From: Nibricoccus aquaticus
GTDB taxonomy: Bacteria; Verrucomicrobiota; Verrucomicrobiia; Opitutales; Opitutaceae
Assembly: GCF_002310495.1 (NCBI RefSeq)
Contig: NZ_CP023344.1
Location: forward strand, 2,294,001 to 2,358,000
DNA length: 64,000 nucleotides
Reading direction: 5' to 3'
Shown here one piece after another: positions 1 through 64,000 of the stretch (within the stretch, counting starts at the first letter, position 1; every line of letters starts with the position of its first letter). A program made the position numbers and the translations under genes. The notes below the pieces were generated by a model. The model was not told the origin of the DNA. It saw nothing but the letters and a program-made list of their open reading frames with translations, and ran no database searches.

Positions 1-1170
1 GGGGCGTTTGCCGATGAGGCCTTCGAGGCCGAGGTGTTGGACGCGCTTCATGAGCGCGGGGAGTTTTCCTGTGAGCGATGCAGAGTAACGGATCGCGGCG
101 GGCGGTTTGCGCAGGAGTTTTTCGAGGGCGGCTTTGCGCTCGGTGAGCGGCTGGTTGAGGAGGCTTTGGCCGTCGAGCTGGAGGAGATCGAACACGTAGA
201 AGTAGAGAGGCGGGCGCTCGCCGTCTTCGAGGCCTTGGAGGAGCTGGAATGAGGATAGGCCTTTTTTGTTCAGGGCGACGATTTCGCCGTCGAGGATCGC
301 GTCATCAATGGCGAGTTCAGCCATGGCGTCGGCGATCTCAGGGAATTTTTCGGCGAAGTCTTTTTCGTTTCGAGAGAGGAGGTGGACGGAGTCGCCGTGT
401 TTGAAGGCGAGGGCGCGGAAGCCGTCGAATTTGATTTCGTAGAGCCATTCGCCGCTGCGTTCGGGCTCGTCGACGAGGAGCGCCTGCATGGGGGCGATGA
501 ATTTCGGGGCGGGGCCGCTTTTGCGTTTCGGTTTCGTGGGCTCGGTCTTCCTGGCCTCCGGTTTTGCGGCGAGTTTTTGAAGACGAGTTTTTAGCGAGGA
601 GTCGTTGATGGGCTTCGATTCCCAAACGCGATCGCTCTTCGCGAGTTGCGCCATGGATTTTTTCGAGCGGACGGACGTGTCGTCTAGTTTTTTGGAGATC
701 GGTTTGTGATCGTCGCCACCGCGAATGATCAGCCACTCGTCGCTGTCGCGCAGGCGCACGAGGTACCAGGCGCCTTTGAGTTTTTTGCCTTTGAGGGTGA
801 AGTGGAGTTTTCCTTTCTCGAGAGTCTTGAGCGGATGCGGGTCGTCGGTCTCGAAGATGCCTTCGTCCCAGAGCATGACGGTACCGCCGCCGTACTGGCC
901 TTTGGGGATGGTGCCTTCGAAGGCGATGTAGGAAACGGGGTGATCCTCAACGTGAACGGCGAGGCGTTTGTCGCCGTGCGCGAGCGGAAGGCCTTTGGGG
1001 ACGGCCCAGGATTTGAGCGTGCCGCCGAGTTCGAGGCGGAAGTCGTAGTGGAGGCGGGTGGCGTCGTGTTTCTGGATGACGAAGCGGCGGCGATTCTGGC
1101 GGTCGACCTTAGGTGCGGGCTCGGCGGTTTTTTTGAAATTCCGCTTCCGGCGATATTCTTGGAGCGACAT
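1..1170 (-). CDS. ligD: ATP-dependent DNA ligase LigD (partial, runs off left edge)
   Basis: This is the NHEJ end-processing and ligation enzyme that works with Ku. The start is the ATG at 1168-1170, 12 bp after the Ku stop. The 390 visible codons begin with the 3'-phosphoesterase domain (about residues 25-140), marked by RFVIQKHDATRLHYDFRLE and by KSWAVPKGLP. A central linker follows, then the adenylation domain of the ligase. Ligase motif I is KFDGFR, with K247 the expected AMP-accepting lysine. Motif IV (EGLIGKRP) lies exactly at the window edge. The PE-LIG order is as in Pseudomonas LigD, where a polymerase domain follows, but whether one exists here cannot be seen. The gene is truncated only by the window. 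Confidence 0.93.
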   Translation of the reverse strand, partial: MSLQEYRRKRNFKKTAEPAPKVDRQNRRRFVIQKHDATRLHYDFRLELGGTLKSWAVPKGLPLAHGDKRLAVHVEDHPVSYIAFEGTIPKGQYGGGTVMLWDEGIFETDDPHPLKTLEKGKLHFTLKGKKLKGAWYLVRLRDSDEWLIIRGGDDHKPISKKLDDTSVRSKKSMAQLAKSDRVWESKPINDSSLKTRLQKLAAKPEARKTEPTKPKRKSGPAPKFIAPMQALLVDEPERSGEWLYEIKFDGFRALAFKHGDSVHLLSRNEKDFAEKFPEIADAMAELAIDDAILDGEIVALNKKGLSSFQLLQGLEDGERPPLYFYVFDLLQLDGQSLLNQPLTERKAALEKLLRKPPAAIRYSASLTGKLPALMKRVQHLGLEGLIGKRP

Positions 1171-1182
1171 GCGCAGGAAAAA

Positions 1183-2052
1183 TCAGGCGGCCTTTTTGCG
1201 AGGTTTGGCGGATTTCGTCGCCGCTTTGGGTTTGGATTTTTTCGCGCGCGCACTGGCTGACTTCGTCTTGGGCCTTGAATGGGTGGCGGCGATGCTTTCC
1301 TGGAGGACGGCGACGAGATCGATAACGTTGGAGGCGTGCTTCGGTTTCCGTGGGGCGGGTTTCTCGTCTTTGCCGCGGTGTTTGAGTTTTTCTTCGACGA
1401 GTTTTTCCAAAGCTTCGTGGTAGTCGTCGTGGTAGGTTTCGGGGCGCCATTTGCTGCTCATGCTCGTGATGAGATTTTGCGCCATGGTGAGTTCCTTAGC
1501 GCCGACCTTTTGGGCTTTGGGGGCTTTGAATTCATCGGCATCGAGCAGCTCGTCGGGGAAGTGCATGAGCTCGAGCATGAGGCCTTTTTCCTGGGGCTTC
1601 ACGGCGGCGAGGTGCTGGCGGGTTTTAATGACGACTTTGGCGATGCCGATTTTGCCTTCGGCAACGAGGGCTTCGCGGAGGAGCGCGTAGGCTTTGTCAC
1701 CGCCTTTCGCGACCTCCATGTAGTACGGTTTGTAGAAGAGGAGCGGGTTAACGTCTTTGATCGCGACGAAGTTGATGATGTCGACGGTCTGTGCGGCCTC
1801 GACGTCGACGCGGTTGAAGTCCTCATCTTTGAGGATGACGAATTTGCCTTTGTCGTACTCGTAGCCCTTCACGATCTGGTCCCACGGGACTTCCTTGCCG
1901 TCGGCTGCGGCGACGCGTTTGTAGTTAACGGGGCTGTGATCGGAGGAGCGGAGGAGGCGGAATTTCAGCTCTTCGCGGCGCATGGCGGGGAAGAGGGAAA
2001 CAGGGATGCTGACGAGGCCGAAGCTGATGGTGCCTTTCCAGATTGCGCGCAT
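1183..2052 (-). CDS. ku: Non-homologous end-joining protein Ku
   Basis: Bacterial Ku homodimer subunit. It threads onto DNA double-strand ends and recruits LigD. The protein has 289 residues and opens with MRAIWKGTISFGLVSIPV, the family's near-invariant N-terminus, followed by the beta-barrel core (LKFRLL, a DGKEVPWDQIVKGYEYDKGK-type segment, DFNRVDVEAAQTVDI). The last 35 residues are a Lys/Ala/Ser-rich tail. Such basic extensions in bacterial Ku contribute to DNA binding and end bridging. LigD follows in the same direction after 12 bp, so the two are almost surely co-transcribed. The length matches the usual 260-300 residues. Confidence 0.97.
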   Translation of the reverse strand: MRAIWKGTISFGLVSIPVSLFPAMRREELKFRLLRSSDHSPVNYKRVAAADGKEVPWDQIVKGYEYDKGKFVILKDEDFNRVDVEAAQTVDIINFVAIKDVNPLLFYKPYYMEVAKGGDKAYALLREALVAEGKIGIAKVVIKTRQHLAAVKPQEKGLMLELMHFPDELLDADEFKAPKAQKVGAKELTMAQNLITSMSSKWRPETYHDDYHEALEKLVEEKLKHRGKDEKPAPRKPKHASNVIDLVAVLQESIAATHSRPKTKSASARAKKSKPKAATKSAKPRKKAA

Positions 2053-2145
2053 GGCCGAAAGGTAGGCCAGGGAAGCACTGCAATCTATCGGTTGCCGCTC
2101 CCTTTTGGTTACCGGGTGGTTCCCGGGGTGGGTGAGGGAGGGGAT

Positions 2146-2481
2146 TCAGGGGCGGAGTTTCGCTTCCAGAGAATCCATCGTGTTGTGGAAGGATTTTTCG
2201 AGATCGATGCCGTGGGCGTCAGCGAGGACGAGGATGCTCCAGAGGCAGTCGGCCAGTTCGTGGGCGAGGCGGGCGTCGAGGTCGGGCGGGGCTTCGCGGA
2301 GGCCGGCGCGCATCATGAGGAGTTTGTTGAGGGCGCCGACGTCGGCGGAGAAGCCTTGGGCGAGCTGGAGGGGAGTCCAGGTTGGGCGGCCAGCGGCGGT
2401 GTTGTGCGCGTCGAAGGCGGCGCGGATTTCGCGGGCGCGTTGCGTGAGGGGAGCGAGGGGTGAGGCGGGGTCGGTGGGCAT
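2146..2481 (-). CDS. MazG-like nucleotide pyrophosphohydrolase
   Basis: A 111-residue, all-helical protein of the MazG / RS21-C6 (dCTPase-like) superfamily. These enzymes hydrolyse non-canonical or surplus NTPs to NMP and PPi. The key stretch is residues 70-98, with acidic residues in LAHELADCLWSILVLADAHG, which corresponds to the metal-binding ExxD helix of the family. The conserved LQLAQGFSADVGALNKLLM lies before it. The gene ends about 90 bp upstream of Ku on the same strand, so it could share a transcript with the NHEJ genes. Substrate specificity cannot be read from the sequence. Confidence 0.75.
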   Translation of the reverse strand: MPTDPASPLAPLTQRAREIRAAFDAHNTAAGRPTWTPLQLAQGFSADVGALNKLLMMRAGLREAPPDLDARLAHELADCLWSILVLADAHGIDLEKSFHNTMDSLEAKLRP

Positions 2482-2801
2482 GGCGATGAGGGAAGAAGGC
2501 GGAGTTTTTGGACAGGATTAAGAGGATGAAGAGGATTGGAGGGAGGGGTTTTTAACCCGAATGGACGCTCATGGACGCGAATGCCGGAGGACGGATTTTT
2601 TAACCACAGATGGGAGTGGATGGGAATGGATGCGGACGGGCGGACAATGGAGGCACTTGATGAGTGCCGTCCGGGGGAGGAGGACGGGCGGGGTGGCGGG
2701 ATTTTTTGGGAAATGGGTGGAGGCGTGCAACCCGGGGCGTCGCTTGACGTCAGAGCGTGAGGAGTTAATCGCTTTTCACCTCGATCCGATCCGTACCGCC
2801 C
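2482..2801. repeat. Gene-free stretch with 9-bp-period repeats and a hairpin
   Basis: This is 320 bp between divergent genes. It holds three elements. At 2511-2539 there are three near-perfect 9-bp units of the type gacaggatt / aagaggatg / aagaggatt. At 2549-2583 and 2595-2640 there are degenerate units of the type taaccacagatgg / atggacgc, each preceded by a T-run. At 2652-2668 there is a small REP-like hairpin, GGCACT-tgatg-AGTGCC, followed by gtccgg. Similar units recur near 14.8, 17.5, 33.5 and 41.6 kb. No open frame here resembles a gene. The promoter of the 2802 gene should lie near its right end, but no clear -35/-10 pair is visible. Confidence 0.7.
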
Positions 2802-3371
2802 ATGAAATCCACCCCGGCCCGTTTATTTTTTGCAGTGTTGAGTCTTGGTTTGAGCGGCGTAGCGATGGCGAAGATTTCGACGGAGTCGCCGTTCGTGCCG
2901 AAGAACGGGCAGGCGCTGGCGGCGCCGACGGAGAATTCGCCGATCGAGCTGCGGGGGGTGATGCAGACGCGCGAGGGGTTGATGTTCGGGATCTACGAGC
3001 CGGCGTCGCAAAAGGGGACGTGGGTGAAGGCGGACGAGAAGGGGAATGGGTATGTGGTGAAGTCTTTCGATGCGGGGAAATCGTCGGTCTCGATCGAGTA
3101 TCAGGGGCGGGTGCAGACGCTGACTTTGAAGGAGGCGCGGTTTGATGGGACGGTGGCGGCGGTGCCGATGATCGGCGGCGCGCAGACGCGGCCGGCGGGT
3201 AGCGCTCCGGTGGTGGCGGCGAATCCGGCGGAGGAGGCGAAGCGGCTGGAGAATGTGGCGAATGAAGTGCGGCGGCGGCGGGCGGCGCGGCAGGCGGCGA
3301 CAACCACGACGACGCCGGCGGCTCCGACGCAGGGTGTGCCGGCTCCGGCGGTGACGCCAGCGACGCCGTGA
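2802..3371 (+). CDS. Exported protein of unknown function
   Basis: A 189-residue protein not recognised as any known family. Residues 1-23 form a signal peptide (MKST, hydrophobic core LFFAVLSLGLSGVAMA, cleavage after AMA). The mature part begins with a Pro/Ala-rich stretch and then a compact beta-rich segment (about residues 48-120). Its composition (GTWVKADEKGNGYVVKSFD, SVSIEYQGRVQTLTL) resembles small periplasmic or outer-membrane-associated domains. A charged coiled-coil-like segment follows (AEEAKRLENVANEVRRRRAA), and the protein ends in a Thr/Ala/Pro-rich tail. It is a single gene, and the ABC exporter lies about 250 bp downstream. Confidence 0.75.
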   Translation: MKSTPARLFFAVLSLGLSGVAMAKISTESPFVPKNGQALAAPTENSPIELRGVMQTREGLMFGIYEPASQKGTWVKADEKGNGYVVKSFDAGKSSVSIEYQGRVQTLTLKEARFDGTVAAVPMIGGAQTRPAGSAPVVAANPAEEAKRLENVANEVRRRRAARQAATTTTTPAAPTQGVPAPAVTPATP

Positions 3372-3487
3372 GGCTGGGGTGAAGAGGGATGCGGGCTGGG
3401 CTGAAGGGGCGAAGGCGGAAGGAAGTAGGCCGAGGGTGCGAGATGGCTTTATGCCGTTGAAGGTTGGAAGCGGGCCCGGCGTTATGT

Positions 3488-3519
3488 GCGGTGAGGGCAC
3501 CGCGCCTCCATCGGAATAG
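3488..3519. repeat. REP-like hairpin with CTCC/CGG tail
   Basis: A stem GCGGTG / CACCGC with loop AGGG is followed by gcctccatcgg. It sits in the gap between the exported protein and the ABC exporter. It resembles the other hairpins in this window, which end in a pyrimidine-rich tail and CGG, but its tail departs from the CCCTACC consensus. Confidence 0.4.
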
Positions 3520-3577
3520 TTTCCTGTGTCCGGGGTTTCAGGATACGGCGGTGGGACACCGGGGCGGTCTTTGAGGG

Positions 3578-3602
3578 AAAATGAAACGCGTGTTTTCATT
3601 TT
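3578..3602. promoter_or_regulatory. Palindromic operator-like site upstream of the ABC exporter
   Basis: Perfect 9-bp arms, AAAATGAAA and TTTCATTTT, are separated by 7 bp (CGCGTGT). The centre is 38 bp before the exporter start codon. The site is AT-rich inside GC-rich DNA, which fits a dimeric-repressor operator, and TGAAA...TTTCA half-sites are common in LacI-family operators. No cognate regulator is encoded next to it, so its function is inferred. Confidence 0.45.
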
Positions 3603-3627
3603 GAAAAAAAGAGTCAGCGTGAGCGGC

Positions 3628-5538
3628 ATGTCTGTCCCATCGAACACCGAGAGCACGCCGTCGAACTGGCGGTTGGTGGCGCGGATGTTCGGGCTGGCGT
3701 GGCGGTACCGGGCGCGGTGTTTGCAGGTGCTGGGGCTCCAGCTGGTGCTGCTGACGCTGGGGTTGAGCGGGTTGAGCCTGACGGGCGTGGGCATCGATTA
3801 CATCCGCCATGTGCTGAGCGAGCGCGGCGATCTGCCTGCGGAGAAACTGGTGCCGTTTCCGGAGGAGAAATTGGGTTTCGAGCTGCCGCGGGATTGGGAG
3901 CCCATGCGGGTGATCGTGCTCATCGCGGGGATCATCCTGGCGCTGGCGGTGACGCGGGCGTTGCTCAATTACCTGTACACGATGGCGGTGAACAAACTGG
4001 TGCAGCAGGAGATCGTGATCCATCTGCGGGGTGAGATTTATGAGAAGTTGCAGCGGCTGAGCTTCCGGTTTTTCGACGCGAACTCGACGGGGTCGATCAT
4101 CACGCGGGTGACGGGGGATGTGCAGGCGGTGCGGATGTTTGTGGATCAGGTGCTGATCCAGAGTGTGATCATGGTGGTGTCGCTGACGGTGTACGTGATC
4201 TACATGGCGAGCATTCACGCGGGGCTGGCGCTGGCGTGTCTGGCGACGACGCCGGTGTTGTGGCTGATCTCGGGGCTGTTTTCGCGGCGTATCCAGCCGG
4301 CGTATGCGCGGAACCGGGAGTTGATGGACGGGATGGTGCAGAATTTCGCGGAGAGCATCCAGGGCATCCAGGTGACGAAGGGATTTGGGCGGGAGCGGGA
4401 GGATCGGGAGAAGTTTGAGCGGAGCAATCAGGCGGTGCTGGCGCAGCAGAAGCAGATTTTTTGGAGTGTGAGTTTGTTCAGTCCGTCGGTGGGATTTTTG
4501 ACGCGGGTGAACATGATGGTGTTACTCGGTTATGGAGGGTGGCTGGTGGTGCAAGGGCAGCTGGCGCTGGGCACGGGCCTCGTCGTGTTCGCGGGGTTGC
4601 TAGAGCAATTTTCGGGGCAGGTGAATCAGGTGGCGAACATCGTGAACAGTGTGCAGCAGGCGTTGATCGGGGCGCGGCGAGTATTCGAAATTATGGACGC
4701 CGAGGTGGAGGTGAAGAACGCGCCGAATCCGCGGCGCTATCCGAGGCTTCAGGGCGAGGTGCGTTTCGAGAAGGCGTCGTTCTCGTATCGCGGGGTGGAG
4801 TCGGTGGTGCGCGAGGTGGATCTGGTGGTGAAGCCGGGGCAGTGCGTGGCGATTTTGGGCGCGACGGGGGCGGGGAAGAGCGCGTTGATGAGTTTGATCC
4901 CGCGGTTTTTCGATGTGACGGGCGGGCGGTTGCTGATCGACGGCGTGGATGTGCGCGAGCTGCATCTGGACGATTTGCGGCGGAACATCGGGCTGGTTTT
5001 TCAGGAGAGTTTTTTGTTCAGCAACACGGTGGCGGCGAACATCGCGTTCGGGCATCCGGATGCGACGCGCGAGCAGATCGAGAAGGCGGCGAAGATCGCG
5101 GCAGCGCACGACTTCATCACGGCGTTGCCGCAAGGCTATGACACGGTGCTCGGTGAAAGCGGCAGCGGGCTTTCGGGCGGGCAGCGGCAGCGGCTGGCGA
5201 TCGCGCGCGCAGTGTTGCTGGAGCCGGCGATTTTGCTGCTGGACGATCCGACGGCGGCGATCGATGCGGGGACGGAGCACGAGATTTTCGAGGCGCTGGA
5301 CAATGCGATCGCGGGGCGGACGACGTTCATCGTGGCGCACCGGTTGAGCACGCTGAGGCGGGCGGATTTTATCATCGTCATGGAGGCGGGGCGGATCGTG
5401 CAGCAGGGGACGCATGAGGAGTTGTTACGCGTGTCGGGGCCGTACATGCGGGTGGCGGATTTGCAGCTGGTGGATCGCGGGGAGTTGCAGGCCAGCGCGA
5501 AGGTGGCGGCGGGCGCGGGAGGCGCGTCAACGTCATGA
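3628..5538 (+). CDS. ABC exporter half-transporter, subunit with degenerate ATP site
   Basis: A 636-residue type IV (MsbA/BmrCD-like) half-transporter. The first ~340 residues carry the six-helix membrane domain, with the coupling region FRFFDANSTGSIITRVTGDV. The nucleotide-binding domain follows: Walker A GATGAGKS (K417), signature LSGGQRQRLAIARA, and Walker B LLLDDPTAAID. The catalytic glutamate after Walker B is replaced by D540. An Asp here is the hallmark of the degenerate site in heterodimeric exporters such as TM287/288 and BmrCD. The ATG at 3628 is preferred because an upstream in-frame start would put the 3578-3602 palindrome inside the gene. The stop overlaps the next start (ATGA), so the two subunits are translationally coupled. 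The substrate is unknown (drug, lipid or peptide). Confidence 0.92.
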   Translation: MSVPSNTESTPSNWRLVARMFGLAWRYRARCLQVLGLQLVLLTLGLSGLSLTGVGIDYIRHVLSERGDLPAEKLVPFPEEKLGFELPRDWEPMRVIVLIAGIILALAVTRALLNYLYTMAVNKLVQQEIVIHLRGEIYEKLQRLSFRFFDANSTGSIITRVTGDVQAVRMFVDQVLIQSVIMVVSLTVYVIYMASIHAGLALACLATTPVLWLISGLFSRRIQPAYARNRELMDGMVQNFAESIQGIQVTKGFGREREDREKFERSNQAVLAQQKQIFWSVSLFSPSVGFLTRVNMMVLLGYGGWLVVQGQLALGTGLVVFAGLLEQFSGQVNQVANIVNSVQQALIGARRVFEIMDAEVEVKNAPNPRRYPRLQGEVRFEKASFSYRGVESVVREVDLVVKPGQCVAILGATGAGKSALMSLIPRFFDVTGGRLLIDGVDVRELHLDDLRRNIGLVFQESFLFSNTVAANIAFGHPDATREQIEKAAKIAAAHDFITALPQGYDTVLGESGSGLSGGQRQRLAIARAVLLEPAILLLDDPTAAIDAGTEHEIFEALDNAIAGRTTFIVAHRLSTLRRADFIIVMEAGRIVQQGTHEELLRVSGPYMRVADLQLVDRGELQASAKVAAGAGGASTS

Positions 5539-7430
5539 GGACGCCGACGCCAGAGCCCGCACAGGCGCCGCCGGGGCGGCCGCTTTCGCTCGTGCAGCGG
5601 ATGCGCGACGAGGAGGAGGATGAGCCGCAGTTCAAGCCGCTGAGCTGGGGGCTGATCCGGCGGCTTTTTGGATACATGCGTGTCCATGCGCGGAAGCGGA
5701 ATGTGCTCATCGCGCTGACCGTGCTGCGCGCGGCGCAGTTGCCCGGGCTGGTGTGGCTGGGGAGCAAGATCATCGCGGGGCCGATCGCGAATCATCAGCT
5801 GGAGCTCATCTGGTGGGGCGTGGGCGCGTATGCGGTGCTGGCGGTGCTGACGGACGGTTTTTTTCATTTCCGGCAGCGGTTCGCGCTGGAGCTGGGCGAG
5901 GCGGTGGTGAACCGGCTGCGAAGCGAGGTGTTCGCGCATGTGCAACGGATGCCGATGGGATTTTTCCATCGGATGAAGCTGGGGCGGATCATCGGGCGGA
6001 TGACCTCGGACGTGGAGACGATCCGCACGGCGATCCAGGATGTGTTTTTCGTGAGCATCGTGCAGATCGGGCAGATGGCGTTTGCGGCGGTCGTCATGGC
6101 GCTGACCGACTGGGTGCTGTTTCTGGTGGTGGTGGGGATGGCGCCGGTGTTGTGGGCGATCAACCGACACTTCCGGGCGAAGCTGAGCCGGAATTCGCGG
6201 GCGGCGCAGGAAAGTTTCACGCGGGTGACGGCGACGCTCGCGGAGTCGGTGAACGGAATTCGCGTGACGCAGGGCTTCGTGCGGCAGGAGACGAACGCGG
6301 GGCTGTTTCGCGGGCTGCTGGCGGATCACTCGAAGTACAACGTGGCGCTGGCGCGGACGTCGGCGGTGTTGATCCCGCTGCTGGAGTTGAACAGCCAGTT
6401 TTTCGTTTCGATCCTGCTGGTGCTGGGCGGCTGGCAGGTGCTGTCGGGCGGGACGGACGTGAGCGTGTTGATCGAATTTTTCCTGTTCGCGAACCAGTTC
6501 TTCGCGCCGCTGCAGGTGCTGGGGAACCAGTACAACCAGGCGCTGGTGGCGATGGCCAGCGCGGAGCGTGTATTCAATTTATTAGACACGAAGCCGGAGT
6601 GGGAAGATGCGCCGGATGCGGTGGAGCTGGCGGACCCGCGACGGCGCGCGGCGGGCGGAAAGGCTGGAGTGACCTCGATGTCGCCGGGAGCGCGGGTGGA
6701 GTTTCGCGGGGTGTCGTTCGCGTACGACAAGGGGAGGCCGGTGTTGCATGACGTGTCGTTCGTCGCGGAGCCTGGGCGGACTGTGGCGCTGGTGGGGCAC
6801 ACGGGGAGCGGGAAGAGCTCGATCATCAATCTGGCGGCGAAGTTCTATCTGCCAACGGAGGGCGAGGTGCTGATCGACGGGCAGGAGATCCGCGCGCTGA
6901 CGAGTCACTCGTTGCACGCGCAGATGGGGATGGTGCAGCAGCAAAATTTCCTCTTCAGCGGGACGGTGCTGGAGAACATACGGCTGGGGCGGCCGGAGGC
7001 ATCGGACGAGGAGGTGCGCACGGCGGCGGCGAAGCTGGATTGCCTGGATCTGCTGGAGGCTCTGCCGGACGGATTTCACACGCAAGTGGGCGAGAAGGGC
7101 GGCGGGATCTCGGCGGGGCAGCGGCAGCTGGTGTGTTTCGCGCGGGCGCTGCTGGCAGACCCACGTATTCTGATTCTGGATGAGGCGACGAGTGCGATCG
7201 ACGCGCTTACCGAGGCGCGGTTGCATCGGGCGCTGGCGGAGCTGGTGCGGGGGCGGACGAGCTTCGTGGTGGCGCACCGGCTGAGCACGATCCGTCATGC
7301 GGATCTGGTGCTGGTGCTCGACGGCGGGCGCGTGGTGGAGCGCGGCACGCACGCATCGCTCGTGTCGCAGAATGGCCGATACGCGGAGCTGCACCGGCAG
7401 TTTGCGCAGGCGGATGAGCGGGTTCGCTGA
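5535..7430 (+). CDS. ABC exporter half-transporter, subunit with canonical Walker B
   Basis: The 631-residue partner of the preceding half-transporter. It has six membrane helices (about residues 55-340) with the conserved MGFFHRMKLGRIIGRMTSDV segment, then an ATPase domain. Walker A is GHTGSGKSS and Walker B is ILILDEATSAID, with the catalytic E550 intact. The signature motif is ISAGQ (residues 525-529) instead of LSGGQ. In heterodimeric exporters the degenerate site is built from the Asp-type Walker B of one subunit and the altered signature of the other, which is exactly the combination seen in this pair. One site should therefore hydrolyse ATP while the other mainly binds it. The start overlaps the upstream stop by 4 nt. 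Confidence 0.93.
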   Translation: MRTPTPEPAQAPPGRPLSLVQRMRDEEEDEPQFKPLSWGLIRRLFGYMRVHARKRNVLIALTVLRAAQLPGLVWLGSKIIAGPIANHQLELIWWGVGAYAVLAVLTDGFFHFRQRFALELGEAVVNRLRSEVFAHVQRMPMGFFHRMKLGRIIGRMTSDVETIRTAIQDVFFVSIVQIGQMAFAAVVMALTDWVLFLVVVGMAPVLWAINRHFRAKLSRNSRAAQESFTRVTATLAESVNGIRVTQGFVRQETNAGLFRGLLADHSKYNVALARTSAVLIPLLELNSQFFVSILLVLGGWQVLSGGTDVSVLIEFFLFANQFFAPLQVLGNQYNQALVAMASAERVFNLLDTKPEWEDAPDAVELADPRRRAAGGKAGVTSMSPGARVEFRGVSFAYDKGRPVLHDVSFVAEPGRTVALVGHTGSGKSSIINLAAKFYLPTEGEVLIDGQEIRALTSHSLHAQMGMVQQQNFLFSGTVLENIRLGRPEASDEEVRTAAAKLDCLDLLEALPDGFHTQVGEKGGGISAGQRQLVCFARALLADPRILILDEATSAIDALTEARLHRALAELVRGRTSFVVAHRLSTIRHADLVLVLDGGRVVERGTHASLVSQNGRYAELHRQFAQADERVR

Positions 7431-7457
7431 AGGCGGTCAAGAGGCGATTTTACCTCT

Positions 7458-7475
7458 GAGAAATCGCGATTTCTC
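7458..7475. promoter_or_regulatory. Perfect 18-bp palindrome
   Basis: GAGAAATCGCGATTTCTC is exactly self-complementary and has no loop. That suits a protein-binding operator better than a terminator, and no T-run follows. It lies 27 bp after the exporter operon and 53 bp before the SWIB gene. An AT-rich stretch that could hold the SWIB promoter (taaataaacattgcattc) follows immediately. Confidence 0.4.
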
Positions 7476-7528
7476 CTCCTAAATAAACATTGCATTCAAG
7501 TGACGACGGCCTAGACCCGCATTCCGCT

Positions 7529-7801
7529 ATGGCAAAAAAATCCGCTCGTAAACCCAACGCTGCATTCATGAAACCGGTTCAGCCTAACGCGACCCTCGCG
7601 GCCGTTGTTGGTGCAAAACCCCTGCCCCGTACAGAGCTTACCAAGAAGCTCTGGGACTACATCAAGAAGAACGGCCTTCAGGACAAGAAGGTGAAGACCC
7701 AGATCAACGCCGACGACAAACTCAAGGCTGTGTTCAACGGCAAGAAGTCGGTCAGCATGTTCGAGATGACCAAGCTCGTTTCCGGTCACATCGAGAAGTA
7801 A
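7529..7801 (+). CDS. SWIB/MDM2 domain protein
   Basis: A 90-residue protein of which nearly all is a SWIB/MDM2 domain (about residues 28-88): PLPRTELTKKLWDYIKKNGL, then a KTQINADDKLKAVF-type segment, then SVSMFEMTKLVSGHI. The N-terminus is Lys/Ala/Pro-rich. Stand-alone SWIB proteins occur in Chlamydiae and Verrucomicrobia and are thought to be chromatin-like or DNA-topology factors. The molecular role is not established. The ATG at 7529 (MAKKSARK) is chosen over an upstream in-frame ATG because similarity starts there. C-ending codons (ctc, atc, aag) dominate, unlike in neighbouring genes, which suggests high expression. A strong terminator follows. Confidence 0.9.
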   Translation: MAKKSARKPNAAFMKPVQPNATLAAVVGAKPLPRTELTKKLWDYIKKNGLQDKKVKTQINADDKLKAVFNGKKSVSMFEMTKLVSGHIEK

Positions 7802-7823
7802 GAGACCCCGCAATTCCTTTCAT

Positions 7824-7864
7824 AAAGCCGCCACCGGTTCACACCGGTGGCGGCTTTATTTTTT
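7824..7864 (+). terminator. Rho-independent terminator after the SWIB gene
   Basis: A perfect 15-bp stem (AAAGCCGCCACCGGT paired with its complement) with loop TCAC is followed by a T-rich tail, tattttttgg. It starts 23 bp after the SWIB stop codon. Confidence 0.92.
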
Positions 7865-8068
7865 GGTGAAGGCGGAGGGATGAGGAGAGCGGTGCAAGCG
7901 GAGTGCGGAGGACGGGGAGAGGTTGATAAAGTGGGTGTGGGCGGGCTGTGAATTTCCCGTGAGATTGCGTCTGGAGGCGGTGGCGGAGTGGTCGGCGGCG
8001 TGTTCCGCGTTGCCAGCGAGGCGGGCGGGGGATTGGGTTGCAACTATTCGCAACACTCAAAGCCGCTG

Positions 8069-10267
8069 ATGTTTAGAGATCACAAGATTGTCTGGATCGC
8101 GCTGGGAATCGTGCTGGCCGGGGCACTGACCGGGTGGTGGAGCCGTGACAGTTTGCGCGACCGCCGGCTGGGTGAATTGGCGGCGGATGCGCGGCGGTGC
8201 GCGTTGGTGTTTCAGGCGGACCAGGTGCGGGCGCTGGCTGGCGAGCGGGCGGATGAGTTGACGGCGGAGTATGCGTTCGTGAAGCAGCGGCTGATCGCGC
8301 TGAGGGCGGTGCATCCGAGCGTGCGATTTGTGTCGTTGTTTCGCTACCTGCCGGAGCGGGGGAAGGTGATCTATCTGGCGGACTCGGAGCCGAGGGGCGG
8401 TGCGGCGGAGTCGAGGCCGGGGGATGTGTTTCCGGAGGCGTTTCAGATGCCGGGATTGCGGACGATTTTGCGGACGGGGGAGACGGCGACGGAGGGGCCG
8501 ATCAAGGACTCGTTTGGCGAGTGGGTGACGGGTTATGCGGTGATCGGCGAGGGGCAGGGGCCGGACAGCATGAAGGAATTTGTGGCGCTGGATGTGGCGG
8601 CGGATGACTGGCAGGGAGGGCTTTTTGAAGCGGGAATGCGCGGTGCGCTTTATGTGTGGCTGCTGCTGGGGCTGCCGCTGGGGGTATATCTTTTCACGCG
8701 GCGGTTCGCGGCGCAGACGGCGATGATTGACAAATTGAGCGGCGCGGTGGAGGAGAGCGACTCGGCGGTGATGGTGGCCGATCCGCATGGGCGCATCGAG
8801 TACGTGAACGGCGGGCTGTGCCAGCAAACCGGATACTCGCGGCACGAAGTCGTGGGGCGGCTGTGGCGGGAGTTGCTCTCCGAGGAGACGCCGGAGTCGT
8901 TGATTGCGGAGATCGGTGCGCGGCTGGAGTCGCGGCGGTCGTGGATGGGCGGGCTCGCGGGGCGGCGGAAGAGCGGGGAGCTTTATCCGGCGCGCGGGAC
9001 GGTGTCGCCGGTGCATGGGAAGGGCGGGCGCATCGAAGGGTTCATCGCGGTGCTGAACGACGCGACGGAGCTGCACCGGCAGGAGGAGGCGCTGCGCCGG
9101 GAGAAAGAGCGCGCGGAAGCGGGCGACAAGGCGAAGGGGGTGTTTCTCGCGACGATGAGTCATGAGGTGCGCACGCCGCTCAACGGGATGGTGGGCTTCA
9201 CGAATTTATTATTAGATACGCCGCTCTCGCCGGAGCAGCGCGAGTACGTGCAGACGATCCGCACGAGCAGCGAGGCGCTCGTGCAGCTGACGGGAGACAT
9301 CATGGATTATACGCGCATCGAGTCGGGCGGGCTGCAGCTCGACGCGACACCTTGCGATGTGCGCGCGGCGATCGAGAACGTGCTGGATATCCTCGCGGGG
9401 CGGGCGGCGGAGGGCCGGCTGGAGTTGTTGCACGAGGTGGATCTGGATGTGCCGGCGCTGGTGATGATCGATGCGGGGCGGCTCCGGCAGGTGCTGGTGA
9501 ATCTGGTGGGTAACGCGCTCAAGTTTACCTCGGTGGGCGAGGTGGCGGTGACTGCGCGGTTGCTGACGGGGAAAGCGTTGTCGATGGCGCCGTTTGATGC
9601 GGAGGCGCTCGGCGCGCAGGGGCAGCTGGTGGCGGAGCTGGAGGATGGCGGGCTGACGCTGGAGTTCGCGGTGCGGGACACGGGCATCGGTATCGCGCCG
9701 GAGAACCGGTCAAAGTTGTTTCAGGCGTTTTCGCAGTTGGATTCATCGAGTGCGCGTCGGTACGGCGGTGCCGGGCTGGGCCTGGTGATCTCGCGCAATC
9801 TGGTGCGGATGATGGGGGGCGAGATCCGGCTCGAGAGTACGCCCGGGAGGGGCTCGACGTTTTATTTCACGGTGCGTTGCCGGGTATCGCCGGAGAGACT
9901 ACCGCTGGCGCCGTCGCTTGCCGGGATGAAGGTGGCGGTGGTGACACGGCAGGATTCACTGCGGCGCGAGCTGTCGCGCGAGTTGTCGGTATCGGGCGCG
10001 GCGGTGATGCCGCTCGATGGAGCGGCGCTCACCAGCGGGTTGTGGGAGCTGGCGGTGGTGGACTGCGACGCGGATTTTTTGCGCAAGGAGAAGGAGCGGT
10101 TGCAGAGCGAGAAGTGGCGCGGCGCGCGGATGATCGGGCTCGTGCATGTGGGCATGGGAGCGGAGGCGCGGCAGGCGTTGCGGCCGCATTTCCGGATGCT
10201 GCTGAACAAGCCGCTGCATCACCGGACGCTGGTCGAGTTGCTGGCGAAGCTGGCGGGGGAGAAGTGA
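8069..10267 (+). CDS. Membrane sensor histidine kinase with C-terminal receiver-like domain
   Basis: A 732-residue kinase. TM1 is at about residues 7-24, followed by a ~170-residue periplasmic sensor region and TM2 ([17 protein letters not shown], about 193-210). A PAS domain occupies about 225-345. The HisKA box is [12 protein letters not shown], with phospho-acceptor H365. The HATPase domain has [15 protein letters not shown] and GGAGLGL motifs. The last ~110 residues look like a receiver domain: VVDCDAD and the NKP lysine are present, but the acidic pair after strand 1 is TRQD rather than DD/ED, so phosphotransfer is doubtful. The ATG at 8069 (MFRDHKIVW) places TM1 at the N-terminus. No response regulator is adjacent. 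Confidence 0.88.
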
Positions 10268-10287
10268 CGGAGCGAGCGCGGGAGGGC

Positions 10288-10719
10288 TTATGGGGCGGCG
10301 GATGTTTTTCCGGCGTTGGGCTGACTGGCAAACCACGCGACGATGTCGGGCATCATACGCTCGAATCCGCCGGGGATGAAGACGTTGAAGAGCGTTGCGG
10401 GCGAAGCGGTGCGGTTTTCGAAGTCGTGAACGACGCCTGCGGGAATGCGCAGGAAGGTGCCGCGCGGGGCATTGACCCAGTTGTCGCCCACGCGCATGGC
10501 AAGCGTGCCTTCGGTGATGAGGAAGAGTTCGTCGTTCTCTTCGTGCGAGTGGGGGCCCGAGCCGGGACTGTGCGGGGCGACGGTCCATTCGGAGGCGCTG
10601 TAGCGCGCGGATGTTTCGGTCTCGTCGGCTTTGAAGACGGCGCGCATAGGGCCGCATTCATAGACGCGGCCAGCACCGGGCGGGAGGATGAGGGCGGACG
10701 CTTGGGGATCGGCAGGCAT
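10288..10719 (-). CDS. Cupin-domain protein
   Basis: A single-domain cupin of 143 residues. Motif 1 is visible as G-P-H-S-H-E-E-N-D-E-L-F (metal ligands H, H, E) and motif 2 as PRGTFLRIPAGVVHDF with the fourth ligand His. It probably binds a divalent metal. Such small cupins act as dioxygenases, isomerases or sugar/ligand sensors, and the sequence does not decide. The start MPADPQAS (10719) is preferred by family length. A longer in-frame start at 10794 exists and no Shine-Dalgarno favours either. It converges with the upstream kinase gene, with 20 bp between the stops. Confidence 0.78.
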   Translation of the reverse strand: MPADPQASALILPPGAGRVYECGPMRAVFKADETETSARYSASEWTVAPHSPGSGPHSHEENDELFLITEGTLAMRVGDNWVNAPRGTFLRIPAGVVHDFENRTASPATLFNVFIPGGFERMMPDIVAWFASQPNAGKTSAAP

Positions 10720-10930
10720 GGAGGTGGGGCTGGGCTGGATCGGGAGGGAGGAATGGAGTTTTTGCGACGACGGACAGCCACTCATGGATCGCAAACCGGC
10801 TGAAGAGAGGCGTGCCGTATTCGATCAGTGGATCGGTGAGCGGCTGCCGGACAACTAATCTTCCTGCGCGGGCCGGGTCATTTATTCAGGCGTGTGCAAA
10901 GTGCAAAGTTCGACCCCTTTTCCGGCTATT

Positions 10931-10952
10931 GCGCTGTAGCGGCTGGTTCGGC
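10931..10952 (-). repeat. attC-like partial repeat (third copy)
   Basis: Read on the minus strand, this is GCCGAACCAGCCGCTACAGC, nearly the same as the segment GCCGAACCAGCGGCTAGAGC that begins the longer attC-like element at 11221-11320. It lies just downstream of the small gene ending at 10960, the position expected for a cassette recombination site. No full hairpin partner is clear beyond it. Confidence 0.35.
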
Positions 10953-10959
10953 TTTTTTT

Positions 10960-11214
10960 TCATTTGGGCGTGGCAATCTCCAACGGCGGGCTCGGTAGAG
11001 CAACGCGCAGTGCGATGACGGTGACTATCGCGGCAATTCCTACCCCGAGAAACAAGCGAAGCATGTAAGGAAAAGACCGCTTATTCTTTCTCTTCAAAAC
11101 GACGACCCACAATCCAGAGATCACAAGGCAGGCAAATCCGGCGATCCCTAGCGCAGAGAGACGCGCGTCAGTCTCGAGCGACATATACCGCATCAGGAAG
11201 GCGAGTGGGCTCAT
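10960..11214 (-). CDS. Small two-helix membrane protein (cassette-like gene)
   Basis: A protein of 84 residues, not recognised. Two hydrophobic segments are seen: about residues 19-41 (LSALGIAGFACLVISGLWVV) and 50-73 (YMLRLFLGVGIAAIVTVIAL), separated by a basic loop KRKNKRS. The start ATG lies only 6 nt after the GTTAGGC end of an attC-like element, and another partial copy of that element follows the stop. Base composition and codon choice are visibly less G/C-biased than in flanking genes, which suggests recent acquisition. Confidence 0.5.
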   Translation of the reverse strand: MSPLAFLMRYMSLETDARLSALGIAGFACLVISGLWVVVLKRKNKRSFPYMLRLFLGVGIAAIVTVIALRVALPSPPLEIATPK

Positions 11215-11220
11215 TGCTGT

Positions 11221-11320
11221 GCCTAACGTTCAGTGATGAGCCGCGCCTACGGCTGGCGCGGCGGCTGCGCCAGCAGCCGACGTGACAGCTGTAGGCGTTG
11301 GCTCTAGCCGCTGGTTCGGC
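11221..11320 (-). repeat. attC-like recombination site (integron cassette-type hairpin)
   Basis: Read on the minus strand, the element begins GCCGAAC and ends GTTAGGC, near-complementary 7-mers that fit the RYYYAAC/GTTRRRY core of attC apart from one base. The inside folds into a long imperfect hairpin: CGCCTACAGCTG pairs with CAGCCGTAGGCG (11 of 12), GAGCC with GGCTC, and an inner CTGGCGC with GCGCCAG. Bulged bases and a length of about 100 bp are typical of attC. It overlaps the 3' end of one small gene and precedes the start of the next by 6 nt. No integron integrase is present in the window. Confidence 0.5.
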
Positions 11321-11649
11321 TCTTTTTCGAGTGAATCTCCAATACGCACGGTAAATGCGGCATTCGCCTGCGCTGACGCACGCTGTCTTTTCTTGTTTGA
11401 GATGAAGCTCTCAAGTCGCGCCACTCCTTCATCCACTCTTCCGAGCTTGAGGGACTCAATCACGGAGTCAGCAAACGCGATGTCGCTTCCGACGCTCATG
11501 GAAATCGCTGCATTGCCTCCACTCGTCGCCGCACGATTAAACGCGCTTCGTTCTTCTTCACTCGCTCGATTACTCAGGAATGCCCAAGCGGCAGTTGCTC
11601 CGATTAGCGCACCGGCGAGCACGGCAATGATTATGGCGGGGTACTTCAT
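11230..11649 (-). CDS. Small exported or membrane-anchored protein (cassette-like gene)
   Basis: A 139-residue protein, not recognised. One N-terminal hydrophobic helix (MKYPAIIIAVLAGALIGATA) is an anchor or signal. A helical soluble part with charged residues follows (ASEEERSAFNRAA, ESLKLGRVDEGVARLESFIS). The C-terminal 25-30 residues (NQRLEPTPTAVTSAAGA...) are translated from the attC-like hairpin, so that tail is probably not functional sequence. The codon use is less GC-biased than in neighbours. The ATG at 11649 lies 5 nt after a GTTCGGC that ends another hairpin. Confidence 0.5.
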   Translation of the reverse strand: MKYPAIIIAVLAGALIGATAAWAFLSNRASEEERSAFNRAATSGGNAAISMSVGSDIAFADSVIESLKLGRVDEGVARLESFISNKKRQRASAQANAAFTVRIGDSLEKEPNQRLEPTPTAVTSAAGAAAAPAVGAAHH

Positions 11650-11654
11650 CTTTT

Positions 11655-11696
11655 GCCGAACAGTGTTATTCGGCTGCACTCGGTGCAGCCTTAGGG
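11655..11696 (-). repeat. Short attC-like hairpin upstream of the small gene
   Basis: On the minus strand a perfect stem GGCTGCAC-cga-GTGCAGCC is followed by gaataacact and GTTCGGC, then aaaag and the start codon of the 11230-11649 gene. It has the same placement and a similar terminal heptamer to the 11221-11320 element. Confidence 0.4.
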
Positions 11697-11763
11697 GTGG
11701 GGTTTCTCGCCATGACAAATGGCTAAGTGGCTGGCGGGGCGTGGTCGAGGGGCAAAATTTTTT

Positions 11764-11816
11764 GCGAGTGCCGTTTTTTGCGAGTTGATACATTTCCCGC
11801 GTAAAGCGGCACTCGC
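11764..11816. repeat. 10-bp inverted repeat with long loop
   Basis: GCGAGTGCCG and CGGCACTCGC are perfectly complementary and enclose 33 bp. It sits between the cassette-like genes and the RAYT unit, perhaps marking the edge of one of these insertions. No gene overlaps it. Confidence 0.35.
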
Positions 11817-11869
11817 GGCATGAATACGAGCGGGGAGGCGGAGGGTGGGCATGGCGTGGGAATGAGGAA

Positions 11870-11897
11870 GGCCGGGCACGGCGTGCCGGCCCTACCC
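11870..11897 (+). repeat. REP hairpin (left copy at the RAYT gene)
   Basis: The stem GGCCGG-GCACG / CGTG-CCGGCC is followed by CTACCC. The transposase stop codon (reverse complement of cta at 11892-11894) lies inside the tail. It is paired with the copy at 12499-12526 on the other side of the gene, in the same orientation. Confidence 0.75.
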
Positions 11898-12317
11898 TGG
11901 AGAGTCCCATTGTCCGTTTGACCTGAGGTAGGGCCATTCTTCCGGGGTTTTGACCAAGCCCGCCCGCACGGGGTTGAACAGGATGTAACGCCACTTTTCC
12001 TGGCAGGCGGCTTCGTCGCGCACGCGATGCTCGAAGAAATCCTGCTGCCACTGCACGCGGGCCGCCTTCGCCGTGTAGCGTTTCCAGTCGAGGACTGTGC
12101 GCTGGATGCCTCGTTCGGGATTAAACCGGATGAGGGCGTGCAGGTGGTCCGGCATCAGTAAAACCAGTGAGATCTGCCACTGGCCGCATTCCTGCCGGAA
12201 GCGCAGGCTGTCGCGCAGCAGATGCGTGGTGTCGGCACGGGCGAGTTGATTCACGCCGCGAACGGCGCAGGCGACGGTGATGAAATAGAGCGAGTTGTCT
12301 GGCGCCCACGGTGGCAC
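11892..12317 (-). CDS. REP-associated tyrosine transposase (RAYT, Y1/IS200-like)
   Basis: This gene encodes a single-strand DNA transposase of the TnpA-REP (Y1, HUH) family that acts on REP hairpins. Visible motifs are NSLYFITVACAVRGVNQLA, the HUH motif MPDHLHALIRF, an LDWKRYTAKAARVQW segment holding a candidate catalytic Tyr, and the family C-terminus FNPVRAGLVKTPEEWPYLRS. REP hairpins flank it on both sides (a REPtron). No ATG exists near the expected N-terminus. GTG at 12317 gives 141 residues, while CTG at 12329 would restore a few family-like residues (PHDV). The gene may use a rare start or have lost its own. Confidence 0.82.
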   Translation of the reverse strand: MPPWAPDNSLYFITVACAVRGVNQLARADTTHLLRDSLRFRQECGQWQISLVLLMPDHLHALIRFNPERGIQRTVLDWKRYTAKAARVQWQQDFFEHRVRDEAACQEKWRYILFNPVRAGLVKTPEEWPYLRSNGQWDSPG

Positions 12318-12498
12318 GTCGTGCGGCAGGCGTTTGCGTTGCGGGCTGTGGTATTTTGCGGCGGGCGCAGCGGGTGTGGGCGGGCGATGATGCGACGCAG
12401 TGATGTCCGCCCCCCCCCATGGGGCGGTTGTGGGGGATTTGGCGCGGTGGGGGAAGGGTGTTTTTGCGGGAAAAATCGGAGGGGGGGCGGAGGATGAA

Positions 12499-12539
12499 GG
12501 CTGGGCACGGCGTGCCAGCCCTACCCGGACCGGCCCTAC
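12499..12539 (+). repeat. REP hairpin (right copy at the RAYT gene)
   Basis: The stem GGCTGGGCACG / CGTGCCAGCC is followed by CTACCC and then a partial second unit, ggaccggccctac. Compared with the left copy the stem has a C:G to T:A change on both arms, a compensatory substitution. The stop codon of the polyphosphate phosphotransferase gene (12536-12538) lies in the second CCCTAC. Confidence 0.75.
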
Positions 12540-14026
12540 GCGAGGGCGGTCTCGATTTGTTTGCAGGCGGTTTTGAGGATCTGGAGGCGGGCGTGGCGTT
12601 TGTTGTTGGCGGGGATAAGGTGCCAGGGAGCGGTTGTCGTGTCGGTCAGGGCGAGCATGTCGCCGACGGCGACTTCGTAGGCGTCCCATTTGCGGCGGTT
12701 GCGCCAGTCTTCGTCGTTTATCTTGTGGCGTTTGTAGGTGGTCTCCTCGCGGGCGCGGAAGCGGCGGAGTTGTTCGTCGCGTCCGATGTGTAGCCAGAAC
12801 TTCACGACGATGATGCCGCGAGCAGTGAGTTGTTGCTCGAAGTCGTTGATCTCGGCGTAGGCGCGTTTCCACTCGTCGTCGCGGGCGAAACCTTCGAGGC
12901 GTTCGACGAGGACGCGGCCGTACCAGGACCGGTCGAAGATGGCGGTGAGGCCGGCGCGGGGAATGTTTCTCCAGAAGCGCCAGAGGTAGTGGTGGGCTTT
13001 TTCCTCGTCGGTGGGTTTGGCGACGGGGATGACGCGGTAGTCGCGGACGTCGATGGCGCTGGTGAGGCGGCGGATGGCGCCGCCTTTGCCGGCGGCGTCC
13101 CAGCCTTCGAAGGCGAAGACGATGGAGCGTTTCGCGGCGGAGGCGGTGCGGACGGCCTGGTTGAGTTTACCGAGCCATTTCTCGCGTTTGGCTTCGTAGT
13201 CGGCGGCGGAGAGTTGCTGGTCGAGCGGGAGGGATTGGAGGCGTTTGAGTCCGGCGGGGCGGAGGGAGCGGCGGGTGGCGGCGGAGGGGGCTTTGGTTTT
13301 GAGGGGGCGGCCGTGTTTGCGGAGGTGGGCCTGGAAGCGGGCGATGAGGAGGGAGGCTGTATCGAGATCGCGGGCACGGTCGTCCTCGGCGTCGAGAATG
13401 GTCCAGGGGGCGTGGGGGCGGTGGGTGGCGCGGTGGATGGAGATGGCGAGGCGAGAGAGACGGGCGTAGTGGCGGTGGTATTGCCAGTGATCGGGGGAGA
13501 CGCGCCAGGCGGTGGACTCGTCGGAGGAGAGGGCGCGGAGGCGGCGGCCTTGAGCGGTTTTGGAGAGGTTGAGCCAGACCTTGATAATCAAGGTGCCGTC
13601 GTCGGCGTGGAGTTTTTCGAAGTGGCGGATGCGTTCGAACTCGGGGGAGAGGTCTTGTTGCGCGGGGGGTTCGTGGAGGGCGGCGCGGAGAGTCTCGGTG
13701 TACCAGGAGCCGGCGTAGATGCCGATGCGGCCGTTGGTGGGGAGGCTGCGCCAGAAGCGCCAGAGGAAGGGGCGTTCGCGTTCCTCGTCGGAGGGATCGC
13801 GGAAGGAGAAGGTTTCGACGCCGCGGGGGTCGAGCCAGGAGCCGAGGGTGTTGAGGAGGTCGCCGGTGCCGGCGCCTTCGACGCCGGCGACAATGAGGAG
13901 GATTTTGAAGGGAGCCTCTTTCAGGCGGACCTGGAGCTGGACGAGTTTTTCGCGGAGGACGGCGGCGCGGGCTTCGTAGTCTTTTTTGGAGAGGCGGGGG
14001 GCGGCGCTCGTGCTCGGTTTGGCCAT
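12536..14026 (-). CDS. pap: Polyphosphate:AMP phosphotransferase (two-domain PPK2)
   Basis: This is a 496-residue tandem PPK2 protein that transfers phosphate from polyphosphate to AMP, giving ADP. The C-terminal domain is complete: Walker A FEGWDAAGKGGAIRRLT (about residues 307-323), the lid-like RFWRNIPRAGLTAIFDRSWYG, and EINDFEQQL. The N-terminal domain keeps the fold (LIVAGVEGAGTGDLLNTL, RFWRSLPTNGRIGIYAGSWY), but its Walker A reads GVEGAGTGD, lacking the GKG lysine. Only the C-terminal half should be catalytic, as known for two-domain Pap enzymes. It is cytosolic and recycles AMP under energy stress. It is a single-gene unit with no SD. Confidence 0.9.
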   Translation of the reverse strand: MAKPSTSAAPRLSKKDYEARAAVLREKLVQLQVRLKEAPFKILLIVAGVEGAGTGDLLNTLGSWLDPRGVETFSFRDPSDEERERPFLWRFWRSLPTNGRIGIYAGSWYTETLRAALHEPPAQQDLSPEFERIRHFEKLHADDGTLIIKVWLNLSKTAQGRRLRALSSDESTAWRVSPDHWQYHRHYARLSRLAISIHRATHRPHAPWTILDAEDDRARDLDTASLLIARFQAHLRKHGRPLKTKAPSAATRRSLRPAGLKRLQSLPLDQQLSAADYEAKREKWLGKLNQAVRTASAAKRSIVFAFEGWDAAGKGGAIRRLTSAIDVRDYRVIPVAKPTDEEKAHHYLWRFWRNIPRAGLTAIFDRSWYGRVLVERLEGFARDDEWKRAYAEINDFEQQLTARGIIVVKFWLHIGRDEQLRRFRAREETTYKRHKINDEDWRNRRKWDAYEVAVGDMLALTDTTTAPWHLIPANNKRHARLQILKTACKQIETALA

Positions 14027-14343
14027 GAGGCGAAGAAAGCGGAGGGCGCGCGGGGGTGTCGAGGGCGGGGTGTGTGAAATTATTGCGCGCGGGACGCGAA
14101 GATCCGGAGGACGGAAGTTTTAACCACTAAAAGGTTTCGGCCAAAGGCCGAAACTTCGAGGTGTGTCTTCGGCTGATCGCCTGCGACGACTGGGCGGAGG
14201 CGTCTGCTAATCGCAGACGGGGACTTGGGGAAATAGCGGGGGCGCGTGCGTTTTGGGGGGACGTGAGTAGGGTGCGGAGCGCAGGCGCGGTGTATCCGCC
14301 GCGTCGGTGCGCGAGTTCCTCCAACCCCTGACTCGATAACAGC
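14027..14343. other. Gene-free stretch with hairpins and repeat remnants
   Basis: This is 317 bp between divergent genes. It contains a taaccacta repeat remnant (14120-14129), a hairpin GTTTCGGCC-aaa-GGCCGAAAC (14134-14154) and a second hairpin GTCTGC-taatc-GCAGAC followed by ggggac (14202-14223). These look like degenerate REP elements. The promoters of both flanking genes should be here, but none stands out. Confidence 0.55.
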
Positions 14344-14808
14344 ATGAATCCTGCGACGACGATTGCTCCTTTCCTTGTGTACGCGGCGCTGGCCGGCTTG
14401 TGCGGCGCGCTGGCTATGACGGTGGCGATGAAACTGGTGTCACGCTCGGGGTGGGCGCGCGACGACATGATCGTGGCGGTGGGCAGCTTGTTCACGAAAT
14501 CGCGCGAGACGGGGTTTCAGGTGGGGCTGATTTTGCACGCGTTGTCGGCGGTGGTGTTTGGGCAGATCTACACGGTGCTGCTGATCGGGCTGGAGTTGTC
14601 GGGGTGGCCGTCGGCGTTTTTCGCGGGGGTGGGGTTTGGGGTTTTCCACGGGCTGATCGTGAGCCTGTCGCTGTGCTGGGTGGTGGCGGATCAGCATCCG
14701 CTGGAGGAATTCCGGCGGGCGGGGGTGTCCGTCGCGTTGACGCACTTCATCGGGCACATCGCGTATGGAGCGGTGGTGGGATTGGTCGTCGGGGTGGCGC
14801 CGGTGTAG
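14344..14808 (+). CDS. Four-helix integral membrane protein, unknown function
   Basis: A 154-residue hydrophobic protein with about four membrane helices: residues 6-28, 58-82, 88-112 and 126-150. His and acidic residues sit near the membrane (FGVFHGLIVSLSLCWVVADQHP, THFIGHIAYG), which could indicate cofactor or ion binding. The family is not recognised. No signal-type charge pattern or partner gene is present, and it stands alone between repeat-rich spacers. Confidence 0.7.
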   Translation: MNPATTIAPFLVYAALAGLCGALAMTVAMKLVSRSGWARDDMIVAVGSLFTKSRETGFQVGLILHALSAVVFGQIYTVLLIGLELSGWPSAFFAGVGFGVFHGLIVSLSLCWVVADQHPLEEFRRAGVSVALTHFIGHIAYGAVVGLVVGVAPV

Positions 14809-14827
14809 GCGGAGGCTGGGCGGCAGG

Positions 14828-14904
14828 GTTTTTAACCACAGATTGCACAGATGGGCACGGATGGTGGCGGAGTTTTGGACAGGATTAACGGGATTAAGAG
14901 GATT
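14828..14904. repeat. Two 9-bp-period repeat blocks
   Basis: Block one (14828-14864) is a T-run followed by taaccacagattg / cacagatgg / gcacggatgg. Block two (14878-14904) is gacaggatt / aacgggatt / aagaggatt. The two types also occur next to each other at 2511-2640, so they may travel together. Confidence 0.75.
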
Positions 14905-14966
14905 GGGGAGGAGCCGAGGATCGAGGGCGGTGGGGCGCGGCGCTTTCATCGGGAGGCGTGCATGGA

Positions 14967-15016
14967 AAAGGCGAGCCGGGGCTCGCCTTTGAAAGCGGTG
15001 CCGACTGGGGCACCGC
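14967..15016. terminator. Two adjacent hairpins between convergent genes
   Basis: The first hairpin is AAAGGCGAGCC-gg-GGCTCGCCTTT (14967-14990), an 11-bp perfect stem that could end transcription from either side. The second is GCGGTGCC-gactg-GGCACCGC (14996-15016), followed by agtccta, like the REP hairpins. It lies between the + gene ending at 14808 and the - operon ending at 15041. The U-tract is short, so termination is inferred. Confidence 0.5.
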
Positions 15017-15040
15017 AGTCCTATAAAGTAGGATCGCGGG

Positions 15041-16222
15041 TCAGGGTTTGGGGGCCGGGGGTGGCGGGGGTTCGAGGCGGCGGAAGATCTGGCCGTAGTC
15101 TTTGTAGGTGGCGTAGCCTTTTTCGCCGAGGATGGCGGTGAAGCTGGTCTCGGCTTCTTTGGCGAGGCCGGCGAGGTAGGCGGCGCGTTGCTCGTTGGCG
15201 GGCGTGCCGGGAACGGGACGGAAGGCGCGGAGTTTTTTCTCGAGCTCGGTTTTGAGGGCGTGGGCTTCGACGGCTTTTTCGGGCGGGAGGTCGAGGCGTT
15301 TGGTGAGGGAGGCGAGGGTGCGGAACTCGTAATCCTGCGCGCGTTCGTAGGCGGCATAGCGGTCGTCGCCGAGGCTGGCTTTGAGCTGGGCGTTGAGTTC
15401 GTCGCGGGCTTTTTGCGGGCCTTGCGTGTTGGAGTAGATGACGGTGGAGCCGGTTTGAGGCGTGTACTTTTCGTCGTAGGCTTGGCGGAGGGCGAAGATG
15501 GTTTTGTATTCGTCCTCGGTGGCGTCGAAGGCGGCGAGCTGGTAGCGGAGTTGTTGAGCGGTGCGGGAGTTGCGGAGGTCGTAGGCGGTGAGCTCCTCGG
15601 GGGTGAGTGCTTCGGCGAGGTCAGCGCGTTCCTGTTTTTCGAGGAAGGCGAGTTTCTCGCTGTCTTCGGGGAGGGTGATGCCATCGTAGCTTTGGAGGGG
15701 CTGGCGGAGGGCTTCGTAGTCTTCGCGGATGAGGCGGACCTGTTCGGCTTTGGTCGTGGGGAGGAAGCCGCTGCGGGGATCGTTGCCGGGCTTGTCGGGC
15801 TCGGCGAGACCGGCGAGGAGCGTTTTCATTTCGGCGGCTTTTTCGCGGCGCAGGTCGAGGGCTTTGAGGGGATCGGCTGAGCGCCAGAAGTTGCCGTAGT
15901 CGCGTTTCCAGAAGTTGCCGTCGTCGGCGACGCGAAGGGCGTTTTCGCGGTCGCGGTAGCGAAGCTCGACCTGGTAGCGGATGAGGCTGCGGATGACGGA
16001 GTCGGGCAGGCCGAGCTCGCGGAGTTTGGCGGCGGAGTCGGGCGCGCCGGAGGTGATGAGGGCCCAGGTATCGGGCGGGAATGCGGGAGGAGCGGGGGCC
16101 TTTTTTTCCGAGGTGGAGGGGCGGGTAAGCGCGAAGGGAGCGGATGCGTTGTCGCGGTTGAGGAAGAGGAGGGCGTTGGCGGTGAGCGACGCGGCGAGGA
16201 GGAGGGCGAGGACGATTTTCAT
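15041..16222 (-). CDS. Tandem exported helical protein, copy 1 (B-type)
   Basis: A 393-residue protein, the last of four paralogues in one minus-strand operon. The N-terminus MKIVLALLLAASLTANALLF is a signal peptide or single membrane anchor. A Pro/Ala linker follows, then an almost purely helical, charge-rich region. Family landmarks are LRELGLPDSVIRSLIR (about 70-85), ADLAEALTPEELTAYDLR (about 200-217) with TAQQLR, a RAQDYEFRTL segment with RLDLPPE after it, and LGEKGYATYK near the end. The tail is Pro-rich. The LTPEE stretches recall CpxP/Spy-type LTxxQ chaperones only superficially. The start overlaps the stop of copy 2 (ATGA). Function is unknown. Confidence 0.8.
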   Translation of the reverse strand: MKIVLALLLAASLTANALLFLNRDNASAPFALTRPSTSEKKAPAPPAFPPDTWALITSGAPDSAAKLRELGLPDSVIRSLIRYQVELRYRDRENALRVADDGNFWKRDYGNFWRSADPLKALDLRREKAAEMKTLLAGLAEPDKPGNDPRSGFLPTTKAEQVRLIREDYEALRQPLQSYDGITLPEDSEKLAFLEKQERADLAEALTPEELTAYDLRNSRTAQQLRYQLAAFDATEDEYKTIFALRQAYDEKYTPQTGSTVIYSNTQGPQKARDELNAQLKASLGDDRYAAYERAQDYEFRTLASLTKRLDLPPEKAVEAHALKTELEKKLRAFRPVPGTPANEQRAAYLAGLAKEAETSFTAILGEKGYATYKDYGQIFRRLEPPPPPAPKP

Positions 16223-17460
16223 CGGGCGGAGGGGGAAGGTGGGGTGAGGTTGTTGAGCCAGAAAGCGCCGTTGGTTTTGTAGGCTTCGTAGCCGCGCTGG
16301 CCGAGGGCCGCGACGAGGCGTTTCTCGGCTTCGGCGGCGAGTTCGGTGCGGGAGGCGGCGAGGGTTTTTTGCGCGTCGGGGCCGGAAGGGCGGAGGGCGC
16401 GGAGGCGTTTCTCGATGTCGGCTTTGACCTCGTAGGCGGCGGTGGCGTTTTCAGGCGGGAGCTGGAGGCGCTCGGCGAGGACGACGAGGCGGCCGTAGTC
16501 GTAATCCTTGGCGCGGACGTAGTCTTCGTAGCGTTCGGGGGTGAGGACGGTCTTCGCGGCGGCGTCCATCTCGCGCTGGGCCTGTTCGCGGACGGCGCGG
16601 TCGTTGGTGGATGGAGCGCCGGAGGAGATGCCCATTTTCTCAAGCATGGCTTTTTGGTGGGGGAAGAGGGCGCGGAATTCTTCTTCGGTGGGGCGGAGGC
16701 CGGCGAGGTTGCTCCGGAGGTAGGAGGCGGCGGTGGACTGGCGGAGTTCGTATTCGAGAAATTCGGACGGGGAGAGGACTTTGGCCATGTCGGCGGCTTT
16801 TTCTTTTTCGAGGTAGAGAAGTTTCTCGCGGTCCTCGGGAAGGAGGATGGTGCGGCCGGCGGTGGGATTGCCGCGGATTTCCATGGTGAGGACATTGTAG
16901 TCCTCATCGATCATGCGGAGGGCCTCGGCCTGGGCGGGAGTGAAGCGGGCGAAGCGGGGGTCCTGCCAGGTCTGCTCGGGCAGGTAGTCTTCGCCGAGGA
17001 GGGATTTGAGGCGGGTGCGGAGTTCGCGGGAGAGTTCGTTGGCGGCTTTGCGCTGCTCGGGAGTGGAGCGGTTGTAGAAGGAATCTGGCCGCCAGTATTC
17101 CTGGGAATTTCGGGAAGAGAGGAGCGCATCGAAGCGGCTCTGGTAAGCGTCGCCGATGAGCGCGGCGGCGACTGAGCGGATGGCGTCTTCGGGCCAGCCG
17201 GCGGCGCGAAGGGCGGCGACGGTGGAGGCATCGCCGGTGCGGAGTTTTTCCCAGAAGGGAGCGTGGGGGCCGGTGGGGACGGAGAAGGCGGCGGAGGAGT
17301 TGAGCGTTGAGGGTTGAGAGTTGAGGGAGGGGGAGGCGGAGGATTTCTCGACGGCCGCAGGAGTCGCGGGGGCGGAGGTGTTTTGGGGTTTAGGTCGCGA
17401 GAAGAAGAGGATCGCGTTGGCGGCGACGGAGAGGCTGAGGAGGAGCAGCAGGGGTTTCAT
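16219..17460 (-). CDS. Tandem exported helical protein, copy 2 (A-type)
   Basis: A 413-residue paralogue. MKPLLLLLSLSVAANAILFF is a signal or anchor. The family landmarks are LRAAGWPEDAIRSVAAAL, ADMAKVLSPSEFLEYELR with TAASYLR and PTEEEFRALF, RAKDYDYGRL with RLQLPPE, and LGQRGYEAYK. It is closest to copy 4: both have LRAAGWPE, F-x-EYELR-x-S and EFRALF. The low-complexity insert SLNSQPSTLNSS after the signal is encoded by a heptanucleotide repeat (17297-17327). The start at 17460 is preferred to an in-frame ATG at 17541, which would translate repeat DNA. The stop overlaps the start of copy 1. Confidence 0.8.
   Translation of the reverse strand: MKPLLLLLSLSVAANAILFFSRPKPQNTSAPATPAAVEKSSASPSLNSQPSTLNSSAAFSVPTGPHAPFWEKLRTGDASTVAALRAAGWPEDAIRSVAAALIGDAYQSRFDALLSSRNSQEYWRPDSFYNRSTPEQRKAANELSRELRTRLKSLLGEDYLPEQTWQDPRFARFTPAQAEALRMIDEDYNVLTMEIRGNPTAGRTILLPEDREKLLYLEKEKAADMAKVLSPSEFLEYELRQSTAASYLRSNLAGLRPTEEEFRALFPHQKAMLEKMGISSGAPSTNDRAVREQAQREMDAAAKTVLTPERYEDYVRAKDYDYGRLVVLAERLQLPPENATAAYEVKADIEKRLRALRPSGPDAQKTLAASRTELAAEAEKRLVAALGQRGYEAYKTNGAFWLNNLTPPSPSAR
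17297..17327. repeat. Heptanucleotide (GTTGAGA-type) repeat inside a coding region
   Basis: Four degenerate units, gagttgagc / gttgagg / gttgaga / gttgagg, lie within copy 2 of the tandem family. They encode the SLNSQPSTLNSS peptide on the minus strand. The same repeat type is inside two other genes in this window (20651-20680 and 37692-37722). Confidence 0.75.
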
Positions 17461-17547
17461 GAGAAGGGTGAAGGGTGCGGGGTGAAGAGTGAAGGGGGGC
17501 GGGGAGGGGCGGAATTTTTGGACAGGATTAAGAGGACTCACAGGATG
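17461..17547. repeat. Tandem short repeats in the copy 2 / copy 3 spacer
   Basis: 17461-17496 consists of degenerate gaagggt / gaagggt / gcggggt / gaagagt / gaagggg heptamers. 17521-17547 consists of the nonamers gacaggatt / aagaggact / cacaggatg. Together they fill almost the whole 93-bp spacer between two genes of one operon, so both repeat types were probably inserted after the duplication. Confidence 0.75.
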
Positions 17548-17553
17548 GGGAGA

Positions 17554-18717
17554 TCATGGGTCCACGTTGCGTACGCGCGCGGAGAGGCGGTCGGCGATGA
17601 GATCGCGGGCGGCGGGGAAACCTTTTTCGCCGTAGAGTTTGGTGAGGGTGGTTTCCATTTCCTGGCGTGTTTGGGCGAAGAAGGCGTTCCACTGTTCGTC
17701 GGTGGCGTTATTTTGTGCGGTGAAGTCGGAGAATTTGGCGCGGAGGGACTTCAGGTATTCGTAACTGGCCAGGGCGGTTTCGGGGGGAAGTCCGAGCTGG
17801 GTGGCGAGGTCGTGGTTGGCGCGGAAGTCGGGGTCCTGGGCGCGGATGTAGTCGGCGTAGCGTTTTTCGCCGAGGAGGTCGCGGGTTTGTTGGTCGATGA
17901 GCTCGTTTAAGGCGGGATCCTGTGCAGAGGTGGTGCGGCGATGGTCGAGAGATTTACGGAGTTCGTAGAGAGCGATGAATTCCTGCTTCGTGGCCTCGAA
18001 GCCGACAAGGTTGCGGAGGAAGCTGGCGGTGTTGGAGGTGTGGATATTATGGATGTAGAGCTCCTCGGGCGTGAGGAGGGCCTCGATGTCGGCGCGTTGT
18101 TGTTCGCGGAGGTAGCTGGCTTGTTCGCGAGGCGTGGGCAGGCGCAGGGGAGTACCGCGGCCTTTACTCTCGAATTCAAGGAGGCGGTAATCGTCGTAGA
18201 TGAGTTTGAGGTGCCAGGCTTTTTCGAAGGGGAGGTATCTCGTGTACTGGCGGAGTTGATCGTGGGCGGGTTCGTAGATGTCGCCGAGGAGCTGACGGAG
18301 TTCGTTTTCCTTTTGCCGGGCGAGATCGTTGGCTGCGGCGGGGTCGGTGATTTTATCGAGGTGAGCGGCGGAATGGGACGAGAAGGTGTGCTCCCAGTAG
18401 GCGGGTGGTTTGCGGAGGGCGCGTTCGCTGGCGGAGTAGCGGGCATCGACTTCGGCGCGGATGATGGCCCGGATCTCGGGGTCGGTCAGGCCGAGCTGGC
18501 GGAGGAAGCCGAGGGTGTTGGGTGAAGCTGACCAGTCGGTGGATGGGAAGGTTGGGGCGGTGTGGGACTGAGCGCCGGGGTGTGCGGAAGTGTCGGAGGA
18601 AACTGGGTACGGCGTGGAGGCGGATGAGGTTGTTGAGAGGGAGCGAGAGGCGCGGACGAGGAAGACGGTGTTGGCGGCGAGCGAGATCAGGAGAAGAATG
18701 ACGAGCGCGCGTTTCAT
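17554..18717 (-). CDS. Tandem exported helical protein, copy 3 (B-type)
   Basis: A 387-residue paralogue. MKRALVILLLISLAANTVFLV is a signal or anchor, followed by a Ser/Thr-rich linker. Landmarks are LRQLGLTDPEIRAIIRAEVD, ADIEALLTPEELYIHNIH with TASFLR, ATKQEFIALYELRKSLDH, RAQDPDFRANHDLA with QLGLPPE, and YGEKGFPAARDL. It pairs with copy 1 by LR-x-LGL-x-D-x-x-IR-x-x-IR and LTPEEL. Predicted content is almost all helix and no catalytic motif is visible. It is transcribed after copy 4 with a 19-bp gap. Confidence 0.8.
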   Translation of the reverse strand: MKRALVILLLISLAANTVFLVRASRSLSTTSSASTPYPVSSDTSAHPGAQSHTAPTFPSTDWSASPNTLGFLRQLGLTDPEIRAIIRAEVDARYSASERALRKPPAYWEHTFSSHSAAHLDKITDPAAANDLARQKENELRQLLGDIYEPAHDQLRQYTRYLPFEKAWHLKLIYDDYRLLEFESKGRGTPLRLPTPREQASYLREQQRADIEALLTPEELYIHNIHTSNTASFLRNLVGFEATKQEFIALYELRKSLDHRRTTSAQDPALNELIDQQTRDLLGEKRYADYIRAQDPDFRANHDLATQLGLPPETALASYEYLKSLRAKFSDFTAQNNATDEQWNAFFAQTRQEMETTLTKLYGEKGFPAARDLIADRLSARVRNVDP

Positions 18718-18736
18718 GGGCGGGTGAGGCGGCGGG

Positions 18737-19924
18737 TCAGCGGGTGCGCGGGCGCTCGGAGGGTGGGACGCGCAGGAGTTCGAGGTAGCGGCTGTTGAGT
18801 TTGTAGATTTCCATACCTTTCGAGCCGAAGGCGGTGGTGAGGCGGGACTCGGCTTCCTGGGCGAGGGCGAGACGGGCGGCGGGCGTGGTGGCGGGATCGG
18901 CGTCGAGGGCGCGGGAGCGGTGGTCGATGTTGGCTTTGAGCGCGTAGGCTGTGCGGGCGGTTTCGGTGGGGAGCTGGAGGTGTTGGGAGAGGTGGTAGAA
19001 GCGGCGGTATTCGGCGTCGCGGCTGAGGACGAATTGTTGGAAGCGGGCTTCGCCGAGGATGCGGCGGGCTTCGAGGTCGAGGGCGGCTTCGGTGTCTTTG
19101 CGGAGTTTGCGGGCGGCTGCGGCGTCGAGGTCGAAGGCGGGTTCGTCGAGGGGGTTTTTTATGCGAAAGAGCGCGCGAAATTCGGCTTCGGTGGGTTCGA
19201 AAGCGGCGGTGTTGTAGCGGAGTTCGGAGGCGGTGACAGACGAACGGAGTTCGTACTCGAAAAATTCGCCGGGGGTGAGGGCGCGGGCGATGTCGGCGCG
19301 TTCTTCGCGGGTGAGGGCGGCGCTTAGTTCCTCGTAGGAGGAGTTGCTGTAGTTTGGGGTCTCGTTGAGATCGCGACGGAGCGACGCGTAGTCGGCTTTG
19401 ATGGCGAGGATGGCGGCGGCTTTCTCGCGTGGTATGCCTTGGAACGCTGGGGCTTGAGCTTCGGGAGAGATGTAGGCGTCGCCGAAGAGAGATTGGAGGA
19501 GGGCTGCTTTTTCGTGGTTTTGGGCGGAGCGGTTTTGCGCGAACGCGTCGAAGGCTGCGGCATTGCGATGATGCTCCTGCCAGTAGTCACGCGAAGGGTT
19601 TTCGAGAGCACTGTTTTGTGTGTGGAAGCGGGCGTCGATGAGAGCGGCGGCGAGGCGTTGGAGGGTTTGCTCGGGCCAACCGGCGGCGCGGAGAGTGGCG
19701 AGGGCGGCGGGGTCGCCTTGAGCGAGGCGTTGCCAGAGGGTGATCGGTGCGGAGCTGAGTTGAGCGGACGTGGCGGCCGAGCGCGATGCGGCGTGCGAGG
19801 ATGTAGAGGCGGCGGAGTGAGCGGCGGGGGATTTTGCGAGGGCGGCGCGGAGCTCGCGGACGACGAAGCAGGCGTTGGCGGCGAGCGAGAGCGTAAGGAG
19901 TGCTAGAAGAAGCGGAGATTTCAT
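18737..19924 (-). CDS. Tandem exported helical protein, copy 4 (A-type)
   Basis: A 395-residue paralogue and the first of the four in transcription order. MKSPLLLALLTLSLAANACFVV is a signal or anchor (a Cys at residue 18 is in a poor lipobox). A Ser/Ala-rich linker precedes the helical region. Landmarks are LRAAGWPEQTLQRLAAALID, ADIARALTPGEFFEYELR with TASELR, PTEAEFRALF, SRDAEYRRFYHLS with HLQLPTE, and FGSKGMEIYK. It resembles copy 2 more than copies 1 and 3. The gene upstream (alpha/beta hydrolase) ends 38 bp away on the same strand and may head the operon. Confidence 0.8.
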   Translation of the reverse strand: MKSPLLLALLTLSLAANACFVVRELRAALAKSPAAHSAASTSSHAASRSAATSAQLSSAPITLWQRLAQGDPAALATLRAAGWPEQTLQRLAAALIDARFHTQNSALENPSRDYWQEHHRNAAAFDAFAQNRSAQNHEKAALLQSLFGDAYISPEAQAPAFQGIPREKAAAILAIKADYASLRRDLNETPNYSNSSYEELSAALTREERADIARALTPGEFFEYELRSSVTASELRYNTAAFEPTEAEFRALFRIKNPLDEPAFDLDAAAARKLRKDTEAALDLEARRILGEARFQQFVLSRDAEYRRFYHLSQHLQLPTETARTAYALKANIDHRSRALDADPATTPAARLALAQEAESRLTTAFGSKGMEIYKLNSRYLELLRVPPSERPRTR

Positions 19925-19962
19925 TTCAGCCGGGAAGCGGACCGGGAGAAGGCTTGGAGTTT

Positions 19963-20835
19963 TTATAGAGCGTCGGGCGCGGTGGACTGATGGAATTTTC
20001 CGTCTCGGAGGAAAGCGGCCACCTGGGTGATAACAGGGGTGCGGTATTGGAGCCAGGTGTGGGAGATGGGGAGGACGAGGTGGTCGCTCATGCCTTCGAG
20101 CTTGGTGCTTTCGATGGCGACTTTGCCGTCGCTGGGGCGGCCGATCCAGGCGGAGAAGAGCGGGTTGAGGGAGCGGGAGCCGGCGATGATGCCGAGGTCG
20201 GTGTTTTCGAGCGGGCCGAGCGTGAGCGGGAGCGATTCGGGGCCGGTGCCGAGGCGGCGGCCGTTTTTGCCGGTGAAGAGATGGAAGAGGCAGTTGTTGC
20301 GGAGTTTTTCAGCGACTTCGCTGCCGTGGTTGGGCGGGGCGATCATGACGAGGCGGCCGAGGTTGGCGGGGCGGTGGTCGCGGAGGTAGAGGCGGAGGAG
20401 GATGCCGCCCATCGAGTGCGTGACGACGTGGAGGCGCGGGGCGGTATCGGCTTTGTGGGCACGGAGCAGGTCCGGGAGCCAGGTGGCGGCGAGTTCTTCG
20501 AGAGGGACGCTGCGCGAGGGATAGGATACGTTGATGACACGGTAGCCGTCGCGGCGGAGCGAGCTGGCGAGGCGGGCCATGGCGAGGCGGTTGAGACCGA
20601 GGCCGTGGAGGAGGAGGACCGTTTCGGGTTCGGCGGTGGAAGAGTCGGGGGAGTTGAGAGATGAGGGTTGAGAGTTGAGAGAATCGGAGAGGGTTTCGGA
20701 GTCAGGGGCGAGGTCGGTGGCGGTGAGCGAGCGGGGATTGCTGGACGAGGTGGCGTCGGCGGCGGCGTGCAGGCGCGCGAGGCTGAGGAGCAGCGCGAGC
20801 AGGGCGCAGCGCAGGGGGAGTGCCGCCGGGTACAT
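19963..20835 (-). CDS. Exported alpha/beta-hydrolase (lipase/esterase-like)
   Basis: A 290-residue protein. The signal peptide MYPAALPLRCALLALLLSLA...HAAADA supports the start at 20835. Longer in-frame starts exist but would translate the spacer. After a Ser/Pro-rich linker come the oxyanion segment VLLLHGLGLNRLAM and the nucleophile elbow VVTHSMGGILL (Thr replaces the usual first Gly, with Ser in place). A C-terminal SDHLVLPISHTWL segment holds the likely catalytic His. It resembles acyl-hydrolases that act on lipids or esters outside the cytoplasm. The peptide SLNSQPSSLNSPDSS is encoded by a heptanucleotide repeat. It may be co-transcribed with the four tandem genes. Confidence 0.82.
   Translation of the reverse strand: MYPAALPLRCALLALLLSLARLHAAADATSSSNPRSLTATDLAPDSETLSDSLNSQPSSLNSPDSSTAEPETVLLLHGLGLNRLAMARLASSLRRDGYRVINVSYPSRSVPLEELAATWLPDLLRAHKADTAPRLHVVTHSMGGILLRLYLRDHRPANLGRLVMIAPPNHGSEVAEKLRNNCLFHLFTGKNGRRLGTGPESLPLTLGPLENTDLGIIAGSRSLNPLFSAWIGRPSDGKVAIESTKLEGMSDHLVLPISHTWLQYRTPVITQVAAFLRDGKFHQSTAPDAL
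20651..20680. repeat. Heptanucleotide (GTTGAGA-type) repeat inside the hydrolase gene
   Basis: Units gagttgaga / gatgagg / gttgaga / gttgaga encode LNSQPSSLNS in the linker between signal peptide and hydrolase domain. The peptide is nearly the same as in copy 2 of the neighbouring tandem family, although the proteins are unrelated. Confidence 0.75.
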
Positions 20836-20946
20836 GTTCGGAGGTATGGGAGAGCGGAGGAAACGTGCCAAGGGGGAAGGTGAGAGAAGTGTGCAGGGGG
20901 GCGCGGGAGGCGATTTCATCGGCGTGGGGTGATCGCGAATCGAACC

Positions 20947-20978
20947 GGCGGGGTTAAGGCTAACCCGCCCTACCTCGG
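20947..20978. repeat. REP hairpin with CCCTACCTCGG tail
   Basis: The stem GGCGGG-gTTA / TAAC-CCGCC with loop aggc is followed by CTACCTCGG. The tail is the same as in the element at 27817-27847 although the stem sequence differs. It lies between the divergent hydrolase and ABC genes. Confidence 0.65.
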
Positions 20979-21073
20979 AATCGGATTGGGAAATTGGCTG
21001 TAACTTTTGGGGGCATGGTTGTGTAACACGGGAAGCCATTGGTTCGTTTCGTTTTCTTTCACCGCTCAAACTC

Positions 21074-22069
21074 GTGACGTTTTCATCTCCAGATGTCGTT
21101 TCCGCCGCGCCGCCGCCGCTGCCGACCGAACGGAATGCGCGTGACTACGTGATCCAGGCGGACGGGTTGACGAAGGTTTATGGCGCGCAGCGGGCGCTGG
21201 ATGGCGTGACCCTGCATGTGCCGCCGGGGACGATCGGGCTGCTGGGGCCGAATGGCGCGGGGAAGAGCACGTTTATCAAGTGTCTCCTGAATCTGGAGAC
21301 GCCGACGTCGGGGCGCGCGCTGGTGCTGGGGCGGGACATCCGGGCGAGCAATCGCGAGTCGCGCGAGCGGGTGGGCTACAGCCCAGAGCAGGATTCGCAC
21401 ATCCCGGGGGTGGTGGGGTGCGAGTATGTGACTTATTGCGGGCAGCTGTCGGGGTTGTCGTTCAAGCAGGCGCGGCAGCGGGCGCATGAGATTCTGGATC
21501 TGGTGGGGATGGGGCAGGAGCGGTACCGGAAGATCGATACGTACTCCACGGGCATGAAGCAGCGGGCGAAGCTGGCGCAGGCGCTGGTGCATGATCCGGA
21601 GATTTTGTTTCTCGATGAGCCGACCAACGGGCTCGATCCGGCGGGGCGCGAGTATTTCCTGCGGTTGATCGGTTCGCTGCACAAACAGCTCGGGACGAGC
21701 GTGGTGATTTCGTCGCATCTGCTGAACGACATCGAGCGCATCTGCGACCGGGTGATCATCATCGCGCGCGGGCGGGTGCTGGAGCACGACAGCATGGAGA
21801 ACTTGAAGAACCGGCACCGGCGCATCGTGGAGTTCGCGCCATCGGGCGAAAGCGATCGCGTGGCGGCGGCACTGAAGGCGGGCGCGTATAAATTCGAGCG
21901 GCTCTCGAATGGACGCTTCCGCATCGAGTCGCCGAGTGACTCGGTGGAGTGGCTGCTGGAGTTGTTGCGCGTACACCGGTTGCCGCCGGGCGAGATCGTC
22001 GCCAACCCGAATGCTTTGCACGAACTGTTCCTGCGCTCGCTCGCTTCCGCCGATGGAAACCACGCTTGA
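21074..22069 (+). CDS. ABC-2 type transporter, ATP-binding subunit (first pair)
   Basis: A 331-residue ABC ATPase of the NatA/CcmA/Gld-like group. Walker A is GPNGAGKST, the Q-loop region is GYSPEQDSHIPGVVG, the signature is YSTGMKQRAKLAQALV and Walker B is ILFLDEPTNGLDP. A C-terminal extension of ~90 residues (REIVEFAPSG-like, LLELLRVHRLPPGEIV) is common in this subfamily. The start codon is GTG. It overlaps the permease gene by 17 nt. It is the first gene of an operon of two such pairs, and the substrate is unknown. Confidence 0.9.
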   Translation: MTFSSPDVVSAAPPPLPTERNARDYVIQADGLTKVYGAQRALDGVTLHVPPGTIGLLGPNGAGKSTFIKCLLNLETPTSGRALVLGRDIRASNRESRERVGYSPEQDSHIPGVVGCEYVTYCGQLSGLSFKQARQRAHEILDLVGMGQERYRKIDTYSTGMKQRAKLAQALVHDPEILFLDEPTNGLDPAGREYFLRLIGSLHKQLGTSVVISSHLLNDIERICDRVIIIARGRVLEHDSMENLKNRHRRIVEFAPSGESDRVAAALKAGAYKFERLSNGRFRIESPSDSVEWLLELLRVHRLPPGEIVANPNALHELFLRSLASADGNHA

Positions 22070-23042
22070 TCTCAGCCGGTGCCGCGAGAAACCGCGCGGC
22101 GTCGTTTATCGCCGCTGGGTCATCAGCTCGACCGGGCTGCGGCAGCTTTTCAGCGGGAAGTTTTTCGTGGTGCTGCTGATTGTGGCCTGGACGGTGAGTC
22201 TGGCGATGGCGGCGCTGGGGTTTGCGTTCAGCCAGACGGTCGTGACGGGCGGCTGGCTGGAGCAAGGTGCCGCGTCGCTCGGGGTGCGCGCGCAGGCGGT
22301 GGCGCAGGCGTTTGGGGCGCTGGTGCTGCTTTATCCGGATGTCTGTGTGAACGGGCTCTTCACGCTGATGTTCTGGGTGCAGTCGTATCTCGGGCTCGGG
22401 CTTTGTCTGATCGCGCTGACGGTGCTGGTGCCGCGGTTGATCGCGCGGGACCGGGCGGGCAATGCGCTGATCATCTACCTGGCGAGGCCGCTGACGTCGG
22501 TGGATTATTTGTTGGGGAAACTCGGGATCATCGCGGGGCTGCTGGTGTTGTTGTGGACGGGCCCGCTGGTGACCGGGTGGCTGCTGAGCATGGCGTTCGC
22601 GCCGAACAGCGATTTTTTCGTCTATTCGATTTCGCCGCTTCTGCGGGCGTTGTTGTTTAACGGGATCAGTCTGGTGGTGCTGGCGGCGGTGGCGCTGGGA
22701 GTATCGGCGCTGAACAAGACGTCGCGAAACACGATTATGCTGTGGATTTTTCTGTGGGTGATTGTGGGGGCGATGGCCTCGGGGCGGAGGGCGCCGGAAT
22801 GGCTGCAACGCGCGAGCTTCACGAACAATCTGGCGGAGGTCAGAAAGAGTGTGCTGCGGATGGACACGGCGCTGACTGATGCAGCGAGCAAGTTGCCGTT
22901 GCTCGATCAGCAGGTCGTTGAGAAATTGAAACGTGGCAGCGATGAGGCGGCGGCGAAGGATCTGCCGGGGACGTTGAAGGCGCTCGGGCTTTTCGTGGTG
23001 CTGTCGTCGGTGGTCTTTTTGAGAAAGTTGCGTCCCGAATGA
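22053..23042 (+). CDS. ABC-2 type transporter, permease subunit (first pair)
   Basis: A 329-residue membrane protein with about six helices. A first helix (FFVVLLIVAWTVSLAMAALGF) is followed by a periplasmic loop and then several helices (residues ~110-245), as in ABC-2 permeases. The segment RDRAGNALIIYLARPLTSVDYLLGK matches the typical cytoplasmic motif before a transmembrane pair. The last ~70 residues are soluble and helical with one final hydrophobic stretch. The ATG at 22053 lies within the end of the ATPase gene. The stop overlaps the next ATPase start (ATGA). Confidence 0.83.
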   Translation: METTLDLSRCREKPRGVVYRRWVISSTGLRQLFSGKFFVVLLIVAWTVSLAMAALGFAFSQTVVTGGWLEQGAASLGVRAQAVAQAFGALVLLYPDVCVNGLFTLMFWVQSYLGLGLCLIALTVLVPRLIARDRAGNALIIYLARPLTSVDYLLGKLGIIAGLLVLLWTGPLVTGWLLSMAFAPNSDFFVYSISPLLRALLFNGISLVVLAAVALGVSALNKTSRNTIMLWIFLWVIVGAMASGRRAPEWLQRASFTNNLAEVRKSVLRMDTALTDAASKLPLLDQQVVEKLKRGSDEAAAKDLPGTLKALGLFVVLSSVVFLRKLRPE

Positions 23043-23977
23043 GCACGATCGTCCAGGCGGAAAATCTGAGCCGGTTCTACGGCGTGGTGCTCGGGCTCAA
23101 CAATGTGAACTTCCGGATACGGCGCGGCATCACGGGGCTCGTGGGGCCGAATGGCGCGGGCAAGACGACGCTGTTTCGCCTGCTCACGGGGCAGGTGAAG
23201 CCGAGCTCGGGGACGATCACGGTCTTCGGCGGGAATCCGTGGAATAACCCGGATGTGCAGGCGCGGCTGGCGTATTGTCCCGAGAGCGAGACGGTGCCGG
23301 CCGGGCTGCGTCCGCTGGAGTGGCTCACGGGGCTGGGGATGATTTCTGGGTTGTCGGCGAGTGATGCAACGAAGCGGGCGAACGAATCGCTCGAGCGCGT
23401 GAAGCTGGCGCCGCAGTATTGGAAGAAGCGGATCACGACTTACTCGAAGGGCATGCGGCAGCGCGTGAAACTCGCGCAGTGTCTAATGCACGCGCCGGAG
23501 TTGATCATCCTGGATGAGCCGATGAACGGGCTCGATCCGATGGGGCGCGAGGAGTTCAGCCAGGTGTTGCGCGAGCTGGCGCGTGACGGGACGAGCGTGC
23601 TGATTTCAAGTCACATCCTGCACGATCTGGAGGCGCTTTGCAGCGACTTCATCCTGTTGCGTTGGGGGCGGATTCCGAATGCGGCGAATCAGGAGGTGGC
23701 GTCGGCGGAGACGCGGAAGCGGTGGCCGGAAGCGACGACGATCCGCTGCGAGGAGCCGGAGAAACTGGCGCGTTATCTCTTCGATCAGCATCTGCTGCGC
23801 GGCTGCGAGATCGTGCCGGAGAGCGACACATTGCACGTGCGCTGGCGCGATGCGGAGCAGTTCTACGCGGGGTTCGACCGGTATCTGCTGGAGAGCGGCG
23901 TGCGGATTTTTGAAGTGAGGAGCACGGCGACGTTTTTGGAAAAGGCGGTCGGTCCCGGGCCTTCACTCGACTCATAA
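23039..23977 (+). CDS. ABC-2 type transporter, ATP-binding subunit (second pair)
   Basis: A 312-residue ABC ATPase with Walker A GPNGAGKTT, signature YSKGMRQRVKLAQCLM, Walker B LIILDEPMNGLDP and H-loop SSHILHDLEAL. It is a paralogue of the ATPase at 21074 (same order of motifs and same extension length). It overlaps the first permease by 4 nt and is followed 3 nt later by its own permease. The two ATPases and two permeases may form one four-gene complex or two separate transporters. Confidence 0.9.
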   Translation: MSTIVQAENLSRFYGVVLGLNNVNFRIRRGITGLVGPNGAGKTTLFRLLTGQVKPSSGTITVFGGNPWNNPDVQARLAYCPESETVPAGLRPLEWLTGLGMISGLSASDATKRANESLERVKLAPQYWKKRITTYSKGMRQRVKLAQCLMHAPELIILDEPMNGLDPMGREEFSQVLRELARDGTSVLISSHILHDLEALCSDFILLRWGRIPNAANQEVASAETRKRWPEATTIRCEEPEKLARYLFDQHLLRGCEIVPESDTLHVRWRDAEQFYAGFDRYLLESGVRIFEVRSTATFLEKAVGPGPSLDS

Positions 23978-23980
23978 GCG

Positions 23981-24802
23981 ATGACGACGAAAAACATGAG
24001 TGACGTCACAGGCGGCGAAGCGCGCGGGAGATTTTCCGCACCGCGGACGGCGCCGAACCAGTGGAACGCGCTGGGCGGTGTGTGGCGGCTGACGGCGTGG
24101 CGGCTTCTTTCGCGTAATCAGTTGCTGGTGACGGCGGGGTTGCTGGCGGTACTGGCGTTTTTTTGTTCGAAGCTCACGGCGCCGCGCGCGCCGGATGATT
24201 ATCTGGAGTGGGTCGCGGGATTTTTGCTGTCGGTGGTGGTGCCGGTGCTGGCGTTTCTGTCGGGCGCTGGCGCGATGCGTGACGAGATGAAGCCGGGGGC
24301 GGTGGATTATGTGTTCACGCGGCCGGTGAAGCGGTGGGCGTTTGTGGGGTTCAAGTATCTCGCGCACACGGCCTGCCTGCAGGCGATGTGGCTGCTGGCG
24401 TTTGGCGTGGTGGTGTTTTTCGCGGCGGCGCGGAATGCGCCGGCCATCGGCGCGATTTATCCGTGGGTGTTGCTGGCGCAGATGCTGACGATCGCGGGGT
24501 TCACGGCGTTGGGGTTTTTGTGCGCGGTGCTGACGTCGCGTTATCTGGTGATCGGGATCGTGTACGCGGGAATCGTGGAAGCGGGCGTGGGCAATATCGC
24601 GGCGCCGCTCAGCCGGTTGTCGATGACGCGGCAGGTGCGCGAGTTGATCGAGCCGCAGATGCTCGGGGCGATCGATGGCGTTTCGTGGACGGCGGCGCTG
24701 ACGACGACGGGGGCGATGCTGGTGTTCGCGGCGGTGTTTGTGGGGGCGGCGGCGGCGATTTTCTCGATGCAGGAGATGACGGGGGCGCGGGGGAAGGAGT
24801 GA
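23981..24802 (+). CDS. ABC-2 type transporter, permease subunit (second pair)
   Basis: A 273-residue permease. A cytosolic N-terminus of ~45 residues precedes about six membrane helices (roughly residues 48-66, 80-100, 125-150, 160-185, 190-210, 235-260). The sequence GAGAMRDEMKPGAVDYVFTR followed by PVKRWAFVGFKYL is the conserved cytoplasmic ABC-2 segment. The stop lies 80 bp before the start of the CBM-like exported protein. Confidence 0.83.
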   Translation: MTTKNMSDVTGGEARGRFSAPRTAPNQWNALGGVWRLTAWRLLSRNQLLVTAGLLAVLAFFCSKLTAPRAPDDYLEWVAGFLLSVVVPVLAFLSGAGAMRDEMKPGAVDYVFTRPVKRWAFVGFKYLAHTACLQAMWLLAFGVVVFFAAARNAPAIGAIYPWVLLAQMLTIAGFTALGFLCAVLTSRYLVIGIVYAGIVEAGVGNIAAPLSRLSMTRQVRELIEPQMLGAIDGVSWTAALTTTGAMLVFAAVFVGAAAAIFSMQEMTGARGKE

Positions 24803-24882
24803 GGGTGTGCGCGGCCAGACCGGCGCGCTCTGTAACCTCGGGGCGCTTTGGCGTGAATGAAGGGCAGAACCCAATCGAATTT

Positions 24883-26427
24883 ATGAAACGCATTATTCAA
24901 ACCTCTCTCGCGCTCGGCCTGCCGCTGATGTCGCTCGTGGCCTGTGCAAAAGCAGTTGAAGACAGTCGCACCCCGTCGCGCGTCGTTGCCGATGGCGTCT
25001 CCGGCCTCAATACGAAGATTGTCAGCGCGGATGCGTTGTGGGTCATGAATCTGGATCTGAACGCGCTTCGTGACAGCACGGTGGGCAAGGAGCTCGTGGC
25101 TCAAGGAATGGTGCTTCAGGCGCAGGCGATGAAGGGACAGAAGTTTCCGATCCAGGTGGATGTGCCGAAGTTGTTCGAGACGATCGGCTCGATCACGGCT
25201 TATGGAACGAATCTGGCGCAGGACCCGAAGCTGGTGGATGGGGCGTTGATTTTTCAGGGCACGGCGGATCTGCGGAAGATCGTCGAGGGGATCGTGGCGC
25301 AGGCGACGGTGACGACGCCGGAAGCACTCACGGAGTTGAAGGATCTGCCGTTCGAGGCGTACTCGATCGGCGGGGAGCTGATCGTGGCGTTTCCGAAGGA
25401 GCCGATCATCCTGGTGAGCAAATCGAAGGCGCAGGTGCTGGCGGCGCATAAGGTGTTTCGCGGCGAGGCGCCGTCGCTGGCGAAGGCGAAGAATTCGCCG
25501 CTGACGGGGCTCATCCGCAATCAGACGGGGGCGTTCGTGCTGGCGGCGAGCGTGGTGCCCTCGGCGGAGTTTTTCGCGGACGATGCACCGCAGGCGCGGA
25601 TTTTGCAGATGGCGAAATCGGCGTCGGTCGAGCTCGGTGAGGAGAAGACGCAGACGTTTGCGCATGTGCAGCTGCTCGCGAGTTCGGATGAGTCGGCGGA
25701 CAAACTCATGAAGATCCTGCAGGGGATCACGGCGATGATCTCCCTCGCTGAATCGAGCGACAAATACCTGAGCGAGTTTTTGAAGTCGGTGACGGTGACG
25801 CGGGAGAAAAACATCGTGACGCTGCATCTGGCTTATTCGAGCGACCGTCTGGTGGTGATGGCTCGCGAGTTCCAGCAGGGGCAGGCGCGAGACCGACAGC
25901 AGCGGCGCGAGTCGCGGGCCGGAGTGGAGCGCGATGTCACGAACGGGCCGGTGCCGCCGGTGGAGGAGAAGGTGGTTCTCCAGTGGAAGGCGGATCAGAA
26001 TCTCGGGGATATGGGCGTGAGCGCGAAGACGCTGGTTTCGCGGACAGTGGCGAATGTGGCGCTGAAGACCGGTGAGATGATCGTGCTCACGGGTCATCGC
26101 CATGAGGGAGAGAACGCGCGTATCGACTATGTGGAGATCGCGCCGGCCGATGGCTCCGGGGCGAGCCAGCGCATCGAGGCGGAGGACATGGAGCTGGCGA
26201 ACTACACGGTGCTCGCGAACCGGAACGGCTCGGGCGGGAAGGTGATCCAGATCCATGATTCTCATGGGACGGCGCGTTTCCCGTTTGCCGGTGCGGAGGG
26301 GACTTATGCGATTACGGTGCGTTACGTGGATGAGAACGACGGGAAGTCGGATTTCTTCGTGAGCGTGAAGGCGGCGGTGGCGATGCCGCAGCAGCCGGAA
26401 CAGCCCAGGCAGCCTGAGAAGCCCTGA
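24883..26427 (+). CDS. Exported protein with CBM6/35-like C-terminal domain
   Basis: A 514-residue protein. A signal sequence MKRIIQTSLALGLPLMSLVACAKA contains LVAC, which fits a lipobox, so it is probably a lipoprotein. Cleavage after AKA is the alternative. Residues ~35-340 form an unrecognised domain of repeated alpha/beta character (VMNLDLNALRDSTVGKEL, FAHVQLLASS, ITAMISLAESSDKYL). A Gln/Arg-rich linker follows (QQGQARDRQQRRESRAG). The C-terminus (~370-500) looks like a carbohydrate-binding module: GHRHEGENARIDYVEI, then RIEAEDMELANYTV, GSGGKVIQI and TYAITVRYVDEN. It lies between the ABC transporters and the ECF sigma gene and may be the cell-surface component of this system. Confidence 0.72.
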   Translation: MKRIIQTSLALGLPLMSLVACAKAVEDSRTPSRVVADGVSGLNTKIVSADALWVMNLDLNALRDSTVGKELVAQGMVLQAQAMKGQKFPIQVDVPKLFETIGSITAYGTNLAQDPKLVDGALIFQGTADLRKIVEGIVAQATVTTPEALTELKDLPFEAYSIGGELIVAFPKEPIILVSKSKAQVLAAHKVFRGEAPSLAKAKNSPLTGLIRNQTGAFVLAASVVPSAEFFADDAPQARILQMAKSASVELGEEKTQTFAHVQLLASSDESADKLMKILQGITAMISLAESSDKYLSEFLKSVTVTREKNIVTLHLAYSSDRLVVMAREFQQGQARDRQQRRESRAGVERDVTNGPVPPVEEKVVLQWKADQNLGDMGVSAKTLVSRTVANVALKTGEMIVLTGHRHEGENARIDYVEIAPADGSGASQRIEAEDMELANYTVLANRNGSGGKVIQIHDSHGTARFPFAGAEGTYAITVRYVDENDGKSDFFVSVKAAVAMPQQPEQPRQPEKP

Positions 26428-26459
26428 GTCGCGCGTTTAGTTTTTCGAGAATCCGAGCG

Positions 26460-27047
26460 ATGACGTTGCCGCCACCTGATCTCCCGCGCGATGCGCTGGT
26501 CTGCCCGCAGCAGATCAGCGTGGAGGAGGCTGCGCTGGTGCGGGAGGCGGCGGGCGGGAGTGCGCGGGCGTTTGAGGCGCTGGTGAACCAGCACAGCCGG
26601 CGAGTATTTAATTTTTTGAATCAGATGACGCGGCACCGGCAGGATGCGGAGGACCTGACGCAGCGGACGTTCATCAAAGCGTTTCATAATCTGGGGCGGT
26701 TCGATCCGCAGCGGCCGCTGATCAACTGGCTGCTGACGATCGCGCGAAGGACAGCGCTGAATCATTTTCGCGATACGAAGCGGTGGGAGGAAATCCCGGA
26801 GGCGAGCGAGGCGCCGGGGTATTCGCCGGCGAAGCAGACGGAGATCCAGGATCGCACGGAGAACGTGTGGGCGCGGGCGAGGGAGGTGCTTTCGCAGCGA
26901 GAATTTGACGTGTTGTGGCTTCGCTTCGGCGAAGAACTTTCCACCGAAGAAACCGCGCAGGCCATGGGGTTGACCGTGCCGAATGTGAAGGTGATCGTGT
27001 TCCGTGCGCGCCAGCAGCTTTTGAAAGGAGACAATGCTCATGAATAA
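26460..27047 (+). CDS. ECF-type RNA polymerase sigma factor
   Basis: A 195-residue protein with sigma region 2 (FEALVNQHSRRVFNFLNQM, then DAEDLTQRTFIKAF for -10 recognition) and sigma region 4 (LSQREFDVLWLRFGEELSTEE followed by AQAMGLTVPNVKVIVFRARQQL). It lacks regions 1 and 3 and so is an extracytoplasmic-function sigma factor. It starts 32 bp after the CBM-like gene and its last 8 nt overlap the anti-sigma gene. The regulon cannot be seen, but the upstream transporter and exported protein are natural candidates. Confidence 0.93.
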   Translation: MTLPPPDLPRDALVCPQQISVEEAALVREAAGGSARAFEALVNQHSRRVFNFLNQMTRHRQDAEDLTQRTFIKAFHNLGRFDPQRPLINWLLTIARRTALNHFRDTKRWEEIPEASEAPGYSPAKQTEIQDRTENVWARAREVLSQREFDVLWLRFGEELSTEETAQAMGLTVPNVKVIVFRARQQLLKGDNAHE

Positions 27048-27699
27048 TGAATCCAACGATAGTCGTCGTCTGAGTCCGCGGTTGATCTGTCGCGCGGTGC
27101 GGCAGTGGGAATCTGCGCGTGGTGCGGCCGAGGGGCAGACGTGGGTGGCGGAGCGGCACATGGAGACGTGCGATGAGTGCCAGGCGTTTTTCGCAGAGGA
27201 TGATTCCTTTGAAGAGATGATGCGCGGGGCGGCGCGCGTGGAGACGCGCACGGACCTGGCGGACGGGCCGGATGAGGGATTTGAGCAGAGGATTTTGCGC
27301 GCGGTGCGGGAGTCGCAGCCGGAGCGTGAGGTGGCGGGTGAGTCGCGGGCGGGACGGGTGAAGTCGTTTGGATTTTCGCTGGCGGCGGTCGCGGCGGGGG
27401 TGACGCTGGCGTTGGTGCTGGTCGACCGGCAGGTGACGCCGGAGAGCAGCGGGCCGGTGGTGACGCTGGGTGAGGGCCAAACGGCAGGAAGTGCCGAGAC
27501 GCTCGAGGCGGCGGCGTGGTGGAAATCGGGGAAGGCGCGGAGCTCGGCGCTTGAGCTGGTGCGGAGCAATCCGCTGGAGCAGGAGATCGAGTCGATCTCG
27601 ACGGACGCACGGTCGGTGATCGGGTTTCTGGCGCTGAATTTTTTGCCGTCGGTGGAGGCGGAGAAGGCGAGGGTGGAGGCCGTGGACGATCGCGGGTAG
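27040..27699 (+). CDS. Membrane-anchored zinc-type anti-sigma factor
   Basis: A 219-residue protein. The N-terminal region has H-x3-C-x2-C in ERHMETCDECQAFF, the ZAS zinc-binding signature of anti-ECF factors. One membrane helix (FSLAAVAAGVTLALVLV, about residues 109-125) separates a cytosolic sigma-binding part from a ~95-residue outer domain. The ATG at 27040 is preferred over 27034 because AAGGAG at 27024-27029 then has a suitable 10-nt spacing. This is one of the few clear SD sequences in the window. The 8-nt overlap with the sigma gene ties their expression. Confidence 0.85.
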   Translation: MNNESNDSRRLSPRLICRAVRQWESARGAAEGQTWVAERHMETCDECQAFFAEDDSFEEMMRGAARVETRTDLADGPDEGFEQRILRAVRESQPEREVAGESRAGRVKSFGFSLAAVAAGVTLALVLVDRQVTPESSGPVVTLGEGQTAGSAETLEAAAWWKSGKARSSALELVRSNPLEQEIESISTDARSVIGFLALNFLPSVEAEKARVEAVDDRG

Positions 27700-27709
27700 G
27701 TGAGGCGGC

Positions 27710-27847
27710 GGAGGGCGACGCGGAGGTCGTCCCTCCAGAGGAGCGTGATCGGCGAGTGACGCAGGAACCACTCGCTGGCGCTCGTGGCTACGGGAGCGTG
27801 CTGGCTAGGACTAGGAGGCCGGCCACGGCGTGGCGGCCCTACCTCGG
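27710..27847. repeat. REP-like hairpins downstream of the anti-sigma gene
   Basis: The first hairpin is GGAGGGCGAC-gcgga-GGTCGTCCCTCC (27710-27736), with a stem closed by a one-base bulge. The second is GGCCGGCCACG / CGTGGCGGCC followed by CTACCTCGG (27817-27847). The latter matches the RAYT-flanking hairpins except that GGCAC/GTGCC becomes GCCAC/GTGGC, a compensatory change. Confidence 0.65.
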
Positions 27848-27872
27848 CACTACCTGGCATGGCGTTCTTTAT

Positions 27873-30800
27873 TTATGCCGAGGATTTGGTGAGCCAGCGG
27901 TCGATGGTGGCGGCGAGTTCGGCGAACTTCACGGGCTTTGAAAGGTAGTCATCCATGCCGACGGAGAGGCAGTGTTCGCGTTCGCCGGCGACGACGTTGG
28001 CGGTGAGGGCGATGACGGGGATGCGGGTGCCGGGCTCTTCACGGCGGCGAAGTTCGGTGGTGGCGGCGTAGCCATCGAGCTCGGGCATGTGGCAATCCAT
28101 GAGGACGAGGTTGTAGGTGCCGGCGGCGAGGGCATCGAGGGCTTTGCGGCCGTCGGCGACGACGTCGGCGTGGTGGCCGAGTTTTTCGACCATGCGGCGG
28201 GCGAGGGTCTGGTTCACGACATTATCCTCTGCGATGAGGATGCGGGCGGATTTGCGCGGGGTGGTGGGCGGAGTGGATTGCGTGGCGGGCGCGGGTTGGG
28301 GCGCGGCGGGGGTGGGCGCGGGGATTTCGGACCAAGCGCGCTGGATGCCGCGCAGGAGAGACGCTTTGCGTATCGGTTTTTGGGAGACGGAGACGAAGTT
28401 GTTGTTCTCGATGAGCGTGCGGTGGTCGCGCATGAGGGCTGAACTCAGGAGCATGAGCGGCAGGGCGGAGAGCGAGGCGTCGGCGCGGACGGCGGAGGCG
28501 AGTTCGAGGCCGTCCATGCCGGGCATGTGGAAATCGAGGATGGCGAGGTCGAAGGGTTTGTTTTCGCGGGCGGCGAGGCGGAGGCGTTCGAGGGCGGAAG
28601 TGCCGTCGCGGGCTTCCTCGGCGGTGATCTGCCACTGGCGGAGGATGCGGGTGAGGATGAGGCGGTTGGTCTCGTGGTCGTCCACGATGAGGACGCGGCG
28701 GCCGGGGAAGGCGGGCGGAGTCTCGGGGATGGGCGGGGTGGTGCGGGCGCCGTGCGCGAGGGTGAGGGTGAACCAGAAGGTGGAGCCGCGGCCGGGCGTA
28801 CTTTCAACGCCGATACGACCGCCCATGAGTTCGACGAGCTGGCGGGAGATGGCGAGGCCGAGGCCGGTGCCGCCGAAGCGGCGGGTGACGGAGCCGTCCA
28901 CTTGAGTGAAGGATTGGAAGAGGCGGCCGGCGGCTTCGGGGGTCATGCCGATGCCGGTGTCGCGGACTTCGACGCGGAGGACGAGGCGGCCGTCGGTGGA
29001 GGGCTCGCGGGACATTTTGACGAAGACCTCTCCATGCTCGGTGAACTTGATGGCGTTGCCGGTGAGGTTGAGGAGGATCTGGCGGAAGCGGCCGGGGTCG
29101 CCGACGGCTTCGAGGGGGACGTCGTCGTCGATCCAGCAGGCGAGTTCGATGTGTTTGCGGGTGGCGGCTTCGGCGAGGAGTTCGACGACGTCTTCGACGG
29201 AGTCACGGAGTTTGAAGTCGGAGCGCTCGAGTTCGAGTTTGCCGGCTTCGATTTTTGAGAAGTCGAGGATGTCGTTGATGATGCCGAGGAGGGCTTCGGC
29301 GGATTTGCGGACGGTGTCGGCGAACTGGCGTTGTTCGTCGTCGAGTTTGGTGTCGAGGAGGAGGCCGGTCATGCCGATGACGCCGTTCATGGGCGTGCGG
29401 ATCTCGTGCGACATGTTGGCGAGGAAGAGGCTCTTGGCCTGAGTGGCGGCCTCGGCTTGTTCCTTGGCGCGGGCGAATTCGCGGGTGCGTTCGACGATGC
29501 GGGATTCGAGGAGGTCGCGGTCGCGGCGGAGGGTTTTGGTGCGCCAGTGGAAGAAGGCGTAGATGCCTGCTCCGAGGGAGATGCCGCTGAGAACGTAGAA
29601 CCACCACGTCTCATAATACGCGGGAGTTTGAACGAGGTTGAGGGTGGCGCCTTCGTGGTTCCAGACGCCGTCGTCGTTGGCGGCGATGACGCGGAAGCGG
29701 TAGGTGCCGGGTTTGAGGTTGGTGTAGAAGGCGGTGCGGCGGTTGGCGGCGTCGATCCATTGGGGGTCGTGGCCTTCGAGCTGGTAGCGGAAGATGACGC
29801 GGGCGGAGCGGATGTAGCTGAGGGCGGTGTACTCGATGGCGAGGTCGCGGGTGCCGGCGGGGATGGTGATGGTGGAGGCGCCGGCGGGGGCGGGTTGGTT
29901 GTCGATGAGGACGCGTTCGATGAGGACGGGTGGGGCGACGCGGTTGACGGGGACTTGTGAGGGATCGGCGGCGACGAGGCCGCGGTAGGTGGCGAACCAG
30001 ATGCGGCCGTCGGGGCCTTTGAGGGAGGCGGGTTGGGAGCCGAAGCCGACGGTGGAGGGGATGACGCCGTCGGTTTCGCTGGCGATGGCGAAGGAGTCGC
30101 CACGGCGTTCGCCGCGGGCGATGGCGAGGAGCTCGGATTTGGGAGCCCAGACGATGCCTTTGGGGGTGCCGAGCCAGATGCGGCCATGTTCGTCTTCCTG
30201 GATGACGGAGACGAGGTCGTTGAAGGGGGCGGAGAGGTCTTCGGATTCGTACCAGCGGCCGTCGGGGGTGAGGAGGAGGAGGCCGTGGCCTTTGGAGCCG
30301 ACCCAGAGGCGGCCGTCGGAGTCGCAGTGGAGGGAGCGGACTTCGTCAACGGGGTCGCCTTTTTCGGTGTTCCAGTGGGTGAGGGAGCCGTCGGGGGCTT
30401 GTTTGATGAGGCCGCCGGCGCGGAGGCCGAAGTATTTGGAGCCGTCGCGGTCTTCGGCCATGGCCCAGACAACGTTCGTCGGGACGATGCCGAGGACTTC
30501 GTTCATCGGGGTGTACTGGCCGTCTTTGTAGCGGACGATGCCGTCTTGTTCGGTGCCGAACCAGAGGGCGCCGGAGCGATCCTGGTACATGCACCTCATG
30601 CCGCGGAGGTTGGTTTTTTCCTCTTCGGTGCCGTCGGGGTGGCGGATGAGGAGGGAGCCGCGGCGGCCGATCCAGAGGCGGCCATCGTCGGTGTGGAGGA
30701 GGGCCCAGATTTCGGCGAGGGGGCCGGTGCCGCCGCCAACGGTGGTGATGGCGCCGGTGGGAGAGAGGTGGACAACGCCGACGGCGGGGATGGCGGCCCA

Positions 30801-31967
30801 GATGTTGCCCAGTTTGTCGGTGGCTACGCTGCGGACGCCGTCGCCGGGGAGGCCGTCGCGGGTGCTGTACATGCGGAAGCTGGTGGGGCGGATGCGGGAG
30901 ATGCCGTAGCCGGCGGTGCCGATCCAGATGCTGCCTTCGTGGTCCTGCATGATGGCGCGGCAGTGATCGACGGAGGGGAGCTGGAGGGCGGAGAAGTGGT
31001 CGCCGTCGGGGGTTTCCATGACGTAGGCGCGGCGGGCGAGGGCCCAGATGCGGCCGGAGCGGTCGATGTGGATGTTGGTTACGGGTTCGACGCCGAGGCC
31101 TTCGGGGGTGCTGTAGCGGCGGACGTCGTTTCCGCGGACGCGGAAGAGGCCGGCGGTCTCGGAGGCGAACCAGAGGGTGCCTTCGGGGCCTTCGACGATA
31201 CGGACGACGGATTGGAGGTCGGGGCCGCCGGCGGTGAAGCGGTGGAAGGAGCCGTCGGGGTCGCGGTAGACGGGGTTGCCGGTGCGGGGGCTGATCCAGA
31301 CGCGGCCGGTGGAGTCGGCGAAGACGGTGCGAAGCTGGACGTTGGCGGGGATCTGGCCGGCGGTGTCGACGTCGATGAGTTTGTCGTCGCGGAGCTCTTT
31401 CAGGCTCTGGCCGAGGGTGGCGAGCCAGAGGCGGCCGGAGGGGTCGCGGGTGATGCCGGTGATGGCGGTGGGGAGGGGGGCGACGAGTTCGAGGCGGTTG
31501 TCTTTCCAGCGGGAGAGGCCGCGGTGGGTGCCGATCCAGAGGGTGCCGTCGGGCTCGGCGAGGAGGGAGCGGATGAGGTTATGGGGGAGGCCGGGGGTGT
31601 TGCGGACGCGGAAGTTGACGAAGCGGGTGCCGTCGAAGCGGGCGAGGCCGGATTCGGTGCCGGCCCAGAGGTAGCCGTCGCTCGTCTGGACGAGGGTGGC
31701 GGCGACGTTGTGAGGCATGCCAGCTTCGACGCCGTAGGTGTGGGCGGCGTAGGAGAGCTCGGGGCGGGCGGGGGGCGCAGGCGGGGTAGCAGAAGTGGAA
31801 ATCGAGGCGGGAGTGTCGGCGGCGTGGAGTGCAGCCGGGGTGAGAAGGTGGGAAAAAGCGGCGGTACCGAGGGCGAAGACGGCGTAAATGGCGAAGCGGC
31901 CCGTGGAGAGACGGGAAAGTTTACGCGCTCCCGCGTGCGTAGAGCCGGTTGCTGGTGGGGCAGCCAT
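27873..31967 (-). CDS. Giant hybrid sensor kinase: periplasmic beta-propeller, HisKA, two receivers
   Basis: A 1364-residue protein. It begins with an N-terminal membrane/signal segment (about 24-50). Residues ~75-700 hold many Reg_prop-type propeller blades ([45 protein letters not shown]). A Y_Y_Y domain follows (~705-770), then a membrane helix (~785-805) and a coiled coil. HisKA is [15 protein letters not shown] with H854. The HATPase domain has [15 protein letters not shown] and GGTGLGL. Receiver 1 is [11 protein letters not shown] with [11 protein letters not shown], and receiver 2 is [11 protein letters not shown] with [11 protein letters not shown]. There is no HPt or AraC output domain, so the signal must leave through a separate HPt or regulator. 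It probably senses a polysaccharide-derived ligand by analogy with Bacteroidetes propeller kinases. Confidence 0.9.
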
Positions 31968-32040
31968 TGTAAAATGTATCGGACCGGACGGGGCTAAGTT
32001 TAGCGCTAGATGGGGGGAAGACCGGGGGTGGAGCGCGCCG

Positions 32041-32067
32041 CAATGACCAATGACCAGAGGCCAGAGG
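32041..32067. repeat. Short tandem repeat (aatgacc units)
   Basis: caatgacc / aatgacc / agaggcc / agagg, a degenerate 7-bp-period block in the 185-bp gap between the giant kinase gene and the OmpR-type kinase gene. Nothing else in the gap looks functional except weak hairpins. Confidence 0.5.
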
Positions 32068-32152
32068 AATCTGGGGCGCTGTTAGCAGGAAAGCGGGTTG
32101 GGGGAATGGCGGGGTGAGGACACCCTGCTTACAGCGGAGAACGGGGGCGGAG

Positions 32153-33517
32153 TTAGCGTGGGAGTTGTACGGTCACGCGGAGGCCGGGGCGGTCGGGGCG
32201 GTTTTCGGCGTGGATGGTACCTCCGTGGAGGCCGACGATGCTGCGGCAGATGGCGAGGCCGAGGCCCTGGCCGGAATGGTTCTGGCCGGTGCGGGTGTGG
32301 TCGTAGCGGACGAAGCGTTCGAAGATGTGTTCTAGTTTGTCGGGGGGAAGGCCGGGGCCTTCGTCGGTGAGGGCGAGAGTCCAGTGTTGGTCGTCGAGGC
32401 GCGAGGTGAGGGAGAGGGTGGAGGCGGGCGGGGAGACGTTGAGGGCGTTGCTGACGAGGTTGAGGAGGAGTTGGCGGAGGAGGTTGGGCTCGATGGTGAC
32501 GGGGGCGGCGGGGTTGGCGGCGAGGGTGAAGTGGAGGCCGCGGTCTTCGGCGAGTGCGAGGGCGTCTTCGGCGAAGGCATTAAGGAAAGCGGCAGTGTCT
32601 TCAGTGCGACGTGGGAGGGTGAGGGTGCCGCTCTCGGCTTTGGCGATGAAGAGGAGGCTTTCGATGATCTGGTTGAGGCGGGAGATGTCGGTGAGGAGGT
32701 CTTCGAGGGCGTGGTGGGCGGCGGGGTCGGCGGCGACGGCGGGGCGGAGTTTTTCGGCGTTGAGGCGGATGAGGGTGAGGGGGGTTTTGAGTTCGTGGGA
32801 GGCGTCGGCGGTGAAGCGTTTGACCTGGATGAAGGAGGCTTCGAGGCGGTCGAACATCTGGTTGAGGAGGGTGGCGAGGGAGTTGATCTCGTCGCGCGCA
32901 GTGGAAACGGGGATACGTTCGTCGAGGCGGTCGGCGCGGATGCGGAGGGCGGTGTCGCGGATGAGGCGGAGGGGTTTGAGGGCGAAGCGGGTGAAGGCGT
33001 GGCCGAGGCCGAAGCTGGCGAGGGCGGTGGCGGCGAGGAGCCAGGCGGAGACGCGGGTGTAGTCGTGGATGAGGCGGCGGGTGGGGGCGAGGGGGCTGGC
33101 GACCTGGATGCGGAGGGAGCCGGCCTGGAACTCGGAGATGCGGAGGGGGCCGAGGGTGGGGAGCTGGTCGGTCCAGGAGGGGGGGATTTCGTCGGGCGGG
33201 ATGGGGAGGGCGGCGTCGCCGAGGTTGGGGGAGCGGAAGAGGATGGCACCGTCGGGGGTGTGGACCTGGAAGTAGTACATGGCGGCGTCGATCTCGGCGT
33301 GTTCGCGGATGCGGAGGGAGACTTCGGCGGCGTCGGGCGGGGCGGGGATGTCTTCGAGGCGTTCGCGGAGTTCGGCGAATTCGGCGGCGTTGAGGAAGTC
33401 GAGGCCGTTGACCATCTGGCGGGAGAGGAGCCAGCCGCCGACGGTGAGGACGAGGGCGGTGGTGATGGTGACGAGGGTGGCGAAGCCGAGGGTGAGGCGG
33501 CGGGAGAGGGAGGACAT
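32153..33517 (-). CDS. OmpR-partner sensor histidine kinase (HAMP)
   Basis: A 454-residue two-helix sensor kinase: TM1 at about residues 11-30, a ~130-residue periplasmic domain, TM2 (AWLLAATALASFGLGHAF), then HAMP. HisKA is DASHELKTPLTLIRL with H241, and HATPase has NLVSNALNVS, LTDEGPGLPP and GQGLGLAI. The organisation is like CusS/QseC. The start MSSLSRRLT (33517) is used. The alternative ATG 12 nt upstream would translate the end of a dispersed repeat. It is the last gene of the respiratory-like run and partner of the regulator 120 bp upstream. Confidence 0.88.
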   Translation of the reverse strand: MSSLSRRLTLGFATLVTITTALVLTVGGWLLSRQMVNGLDFLNAAEFAELRERLEDIPAPPDAAEVSLRIREHAEIDAAMYYFQVHTPDGAILFRSPNLGDAALPIPPDEIPPSWTDQLPTLGPLRISEFQAGSLRIQVASPLAPTRRLIHDYTRVSAWLLAATALASFGLGHAFTRFALKPLRLIRDTALRIRADRLDERIPVSTARDEINSLATLLNQMFDRLEASFIQVKRFTADASHELKTPLTLIRLNAEKLRPAVAADPAAHHALEDLLTDISRLNQIIESLLFIAKAESGTLTLPRRTEDTAAFLNAFAEDALALAEDRGLHFTLAANPAAPVTIEPNLLRQLLLNLVSNALNVSPPASTLSLTSRLDDQHWTLALTDEGPGLPPDKLEHIFERFVRYDHTRTGQNHSGQGLGLAICRSIVGLHGGTIHAENRPDRPGLRVTVQLPR

Positions 33518-33520
33518 TTT

Positions 33521-33553
33521 TTTAACCACTGAGTGGCACTGAAGGGCACTTAT
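33521..33553. repeat. 9-bp-period repeat (ccactgagt type)
   Basis: A T-run, then taaccactgagt / ggcactgaa / gggcactta. It occupies the spacer between the response regulator and the kinase gene of the same operon and directly abuts the kinase start codon. Confidence 0.7.
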
Positions 33554-33637
33554 GCGGAGGATGCGGGAAGTGGCGGGGCCAGGAGCGGGTTATTGGCTGA
33601 AGGCGGAGCGGGAAGAAAAGGCCGAGAGGGGCGAGGG

Positions 33638-34303
33638 TCAGGCGAGTTGGTAGCCGGTGCCGCGGATGGTTTTGAGGAGGGGGCGGTCCGGAGAGGGTTC
33701 GAGTTTTTTGCGGAGGCGGCGGACGTAAACGTCGATGAGGTTGGTTTCCATGTCGTAGGAGGCGTCCCAGATTTTTTCGGCGATGAGGGTGCGGGTGAGG
33801 ACGCGGCCGGGGTTTTGAAGGAAGAGTTCGAGGAGGGCGAATTCGCGGCTGGTGAGTTCGACGGGCTGGCCGTCGAGGGTGGCGGCGCGGGAGAGGAGAT
33901 CGAGGCGGATGGCGCCGTGGGTGAGGACGGTGGTCTTGGCGCCGGCGTGGCGGCGGAGGAGGGAGCGGATGCGGGCGATGAGTTCGTCGATGACGAAGGG
34001 TTTGGGGAGGTAGTCGTCGGCGCCGAGATCGAGGCCGTGGATACGGTCGGAGACGGCGTCGCGGGCGCTGAGGATGAGGACGGGTTCGTTGAAGCCGGAG
34101 GCGCGCCATTCGCGGAGGAGGGCGAGGCCGTCGCCGTCGGGGAGGCCGAGGTCGAGGATGACGGCGTCGAAGGGGGTGTCGGCGAGGGCGTCGCGGGCGG
34201 CGGCGCAGGTGGGGGCGACGCGGGTGGTGTGGCTGAGCTCGGCGAGGGCGCGTTCGACGAATTGGGCGACGCGGCGTTCGTCTTCGACGATGAGGATTTT
34301 CAT
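33638..34303 (-). CDS. OmpR-family response regulator
   Basis: A 221-residue regulator. The receiver domain has ILIVEDE (acidic pair), phospho-acceptor D51 in VILDLGLPDGDG and K in YLPKPF. The winged-helix DNA-binding domain follows (VELTSREFALLELFLQNPGR; TNLIDVYVRRLRKKLEP; IRGTGYQLA). The start overlaps the stop of the MFS-cytochrome fusion gene (ATGA). Tight coupling to redox genes suggests it controls this operon, perhaps in response to metal or redox stress at the membrane. Confidence 0.93.
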   Translation of the reverse strand: MKILIVEDERRVAQFVERALAELSHTTRVAPTCAAARDALADTPFDAVILDLGLPDGDGLALLREWRASGFNEPVLILSARDAVSDRIHGLDLGADDYLPKPFVIDELIARIRSLLRRHAGAKTTVLTHGAIRLDLLSRAATLDGQPVELTSREFALLELFLQNPGRVLTRTLIAEKIWDASYDMETNLIDVYVRRLRKKLEPSPDRPLLKTIRGTGYQLA

Positions 34304-36270
34304 GGAGCGGCGGGTGGAGCGTGCAGGGACTTCACGTACGCGGCGAGGGAAAGGATGTCGGGGTCGGGGAGAGTTTCGTGGCCGGCCATGGGAGAGCCGG
34401 GGAGACCGAATTTGATGAGGCGGGCGAGGGTGGCGTCGTCGGGTGTGGCGGGGAAGCGGCGCCAGGTGGGGGCGGTGAAGTCGGGCGGGCGGATGCTGAG
34501 TTGTGAGGAGAGGGGGCCGTCGGCGCGGCCGGTGGGGCCGTGGCAGGCGGCGCAGAGTTGTTGGAAAAGTTTTTGGGTGTGCGTGGGGCTGGCGGAGGGA
34601 GGCGGAGATGCGGACGGCTGCCAGCGGGCGATGGTTTCGAGGCGGTCGGGGAGGGTGTCGGCGCCGAGGTAGGCGAGGTAGGCGAGGAGGGCTTCGCCGC
34701 GGGGGTCGCCGTCGGCGAAGAGGTGGGCGTAGGAGGGCATGCGGGAGCCGGGGGAGACGGTGCGCGGGGCGAGGAGGTGGAGGCGGTTCCAATCGGGGGA
34801 GCGGCGGTTGGCGACGTTGGCGAGGTCGGGGCCCTGGCGGCGGTTGCCGAGGAGCGGCGGAGAGTCGGCGAGAACTTCGGAGAGCGGGTGGGCGGGGCCC
34901 CAGAGGAGGACGTCGGGGGTGCCGGGGCGGATGTACTGGGAATGGCAGTGGATGCAGCCCTCGGCGATGTAGACACGGCGGCCGGCGGCGACGAGGGGAT
35001 CGGCGGTGTCGGCATGGGCGGGTGGTGCCCAGAAAATCGATACGGTAGCGAAGGCGAGGAGGAGGACGGTGAAGTTGGAGGCGGCGGGTGGCGAGGTGCG
35101 GGGCGTGCGTACGGAGGAAGCGGAGGAGTTTGTTGTTGAGAAGAGCGGGCGGGCGAGGGCGGTGAGCGCGATGAGGAGGGCGAGGAGGAGTGTCCAGGCG
35201 GGGACGTGGGGGGAGGTTTGGTGTTGGGCGAGGCCGATGGCGGCGCCGGAGCCGATCCAGCCAGCGATGGCCATGAAGGCGGCGGCGAACCAGGGGCGGG
35301 CGGCGCGGGCGGGGATGACGACGAGGGCGGTGGAGTAGATCGAGACGCCGGCGACATAGAGGGTGCGGGCGAGGGCGAAGGGCGGGGCAGGGGAATTGAG
35401 GAGGGCGCAGGCGGTGACGAGCAGGGCGAGCGCGGCGAGGACGACGGGCGCGGGGCGGAAGCGGCGGAGGGCGAAACCGGCGAGGACGGCGGCGGCGAGG
35501 TGGACGAGGGCGTTGGTCTGGAGGGTGAAGGAGGAGGACCAGGTGGCGGTTTTGAAGGCGGGGTTGTGCTGGATGAGGTAGAAGGCGAGGGAGTCGAGAA
35601 AGACCAGGGCGAAGAAGGCGGTGATCCAGCGGGTGGCGTCGGAATGGCGGAGGGTGGCGGTGGTTGATGAGAGGGACTCGGTGGAGAAGGAGGGAGTGGA
35701 TGAGCGTAGCCAGATTGTGGCGACTAGGCCGGTGAGGGCGGCGAAGGAGGAGGTGAGGATTTGAGTGGCGGGTGGTGCGGTGAAGAGGGCGGGTTGGTTG
35801 CAGAGTGCGTAGGCGAGGCCGGTGCCGAGGCCGCAGGCGGGGGCGAGGGCGCGGGTGCCTAGAAGTGGGAGCAGCGAGAGGGCGAGGGTGACGGTGGCCC
35901 AGCCGAGGAAGAGGCCGATGAGCGCGGCGGAGGCGATGAGCGTGGCGGGTGAACGGGAGGCGAGGGTGAGCAGGGCGACGAGCGCGGAGGCGAGGAAGCC
36001 GAGAGCGAGGTGGGGGCGGATGCGGGCGAGGGAGAAACGCGCGGCGGCGAAGAGGCTGCCGACGATGCCGCCGAGACCGAGGGCGGTCATGAGCGGTTTC
36101 ATTTGTTCGGCGTTGAGCGAGGCGGCGGCGAATTCGAGGAAGGCGAATTCGGCGAAGATGAGGAAGTAGGTGTAGGTCGCGGCGATGGCGGCGACGCTGG
36201 CGAGGAAGACGGGCCAGCGGGCGGCGGGCGCGGGGCTCGCGGAGGAGGAATCAGGCGCGAGGGTTTTCAT
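34300..36270 (-). CDS. Fusion of MFS-type transporter and CcoO-like di-heme cytochrome c
   Basis: A 656-residue protein. Residues ~20-400 are about 12 membrane helices of MFS character (ALGLGGIVGSLFAAARFSLA; GLGTGLAYALCNQPALF). A further hydrophobic segment ends ...FWAPPAHA, signal-like, placing the C-terminus outside. The first heme site C439-IH-C-H443 lies in EGCIHCHSQYIRP, typical of CcoO/FixO, with Met in SRMPSYAHLF as likely axial ligand. The second, C573-AA-C-H577, lies in CAACHGPTGRADGP, followed by MAGHETL. The fusion of a transporter to oxidase-type cytochromes is unusual. It overlaps the small membrane protein upstream (20 nt) and the regulator downstream (4 nt). It may pass electrons to the oxidase-like subunit upstream. 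Confidence 0.82.
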   Translation of the reverse strand: MKTLAPDSSSASPAPAARWPVFLASVAAIAATYTYFLIFAEFAFLEFAAASLNAEQMKPLMTALGLGGIVGSLFAAARFSLARIRPHLALGFLASALVALLTLASRSPATLIASAALIGLFLGWATVTLALSLLPLLGTRALAPACGLGTGLAYALCNQPALFTAPPATQILTSSFAALTGLVATIWLRSSTPSFSTESLSSTTATLRHSDATRWITAFFALVFLDSLAFYLIQHNPAFKTATWSSSFTLQTNALVHLAAAVLAGFALRRFRPAPVVLAALALLVTACALLNSPAPPFALARTLYVAGVSIYSTALVVIPARAARPWFAAAFMAIAGWIGSGAAIGLAQHQTSPHVPAWTLLLALLIALTALARPLFSTTNSSASSVRTPRTSPPAASNFTVLLLAFATVSIFWAPPAHADTADPLVAAGRRVYIAEGCIHCHSQYIRPGTPDVLLWGPAHPLSEVLADSPPLLGNRRQGPDLANVANRRSPDWNRLHLLAPRTVSPGSRMPSYAHLFADGDPRGEALLAYLAYLGADTLPDRLETIARWQPSASPPPSASPTHTQKLFQQLCAACHGPTGRADGPLSSQLSIRPPDFTAPTWRRFPATPDDATLARLIKFGLPGSPMAGHETLPDPDILSLAAYVKSLHAPPAAP

Positions 36271-36655
36271 CGGACCAGAGGCGGGGCTGGCGGAGGAGCC
36301 AGAGTTGGGCGGCGACGAGGGCGAAGTCGGTGGCGGGGACGCTGAGCCAGACGGGCGGGAGCCAGCCGAGGGCGATGGCGGTGGCGGAGTAGGCGCCGGC
36401 GGCGAGGCGGAACGGGATCGTCAATTCGAAGACGGCGCGGAGGTAGGCGCGGTGGTTGCGGAGGAAGGCCCAGAGGTAGGTGGCGCCGACGGCACCGACG
36501 AAAGCGCCGACGAAGCGGAGGAAGACGAGGGCGTCTGGCGCGGGCGTGGCGACGCGCATGAGCGGGAGAAGTTGCGCGGGGAAAAAGACGAGGCCGAGGC
36601 CGGTCAGGAAATCCATGAGGCCGGCGGCGAGGGTGAAAAGGCGGAGAAGGGGCAT
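36251..36655 (-). CDS. Small four-helix membrane protein
   Basis: A 134-residue hydrophobic protein, not recognised. Helices lie at about residues 5-30, 42-65, 80-100 and 104-125. Several Arg residues flank the helices and no Cys or heme motif is seen. The gene overlaps the start of the fusion gene by 20 nt and follows the oxidase-like gene by 46 bp. This suggests it is an accessory subunit or assembly factor of that module. Confidence 0.72.
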   Translation of the reverse strand: MPLLRLFTLAAGLMDFLTGLGLVFFPAQLLPLMRVATPAPDALVFLRFVGAFVGAVGATYLWAFLRNHRAYLRAVFELTIPFRLAAGAYSATAIALGWLPPVWLSVPATDFALVAAQLWLLRQPRLWSDENPRA

Positions 36656-36701
36656 GGAGGAAATCCGAAGGTCGAAGGCCGAATGACGAAGGGCGGAAGG
36701 G

Positions 36702-38105
36702 TTAGCGGGAGGCGGTGAGGAGCCAGCGGAGGGAGACCGTGGTCATGGCGAGGCCGGCGAGGAGGCGGGCGGCGAGGAGGAACTGGGTCCAGGTTTCGGA
36801 GCGGAAAAGTTCGGAGGCGTGGGTGTTTTCCTGCCAGCCGAGGATCATCATCGTGGTGACGTAGAGGGCGCAGGCGGATTGCCAGAGGACGAAGCCGGTG
36901 CGGAGCGGGCGGGTGGCGCGGAGTTCGTTGAGGATGACGACGTGGACGCTTGTCACGAGGCCGGCCATGGCGAGGTGGGCGTGTGCTACGAGGCCGTGGG
37001 TGAATTTGAGGCGTTCGGAGAGGCCGGGGAGGAAGGTGAGGAGACCGGTGACGACGAGGAGTGACCACCAGACGAAGGCCGCTGCGAGCCAAGGGCGGGA
37101 GGCGGGAGTCCAAGCGAAACGGCGGAAGTAGAGCCAGGCAATCGGGAGCCAGCCGAGGAGGAGGGAGAGGCCGATGATTTGTCCGGCGGCGTGGTGGCTG
37201 GCGTGGCCGTGGTCGAGCGTGGCGAAAGCGGCGCAGGAGAAGGCGAAGAAGGCCCAGAAGGCGCGGTGGGGGCCGGAGCGTGTATCGGTTGGGCGGATGC
37301 CGAGGAAGGCGGGGAGGAGGCCGAAGATTGCGACAATGCCGAGAGTGGAGCCAAGGAGGCTGGCGCCGGTGGCGCCGCCGCTGTGGGGATTGACGGACGG
37401 GTAGACGTCGTCGCCGGCGGACCAGTAGAGCGCGGAGGGAACGGCGAGGAGGATGAGGAGGAAGGCGGCGCGGGCGAGGAGGCCGGGGCGGGAGAAGTTT
37501 TGGCGGAACCACCAGAGGCGGGCGGCGAGGACGGTCCAGAGCGCGGTCATGGCGAGCGGGAGGAGCGGGCGGGCCCAGCCGTGCCAGTCGAGGAAGAGTT
37601 TGCCGCTGGTTTCGCCGGAGAGCCAGGACGCGCCGCCGAGGGCGAGCGCGAGCGACCAGAGCCAGAGCGCGCCTTGGACGGCCCGCTGGGGGAGTTGAAG
37701 GTTGATTGTTGAGAGTTGAGAGTGGTCGGAGGGGGTGAGCCAGGCGGTGAGGGCGCCGATTAGCGGGAGGGAGCACCAGCCGTAGAGTTGCCAGTCGAGG
37801 TGGAGGGGCATCCAGCGGCCGTACGTGAGCGGGGCGAGGGCGTCGCCGAGATCGGGATACAGGAGTTCGGCGGCGAGGAGGAGGCCGACGAGGTTGGCGG
37901 CGACGAGCCAGAAGAGGCTGTGGAGCTGGAGGGCGCGGGCGGTGGGGGCGGGGAGAACGGAGGATGTCTCGCGAAGAAGCGAAGGGGAGTCGGACGGACA
38001 ATGCGGAGCATTGTCCCTACCTTCGGAGGGAGGGGCGGGATTTTTGGCTAATGGAGTGCCAGGCGCGCCTGGTGGGAGGCGCGTGAGTTGAGAGGAGGTT
38101 TTCAC
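36702..38105 (-). CDS. Divergent heme-copper oxidase subunit I-like membrane protein (CcoN/NorB-like)
   Basis: A 467-residue protein with about 12 membrane helices. TYGRWMPLHLDWQLYGW carries H102, aligned with the low-spin heme His of CcoN (GR-x-x-PLH). LDHGHASHH contains H299, H301, H304 and H305, possibly the metal-binding HH pair. THGLVAHAHLAMAG contains H370, H375 and H377, like the terminal heme ligands. The usual W-x-x-GH ligand of helix 6 is not seen. PSVNPHSGGATG may replace it. The start is GTG at 38105, overlapping the ABC ATPase stop (GTGA). The first ~55 residues translate a REP hairpin and other repeats, and an insert at 37692-37722 encodes LSTINLQL. Whether it reduces O2, NO or another acceptor is unknown. 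Confidence 0.62.
   Translation of the reverse strand: MKTSSQLTRLPPGAPGTPLAKNPAPPSEGRDNAPHCPSDSPSLLRETSSVLPAPTARALQLHSLFWLVAANLVGLLLAAELLYPDLGDALAPLTYGRWMPLHLDWQLYGWCSLPLIGALTAWLTPSDHSQLSTINLQLPQRAVQGALWLWSLALALGGASWLSGETSGKLFLDWHGWARPLLPLAMTALWTVLAARLWWFRQNFSRPGLLARAAFLLILLAVPSALYWSAGDDVYPSVNPHSGGATGASLLGSTLGIVAIFGLLPAFLGIRPTDTRSGPHRAFWAFFAFSCAAFATLDHGHASHHAAGQIIGLSLLLGWLPIAWLYFRRFAWTPASRPWLAAAFVWWSLLVVTGLLTFLPGLSERLKFTHGLVAHAHLAMAGLVTSVHVVILNELRATRPLRTGFVLWQSACALYVTTMMILGWQENTHASELFRSETWTQFLLAARLLAGLAMTTVSLRWLLTASR
37692..37722. repeat. Heptanucleotide repeat inside the oxidase-like gene
   Basis: Units gagttgaag / gttgatt / gttgaga / gttgaga encode QLSTINLQL between two predicted helices. 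It is the third gene of this window interrupted in frame by the same repeat type. Confidence 0.7.
37968..38028. repeat. REP hairpin and 22-bp duplicated segment in the oxidase-like gene 5' end
   Basis: 37998-38018 is a perfect hairpin GGACAATGC-gga-GCATTGTCC followed by CTACCTTCGG (to 38028). 37968-37988 (gtctcgcgaagaagcgaagg) is repeated almost exactly at 42379-42400, upstream of the PAP2 gene. Both elements lie in the first 50 codons of the oxidase-like gene. Confidence 0.7.
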
Positions 38106-38776
38106 AGGGGGCTGAGCTGGCCGTCGCGGACGCGGAAGATGCGGTGGCAGGCTTCGGCGAAGCGGCGTTCGTGGGTGGCGAGGATGACGGCGATCTTGTC
38201 GCGTTCGGCGAGAGTGCGGAGGAGCGCGAAGACGGTTTCTCCGGTCTTTTCGTCGAGCGAGCCGGTGGGTTCGTCGGCGAGGAGAACTTTGGGCGAATTC
38301 ATGAGGGCGCGGCAGATGGCGGTGCGCTGGCGTTCGCCGCCGGAGAGGTCCTGGATGCGGTGGGCGAGGCGGTGGGAGAGGCCGACGGATTCGGCGAGGG
38401 AGCGGAGGCGGGCTTCTGTATCGGAAGTGTCGCGACCGATGGCGAGGGCGGGGACGCGGAGGTTTTCGGCGACGGTGAGGTCGGGGATGAGGTTGTGGAG
38501 CTGGAAGACGTAGCCGAGGTGCTGGCGGCGGAGGATGAGGCGGTCGCGTTCGTTGCGAGGGTCGAGTCCGCAGACCTGGAGTTCGCCGCGGTCGGGGGTG
38601 TCGAGTCCGCCGAGGAGGTGGAGGAGCGTGGATTTGCCGGAGCCGGAAGCGCCCCAGAGGGCGACGATTTCGCCGGGGCGGACGGAGAGGCTGGCGCCCT
38701 GGAGGACGGTGACGCGGCCCTGGTCGAAGGATTTCCAGACGTCCTTGGCGGAGGCGATGGCGTTGGCGTTATTCAT
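38102..38776 (-). CDS. ABC transporter ATP-binding protein (LolD/MacB type)
   Basis: A 224-residue ATPase with Walker A GASGSGKST, LGYVFQLHNLIPDLTVAEN (LolD-type Q-loop), signature LSGGERQRTAICRAL, Walker B VLLADEPTGSLD and H-loop ATHERR. The type acts with FtsX/MacB-like permeases in lipoprotein or small-molecule extrusion. It starts at 38776 inside the permease stop (ATGAATAA overlap) and its stop overlaps the oxidase-like start (GTGA), so all three genes are coupled. Confidence 0.92.
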   Translation of the reverse strand: MNNANAIASAKDVWKSFDQGRVTVLQGASLSVRPGEIVALWGASGSGKSTLLHLLGGLDTPDRGELQVCGLDPRNERDRLILRRQHLGYVFQLHNLIPDLTVAENLRVPALAIGRDTSDTEARLRSLAESVGLSHRLAHRIQDLSGGERQRTAICRALMNSPKVLLADEPTGSLDEKTGETVFALLRTLAERDKIAVILATHERRFAEACHRIFRVRDGQLSPL

Positions 38777-39881
38777 AGCGCAGGGCGTCGGCGGGCTGGA
38801 TGCGGGCGGCATAGCGGGCGGGATAGATCGCGCCGGCGACGGCGGTGAAGAGGGCGGTGGCGACAATGCCCAGGACGATGGAAGGTTTTATCGAGGCCTG
38901 GATGTAGCCTTGGAAATCGGGGAGGTGTTCGAGGATGGTGAGGACGCCGAGGCCGAGGGAAAAACCGAGGACGAGGCCGGCGGCGGCGATGGCGGCGGCT
39001 TCGCCGAAGATGAGGGCGCAGACCTGGCCGGTGGAGAAGCCGCAGACGCGGAGGATGGCGATCTCGCGGATGCGGGAGAAGACGGAGAGGAGCATCGTAT
39101 TGGCGACGCCGAGACCGCCGAGGAGGAAGGCGCAGACGCCGACGGCCCAGGCGGTGAAGTGGAGGATTTTGAACTGGGTGTAGCTTTGGTTGAACTCGCG
39201 GTTTTCGAGGGCGGTGAGGCCGGGGTGGAGTTTTTCGACGGCGGTTTTGAAGGCGGAGGCGGCGTCGCGGTCGCGGAGTTTGACGGCGATGATGGAGCAG
39301 AGGTCTTCGCGGTGGAAGAAGGCCTGGGCGGATTTGAGGGGGAGGAAGACGCCGCCGTCTTCGAATCCGTTTTCGGTTTTGAAGATGCCGCCGACGACGA
39401 AGGTGCCGCGGCCGATGTCGATTTTTTCGCCGAGTTTCGCGTCGAGGAATTCGGCGGCGCGGGAGCCGAGGTAGATGTCGTTGTCGTTTTTCCCAAAGGT
39501 GGCGGCGGAGCCGGCGAGCCAGGTGGCTTTGGCGAGGCGGGGGTCGGTGGGGTCGAGGCCGAAGCAGGTGATGATCGGGTGGTCGTCGGCCGAGACGATG
39601 CCGAAGAGGAGGGGCATTGCTGACTCGACTTCTGGGAGTGCCCGGATTCCGGATACCTGGTCGGTGGTGACGGAGCTGAAGAAGAGGTCGGAGACGTTTT
39701 TCTCGAAGACGAGGCAGTGGGAGTCGGTGGCGAGGATGCGTTCGAACATGCCGATGGCGCCGGTGACGATGGCGAGGATCGTGAGCATGGCGGCGACGCC
39801 GAAGCCGATGCCGGCGACGCCGATGAGCGCGCGGAGGCGGTGACGGAGGAGGTTGGTGGGGACGAGGCGGAGGAAGCGCAT
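38769..39881 (-). CDS. ABC transporter permease (FtsX/LolCE/MacB type)
   Basis: A 370-residue permease. TM1 is near the N-terminus (LIGVAGIGFGVAAMLTILAIV). A ~200-residue periplasmic MacB-PCD-like domain follows (DLFFSSVTTDQVSGIRALPEV; IYLGSRAAEFLDAKLGEKI). Three C-terminal helices (about 245-275, 295-320, 330-355) carry SRIREIAILRVCGFSTGQ, the coupling segment of FtsX permeases. It ends with YPARYAARIQPADALRYE, a family hallmark. It is paired with the LolD-like ATPase. A single permease gene suggests a homodimer. Confidence 0.9.
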   Translation of the reverse strand: MRFLRLVPTNLLRHRLRALIGVAGIGFGVAAMLTILAIVTGAIGMFERILATDSHCLVFEKNVSDLFFSSVTTDQVSGIRALPEVESAMPLLFGIVSADDHPIITCFGLDPTDPRLAKATWLAGSAATFGKNDNDIYLGSRAAEFLDAKLGEKIDIGRGTFVVGGIFKTENGFEDGGVFLPLKSAQAFFHREDLCSIIAVKLRDRDAASAFKTAVEKLHPGLTALENREFNQSYTQFKILHFTAWAVGVCAFLLGGLGVANTMLLSVFSRIREIAILRVCGFSTGQVCALIFGEAAAIAAAGLVLGFSLGLGVLTILEHLPDFQGYIQASIKPSIVLGIVATALFTAVAGAIYPARYAARIQPADALRYE

Positions 39882-39896
39882 GGTGCGGGTGCGGGC

Positions 39897-40811
39897 TCAG
39901 GCGGCGGCTTCGCGGGCTAGGATGGGGGCGAGGAAGGCGTTTTGAAAATCGGCGAGGTAGCGCCAGCGGGGGTGGAAGGCGGAGAGTTTTTCCAGGGTGG
40001 CGGAGGCCTGGCGGGCGAGGCGGTGGAGGCGGCGGCGGGCGGCGGGGATGCCGAGGGCGAGGGCGAGATTGGGGCGGGCGAGGGCGCGGTCGCGGCCGGT
40101 GGTTTTTCCCGAGGTGGCGGGGTTGGAGAGGAGGTCGTGGATGTCGTCGGATGCCTGATACGCGAGGCCCCAGTAGAGGCAGAGGGCTTTGAGGTGGTGG
40201 AGCTCGGCGGAGGAAGGATCGGCGAGGAGCGCGGGGAGGTAGATGGCAAGGGTGAGGAGGGTGCCGGTTTTGCCGGCGGCGATGGCGGCGACTTCGCGGG
40301 CGGAGCGGTCGCTGGTGGCGAAGCGAAGGTCGCGGGCCTGGCCGCCGAGGATGCCGGCGGTGCCGAGGGCGGCGTCGAGCGTGGCGTGGGCGCGGAGGCG
40401 GAGGCCGGAGGGGAGGTGGGAGAGGGAGAAGGCGGCGAGGGTGTAGGCGCGGTTGATGAGGGCGAGGGCGGCGAGGATGGCGGTGGCGTCGCCGTGGATG
40501 CGGTGGGTGCAGACCCGGCCGCGGCGTGTATCCGCATTGTCCATGCAGGGGAGGTCGTCGAGGAGGAGGGAGGCGAGGTGGTAGTACTCGACGGCGCAGG
40601 CGAGGGTGAGGGCGTCGGTTTCGTCGAGGCCGTGGGTGAGGGCGGCGCGGAAGACGAGGCGGGCGCGGAGGAGGCGGCCGGGGTTGGCGGTGGCGTCGGT
40701 GAGGGCGGCGCGGAGGTGGGGCTCGACGGCGGAGTGGCCGGGGGAGTTTTCCCGCAGGGCTTCGAGAAGAAGGGACGCGTCGGGGTCGGCGGGTGCGGGA
40801 TGGTGGGGCAT
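39897..40811 (-). CDS. Polyprenyl (geranylgeranyl/farnesyl-type) diphosphate synthase
   Basis: A 304-residue IspA/CrtE-like enzyme that condenses isopentenyl diphosphate with allylic diphosphates. The first Asp-rich motif is LLLDDLPCMDNADTRRG and the second is YQASDDIHDLL, both complete. A GKTTGRDRA segment follows. Four residues before the first motif are small/bulky (EYYHLASLLLDD). Two aromatic residues there suggest a limit on chain length to C15-C20, but this is a guess. It ends 15 bp before the ABC permease on the same strand and is preceded by a YceI-family gene, whose relatives bind polyisoprenoids. Confidence 0.92.
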   Translation of the reverse strand: MPHHPAPADPDASLLLEALRENSPGHSAVEPHLRAALTDATANPGRLLRARLVFRAALTHGLDETDALTLACAVEYYHLASLLLDDLPCMDNADTRRGRVCTHRIHGDATAILAALALINRAYTLAAFSLSHLPSGLRLRAHATLDAALGTAGILGGQARDLRFATSDRSAREVAAIAAGKTGTLLTLAIYLPALLADPSSAELHHLKALCLYWGLAYQASDDIHDLLSNPATSGKTTGRDRALARPNLALALGIPAARRRLHRLARQASATLEKLSAFHPRWRYLADFQNAFLAPILAREAAA

Positions 40812-40878
40812 GGCGTGGGCGGAGTGCGGTCGGAATTGGAGGGTCTGACGAAAGAGGAAGGGAAAGAGGTCGGGCGGG

Positions 40879-41463
40879 TTATTTGGCGGGGGCGGGGCGG
40901 GCCTGGAGGTGGAGTTTCACGACGACGACGGGGTCGACTTTGAGGAGGCCGAATTTGCGGATGATGGGAAGGCCGAAGTCGCGGGTGTCGATGCGGGCTT
41001 CGCCGTCGATAACGTGGAGGCCGTCTTCGCTCGAGGAAATGGATACGGGGAAGACGAGGTCGCGGGTCATGCCGTGGAAGATGAACTGGCCGCGGGCGGT
41101 GAAGCGGCCGGGGGTGGCGGCGGGTTCGAGGGTGGTGAGGGTGAAGAGAGCTTCGGGGAATTGCTCGGTGCTCTGCCAGTCGCGCATCTGCTGGTCGCGT
41201 TTGGCGTTGTCGGAGCGGAGGTCGGCGAAGCGGAAGCGGAGTTCGGCGCGGGTGATTTTGGCGGGGGTGGCGGGGTCGGAGGAGAGGTCTAGGGTGTAGG
41301 AGATGAGTTTGCCGGTGAAGGAATCCATCGTGGCGGTGACGGCGTACTCGATGCGGGATTGGGGTTTGTCGGCGATGAGTGGGGTCTCGGCGGCGGGGGC
41401 GCGCGAGGCGAATGATGTGAGAAGGAGTGCGGCGAGGAGGGCGGGGAGTAGCGGAGATTTCAT
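40879..41463 (-). CDS. YceI-family periplasmic protein
   Basis: A 194-residue protein. The signal peptide MKSPLLPALLAALLLTSFA ends at RAPAAE. The YceI lipocalin-like beta barrel is indicated by SRIEYAVTATMDSFTGKLI, ADLRSDNAKRDQQMRDWQST (YceI has R-D-x-H/Q-L/M-x-x-x-F), FPEALFTLTTLEP, RGQFIFHGMTRDLVFPV and IDTRDFGLPIIRKFG. Known members bind polyisoprenoid chains and often sit near cytochrome b561 or respiratory genes. It is immediately upstream of the prenyl synthase gene, 67 bp away. Confidence 0.9.
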   Translation of the reverse strand: MKSPLLPALLAALLLTSFASRAPAAETPLIADKPQSRIEYAVTATMDSFTGKLISYTLDLSSDPATPAKITRAELRFRFADLRSDNAKRDQQMRDWQSTEQFPEALFTLTTLEPAATPGRFTARGQFIFHGMTRDLVFPVSISSSEDGLHVIDGEARIDTRDFGLPIIRKFGLLKVDPVVVVKLHLQARPAPAK

Positions 41464-41511
41464 GGGAGGCGGTGGCGGAGAGTCTGTTGGTGTGGGATGT
41501 GGAGAATGGAA

Positions 41512-41618
41512 TCGCGAAGACGCAAAGGGGCGAAGGAGGAGCGAAGGGACTTGGGCGTGTTTGTGCGGTCGGGAAAGGCGGAGAATTTTTTGGACAGGAG
41601 GACAGGATTTACAGGAGG
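41512..41618. repeat. Short tandem repeat blocks upstream of the YceI gene
   Basis: 41512-41550 is a degenerate cgcgaaga / cgcaaagg / ggcgaagg / aggagcgaagg block. 41593-41618 is gacaggag / gacaggatt / tacaggagg. They fill most of the 163-bp gap to the PAP2 gene, and no promoter is obvious. Confidence 0.65.
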
Positions 41619-41626
41619 GCGGCGGG

Positions 41627-42355
41627 TCAGGCGGTCGAGGGGTGGGAGGCTTTGAGTGGGAGGCGGGTCGCGAGGTGGTGCCAGAGGAGGAAGATGAGCC
41701 AGGAGGCGAGGGCGGTGATGACGGTGTGGCTGAGGTAGTGGGCGCCTTTGAGCATTTGATAGACACCCATGATGCCGCCGAGTGCGAGGCCGATGGATAT
41801 GCCGGTAAGCTGGCCGCGGCGGGTGCGGGCGAGGGCGGCGAGGCTGAGGAGGGCGAAGCCGCCGGAGGCGTGGCCGGCGGGGAAGCAGCGGCCGCGGCGG
41901 GCGGGGCGCTGGCCAGGCGGGTAGCATTCGAAGACGCGGATGTAGGCGACATCGCCGCCGTATCTGGAAATCTCGGAGGGGCAGAAGATGTTGGTCACGG
42001 CTTTGCCGATACCGATGAGAGCGGGGCCGGAGGCGAGGGTGAGAAGGACGGCGAGCAGGGCGCGGCGGTCGGTGGGGGAGGGAAAGTGGAAGAAGGTGCG
42101 CCAGCGGGCGGGACCGAGGAGGAGGGCGAGGAGTGAGACCGCGAAGAGGATCAGGAAAATTTTAGGTGCTTGATAAAAGAAGAGGCGGGGGAGCGGGGCG
42201 GTGCCGTCGATGAGCCACTGGCGGGTGGTGAAGTTGTAGAGGTGGTCCTGGAGGAGGAGGTCGATGGAGGTGAGCTCAAAGAGCGCGAGCGCGCCGGCGA
42301 GCAGGGCGAGTGCGGGCCAGAGGGTGCGGGCAAGATTGAGCGGGGCGGAGTTCAC
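41627..42355 (-). CDS. PAP2-family membrane phosphatase
   Basis: A 242-residue protein with about six helices. Phosphatase motifs are K in GKAVTNIFCPSE (region of KX6RP), CFPAGHASGGF (the PSGH motif with Ala for Ser) and GAHYLSHTVITAL (SRX5HX3D region with catalytic His). Such enzymes dephosphorylate lipid phosphates such as undecaprenyl or phosphatidylglycerol phosphate. The missing Ser and Arg make activity less certain. The start is GTG at 42355, inferred because upstream in-frame codons translate a dispersed repeat. An ATG at 42469 is the alternative. Confidence 0.78.
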   Translation of the reverse strand: MNSAPLNLARTLWPALALLAGALALFELTSIDLLLQDHLYNFTTRQWLIDGTAPLPRLFFYQAPKIFLILFAVSLLALLLGPARWRTFFHFPSPTDRRALLAVLLTLASGPALIGIGKAVTNIFCPSEISRYGGDVAYIRVFECYPPGQRPARRGRCFPAGHASGGFALLSLAALARTRRGQLTGISIGLALGGIMGVYQMLKGAHYLSHTVITALASWLIFLLWHHLATRLPLKASHPSTA

Positions 42356-42378
42356 GGAGTGCGGAGAGAATCGGAGAG

Positions 42379-42480
42379 TGTCTCGCGAAGAAGCGAAGGG
42401 AGCGAAGGTGGGCGGTTGCGGGTAAGTTCCTGGCGTCTGGCTTGGCCACAAAAGGCGCACGGGGCGCAAAAAGGGAAAGC
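42379..42480. repeat. Dispersed repeats upstream of the PAP2 gene
   Basis: 42379-42400 is the second copy of the 22-bp segment also found at 37967-37988. 42445-42480 is a degenerate ccacaaaagg / cgcacgggg / cgcaaaaagg block. A hairpin GCCGAC-ggggac-GTCGGC followed by gctcccaggg lies slightly beyond, at 42525-42552. Confidence 0.6.
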
Positions 42481-42553
42481 GACGGAGAGATGAGGCAGGT
42501 GTTGTTAGAGTGAGGTTTTCGGATGCCGACGGGGACGTCGGCGCTCCCAGGGA

Positions 42554-44620
42554 TCAGCGGGCGGCGTGGAGGTCGGAGGTGGGAGCGGTTGACGAAAGTT
42601 CGGCGCCGAGGGAGGCGCGGTGTTGTTCGTCGGGGGTGAGGGCTTTGTAGCCGTGGGTTTTGTAGAGGTAGCTGGCGGTCTGGTAGTAGGCGATGGTCTC
42701 GTGTTCCTCTTCTTGTGTGCCGGGGACGCGGGTGAAGGTGCCGGACTCGGCGGTACCGGTGAATTGATCGACCTGGCGACGGGGGTTGAGGATGACGAGT
42801 TCGCCGGGTTCGTAGAGGCCGAGGCGCTGGTAGTTGCCGATGAGGGCGCGGCGGTCGCCGGTGGCTTTGCGAACATCCCAGCCGTAGAAGCGACTGGCGT
42901 AGCTCCAGTTGAGCAGGCCGAGGAGGGTGGGCGCGTAGTCCACCTGCGACGTGAGATCGCGGATACGGCCGGGGGCGACTTGTCCGCCGGGGGCGTAGAT
43001 GAAGAGGGGGATGTGGTAGTTCTGGACGGGGAGCTCGGTCTTGCCGGCGACGGAGGCGCAGTGGTCGGCGACAATGACGAAGACGGTGTTTTTGAACCAG
43101 GGCTTGTTTTCGGCGGCGCGGAGGAACTGGCCGATGGCGTAGTCGGTGTATTTCACGGCGCCGGCGCGGCCGGAAACTTTCGAGGGGAGGTCAATGCGGC
43201 CGTCGGGGTAGGTGAACGGGCGGTGGTTCGACGTGGTCATGACGAAGAAGTGAAACGGTTTGCCGGAGGCGGCGGATTCGTCGGCCTCGCGGAGGGTCCA
43301 GCTGAGGAGGTCTTCGTCGCAGGCGCCCCAGGCGTTGGCGAAGGTGATGTCTTTCTTCGCAACGGAGGCGCGGTCGACGACGCGGTAGCCGTTGTGGCCG
43401 AAGAAGGCGTTCATGTTATCGAAGTAGCCGTAGCCGCCGTAGATGAAGGCTGTATCGTAGCCGCGGCTACGAAAGACGGAGCCGAGGGTGAAGAGGTTTT
43501 CGTTTTCGGGGCGCTTGACGAGGGAGCGGCCGGGGGTGGGCGGGATGGCGAGGGTGAGGGCTTCCATGCCGCGATCGGTGCGCGTGCCGGTGGCGTAGAA
43601 GTTTTCGAAGACGAGGCTTTTGGCAGCGAGGGCTTCGAGGTTGGGGGTGAGGTGGGAGGCGCGGTTGAAGGTGGAGAGGAAGTCGGCGCTGAGGCTTTCG
43701 ACGGTGATCTGGATGACGTTGGGGTTGAGCTCGGGGCCGGGGTTGCGGATGAAACGAAGGGTGTCGCGCGGGTTGTTGCCGAGGGGGGTGGAGCCGTCGG
43801 CGGAGAGTTCGTGGCGGATGTTGGCGAAGGATTGGTCGATGTCGCGGGTGGCGTAGAACTGGTCGTAATCGAGCTCGTTGTTGCGGAAGGCGGCGAAGAA
43901 GGACCAGAGGCCGTTTTTGGCGAGTTCGCGGTGGTAGTTGTTGGCGAAGGCGGGGAGCTGTTCGGAGTTGAGGGCGAAGGCGGCGACGGTGGCGGCGAGA
44001 ATCCAGCCGGAGGCGGCGAGCCAGCGGTGGCGGGGGAGCTCGGCGGTGTCGTCGAGCCAGCGGCGCATGAGGCCGGTACGGAGGACGAGCGCGTAGAGAA
44101 CGGCGGCGATGAGGGCGATGCCGCCGAAGATGAGCGGCATGTTGTAGGATTCGCGGATGTTGCCGACGACCTCCTGGGTGTAGACGAGGTAGTCGACGGC
44201 GATGAAGTTGAAGCGGGCGCTGAATTCGTCCCAGAAAACCCATTCGGAGACGGCGCCGAAGACGAGGAGGGCGAGAATGAGGAACATGCCGAGGTGGGCG
44301 CAGGCGCGGGCCCAGATGCGGTCGAAGAATTTTTCGGGCAGGAGCGCGAGGAGCAGCACGAGCGGGAGCGAGAAGAGGAGGGCGGTGCCGAGATCGAAAA
44401 GGAAACCCCAGCCGAAGGAGGCGAAGAGGGCGGGGGAGAGGTTGGCGGCGGGGAGGGACTTTATGAGGAGCGCGACGCGGATGAGGAGGGACGTGGACGC
44501 GAAGAGCAGGATGAAGAGGAGGACGCCGCCGTGACGGCGTTCGAGGAGGGAGCGGAAAAGGGTGGGCAAGGGGCCGGGGCGGGAGGCGGCTGACGCGGCG
44601 GAGGGGGAGCTGGGTTTCAT
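42554..44620 (-). CDS. LtaS/sulfatase-family membrane enzyme (phosphoglycerol-transferase-like)
   Basis: A 688-residue protein. Five N-terminal membrane helices (about 32-55, 68-95, 112-132, 162-185, 205-222) are followed by a large extracellular sulfatase-fold domain. Catalytic-site features are ITVESLSADF (first metal Glu), the nucleophile region ATGTRTDRG with T346/T348, the HFFVMTTSNHRPF segment, and VFVIVADHCASVAG (second metal Asp-His). It belongs to the group with lipoteichoic acid synthase and OpgB/MdoB, which transfer phosphoglycerol to membrane-linked glycans. The Verrucomicrobial substrate is unknown. It is transcribed away from holA with a 107-bp gap. Confidence 0.88.
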   Translation of the reverse strand: MKPSSPSAASAASRPGPLPTLFRSLLERRHGGVLLFILLFASTSLLIRVALLIKSLPAANLSPALFASFGWGFLFDLGTALLFSLPLVLLLALLPEKFFDRIWARACAHLGMFLILALLVFGAVSEWVFWDEFSARFNFIAVDYLVYTQEVVGNIRESYNMPLIFGGIALIAAVLYALVLRTGLMRRWLDDTAELPRHRWLAASGWILAATVAAFALNSEQLPAFANNYHRELAKNGLWSFFAAFRNNELDYDQFYATRDIDQSFANIRHELSADGSTPLGNNPRDTLRFIRNPGPELNPNVIQITVESLSADFLSTFNRASHLTPNLEALAAKSLVFENFYATGTRTDRGMEALTLAIPPTPGRSLVKRPENENLFTLGSVFRSRGYDTAFIYGGYGYFDNMNAFFGHNGYRVVDRASVAKKDITFANAWGACDEDLLSWTLREADESAASGKPFHFFVMTTSNHRPFTYPDGRIDLPSKVSGRAGAVKYTDYAIGQFLRAAENKPWFKNTVFVIVADHCASVAGKTELPVQNYHIPLFIYAPGGQVAPGRIRDLTSQVDYAPTLLGLLNWSYASRFYGWDVRKATGDRRALIGNYQRLGLYEPGELVILNPRRQVDQFTGTAESGTFTRVPGTQEEEHETIAYYQTASYLYKTHGYKALTPDEQHRASLGAELSSTAPTSDLHAAR

Positions 44621-44727
44621 GCGGGAAAGGGGGACGAGTTGCCCAGAGCGTACGTGGCCGGGATGAATGGAAGGTGAACGGCGGATTAAATCTTGTTCAT
44701 GTTGGGGCGGGTCGCATCGTGCCCGGG

Positions 44728-45825
44728 ATGGCCGCCGCTAAACCCTTTATCTTCGTGTGCGGCGCGGATGATTTTTTGGTCAACCGCGCGGGGAAGGCGC
44801 GTTTCGAGGAACTGGCGCTGGAGGTGACGGATGAGTTTTCGCGAGAAGTGCTAAGCGGATTTGCGGGGAACGTCGGCGAGGTGGAGACGGCGATCAACCG
44901 GTTCCGCGAGAGCGTGCAGACGGTGTCGATGTTTGGAGGGAAGCGGCTCGTGTGGTTCAAGGATGTGAACTTCCTGGCGGACACGGTCACGGGTCGCGCG
45001 GAGAGCACGCTGAAGCTGGTGGAGGATTTGAAAGAGCTGCTGGAGACGATCGATCCGGAGCAGGTGACGGTGCTGATCACGGCGACGCCGGTGGACCGGC
45101 GTCGGGCGTTTCCGAAGTGGTGCGAGAAGACGGCGGATTTTTTGCTGGTCGGCGGCGATGGCGACAGTGCGGCGGAGGCGCTCGCGGGTGTGGTGCTGGC
45201 GGAGGCGCGGGAGCTGGGCGTGAATTTTGGGGAAGGTGCGTTGCAGTTGTTACTCGCGAAAGTGGGGGCGAACACGCGGCTCTTGATCGAGGAGACGCAC
45301 AAACTCGCGACGTACGCAGGCGAAGGGAAACCGATCGAGGAGGCGTTCGTCGCGGAGCTGACGCCGAATGTGGCGGAGGGGGATTTCTTCGAGGCGGCGG
45401 AGGCGTTTTTCAGCGGGGATCTGAAGTGGACCCTGGCGGCGTTGCACCGGCATTTTTTCACGGGCGGGGATGCGCGGCCGATTATCTCGGCGTTGCAGAA
45501 CCGGAACCGGATTTTGCTGCAAGTGCGGGCGCTCATCGATGCGGGAGATGTGCGGCTGGGGCCGCGCGGGCTCGATGGGATGCCGAAGGCGCAGGCGGCG
45601 TATGGGAAGCATTTCGTGGGAGCGACGGAGAAGAGTTCGTACAATCTTTTCAGTCAGAACGCGTGGTATGTGGGAAAGCTCGCGAGCACGGGGAAGCTGC
45701 CGACGCTCCGCAGGCTGATCGATAATCAGCAGGAGTTCATCGTGGCGTTTGGAGATATCGTGAAGCGGTCGGACGAGCAGGAGGAAGTGCTGCGCGATAT
45801 GGCGGTGCGGTGTTTGTCGGCGTGA
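44728..45825 (+). CDS. holA: DNA polymerase III subunit delta
   Basis: A 365-residue clamp-loader delta subunit (HolA) that opens the sliding clamp. Recognisable parts are an N-terminal AAA+-like domain (PFIFVCGADDFLVNRAGKARF; SMFGGKRLVWFKDVNFL; VLITATPVDRRRAFPKWCEK), the lid (LLLAKVGANTRLLIEETHKL; LTPNVAEGDFFEAAEAFFSGD) and a C-terminal collar. The Walker A motif is absent, as usual for delta. The ATG at 44728 (MAAAKPFIF) is chosen by homology. The gene precedes a PqiA-like gene and has no obvious SD. Confidence 0.9.
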   Translation: MAAAKPFIFVCGADDFLVNRAGKARFEELALEVTDEFSREVLSGFAGNVGEVETAINRFRESVQTVSMFGGKRLVWFKDVNFLADTVTGRAESTLKLVEDLKELLETIDPEQVTVLITATPVDRRRAFPKWCEKTADFLLVGGDGDSAAEALAGVVLAEARELGVNFGEGALQLLLAKVGANTRLLIEETHKLATYAGEGKPIEEAFVAELTPNVAEGDFFEAAEAFFSGDLKWTLAALHRHFFTGGDARPIISALQNRNRILLQVRALIDAGDVRLGPRGLDGMPKAQAAYGKHFVGATEKSSYNLFSQNAWYVGKLASTGKLPTLRRLIDNQQEFIVAFGDIVKRSDEQEEVLRDMAVRCLSA

Positions 45826-45846
45826 TGCGGCAATGAATGATTTCTC

Positions 45847-45880
45847 ACGCAAAGGCGCGAAGGCGCAAAGGACGGAGAGG
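45847..45880. repeat. cgcaaagg-type short tandem repeat
   Basis: acgcaaagg / cgcgaagg / cgcaaagg / acgg, an 8-bp period block in the 111-bp gap after holA. A near-identical block is at 46939-46967. Confidence 0.75.
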
Positions 45881-45936
45881 CTGATTGGTAGCGGGGTTGC
45901 GAATGCGCGTGAATCCGGGGCTGGTTTTAACGCCGC

Positions 45937-46914
45937 ATGAGTGCCGATGTTGAAATCTCCTCGAAGCGGCGTGGCGTGGTGACGGCGTTGCTGGCGGTGT
46001 CGCTCGCGTGCAATGTGGCGGTGTTGTTTTTGCCGTTCATGGATCTGCGGACGGGGCTGACGAGCGAGCCGTATTCGCTGATCAACTCCATCAAGATGCT
46101 CTGGAGTTCGGGGCTCTATGTGCTGGCGGCGCTCGTGGTGGGGTTTTCGGTGGTGTTTCCTTTTGCGAAGCTGGCGGTGCTGACAGGCGTGTGCATGGCC
46201 GGGCAGATCAATGCGCGGAACCGGCCGTTGCTGGAGTGGGTGGAGCGGCTGGGGAAGTGGTCGATGCTGGATGTGTTTTTGGTGTGCATCATCCTGACGC
46301 TGACGTCGGGGCAGATGCTGGTGGGGGCGACGCCGATGGTGGGGATTCCGGTGTTTGTCGTGGCGATTTTGTTGAGCATGATCGCGGGGGAGTTGCTGGC
46401 GGCGACGGCGGAGGCCGGGGTGGTGGCGTCGCGCGATCGCGGCACGAAGGCGGAGGTGTTGCGCGGCGGTTTTTGGCTGATGCTTTCGGGTGTGGCGCTG
46501 GGCGGGGCGGTGAGTTTTCCGTTTTTGAAGATCAGCGACTGGCTGCTCTCGGACCGCGCTTACAGCATCGTGCAACTGGTGCCGACGCTGTGGCAGGAAG
46601 AGGCGTACACGCCGATGGTGATCATCGGGGCGTTTTTATTGGTGGCGCCGCTGATCGCTTGGCTGGCGACGTGGCGTTGGTGGTTGCTGCGGAGGAAGGG
46701 GCATCCGGCGCACGATGCGCACCGGCAGATGATGATCGCGCGGCGTTGGAGCATGCTGGATGTGTTTGGCCTGGCGCTGGCGATCTTCCTTGTGGAGGGA
46801 GAGTATCTGATGAAGACGGAGGTGCGGTGGGGGGCGTTGTTTCTTGTGGTGCTCGTCGCGGTGCAGGCGATCGCGCAGGCGGCGTTGGAGCGGGCGTTTC
46901 CGACGGAGGAGTGA
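45937..46914 (+). CDS. PqiA-like integral membrane protein
   Basis: A 325-residue protein with eight or so helices in two related halves. The PqiA hallmark W-S-M-L-D-V-F is found twice: LGKWSMLDVFLVCIIL (about residue 108) and ARRWSMLDVFGLALAIF (about residue 270). PqiA proteins work with MCE proteins (PqiB) in lipid transport between membranes, but no MCE gene is adjacent. The zinc-ribbon CxxC motifs of E. coli PqiA are missing. Confidence 0.85.
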   Translation: MSADVEISSKRRGVVTALLAVSLACNVAVLFLPFMDLRTGLTSEPYSLINSIKMLWSSGLYVLAALVVGFSVVFPFAKLAVLTGVCMAGQINARNRPLLEWVERLGKWSMLDVFLVCIILTLTSGQMLVGATPMVGIPVFVVAILLSMIAGELLAATAEAGVVASRDRGTKAEVLRGGFWLMLSGVALGGAVSFPFLKISDWLLSDRAYSIVQLVPTLWQEEAYTPMVIIGAFLLVAPLIAWLATWRWWLLRRKGHPAHDAHRQMMIARRWSMLDVFGLALAIFLVEGEYLMKTEVRWGALFLVVLVAVQAIAQAALERAFPTEE

Positions 46915-46938
46915 GGTGGGGCGGAGATCGAAGTGGGG

Positions 46939-46967
46939 CACGCAAAGGCGCGAAGGCGCAAAGAAGG
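46939..46967. repeat. cgcaaagg-type short tandem repeat (second copy)
   Basis: cacgcaaagg / cgcgaagg / cgcaaag / aaggcgg, the same 8-bp unit as at 45847-45880. It lies between the PqiA-like gene and purB. Confidence 0.75.
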
Positions 46968-47069
46968 CGGGGCGGAGGTGTTGGGGAGTTTGGGGAGAGA
47001 CGATGTGTAGGGCGGTGGTGTTTTGGGGTTTGCCGGAGGATGGGCGGGGGCTCTTAGCTTCGCGCAATC

Positions 47070-48509
47070 ATGTCCCAAGAAACTGTCGCAGCTGCCATTC
47101 CCAACGTGCTTGCCGAACGCTACGCCTCGCCGGCGTTGAAGGATATCTGGTCTCCAGCGGGGCGCATCGGGATCGAGCGCGATTACTGGATCGCAGTGAT
47201 GAAGGGGCAGCGCACGCTAGGGCTGAAAATTCCGGCGGAGGCGATCACGGCGTACGAGAAAGTGAAGAGCCAGATCGACCTAGCGGCGATCGATGCGCGG
47301 GAGCGGAAGACGCTTCACGATGTGAAGGCGCGTATCGAGGAGTTTTCGGGCCTGGCGGGGCATGAATTTATCCATCTCGGGCTGACGAGCCGAGATCTCA
47401 CGGAGAACGTGGAGCAGCTGCAGATTCATCGCTCGCTTGGCGTCGTTAAAATGAAGGCGGCGGCGGCGCTCATCGGATTGGCGAAGCAGGCGAAGACGCA
47501 TCGTGACGTGATGCTCACGGGGCGCACGCACAACGTGGCGGCGCAGCCGACGACGCTGGGCAAGCGGCTGGCGATGTTTGGGCAGGAAGTGCTGGGGGCT
47601 TACGCGCGGCTGGTGGAGTTGATCGAGCGTTATCCGGTGCGCGGGTTGAAGGGCGCGGTGGGAACGCAGCTGGATCAGTTGACGCTTTTTGGCGGCAGTG
47701 CGGCGAAGGTCGATAAGCTGGAGAAGGCGATTTTGAAGCACTTGGGTTTCAAGCAGGCGCTGTTCGCGGTGGGGCAGGTGTATCCGCGTTCCCTGGACTT
47801 CGAGGTCGTGTCGGCGTTGCACCAGTTGGGCGCGTCGGCGGCGAGTTTTGCGACGACGCTGCGGTTGATGGCGGGGCAGGGCTTGCTCACGGAAGGTTTT
47901 CAGGCGGGGCAGGTCGGGTCGTCGGCGATGCCGCACAAGGTGAACGCGCGTAACTGCGAACGCATCTGCGGGTTTTCGACGATTCTCAGCGGCTACGTGA
48001 CGATGACGGGCGCACTCTCGGGACATCAGTGGAACGAGGGCGATGTCTCGTGCTCGGTGGTGCGCCGCGTGGCGTTGCCGGATGCGTTCTACGCGATCGA
48101 CGGATTGCTGGAGACGTTCCTCACGGTGCTGAAGCAGATGGATGTTTTCACGGCGGCGATCGCGGCGGAGAACACGCGCAATCTGCCGTTTCTCGCGACG
48201 ACGACGATTCTCATGGAAGCGGTCAAAGGCGGCGCAGGTCGTGAAACTGCGCATGAGGCGATCAAGGAGCACGCGCTCGCTGCGGCGAAAGCGATGCGCT
48301 CGGGCGGCGGCGATGCGGACTTGGTTGGGCGTCTCGCAGGCGATGCACGGCTGGGGCTTGGGCGGCCGAAGTTGGAGAAGATTTTGTCGGAAGGCAGTCG
48401 GTTCGTCGGCGCGGCGCCGCAGCAAGTGGATACGTTTGTCGGCGAAGTCGCGCGGGTGACGAAGGGAGTTAAGGGCGCGTCGGCGTATCAGCCGGGGAAG
48501 CTGTTGTAA
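47070..48509 (+). CDS. purB: Adenylosuccinate lyase
   Basis: A 479-residue fumarase/aspartase-superfamily enzyme that cleaves adenylosuccinate and SAICAR in purine synthesis. The signature loop GSSAMPHKVNARNCE is present (about residues 286-300), with HEFIHLGLTSRDLTEN (catalytic base/acid region) and GRTHNVAAQPTTLGKR. The start ATG at 47070 matches the expected N-terminus (AERYASPALKDIWS). It is cytosolic and homotetrameric by family. Confidence 0.97.
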   Translation: MSQETVAAAIPNVLAERYASPALKDIWSPAGRIGIERDYWIAVMKGQRTLGLKIPAEAITAYEKVKSQIDLAAIDARERKTLHDVKARIEEFSGLAGHEFIHLGLTSRDLTENVEQLQIHRSLGVVKMKAAAALIGLAKQAKTHRDVMLTGRTHNVAAQPTTLGKRLAMFGQEVLGAYARLVELIERYPVRGLKGAVGTQLDQLTLFGGSAAKVDKLEKAILKHLGFKQALFAVGQVYPRSLDFEVVSALHQLGASAASFATTLRLMAGQGLLTEGFQAGQVGSSAMPHKVNARNCERICGFSTILSGYVTMTGALSGHQWNEGDVSCSVVRRVALPDAFYAIDGLLETFLTVLKQMDVFTAAIAAENTRNLPFLATTTILMEAVKGGAGRETAHEAIKEHALAAAKAMRSGGGDADLVGRLAGDARLGLGRPKLEKILSEGSRFVGAAPQQVDTFVGEVARVTKGVKGASAYQPGKLL

Positions 48510-48521
48510 GGCGGGCGGCGC

Positions 48522-49475
48522 TTATTTCGCCGGAGCCGGCTGCGAGTTCCCCTGGGGCTTCTTGGGGGGCGACTCAGGCGGCTTTGCTTGGATTGTTTCC
48601 ACGACTTCAGAAGTGCCGAGCGTCACCGCGCCTTTGCGATCGATCCGCTTGATGCTGATTATCGGCGTGGGCACGTCGCGTCCGAGATAAGCGGATGATG
48701 TGCTGACGAGCGTCGGCAGGGTTTCTTCAAGGGATATGCCGTTTGAGGAGGTGGTGATTTTTGTTCTCCAGAGCAGTTTCCGCTCTTTTTTCACCAGGGA
48801 GGCAAAGTCGTAGGCGGTGATGACGATGTAGTAGCAGTCTTCGTAGATCTGTGCGACCAACTCGCGGGTCAATTCATCGCGATTGGTGAAGCGGTAGAGT
48901 GGATTGCCAATCCCCATATCTACGGTGGAACGGAATTGATCGGAGAGCGCCTTCTCGAAGTCGGCTGCGAATTTGGTGCCCCCTACGAGCCGGGCCCGGG
49001 AAAGGATGTTGGTCCAGTAGTCTGGCGGTGGCAAAAATGACTCATCGTCCGTTTTGCTGATGGTGTTGTGAGATCCCCAGATGATGAACAGGACCTGGGT
49101 CGGTGGATGCGCGGCGTCGGTGTTTTTATAGCCGGCTTTTTCAAGTGCGTTCCGGACGCTGGCCTCAAGGCGGACGGGATCGATTTTCTGCTGGGTGCGG
49201 CTGTTTTCGCCCTCGGTGTGGTCGCCCGAGATATTTGCCTGGTAGTAAACCGGATTTTCGGGGCTCGGCTCCGGGATTTTCCGGCCGTCCTCAGTCATTT
49301 CTGTGAGGCCGACCAGATCCAGGCTGGGACGGCTTTGAAGCGAGCGAGGCAGGAGAGAAAAGACGAATTTGGATTTTTCCTGCGAAGGGGCGGGCGGCTT
49401 GGATGAAGCGGGCGGAGAGGCCATGAGTGGTCCGCCGGCGATTAGCAAAAGAATGAAAGGAAGGTGCAGGCGCAT
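48522..49475 (-). CDS. Exported protein of unknown function
   Basis: A 317-residue protein, not recognised. The signal peptide MRLHLPFILLLIAGGPLMASP supports the start at 49475. The mature part is mixed alpha/beta: RPSLDLVGLTEMTEDG, VLFIIWGSHNTISK, EDCYYIVITAYDFASLVKK, LLWRTKITTSSNG. The W-x-T pattern with ELVAQIYEDCYY is typical of small verrucomicrobial exported proteins of unknown role. It ends in a Pro/Lys/Gln-rich tail. It is convergent with purB, with 12 bp between the stops. Confidence 0.75.
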   Translation of the reverse strand: MRLHLPFILLLIAGGPLMASPPASSKPPAPSQEKSKFVFSLLPRSLQSRPSLDLVGLTEMTEDGRKIPEPSPENPVYYQANISGDHTEGENSRTQQKIDPVRLEASVRNALEKAGYKNTDAAHPPTQVLFIIWGSHNTISKTDDESFLPPPDYWTNILSRARLVGGTKFAADFEKALSDQFRSTVDMGIGNPLYRFTNRDELTRELVAQIYEDCYYIVITAYDFASLVKKERKLLWRTKITTSSNGISLEETLPTLVSTSSAYLGRDVPTPIISIKRIDRKGAVTLGTSEVVETIQAKPPESPPKKPQGNSQPAPAK

Positions 49476-49703
49476 GTGTGGGGTGACCGGACTGCAATGG
49501 GGCGGGGCTCGCCGGGCCGAACTCCACCGCCAGATGAAGACTACTGATCGGGAAGTGTGCAGGGCGAAGGTGAGCGGCAACCTCTTTTTGATGCATGCGG
49601 GACTTCGGGGACAGAGGTGGAAATTTGGGTTTGCCAGCGGTAAGAGCGCTCCGCTTCCTTTGTCGTTCACGTTGTTTTTAACCTTTCATCCACAATTACC
49701 GCC

Positions 49704-50960
<1,257 letters not shown>

Positions 50961-51029
50961 GTTTTTCCCGGCCAGCAGAGACTAACACCACACACCATGA
51001 GGCGCGGTCTTACCACCGCACCGCAGGCA

Positions 51030-51057
51030 CAAGAGCCGGTCGAGAGACTGGCTCTTG
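51030..51057 (+). terminator. Hairpin downstream of the PFK gene
   Basis: CAAGAGCC-g-GTC-gaga-GAC-t-GGCTCTTG is a strong stem 70 bp after the PFK stop, but only ttgcg follows instead of a U-tract. Termination is therefore plausible but not certain. The rest of the 296-bp gap before ppnP shows no gene and no further clear signal. Confidence 0.5.
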
Positions 51058-51256
51058 TTGCGTCTGGAGGTTGTCATAAACAACGCGGCTCTGAGGTGAG
51101 CGGGTGCTCTGCGCACGTTGGGCGATGGCGAAAAATAAAACGTGGAAATGCGGATAGCATCGCTCAACGCGCCGGGACGGCGCATTCCAACCGCGCACCC
51201 TTGTTTCAACCTTCGGCTTGCGGCGCGGGGCAGGCGCTGCGATGACGTGTTTTCTT

Positions 51257-51586
51257 ATGGCAACTCTCCCTGCTCAATTCGCCGGGGTCACGGTCGTGAC
51301 CAAGGCCAATGTTTATTTTGACGGCAAAGTCGTCAGCCACTCGGTGCTCTTTGCTGATGGCAGCAAGAAGACGCTCGGGCTCATCTACGCCGGGTCGTAT
51401 CACTTCGGTACGGACGCCGCCGAACGCATGGAGATCGTCGCGGGTGCCTGCAAAGTGACGCTCGACGGGCAGACTGCGGTGAAGAGCTACGGGGCGGGCG
51501 AGTTTTTCGATGTTCCGGCCAAGAGCGGCTTCACGATCGAGGTCGCTGGGGGGGTCGCGGAGTACATCTGCTCGTTTTTGACGTGA
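51257..51586 (+). CDS. ppnP: Pyrimidine/purine nucleoside phosphorylase
   Basis: A 109-residue cupin-fold PpnP (YaiE/DUF1255). It catalyses phosphorolysis of several nucleosides to base and ribose 1-phosphate. Landmarks are VTVVTKANVYFDGKVVSHS, FADGSKKTLGLIYAGSYHF, AAERMEIVAGACKVTLDG and GEFFDVPAKSGFTIEV. The start MATLPAQF (51257) is set by homology; E. coli PpnP is 94 residues. It has its own terminator. Codon use is C-ending like that of the PFK gene. Confidence 0.92.
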   Translation: MATLPAQFAGVTVVTKANVYFDGKVVSHSVLFADGSKKTLGLIYAGSYHFGTDAAERMEIVAGACKVTLDGQTAVKSYGAGEFFDVPAKSGFTIEVAGGVAEYICSFLT

Positions 51587-51658
51587 TGGCGTCGCTGCCG
51601 GCTAGTGGTCCGCCTTGGGCCGGGCCGCGGCGGCAGATCGCGCGTTTTAGTCTGTGAC

Positions 51659-51683
51659 ATCCGCGCTCTGGCGCGGATTTTTT
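51659..51683 (+). terminator. Rho-independent terminator after ppnP
   Basis: ATCCGCGC-tctg-GCGCGGAT is an 8-bp perfect stem followed by ttttt, 72 bp after the ppnP stop. Confidence 0.85.
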
Positions 51684-51813
51684 GCAGGTGATGGAAGCAG
51701 CGACTGTTGGTTGGCGAGTGGGCGGGCGTGGCGGAAGGCCTGGGGGCGGATGCGTATTTTCCCCGGTCAAACAAACGTTGCCTGCACTTTTGGGGCGTCT
51801 CACGTTTTTGCGC

Positions 51814-52953
51814 ATGAATCGAGTGCGGCGGGCGGCGGGATTGTTTCTGGGGTGGATGGCATGGCTTTGTGCTTGCGGCGTGGTGGCTCGCGCGGATGAC
51901 GCGGCTGGCGCCGGGCTGCCTGCGGGGCTTTATGCGGACATCACGACTCCGCGCGGAGTGATCACGACGGAGTTATTTTTTAAGAAAACGCCGCTGGCGG
52001 TGATGAGTTTTGTAGGGCTGGCGGAAGGAGTGTTCGGGCCGCAGAAAGGGAGGCCGTTTTTCGACGGGCTGATTTTTCACCGGGTGGTGCCGGGTTTCGT
52101 GGTGCAGGGGGGCGATCCGCTGGGCCGGGGCGAGGGCGGGCCGGGATACACGTTTCCCGATGAGTTCGTGCCGGGGTTGAGTCACGATGCGGCGGGGGTG
52201 CTCTCGATGGCGAACACGGGGCCGGACTCGAACGGGTCGCAATTTTTTCTCACGCTGGAGCCGGTGGTGCGGCTGGATTATCTGCACACGGTGTTCGGAC
52301 GGGTGGTGAGCGGGGTGGAGGCGCTGCCGACGATCCAGCCGGGGGACGCGATGGAGGTTCGTATCCGGCGTGTGGGCACCGAAGCGGAGGGGTTCCGGGC
52401 CGATCCGGATGTGTTCGCTGCGCTGAGCGCGAAAGCCTTGGAGGCGCGGGCGGGGCGCGAGGGAGCGGAGCCGCGGGTGTTTTTCGACGATCCGGGGCAT
52501 TTGCTGCCGGCGGAGCCGCCGAGGGCGCGGGCGTTTAATTTCAAGCTGGCGGCTTTTGAGCGGGTGACGGGGAGGAAGGTTTTTTTTCGTCTGCTCGACA
52601 AGGCGCCGGCGGGCACGGAAGGGCGGAAGCTTGGGGCGTACGTGAAGGAGCAGGCTGGTCAGCTCGGGCTGGCGGCGGATGGCGTGCTGGTGGTGTATGT
52701 GGCGGAGCGCGACGAGTGGAAGATCTGGATAGGAGACGCGCTGCTGCCCGTGATCATGGGGAGGCAGGGCACCGTGGATGAGTTCATGCGGGCAGGGGCG
52801 TTGCATGAGGTGAAGGAGGCGTTGCTGGCGAAGGCGAAGAAGCGGCTGGCCGCGCCGGGTGATGCGGCCGAGGCGCCGGGGCAGAGGCTGAAGCTGGCGT
52901 GCGATGATGTGCTGGCGGAGTTGATTGCGGTGCTGTCGCCGAAAAGGGAGTGA
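51814..52953 (+). CDS. Exported cyclophilin-type peptidyl-prolyl isomerase with TPM-like C-terminus
   Basis: A 379-residue protein. The signal peptide MNRVRRAAGLFLGWMAWLCA ends near ARADD. A cyclophilin domain follows (about 35-190) with RGVITTELF, FFDGLIFHRVVPGFVVQGGD, GPDSNGSQFFLTL and LDYLHTVFGRV, so catalytic Arg (FHRV) and Gln are present. The C-terminal ~170 residues look like a TPM (TLP18.3/Psb32) domain: ERVTGRKVFFRLLDKAPAG, AADGVLVVYVAERDEWKIWI and GDALLPVIM. Periplasmic folding with an accessory role is likely. The combination of domains is unusual. Confidence 0.85.
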   Translation: MNRVRRAAGLFLGWMAWLCACGVVARADDAAGAGLPAGLYADITTPRGVITTELFFKKTPLAVMSFVGLAEGVFGPQKGRPFFDGLIFHRVVPGFVVQGGDPLGRGEGGPGYTFPDEFVPGLSHDAAGVLSMANTGPDSNGSQFFLTLEPVVRLDYLHTVFGRVVSGVEALPTIQPGDAMEVRIRRVGTEAEGFRADPDVFAALSAKALEARAGREGAEPRVFFDDPGHLLPAEPPRARAFNFKLAAFERVTGRKVFFRLLDKAPAGTEGRKLGAYVKEQAGQLGLAADGVLVVYVAERDEWKIWIGDALLPVIMGRQGTVDEFMRAGALHEVKEALLAKAKKRLAAPGDAAEAPGQRLKLACDDVLAELIAVLSPKRE

Positions 52954-53017
52954 AGGCGGCGGATTGTGCGGGCACGAGCGGGCCGGTTTCTTGACTCGGT
53001 AGCGGGGCGCGTGAGTG

Positions 53018-56000
53018 ATGGGGGGCGTGCTACCGCCGCATGCTCCTTCTTATCGATGGTCATTCCGGACGCTGATTTTGCTGGGGATGTCGGCGGTGGT
53101 GCTGGGGGCGATGGGGCTTTTGGGGGCGTTGCTCAGCCGGCAGTCACGGCAGATGGCGGAGGAGCTGGCGACGGCGTTGCTGGCGCAAAAGATCCAGCAT
53201 GTGGAAGGGCGCATCGACGGGTTGCTCGAGGCGGCGGAGCGGCAGGGGCGGGTGAGCCGGGAGCTGACGCCGGAGGGCGGGCTGGCGTCGAAAGATTTTT
53301 TGCCGGTGTTTTTGCGGCTGGCGTCGAGTTTCGCGCAGCGGGAGGAGTTCACTTATCTGGGCTATGCGGTGGAGGCGACGGGGGAGTATGCGATGCTGGA
53401 GCGGCGGGAGGACTCGGCGTGCCGGTTGCGTGAATACCTGTTGTTGCCGTCGGGCGAGCGGGTAATCCGGCAGCACCGGGTGACGCGGGAGGGTTTCGAG
53501 CTGGAGAAGACGGAGCCGTGGGATGGGTACGATCCGAGGACGCGGCCGTTTTATCAGCAGGCGCGGGGGGCGACGGGGCCGGTGTGGACGCGGGCGTACC
53601 CGTTTGTGGGGAACGACTGGCATCCGGAGGTGCTGGGGGTGACGCATGCGTTGCCGGTCAGGAGCGGGGCGGGGGCGTTGTTGGGGGTGTGGGATGTGGA
53701 TTTCGACATGCGGGAGCTGTCGCGGTTTTTGAAGAACGGGGCGTCGGACCAGACGGGATACGCGCTGGTGATGGAGGTGGCGGAGGCGGGGGCGGTGTTG
53801 ATCGCGCATCCGGCGATGAGTGCGGGGCGGGGTGAAGGCGCGGCATCGCCGCTGGACCCGGTGCTGCCGCAGCTGACGACGTTTTTGAGAAATGGGGCGG
53901 GTGCGGGCGGGGGAATGTTGACGCTTCGCGTGAAGACGGAGGAAGGCGTGAGGCTGGTGGCGTCGCGCCGGCTGGCGGCGGGCGGGCCGCCGTGGTTGGT
54001 GGCGGTGGTTTTCGACGAGGCGGCGGCGCTGGCGAAGCTGGAGGGGAACCGGCAGTGGATCTGGTTGCTGGTGCTGGGGGTGACGGGGCTGGCGGTGCTG
54101 ACGGCGGCGTGGCTGGCGCATGTGTTGTGGCGACCGGTGGAGCAGTTGCGGGCGGCGGCCGAGGGGCTAGCGGGTGAATCGGGTTTGCGGACGGTGCCGG
54201 TGGAGGGGCCGCGTGAGCTGACGCGACTGGCGGAGACGTACAACACGATGGCGCAGGCGGTGGAGACGCGGCGGCGGGAGTTGCTGGCGGCGAATCTGCG
54301 GTTGCAGGAGGAAGTGCGGCAGAGGGGATTGAGGGAGGCGGAGTTGGAGGCGGTGTTCGCGAATGCGCCGGTGGAGATCTGGGCGGTGGATACGGCGGGG
54401 CGGTACACGCTCCAGAGCCGGCGGCTGCGGGAGCGTTGCGGGGAAGGGATCGGGGCGACGCCGGAGGAGCTGAGCCTGCCGCCGGAGGTGGCCGAGGCGT
54501 ATGCGCAGAATAACCGGCGGGCGCTGGGCGGGGAGACGGTGCGCGGAGAGACGACGGAGGAGACCGGCGGGCAGCAGGCGCATTATCACTGGATTGTTTC
54601 GCCCATCCGTATCGGAGGGTTGGTGACGGGTGCGCTGGGGGTGAGCATCGATGTGACGGAGCGGCGGCGGGCAGAGGATGCGTTGTGGCGGAGCCAGCAG
54701 CGGTTACGGCTGCATCTGGAGAACACGCCGCTGGGGGTGGTGGACTGGAGCCCGGACATGACGGTGCTCTCGTGGAATCCGGCGGCGGAGGCGGTGTTTG
54801 GGTGGAGCGCGGGGGATGCGCTGGGGCGGAACGGGTTGTTCATCGTGCCGGAGGCGGAGCGGGCGGAGGTGAAGGCGTTGTGGGCGGACTTGCTGGCGAC
54901 GCGCGGCGGGTACCGGCACTATAATCAGAATCTGACGCGGGACGGGCGGATCATCGATTGCGAGTGGTACAACACGGTGTTGCTGGACGAGAACGAGCAG
55001 GTGATCGGTGTGTCGTCACTGGTGCTGGATGTGAGCCAGCGGTTGAATGCGGAGGCGTTGCTGCGGGAGTCGGAGGAGCGGTTTTTGCACGCGTTCCAGG
55101 CGAGTCCGGTGGCGAAGATCATCAGCCGGCGGAGGGATGGGACGATCCTGGATGCGAACGACCGGTTTTTGCAGATGGTGGATCGCAAGCGCGAGGATGT
55201 GGTGGGGCGGACGAGTCTGGATGCCGGGATATGGGAAAGCCCGGCGGACCGGGCGCTATTTTTGCAGACGCTGGATCGAGATGGGGAGTTGCGGGACCGG
55301 GAGTATCGGTTGCGGCCGAGGACGGGGGAGCCGGTGGACGTGATCGTGTCGGCGGCGGCGGTGTCGCTGGGGGACGACATGTGCCTGCTGGTGACGTTTG
55401 TGGACAACACAGAGCGGAAGCGGGCGGAGCAGGCGCTGCGGGAGAGCCAGCGTTTCCTGTCGTCGCTGGTCGGGCATCTGCCGGGGATGGTGTATCGTTG
55501 TCGCAACGACAAGCAGTGGACGATGACGTTCGTGAGCAACGGGGCGAAGGAGCTGACGGGCTACACGCCGGCGGAGCTGGAACACAACCGGGTGCTGGAC
55601 TTCGCGAGCCTGGTGCATCCGGAGGATCGGGACCGGTTGTGGCGCGAGACGCAGGCGGCGATCGCGAGCGGGCGGAACGCGTTTTCCTACGAGTATCGCA
55701 TCCGGCATCGCTCGGGCGAGGTGCGGTGGGTGTGGGAGCGGGGCGAGGCGCAGATCGAGGGGGATGGGACGGTGAGCACGCTGGTGGGATTCATCACGGA
55801 CATCAGCGAGCGGAAAAGCGCTGAGGACGAGGTGCTGATGTTGAATCTGAGTCTGGAGCGGCGGGTGGAGGAGCGGACGGCGGAGCTGGCGGCGGCGAAC
55901 GGGCAGCTCAAGGAGCTGGACCGGTTGAAGTCGGAGTTTTTAGCGACGATGAGCCATGAGCTGCGGACGCCGCTCAACTCGATCATCGGGTTTAGCTCGA

Positions 56001-56632
56001 TCCTGCGGCAGGGGCTGGCGGGGCCGCTCAATGGGGAGCAGGAGAAGCAGATCGATATGGTGCGCGGGTCGGCGCGGCATTTGTTGTCGTTGATCAACGA
56101 TCTGCTGGATCTGTCGCGGATCGAGTCCGGGCACATGGAGGTGTCGGTGGAGGAGTTCGAACTGGCAGGAGTGTTATCTGAAGTGGAGGCGGTGCTGGCG
56201 CCGATGGTGACGCAGCGGGGGCTGGCGTATGGGTCGCGTTGCGTGGGAGGAGCGGTGCGGATTTTTTCGGACCGGCAGCGGGTGTTTCAGGTGATTTTGA
56301 ATCTGGCGAATAATGCGGTGAAATTCACGGAACGCGGGAGTGTGACGGTGGAGTGCGAGTCGGTCGCGGGCGAAGTGGTGGTGCGGGTGCGCGACACGGG
56401 CATCGGGATCAAGGCGGAGCATCTGCCGTTGTTGTTCGAGGCGTTCCGGCAGGTGGATGGGTCGGCGCGGCGGGTGTATGAAGGCACGGGGCTGGGGCTG
56501 CATTTGTGCCGGAAGCTGCTGGATCTGCTGGGCGGGAGGATCGTGGTGGAGAGCGTTTATCGGGAGGGTTCGTGTTTCACGGTGACGTTGCCGCGCAAGA
56601 CTCTGAAACCGGGAGGAGCGAAACCGGTATGA
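53018..56632 (+). CDS. Cache/HAMP/multi-PAS sensor histidine kinase
   Basis: A 1204-residue membrane kinase. TM1 is at about residues 16-38. A periplasmic double-Cache region (about 45-330; YDPRTRPFYQQARGATGPVW is the Cache signature) precedes TM2 (about 345-370) and HAMP. Four PAS domains begin near 440, 560, 685 and 810 (the last is FVSNGAKELTGYTPAEL). A coiled coil follows, then HisKA (ATMSHELRTPLNSII, H980). HATPase has NLANNAVKF, DTGIGI and GTGLGLHL. There is no receiver domain. The start is ATG at 53018 (a GTG 3 nt upstream is possible). The stop overlaps the next receiver gene (ATGA), so phosphorelay to it is likely. Confidence 0.9.
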   Translation: MGGVLPPHAPSYRWSFRTLILLGMSAVVLGAMGLLGALLSRQSRQMAEELATALLAQKIQHVEGRIDGLLEAAERQGRVSRELTPEGGLASKDFLPVFLRLASSFAQREEFTYLGYAVEATGEYAMLERREDSACRLREYLLLPSGERVIRQHRVTREGFELEKTEPWDGYDPRTRPFYQQARGATGPVWTRAYPFVGNDWHPEVLGVTHALPVRSGAGALLGVWDVDFDMRELSRFLKNGASDQTGYALVMEVAEAGAVLIAHPAMSAGRGEGAASPLDPVLPQLTTFLRNGAGAGGGMLTLRVKTEEGVRLVASRRLAAGGPPWLVAVVFDEAAALAKLEGNRQWIWLLVLGVTGLAVLTAAWLAHVLWRPVEQLRAAAEGLAGESGLRTVPVEGPRELTRLAETYNTMAQAVETRRRELLAANLRLQEEVRQRGLREAELEAVFANAPVEIWAVDTAGRYTLQSRRLRERCGEGIGATPEELSLPPEVAEAYAQNNRRALGGETVRGETTEETGGQQAHYHWIVSPIRIGGLVTGALGVSIDVTERRRAEDALWRSQQRLRLHLENTPLGVVDWSPDMTVLSWNPAAEAVFGWSAGDALGRNGLFIVPEAERAEVKALWADLLATRGGYRHYNQNLTRDGRIIDCEWYNTVLLDENEQVIGVSSLVLDVSQRLNAEALLRESEERFLHAFQASPVAKIISRRRDGTILDANDRFLQMVDRKREDVVGRTSLDAGIWESPADRALFLQTLDRDGELRDREYRLRPRTGEPVDVIVSAAAVSLGDDMCLLVTFVDNTERKRAEQALRESQRFLSSLVGHLPGMVYRCRNDKQWTMTFVSNGAKELTGYTPAELEHNRVLDFASLVHPEDRDRLWRETQAAIASGRNAFSYEYRIRHRSGEVRWVWERGEAQIEGDGTVSTLVGFITDISERKSAEDEVLMLNLSLERRVEERTAELAAANGQLKELDRLKSEFLATMSHELRTPLNSIIGFSSILRQGLAGPLNGEQEKQIDMVRGSARHLLSLINDLLDLSRIESGHMEVSVEEFELAGVLSEVEAVLAPMVTQRGLAYGSRCVGGAVRIFSDRQRVFQVILNLANNAVKFTERGSVTVECESVAGEVVVRVRDTGIGIKAEHLPLLFEAFRQVDGSARRVYEGTGLGLHLCRKLLDLLGGRIVVESVYREGSCFTVTLPRKTLKPGGAKPV

Positions 56633-57033
56633 ATAGTGATCCAGCGATGAAACGCCTCGTCCTCATCATCGAAGACAATGACGCCAACCGGTATCTGGCG
56701 CGGTTCATCCTGGAGAAAAACGGGTTCGAGGTGGTTGCGGCGGCGAATGGCGCGGAGGGGGTGCGGATGGCGCGGGAGCGGACGCCGGATCTGGTGCTGA
56801 TGGACATAGAAATGCCGGAGATGGACGGGTACGAGGCGGCGGGGAGGTTGCGGGCGGCTCCGGCGACGGCGGGGGTGCCGATCATGGCATTCACCTCGTA
56901 TGCGCATCCGGCGGATCGGGAGCGGGCGCTGGAGAAAGGATTCTCTGATTATCTCGAAAAACCTTTCGACGTGGACGAGTTTGTCCGCCGAGTCATCCGG
57001 TTGCTTCCTCCCGCTTCATCCGATCCCTCATGA
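56629..57033 (+). CDS. Single-domain response regulator (CheY/Spo0F type)
   Basis: A 134-residue receiver-only protein. The acidic pair is EDN in LIIEDNDANRY, phospho-acceptor is D59 in LVLMDIEMPEMDG, the Thr/Ser switch is in AFTSYA and the Lys is in YLEKPF. An SD-like GGAGGAG lies about 10 nt upstream of the start. It is translationally coupled to the kinase before it and the hybrid kinase after it (ATGA overlaps on both sides), and may act as phosphoryl shuttle between them. Confidence 0.93.
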   Translation: MNSDPAMKRLVLIIEDNDANRYLARFILEKNGFEVVAAANGAEGVRMARERTPDLVLMDIEMPEMDGYEAAGRLRAAPATAGVPIMAFTSYAHPADRERALEKGFSDYLEKPFDVDEFVRRVIRLLPPASSDPS

Positions 57034-59186
57034 AAATCCTCGTCGCAGAAGATCATCCCGAGAGCCGTTACCTGTTGCAGCAGTTGTTCGCAGGGTTGGG
57101 GCACGAGGTGTCGGCGGTGGCGGACGGGCTGGAGGTGCTGGAGCTGCTGGGGAACACGAAGCTGGCTCCGCCGGACGTGGTGGTATCCGATGCGTTGATG
57201 CCGCGGATGGACGGGTTCCAGCTGTGCCGGGCGTTGCGGCAGCATCCGCGGTGGTGCCGGCTGCCGTTTATTTTTTATACGGCGACGTACACGGACCGGG
57301 CGGACGAGCAGTTCGCGGTGCGGCTGGGGGCGGATCGTTTCGTGGTGAAGCCGGTGGAGCCGGATCAGTTGATGGCGATCATCACGGACGTGGTGGCGAA
57401 GGTGAAGTCGGCGCCACCGCGCGAGCCGCAGCCGCTGGATGCGGACGCGACGGTGATGGAGGAGTACACGCACCGGCTGTCGCTGAAGCTGGAGTTGAAG
57501 GTGGTGGAGCTGGAGGGCGCGAATGAAGATTTGAAGGCGTCGGAGCAGGCGATCCGGCAGCTCAACGACCAGCTGACGGAGATGGTGCAGGCGCTGGAAA
57601 AGGAAGTGGCGGTGAGGCAGGAAGCGGAGGCGGCGCTGCGCATTCGCGAGGAAGTACTGCGGTACGCGCAGAATCTCGGACAGACGGGGAGTTATCTGCG
57701 GGATCTGGAGACGATGGACATGGTGTGGTCGGACGAAGCGTTTCGCATCTGCGGATTCGAGCCGATCGCGGGGCCGGTCTCGCGGGAGTGGATGGCGGAG
57801 CGGATTCACCCGGAGGATCGCGAGCGGGTGCTGGCGACCTTACGGGTGGCGGACAGGGACCGGACGGGGTTGGAAGTGGAACACCGGATACTGAGGCCGG
57901 ATGGCGGGGTGAGGCATGTGTTTGTGCGGAGGCACATCTATCGCGATGCCGATGGGAGTCCGCGGCGGGCGATCGGGATCATCCAGGATGTGACCGACCG
58001 GCGTCTGGCGGAGGTGCAGCGTGCGCGGCTGGAGACGCAGCTGCGGCAGGCGCAGAAGATGGAGGCGATCGGGAATCTGGCGGGCGGGATCGCGCATGAT
58101 TTTAATAACATCCTCACCGCGATCATGGCTCATGCAGAGTTGCTGGAGCTGGAGTTGCCGCGCGAGACGACGGGGCCGCATCTGCGGGACAGTGTGAACG
58201 AAATCCTCACGGCGTCGGGTCGGGCGCGGGACATGGTGCGGCAGATTCTGACGTTCAGCCGGAAGCAGCCGGTGGAGCGCAAGCGCGTGGAGATCGACGC
58301 GGTGGTGCAGGAGGCGTTGAAGCTGGTGACGGTGACGCTGCCGCCGTCGGTGGAGTTGCGCGCGGAGCTGGGGGCGCAGCGGGCGGTGTTGGGGAACGAG
58401 TCGCAGATCCATCAGATCGTGCTGAATCTTTGCACAAACGCGGCGCAGGCGATGGGGACGATGGGCGGGCTGGTGACGGTGACGCTGGCGGCGGCGGAGA
58501 TGGACGATGCGCGCGCGCGTTCACGGCCGCCGCTGAGGACGGGAGAGTACGTGTTGCTGGAGGTCCGGGACAACGGGTGCGGGATGGACGCGGCGACGGT
58601 GGAGCGGATTTTCGAGCCGTTTTTCACGACGAAGGGCGTGGGCCATGGAACCGGGCTGGGACTCGCGGTGGTGCATGGCGCGGTGCAGGCGCATGACGGC
58701 GCGATCTTCGTCGAGAGCACGCCGGGCAAGGGGACGGTGTTTTCGGTTTATCTGCCTGCGCTGAAGGGCGTGGCGACGGGGAAAGCGGGCACGGTGGCGG
58801 CGCCGGTGAGCGGGGCGGGGCAGAAGATTTTATTCGTGGATGACGAGCCGAGCGTGGCGAAGATCGGGGCGCGGTTGTTGGAGCGTCTTGGATACAAGGC
58901 GGTGGCGCTGACCGATCCGGTGGCGGCGCGGGACCGGCTGGTAAACAATCCGCACGAGTTCGACCTGGTGATCACGGACTATCTCATGCCGCGGGTGACG
59001 GGGCTGGATTTGTCGCGCGCGGTGTGGGCGGTGCGGCCGGAGCTGCCGATGATCCTGGCGGTGGGGTTTGGCGGGCAGCTCGACGCGACGAAGGCGAAGG
59101 CGCACGGGTTTAAGGAATTCGTGGCAAAGCCGTTTGCGATTCAGACGCTGGCTGATGCGATCGCGCGGGCGCTAGGCGTGAAGTGA
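57030..59186 (+). CDS. Hybrid kinase REC-PAS-HisKA-HATPase-REC
   Basis: A 718-residue soluble protein. The N-terminal receiver (ILVAEDHPESRY; VVVSDALMPRMDG; K in VVKPVE) covers residues 1-125. A coiled coil (~145-205) and a PAS domain (~210-330; RIHPEDRERVLA) follow. HisKA is GGIAHDFNNILTAI with H356 and HATPase has NLCTNAAQAMG, DNGCGM, GTGLGLAV. The C-terminal receiver (ILFVDDEPSVAK; VITDYLMPRVTG; KPF) starts near residue 595. Its Thr/Ser switch position reads AVGFGG, so signalling may be altered. With no membrane segment it probably receives phosphate from the single receiver upstream. Confidence 0.9.
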   Translation: MKILVAEDHPESRYLLQQLFAGLGHEVSAVADGLEVLELLGNTKLAPPDVVVSDALMPRMDGFQLCRALRQHPRWCRLPFIFYTATYTDRADEQFAVRLGADRFVVKPVEPDQLMAIITDVVAKVKSAPPREPQPLDADATVMEEYTHRLSLKLELKVVELEGANEDLKASEQAIRQLNDQLTEMVQALEKEVAVRQEAEAALRIREEVLRYAQNLGQTGSYLRDLETMDMVWSDEAFRICGFEPIAGPVSREWMAERIHPEDRERVLATLRVADRDRTGLEVEHRILRPDGGVRHVFVRRHIYRDADGSPRRAIGIIQDVTDRRLAEVQRARLETQLRQAQKMEAIGNLAGGIAHDFNNILTAIMAHAELLELELPRETTGPHLRDSVNEILTASGRARDMVRQILTFSRKQPVERKRVEIDAVVQEALKLVTVTLPPSVELRAELGAQRAVLGNESQIHQIVLNLCTNAAQAMGTMGGLVTVTLAAAEMDDARARSRPPLRTGEYVLLEVRDNGCGMDAATVERIFEPFFTTKGVGHGTGLGLAVVHGAVQAHDGAIFVESTPGKGTVFSVYLPALKGVATGKAGTVAAPVSGAGQKILFVDDEPSVAKIGARLLERLGYKAVALTDPVAARDRLVNNPHEFDLVITDYLMPRVTGLDLSRAVWAVRPELPMILAVGFGGQLDATKAKAHGFKEFVAKPFAIQTLADAIARALGVK

Positions 59187-59258
59187 AGCTGGCGAGGATG
59201 GGATGTGGAAATCAGGAGAGCAGAAACGGAAGGGACGGCGGTGATGGGAAACTAATCT

Positions 59259-59329
59259 GGAACTCAGGAACTCTGGAAACGGAGGAGGCAAAGTTCTGAG
59301 ATCGGGTTTTTCCAGTGTTCCTGAGTTCC
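59259..59329. repeat. 18-bp inverted repeat between convergent genes
   Basis: GGAACTCAGGAACTCTGG and CCAGTGTTCCTGAGTTCC are complementary at 17 of 18 positions with a 35-bp loop. The left arm has a 9-bp period (ggaactcag / gaactctgg) like other short tandem repeats here. It may also act as a bidirectional terminator for the hybrid kinase gene and moaD. Confidence 0.6.
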
Positions 59330-59353
59330 CAATTCAAACCGGGTCGTGCTCGT

Positions 59354-59596
59354 TCAGCCGCCGGCGACGGGGGGAATGAAGACGATGTGGGCGCCGTCGG
59401 CGAGCGGGGTGGACCAGGGGGCGAACTCGTTGTCGATGGCGACGCGGAGGCGTTCAGACGGGAGCGTGAAAGCGTGGCGGGCGCGGAGTTCGGCGTAGAG
59501 CCCGGCGGCGGTGGCGGCGGAGGTCGCGAGGGTTTCGGAGGTGAGGCCGCGTTGTTCGCGGAGGAGGGCGAAGTACTGGAGGTGGACGGTTTTCAC
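59354..59596 (-). CDS. moaD: Molybdopterin synthase sulfur carrier subunit
   Basis: An 80-residue ubiquitin-fold protein ending in PPVAGG, the Gly-Gly C-terminus that is thiocarboxylated and donates sulfur to precursor Z together with MoaE. LQYFALLREQRGLTSETL and VAIDNEFAPWSTPLADG match MoaD. It ends the minus-strand operon and follows moaC by 7 bp. No moaE is seen in this window. Confidence 0.92.
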   Translation of the reverse strand: MKTVHLQYFALLREQRGLTSETLATSAATAAGLYAELRARHAFTLPSERLRVAIDNEFAPWSTPLADGAHIVFIPPVAGG

Positions 59597-59603
59597 TGTG
59601 AGA

Positions 59604-60089
59604 TCAGGGGGCGTGGTAGTCGGATTTGCCGCCGGTTTTTTCGAGGAGGCGGAGGTCGCGGATGACGATGCCGTGGGAGACTGCTTTGCCCATGTCGTAG
59701 AGGGTGAGGGCGGCGATGCTGGCGGCGGTGAGGGCCTCCATCTCGACGCCGGTTTTGCCGTGGGTGGTGGCGCGGGCGTGGATGAGGACGTCGGCCGAGC
59801 CGTCGGAGGCGGGGGGGCGGGTTTCTATTTGGATTTTGCAGTCGTCGAGCGGGAGCGGGTGACAGAGGGGGATGAGGTCGCTGGTTTTTTTGGCGCCCAT
59901 GATGCCGGCGAGGATGGCGGTCTGGAAGACGGGGCCTTTTTTCGATTGGATCTCGTCGCCGGCGATGAGGCGGGCGAGTTCGGGTGGTAGTGAAACAGTG
60001 GCGACGGCGTGGGCGGTGCGGCGGGTGATGGCTTTGGCGCCGACATCGACCATCTGCGGTTGGTTGCGGGCGTCGAGGTGCGTGAGCAT
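59604..60089 (-). CDS. moaC: Cyclic pyranopterin monophosphate synthase
   Basis: A 161-residue MoaC that works with MoaA to make cyclic pyranopterin monophosphate in molybdenum cofactor synthesis. Conserved blocks are MVDVGAKAITRRTA, KKGPVFQTAILAGIMGAKKT, DLIPLCHPLPLDDCKI, KTGVEMEALTAASIAALTLYD and KSDYHAP at the end. The length is standard. No upstream Moco riboswitch is recognised in the 157-bp gap, which is occupied by the terminator of the OmpW gene. Confidence 0.96.
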   Translation of the reverse strand: MLTHLDARNQPQMVDVGAKAITRRTAHAVATVSLPPELARLIAGDEIQSKKGPVFQTAILAGIMGAKKTSDLIPLCHPLPLDDCKIQIETRPPASDGSADVLIHARATTHGKTGVEMEALTAASIAALTLYDMGKAVSHGIVIRDLRLLEKTGGKSDYHAP

Positions 60090-60135
60090 GAGAGCGGACT
60101 ATCGGCGGGGGCGGGCCGGTTGTCCAAGCAGGGAA

Positions 60136-60167
60136 ATGAAAAAGCCGCTTCCAGAGGAAGCGGCTTG
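60136..60167 (-). terminator. Rho-independent terminator after the OmpW-like gene
   Basis: On the minus strand AAGCCGCTTCC-tct-GGAAGCGGCTT is followed by TTTC. It lies 80 bp beyond the stop of the OmpW-like gene and before moaC, so moaCD need their own promoter or readthrough. Confidence 0.85.
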
Positions 60168-60246
60168 GATGAGGGAGGCTAAAAGCGCCAACCGTGGAGG
60201 CGCGCGGTCTCGGCCCCCAAAAATACGGTGATTTCTTTAAGCTGCT

Positions 60247-60960
60247 TTAGAAGCGGTAGAGAACGCCGAGCTGGGCGACGGGATAGGCGCCGAGGTCTTC
60301 GAGGTCGTCGTTGATGTCGCGTTCTTCGGCGCGCAGGTCGGACTGGAACTGCGGATTGAGTGTGATGGGGCCGGTGGCAGTGAGGTTGGCGCTGGCGTCG
60401 CCGGCGAAGAATACGCCGAGGGTGGCGTAGAAGGAGAAGCCGCTGTTGGCGGGATTTTTGGCCCAGCCGATGCCGACATAAGGAGCGATGTCGTCCTCGA
60501 AGGTGGCGCTGCCGCCGAGGGAGTTGATGAAGGTGCTGCTGTATTCGTTACCGTTGATCTTGTAGGTTTGGCGCTCGGTGGGGCGAAGGGTGACGTCGAT
60601 TTTGTTGTCGGTAGCAAAGACGCCGCCGGAGAAGTGGAATGAGCCGCCCCAGGGGTGGTAGTTGGCGAGGGCTTTGAAGTTGGAGAGCTTCAGCTTGCCG
60701 TCGTATTTGTTATCGTCCGACTCGACGTCGTAATTGTGATCAAGCCAGGTGTAGCCGACGGTGACGGTCCACTTGGGATTGATGGTATAGATGACCGAAG
60801 GGCCGAAGCCGACGGTGCCGCCTTCGACGACGAGGGCGAAACGGGAGGGTTCGGTGGCGGAGGTGGGCGCGGGAATTTCCTGGGCGTGAGCTGTAACGCA
60901 GGCAAGGCCGACGAGGAGGGCGGCGGTGGTGGCAGCGGGTTTGAGGAGGGAGGGTTTCAT
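60247..60960 (-). CDS. OmpW-family outer membrane protein
   Basis: A 237-residue protein. The signal peptide MKPSLLKPAATTAALLVGLA ends at AHAQ. The mature part has alternating amphipathic strands (ALVVEGGTVGFGPSVIYTI, WTVTVGYTWLDHNY, LSNFKALANYHPWGGSFHFS, IAPYVGIGWAKN), as in eight-stranded OmpW barrels. The last residues LGVLYRF end in aromatic F, the outer-membrane assembly signal. The ATG at 60960 fits the signal peptide. It has its own terminator and is probably monocistronic. Confidence 0.82.
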   Translation of the reverse strand: MKPSLLKPAATTAALLVGLACVTAHAQEIPAPTSATEPSRFALVVEGGTVGFGPSVIYTINPKWTVTVGYTWLDHNYDVESDDNKYDGKLKLSNFKALANYHPWGGSFHFSGGVFATDNKIDVTLRPTERQTYKINGNEYSSTFINSLGGSATFEDDIAPYVGIGWAKNPANSGFSFYATLGVFFAGDASANLTATGPITLNPQFQSDLRAEERDINDDLEDLGAYPVAQLGVLYRF

Positions 60961-61189
60961 GAGGGTGTAGTTGTTTTCTAGTTGGTTATGGCCGGGAGGC
61001 CGTGGGTGGTCGTTAGCTCCCGGGATGCCAGAAACCCGGTGAATGCCTAAGTGCGTGGGCATGAAGGTGGCACGGAACAGGGGGGGGGTGCTGGCCGTGG
61101 GATTTTGCAGTGCGTAGGGCGGCGCGCGGGTGCCAAATGCACGGATATACGCGCCGGGGTTGCAGACCGAAGGAGGGGCGCGCGTGATT

Positions 61190-63184
61190 TTACGGCGTGG
61201 TGACTTGCAGGCGCAGGAAGCGACGGGGCGCGGTGGCGGCGGTGTTGCGGACGGTGACGCGTTCGAGGGTGGCGGTGAGCGGCGTGACGCTGAGCTGCTC
61301 GATGCTGGAAGGCGTTGACCAGACGAGGAGGTCGTCGCTGGCCTGGACGGTGTAGGTGAGATCGGCGGTGTCAGTGCGGCGGTCGTAGGTGAGTGTCAGA
61401 TACGAACCGGAGAGGCCGGCGGTGGCGGTAGACGGGGCGTCGGGCTGGCGGGGGTGGCGGGCGGTCGCGTACTCGAGGAGGTTGTTGAGGCCGTCGCCGT
61501 CGGGGTCGGCGGCGGGGCCGGAGATGGCGGTATCGAGTTGTTCGCCGGAGGTGAAGTATTGGGTGAGGAAAGTGGCGTAGGTGACGGAGGCGGGGGCGGG
61601 GATGGTGCCGGCGAGGGTGAACTGGCCGCGGGTGCCGTAGATCGTGTATCCGGTGGGTGGAGTGGCGAGCGGAGTACCGGCGGCGGAGGGGGTGATGCGG
61701 AGGTAATAGGTGCCGGGGGTGATGGTGGTGGCGAGGCTGGCGCGGGGGGAGGTGGCGGGGTTGTTGAGCGCGAGGACGGTGCCGGTGGAGGACAGGAGCT
61801 CTAGCTGGATGTCGAGGTTGCCGGTGTGACTGGTGGCGGTGTCGATGTAGGGGAGGGCGGTGAGGGAGAAGGCTCCGGAGCCGGTGGAGGTGAAGCTGAA
61901 GACGTCGGTATCGCCCTGGGTCTCGATCAGGCCGGTGGCGGAAAGGCTGGTGCCTGAGATAGTGGCGGCGCGGGCGTCGGCGGTGGTATTGCCGGTGTCG
62001 TCGGTGCGGTAGCTGAGGTAACCGTTGAGAATGGCAAAGTCGTCCTCCGTGTTGGTGGCGCCGGTGTATTCGCCTTTCGACCACTGGGTGACGGCCATGC
62101 CGAAGGGGCTGCCCATGATGGGGCCCCAGGAGATTTCGCCGGCGCCGTGGCCGTCGTAGTAGCCGGAGGAGTCGCCGGCTACACCGTCGTGAGAGAGGCC
62201 GAAGTTGTGGCCGACCTCGTGGGAGACGGCCTCGGCGGTGTAGGCGCCGCTGCCGGAGCCGAGGTTGTTGGCGTAGATGAAGGCGGGTGAGTAGGAGCCG
62301 ACGTAGTCGGCCCGGGAGAAAACATTGAGGTAGGCAACGCCGCCGCCGGTGGAGGAGGGGAGGGCGATGCCGTTGCGGTCGGTGTTGCGGGTGATGAGGG
62401 CGCGGGCGGTGTGGCGGGTGAAGAGAGCGGGCTGCTCGGTGGTGACATCGACTTCGAAGGGGGCGTAATCCTCGGCGACGCGGGCCCAGATGCGTTGAAT
62501 GCGGGTCTGCTCGTCATCGGAGAAGGTGGTGATGTCTCCATCGATGTCATACGGCAGGCAGTCGTAGGAAGGGGAGGAGTCGGTGCCGGTGTTCCACTGG
62601 GTGCCGGTGACGATGTGGCCGTTGAAATCGAGGTAGATGACGCGGGTGGCGCCGGGGCGGCTGTGGTAAACGGGGACGGAGGCGATGGGGACGGCAGCGG
62701 CGGTGGTGACGGGGGGTGTGGAGGCGTTGTCGAGGGATTCGAGGGCGGCGGCGGAGGGGGCGGGGCAGCTGGCGAAGATGAAGCCGGTGGAGTCGGCGCG
62801 GAAGGACTGGGCGTCGAGGACGTTGAAGGTGAGGGCGCTGAGGCGGGCGAGGGCGACGGTGAGCGTTGCTGGCGGGAGGCGGTCGAGGGATTCGCGCAGA
62901 GGCGTACCGACGGGGATGTCGTGAAGGCGGACGGGTTGACCGCCGCCGAGGAGGCCGGGTGGGCGGACGGAGGAGCGAGGAGCTGAGGGGGCCGAGGAAG
63001 GCCGGGGCGTGAAGGCGGATTGAGAGGGTGAAGCGGGAGTGGTGGGTGCGGGAGCCGGGGTGTGCGTGGACGTGAGGATTGGGCGGGGCGCGGTATCCTG
63101 CTTTTGGGCACTGGGGTGCCAGGCGATGAGGGCCAGCGCGAGGAGCGTGGCGATGAGAACGGAGGCGGTCAGGAATTTGCGCAT
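61190..63184 (-). CDS. Exported metzincin zinc protease with PPC-like and C-terminal sorting regions
   Basis: A 664-residue protein. It has an N-terminal signal/anchor (MRKFLTASVLIATLLALALIA), a Pro/Ser/Thr-rich linker and a propeptide-like region. The catalytic domain (~170-380) carries HEVGHNFGLSH (322-332), the metzincin zinc site, with a Met-turn likely at IMGSPFGM. A pre-peptidase-like beta-domain (GDTDVFSFTSTGSG; PGTYYLRIT) follows, then DPDGDGLNNLLEYAT, a thrombospondin-3-type calcium repeat seen near the C-terminus of many secreted verrucomicrobial proteins. It lies between moeA and the OmpW gene with no functional link to them. Confidence 0.88.
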   Translation of the reverse strand: MRKFLTASVLIATLLALALIAWHPSAQKQDTAPRPILTSTHTPAPAPTTPASPSQSAFTPRPSSAPSAPRSSVRPPGLLGGGQPVRLHDIPVGTPLRESLDRLPPATLTVALARLSALTFNVLDAQSFRADSTGFIFASCPAPSAAALESLDNASTPPVTTAAAVPIASVPVYHSRPGATRVIYLDFNGHIVTGTQWNTGTDSSPSYDCLPYDIDGDITTFSDDEQTRIQRIWARVAEDYAPFEVDVTTEQPALFTRHTARALITRNTDRNGIALPSSTGGGVAYLNVFSRADYVGSYSPAFIYANNLGSGSGAYTAEAVSHEVGHNFGLSHDGVAGDSSGYYDGHGAGEISWGPIMGSPFGMAVTQWSKGEYTGATNTEDDFAILNGYLSYRTDDTGNTTADARAATISGTSLSATGLIETQGDTDVFSFTSTGSGAFSLTALPYIDTATSHTGNLDIQLELLSSTGTVLALNNPATSPRASLATTITPGTYYLRITPSAAGTPLATPPTGYTIYGTRGQFTLAGTIPAPASVTYATFLTQYFTSGEQLDTAISGPAADPDGDGLNNLLEYATARHPRQPDAPSTATAGLSGSYLTLTYDRRTDTADLTYTVQASDDLLVWSTPSSIEQLSVTPLTATLERVTVRNTAATAPRRFLRLQVTTP

Positions 63185-63425
63185 GGTGACGGTGATGAGG
63201 CAGCGGTTCCGGCCGATGCTGGATCGGAGGGATCGAGCGGCGGAATGCGGAGCGACGGATTACGACCCCGAGGATTGGGGAAAGTGCTCAGCGGACAATC
63301 GCGATAACGGCGGGCTGCGGGGTTATACGATTTCTATACGCACTGCACTGTGCGGTGTCGGCGTGGAGGCCGGAGAGAGTGCGTGCTGGGCGGGCCGGAG
63401 TTTCGCCGGGCTGGGGGAATCGGAC

Positions 63426-64000
63426 TCAGGACCAGCGGTGGACGCGGGCGGTATGGCCGGCAGGGAGAGAGAGGGGGCCGCAGGGGAGTTCGAGGAAGCC
63501 GTCGGTGCCGAGGAGGCCGGCGAAGTCGCCGGAGGTGTTGGTCGGCGAGATGTGGGCGAGGAGGCGGGCGTCGGGAGTGGATTCGAGGCGGACGGGGACG
63601 AGAGGGGCGAGGGCGGGCTTGAAGGTGAAGGGCGCGGCGAGTGCGGCGTATTCGGGTCGTGGGCACGCGTCGGCGCTCATGGAGGAGAGTGCGGGAATGA
63701 CGTAGCGGTGGAAGCAGGTGAGTGTGGAGACGGGATTGCCCGGGAGGGCAAAGACGGGGACGCGGCGGGAGGTGAGGCCGAACCAGAACGGTTTGCCGGG
63801 GCGCTGGGCGACGCCGTGGAATTTTTTTTCGACGCCGAGTTCGGCGAGGACGGTGGGGAGGAAATCGTATTTTCCTTTGGAGACGCCGCCGGTGAGGAGG
63901 AGGACGTCGAACTCGGAGAGGAAGCGTTTGAGCTGCGTCTCGAGTTCGTACTTCAGGTCGCGGAGGTGGAAGCGCTCGACGCGCCCATAGCCAGAGGAGA
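63426..64000 (-). CDS. moeA: Molybdopterin molybdenumtransferase MoeA (partial, 5' end missing)
   Basis: The C-terminal ~190 residues of MoeA, which inserts molybdate into adenylated molybdopterin. Visible are DVLLLTGGVSKGKYDF, HGVAQRPGKPFWFG, VFALPGNPVSTLTCF and the domain IV segment ISPTNTSGDFAGLLGTDGF. The stop is at 63426. The start is beyond the right edge. With moaC and moaD 3 kb further on in the same direction, the cofactor genes form a loose cluster. Confidence 0.93.
   Translation of the reverse strand, partial: SSGYGRVERFHLRDLKYELETQLKRFLSEFDVLLLTGGVSKGKYDFLPTVLAELGVEKKFHGVAQRPGKPFWFGLTSRRVPVFALPGNPVSTLTCFHRYVIPALSSMSADACPRPEYAALAAPFTFKPALAPLVPVRLESTPDARLLAHISPTNTSGDFAGLLGTDGFLELPCGPLSLPAGHTARVHRWS

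Follow-up and report, generated by a model that had tools for sequence, protein, structure and literature searches.

An apparently undescribed operon joining a former oxidase subunit, a transporter-cytochrome fusion and isoprenoid-lipid genes in Nibricoccus aquaticus

Results

Layout of the operon

The window analysed here is a 64,000-nucleotide stretch of Nibricoccus aquaticus DNA (NZ_CP023344.1). It carries an operon that joins a former oxidase subunit, a transporter-cytochrome fusion and isoprenoid-lipid genes; the combination is apparently undescribed and suggests that a redox system of the membrane acts on lipids and does not serve oxygen respiration. Our preferred reading, to which we give a probability of roughly 0.4, is that the operon is an envelope redox module for isoprenoid lipids, arranged around a CcoN protein that has lost its oxygen-reducing site. 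The gene set was not found described in the literature, which was surveyed at the level of titles and the openings of abstracts and mostly in open-access sources.

An earlier note on this DNA, made from the sequence alone, had proposed a respiratory unit of seven consecutive minus-strand genes between 32153 and 39881. Coordinates and family scans agree with that run and with the gene identities given to it (Table 1), but the unit is longer, as genes for a YceI-family protein and a polyprenyl synthase lie directly upstream (after gaps of 67 and 15 nt, respectively) and are syntenic in most relatives. Overlaps are found at four of the six junctions of the seven-gene run, namely MacB-LolD (8 nt), LolD to CcoN-like (4 nt), DUF4345 to MFS-CcoO (20 nt) and MFS-CcoO to regulator (4 nt); the regulator and kinase are separated by 108 nt and the remaining junction by 46 nt, and the five overlapping or coupled junctions counted earlier are reached only if this 46-nt gap is taken as coupling. 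No CcoG, CcoH, CcoI or CcoS family is among the listed Pfam and NCBIfam matches of the eight proteins scanned, as the note had held. Its statement that CcoP is missing stands for the full-length family (TIGR00782 gives only 15 bits, cutoff 179.95) but not for the CcoP-type domain PF13442, which is present. For the kinase, the regulator and the ABC ATPase, statements about NCBIfam refer to the best 25 matches of each.

Table 1. Features of the operon and their positions in the window
Feature	Coordinates	Strand	Basis
YceI-family periplasmic lipocalin	40879..41463	-	PF04264 65.7 bits, cutoff 23.7; isoprenoid/quinone binding by family
Dedicated short-chain polyprenyl (FPP/GGPP-type) diphosphate synthase (predicted)	39897..40811	-	PF00348 129.2 bits
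MacB/LolC-type ABC permease	38769..39881	-	PF12704 and PF02687
LolD-type ABC ATPase	38102..38776	-	PF00005; TIGR02211 220 bits (cutoff 307.75)
CcoN-derived membrane protein (12 TM) with two predicted b hemes	36702..38105	-	AF2 fold, PDB profile search
Genome-wide palindromic repeat	37996..38016		Inside N-terminal extension of CcoN-like gene
Small membrane protein, DUF4345-like	36251..36655	-	PF14248 23.1 bits, just under cutoff 26.5
MFS transporter fused to diheme CcoO/CcoP-like cytochrome c	34300..36270	-	AF2, FixO PF02433
OmpR-family response regulator	33638..34303	-	PF00072, PF00486
Sensor histidine kinase	32153..33529	-	HAMP, HisKA, HATPase_c

Fold of the CcoN-like protein

The product of the CcoN-like gene was modelled by AF2 (pLDDT 89.6) as a 12-TM heme-copper fold. 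Foldseek ranks cbb3 chains first (E 4.7e-8), and the model superposes on cbb3 CcoN with Z 28.6 over 387 residues at 3.9 Å (VIA), tied with the cytochrome c-dependent nitric oxide reductase NorB (cNOR; Z 28.1, 390 residues, 4.0 Å). When the PDB was searched with the profile of the CcoN-like family, cbb3 subunit I only was returned (E 7.5e-9, 5.2e-5 and 0.0099). Local hhalign gave the family 80.1% to CcoN (E 1.4e-5) and 96.7% to the CcoN-like protein of a second operon (E 3.3e-10), against 0.1-1.0% for the controls (A-type oxidase, MFS, RND and reversed CcoN). The first runs had given 95.7% to CcoN and 98.7% to the second CcoN-like group; since these used another setting and lacked controls, the controlled values are preferred. 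Kinship with A-type oxidases was rejected (hhalign 0.1%). The divergent heme-copper-like subunit that had been proposed is thus confirmed in its fold, with CcoN as its nearest relative.

The profile search that the earlier note had recommended turned out differently: PF00115 does not match the product even at E 1, either in the Pfam scan or in a search of the genome itself, which returned three other loci only. Among NCBIfam models only PRK14485 was found (17.8 bits, E 7.4e-4), and TIGR00780 was unmatched. Elsewhere the genome has a second CcoN-like gene, an A-type oxidase and a cbb3 operon; the last has its own CcoG and lies about 2.2 Mb from the operon described here. At its N-terminus the CcoN-like protein of the window operon carries an extension of roughly 40 residues that is modelled at low confidence and mostly has no counterparts in homologues; the palindromic repeat that lies in this extension has 11 exact copies in the genome and 19 in all at up to two mismatches, and the same pattern written backwards, used as a control, has none.

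Heme ligands and the metal site

The histidines expected to bind the low-spin and the high-spin heme are retained. H102 in TM2 is found in all 41 sequences and H375 and H377 in TM10 in all 40 rows with letters; they align with the PLHTN and GHVH of CcoN, and two b hemes are predicted on this basis. The CuB site is different, as neither the beginning of TM6 nor the TM7-8 loop has a histidine position shared by all 41 sequences. Positions 241, 304 and 305 read Asp-His-His in 28 of them and His-His-His in four, the window copy included; Glu-Asn-Arg occurs in three, Gly-His-His and Asp-Asn-His in two each, and His-Asn-His and Gly-His-Ser in one each. In an alternative register, H299 is His in 34/41. 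The three histidines of the window copy are near the metal site and could form a three-His metal site, and the Asp-His-His of the majority could also bind a metal, possibly as a 2-His-1-carboxylate site that takes the place of CuB in most members. Nor is there a conserved active-site tyrosine in TM7: over positions 278-300 of the window copy, Tyr reaches at most 10 of the 41 sequences in any one column.

Since PF00115 misses the protein and neither the CuB histidines nor the active-site tyrosine are conserved, it probably does not work as an oxygen-reducing oxidase, and a respiratory oxidase, the view of the earlier note, was rejected as the main reading by the ligand and profile tests. It is improbable, though less so than some of the alternatives below, that the protein is a divergent enzyme of the heme-copper oxidase or NO reductase kind, fed with electrons by the CcoO cytochrome and able to reduce O2 or NO through a modified metal site. 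A fold equally near to CcoN and cNOR, the presence of a CcoO partner and the possibility that H241, H304 and H305, or the Asp-His-His of the other members, hold Cu or Fe would be consistent with such an enzyme; the lost ligands, with Glu-Asn-Arg or Gly-His-Ser in some sequences, the missing tyrosine and profile match, and the lipid genes that are frequent neighbours all argue against it. The FeB ligands of NorB are three histidines and a glutamate. By fold and profile, the two comparisons made with it, NorB is alike in fold but gives no PDB profile match, and the metal-site histidines of the CcoN-like family are not kept across that family.

The MFS-CcoO fusion

The conserved partner of the CcoN-like protein is a CcoO-type cytochrome c, usually diheme and usually fused to an MFS transporter. 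In the window fusion (AF2 model pLDDT 83) the transporter occupies residues 16-377 and is followed by one more helix and then by the diheme cytochrome c. The MFS half has the 12-TM MFS fold (Z up to 30.8, 357 residues, 3.5 Å, VIA); PF07690 does not match the window fusion, and one standalone relative reaches 30.7 bits, under the cutoff of 33.4. The C-terminal part matches FixO (PF02433, 94.2 bits, cutoff 29.6), with TIGR00781 at 92.1 bits below its cutoff of 200.65, and a second cytochrome c domain is recognised by PF00034 and by PF13442, 'cbb3 subunit III' (41.9 bits, cutoff 27). The motif EGCIHCHSQYIRP, which had been read as CcoO-like, is present. Both CxxCH motifs are kept in 32/32 fusions, as are C439, C442, H443 and the axial Met511, and Met628 is found in all 31 rows with letters. 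The MFS fold, the FixO match and the two CxxCH motifs together uphold the earlier description of an MFS protein fused to a CcoO-like diheme cytochrome.

Like cbb3 CcoN/CcoO, the operon thus combines a 12-TM fold that has the three heme-ligand histidines with a neighbouring CcoO bearing the CxxCHSQ motif. It differs in the metal-site ligands, TM7 tyrosine and PF00115 match described above, in anchoring its CcoO to a whole MFS protein, in its lipid genes and in having no CcoG/H/I/S seen.

A role of the MFS half as a lipid flippase is hinted at by its standalone relatives, since four (L063-L066) of six loci examined adjoin genes for an LtaS-like sulfatase and a PAP2 protein; LtaA is presumably the analogue for an MFS protein beside an LtaS-like gene. 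Alternatively, the MFS half might be a copper importer and the whole set might help another oxidase, such as a cbb3 enzyme, to mature. There is a precedent in CcoA, described in one account (PMC5829832) as an MFS protein that imports copper and on which cbb3 oxidases depend, with MxxxM in TM7 and HxxxM in TM8 as required motifs, and the nearest NCBIfam family of the kinase, among its best 25 matches, is the copper and heavy-metal family cztS/silS/copS (221.4 bits, under the cutoff of 292.55). However, both motifs are absent from the TM7-TM8 stretch in 32/32 fusions, the invariant His257 has Ala (31) or Gly (1) at +4, and the cbb3 operon is distant and has its own CcoG. A CcoA-like importer was rejected on the missing motifs, and the assembly-helper explanation as a whole is barely credible.

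Gene order in relatives

The order YceI, prenyl synthase, MacB/LolC-like, LolD, CcoN-like, DUF4345, MFS-CcoO recurs, whole or in part, at 43 loci of relatives in Verrucomicrobiota and Acidobacteriota; being common to two phyla, it is more than chance. The earlier note had named lack of synteny as grounds for giving up its unit, and this objection fails because the genes are kept together in the relatives compared. Neighbours over the 43 loci were counted by tblastn, as our own gene calls masked some genes by antisense ORFs (e.g. L075, L076, L080-L082). In 36/43 loci YceI is on the same strand as the CcoN-like gene and no more than 6.5 kb away; the MacB/LolC-type permease and the LolD-type ATPase are each present in 38/43, and a DUF4345-like gene in 33/43. 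DUF4345 itself is without a functional clue. Near the CcoN-like gene, the prenyl synthase was not found at L069, L079, L080, L084, L088, L100 and L054, nor YceI at L069, and YceI is on the opposite strand at L108.

The regulator and kinase pair follows in 15 of the 30 loci with enough downstream sequence. It is conceivable, though highly improbable, that the CcoN-like/cytochrome c pair is a heme-based envelope sensor which signals redox state, O2 or NO to a kinase controlling envelope lipid genes; an open high-spin heme, were there one, could bind gases, but half of those 30 loci lack the pair, and in the cytochrome c domains both heme-binding motifs are retained together with the axial methionines, as in electron carriers.

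The ABC pair is absent between the prenyl synthase and the CcoN-like gene at L051, L053 and four further loci, and one genome has the pair without the oxidase-like gene; being separable, it may serve another function. The LolCDE equivalog cutoffs are not reached by either TIGR02211 (Table 1) or TIGR02212 (92.8 bits, cutoff 362.45). An Acidobacteria-type variant of the operon carries an RND gene (681-713 aa), where the window operon has the MacB/LolD-type genes. The best matches of the two RND genes scanned, out of four, are the isoprenoid-lipid transporters HpnN (316.7 and 310.4 bits) and BstA (240.8 and 237.2 bits), although the variant proteins are shorter than these, fall under the curated cutoffs and do not belong to the window operon.

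Prenyl synthase and YceI

The prenyl synthase has the Asp-rich motifs DDLPCMD and DDIHD, both of them in 28/28 relatives, and is predicted from its sequence to be a short-chain (FPP/GGPP-type) enzyme dedicated to the operon. Close relatives (E 2e-59 or better) were found in 13 of 61 family genomes, and all 13 belong to the 14 that have the CcoN-like gene. Another conceivable use of the prenyl product would be heme prenylation, with FPP going into heme O or heme A. The YceI protein is above the PF04264 cutoff and is probably secreted, to judge from a signal peptide recognised by eye. One account (PMC9113575) describes YceI proteins as binding octaprenyl compounds or ubiquinone-8 and as frequently associated with a b cytochrome of the membrane. 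Taken together, the two genes speak for chemistry on lipids and not on oxygen. Other YceI copies in the genome follow small proteins of 95-111 aa that, by eye, are not b561.

Discussion

The nearest functional precedent is BcnA-LcoA, a YceI protein and a cytochrome b561 that act in defence against lipid peroxidation. In both systems a YceI gene shares its operon with the gene of a membrane protein that is predicted to bind b hemes; in the present one the b protein is CcoN-derived and not b561, a family absent among the Pfam matches of the nine operon proteins, and a cytochrome c, a prenyl synthase, an ABC pair and an MFS protein are added.

In the envelope redox module that we prefer, the prenyl synthase would feed an isoprenoid, quinone-like or another prenyl lipid, which the MFS protein and LolCD pair might move out of the inner membrane (in the Acidobacteria-type variant the HpnN-like RND protein may do so instead) and which YceI would carry through the periplasm. 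The b and c cytochromes would transfer electrons one at a time between the pool of cytochrome c and the lipid or its oxidation products. The most likely reaction would be reduction of an oxidised lipid, in line with the proposal made for BcnA, a YceI protein, and cytochrome b561; the substrate and the direction of electron flow are guesses.

Alternatively, the operon could make and export a specialised envelope lipid of isoprenoid type. In this case a prenyl lipid derived from the prenyl diphosphate of the operon would be oxidised, desaturated or hydroxylated by the cytochromes, which would deliver the electrons to the respiratory chain, and the ABC or RND proteins would export the product to the outer membrane, with YceI as carrier. 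The dedicated prenyl synthase and YceI would suit such a pathway, as would the HpnN/BstA-like transporter of the variant and the UbiA and UbiE-like methyltransferase genes downstream of L102. However, no prenyltransferase, cyclase or squalene/phytoene synthase is among the Pfam matches of the nine operon proteins, UbiA was noticed at one locus only, and several loci keep the cytochromes where a prenyl synthase was not found; we consider this explanation rather unlikely. More generally, among the labelled and part of the unlabelled neighbours, no enzyme that modifies quinones or lipids was found to recur constantly, L102 being the one locus where quinone genes were noticed beside the operon.

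Tentatively, the redox module might even represent a new class, a cytochrome c-linked isoprenoid-lipid oxidoreductase of heme-copper fold in Verrucomicrobiota and Acidobacteriota that would have given up the O2-reducing copper site in favour of redox chemistry on lipids and would be equipped with an isoprenoid source, a lipocalin carrier and lipid transporters of its own, though we hold this more doubtful. If the lipid redox reading is right, the heme-copper fold would have been reused for lipid chemistry, and a single operon would offer a genetic handle on how isoprenoid lipids are protected or built in some Gram-negative envelopes. It is also a caution that a gene called 'oxidase-like' by its motifs or by a neighbouring CcoO does not have to take part in oxygen respiration. 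The operon is found in isolate-like records as well, those of Opitutaceae EW11 and Verrucomicrobiae DG1235.

Organisation of the operon

The oxidase-like gene OX, whose product is CcoN-like (residue numbers are those of the window copy), lies fifth in a minus-strand operon with junction gaps, in transcription order from YceI to the kinase, of 67, 15, -8, -4, 46, -20, -4 and 108 nt. The earlier note confined the unit to 32153-39881; the seven genes counted there are present, but those coordinates leave out YceI and the polyprenyl synthase.

Features of the operon and its surroundings, in window coordinates
Feature	Coordinates	Strand	Transcription order
YceI	40879-41463	-	first
Polyprenyl synthase	39897-40811	-	second
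MacB/LolC-type permease	38769-39881	-	third
LolD-type ATPase	38102-38776	-	fourth
OX	36702-38105	-	fifth
DUF4345-like protein	36251-36655	-	sixth
MFS-CcoO fusion	34300-36270	-	seventh
OmpR regulator	33638-34303	-	eighth
Kinase	32153-33529	-	ninth
Large hybrid two-component protein	27873-31967		
Palindrome	37996-38016		
PAP2 phosphatase and LtaS-like sulfatase	41627-44620		

Occurrence and synteny

OX was found in 10 of 194 genomes (E <=5.1e-76) in a first search of the phylum and in 14 of 61 (E <=2.5e-135) in a family sample, where the next matches were far weaker (E >=1.4e-10); two of these come from its own genome, namely the cbb3 CcoN and a second CcoN-like gene. A named genome collection, scanned with two short peptide patterns that miss divergent members, gave 43 OX loci, predominantly from Opitutaceae, with other Verrucomicrobiota (among them Methylacidimicrobium tartarophylax and Verrucomicrobiae bacterium DG1235) and three from Acidobacteriota.

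The earlier note had made its unit depend on synteny in relatives, and most partners do lie near OX in these loci. Counted by tblastn on the same strand within 6.5 kb, the partners at the 43 loci were YceI 36, prenyl synthase 34, MacB 38, LolD 38, DUF4345 33, MFS 34, CcoO 34, regulator 19 and kinase 20, one of these kinase genes (L101) being upstream of OX. Where the contig was long enough, the upstream counts (n=32) were YceI 29, prenyl synthase 26, MacB 29 and LolD 29; downstream (n=30) they were DUF4345 23, MFS 26, CcoO 27, regulator 15 and kinase 15.

Gene content varies. The order is shuffled in L103 (Methylacidiphilaceae), with most of the set still clustered; L051 and L053 have YceI, prenyl synthase, OX, CcoO, regulator and kinase; the MFS-CcoO gene is about 9 kb distant in L084 and L088; and no YceI was found near OX in L069. 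L097, L099, L102 and L104 show no ABC pair in the interval from prenyl synthase to OX; a metallo-beta-lactamase-fold gene and an MMPL/RND gene come after. Such metallo-beta-lactamase-fold genes stand behind OX or MFS-CcoO at these four loci and at L103 and L109; all four scanned matched PF12706. At L141 (genome G152) a MacB-LolD pair without CcoN-like and CcoO genes lies near the site of the whole operon in a congener (L054), and apparently the redox part alone has been lost there.

OX is related to CcoN

The search proposed in the earlier note, PF00115 against OX, gave no match at E 1, nor did a Pfam scan of OX at that threshold. In its own genome PF00115 misses OX and finds only three other loci: an A-type oxidase, a cbb3 CcoNO fusion and the second CcoN-like gene. 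The heme-copper-oxidase-like assignment itself holds. The AF2 model is confident (pLDDT 89.6, pTM 0.87) and its top Foldseek rows are cbb3 chains; the VIA Z scores for cbb3 CcoN (28.6) and cNOR (28.1) are a tie. Against the PDB at E <=1, the family profile found three distinct sequences only, all cbb3 subunit I. In local hhalign runs OX was linked with CcoN at 80.1% (E 1.4e-5) and with the second CcoN-like group at 96.7% (E 3.3e-10), whereas the comparisons with A-type oxidase, MFS, RND and reversed CcoN stayed at 0.1 to 1.0%.

In a midpoint-rooted tree with 59 rows, one fully supported branch separates the 41 OX sequences, all of them together, from 13 CcoN and 5 second-group sequences; this branch is about 5.6 changes per column long (2.6 and 3.03 flanking the root). 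The second CcoN-like subunit occurs at L056, L057, L058, L060 and L124 in one operon with CcoO and a monoheme cytochrome, an arrangement which we take to resemble alternative complex III; the L056 subunit is without HxH heme ligands in the alignment.

Across the family the heme ligands are kept and the copper site is not

Among the 41 OX sequences, histidine is kept in every row with letters at three positions only, 102 (TM2), 375 and 377 (TM10). In the alignment these coincide with the ligands of the low-spin and high-spin hemes of CcoN. Of the His ligands that the earlier note wished to see examined, those for heme are kept, but the CuB set is not conserved. At the positions closest to the three CuB ligands, 28 sequences have Asp-His-His, 4 have His-His-His, 3 have Glu-Asn-Arg and the other 6 have different combinations, although the alignment here is uncertain and its register differs in the PDB profile alignment. 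In the latter the His pair of CcoN is matched to D298/H299, where position 299 carries His in 34 of the 41 sequences, and the TM6 His of CcoN lands beside a Gly pair, not on 241. Neither register yields a conserved CuB set, and no conserved tyrosine was found in TM7; PMC8780969 describes CuB of a caa3 oxidase as having three His, and a His-Tyr cross-link in cbb3 enzymes. Therefore the family appears, from its sequences, to have kept the heme part and not the copper part. The window OX is one of the four His-His-His sequences and, taken alone, could possibly have a three-His site. That and the fold, equally near cbb3 CcoN and cNOR, would suit an oxidase or NO reductase, which the lack of a conserved copper set across the family nevertheless makes improbable; OX is a relative of the heme-copper oxidases, among heme-copper-fold b/c cytochromes, yet it lacks defining oxidase features and is set apart from them for that reason.

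The MFS-CcoO fusion and lipid genes

In the AF2 model of the fusion, residues 16-377 adopt an MFS fold (highest Z 30.8); one further helix comes next, then the CcoO domain and another cytochrome c domain. The two CxxCH motifs and Met511 are present in 32/32 fused relatives and Met628 in 31/31 with letters; CcoA copper motifs are absent from the fusions. CcoO genes with one CxxCH occur at L052, L054 (there followed by another one-heme gene) and L096, and MFS and CcoO are separate, adjoining genes at L087, L094 and L096. The MFS relative also occurs as a standalone gene, and at four of six such loci (L063-L066) PAP2 phosphatase and LtaS-like sulfatase genes stand beside it, so that members of this MFS family may act as lipid flippases. 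Such a pair also flanks the operon in the window.

The operon's prenyl synthase, with both aspartate motifs intact, is distinct from the housekeeping enzyme. Its close relatives (E <=2.0e-59) occur in 13 of the 61 family genomes, all within the 14 with OX; the remaining, far weaker matches (E >=4.1e-34) are present in 61/61. The RND genes of the Acidobacteria-type variant, two of the four being scanned, best match HpnN (316.7 bits at L099, 310.4 at L104; cutoff 751.85) and the sterol transporter BstA (240.8 and 237.2; cutoff 1400), all below cutoff; both kinds of transporter accompanying the module would therefore be of lipid-moving types. UbiA and a UbiE-like methyltransferase were noticed at L102 only.

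The operon is most economically read as an envelope redox module for isoprenoid lipids. From fold and ligands, the electron path would join the cytochrome c pool to the CcoO c hemes, and these to the low-spin, then the open high-spin heme b; it would end or start at a hydrophobic substrate accessible from the membrane. According to PMC9113575, octaprenyl compounds or ubiquinone-8 have been detected with YceI proteins, whose linkage to a membrane cytochrome b561 is widespread, and Burkholderia mutants of that pair have raised lipid peroxidation. Given this precedent we lean towards a defensive role, in which oxidised lipid or quinone would be reduced; alternatively, and less favoured, the module could run the other way and oxidise a new lipid in biosynthesis. 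The component parts belong to known families; no description of the gene set was found in the open-access literature searched, where the OX clade and the gene combination appear undescribed.

Other features of the locus

The hybrid two-component protein, seen from sequence and BLAST cross-hits, adjoins the kinase gene and has, by eye, propeller-type sensor repeats, a kinase and two receiver domains. The palindrome GGACAATGC-NNN-GCATTGTCC lies inside a low-confidence N-terminal extension of the OX gene. Its backwards pattern does not occur in this genome; the palindrome itself is present in 11 perfect copies, a number that rises to 19 when <=2 mismatches are allowed, some closely paired, and is apparently a REP-like element incorporated into coding sequence.
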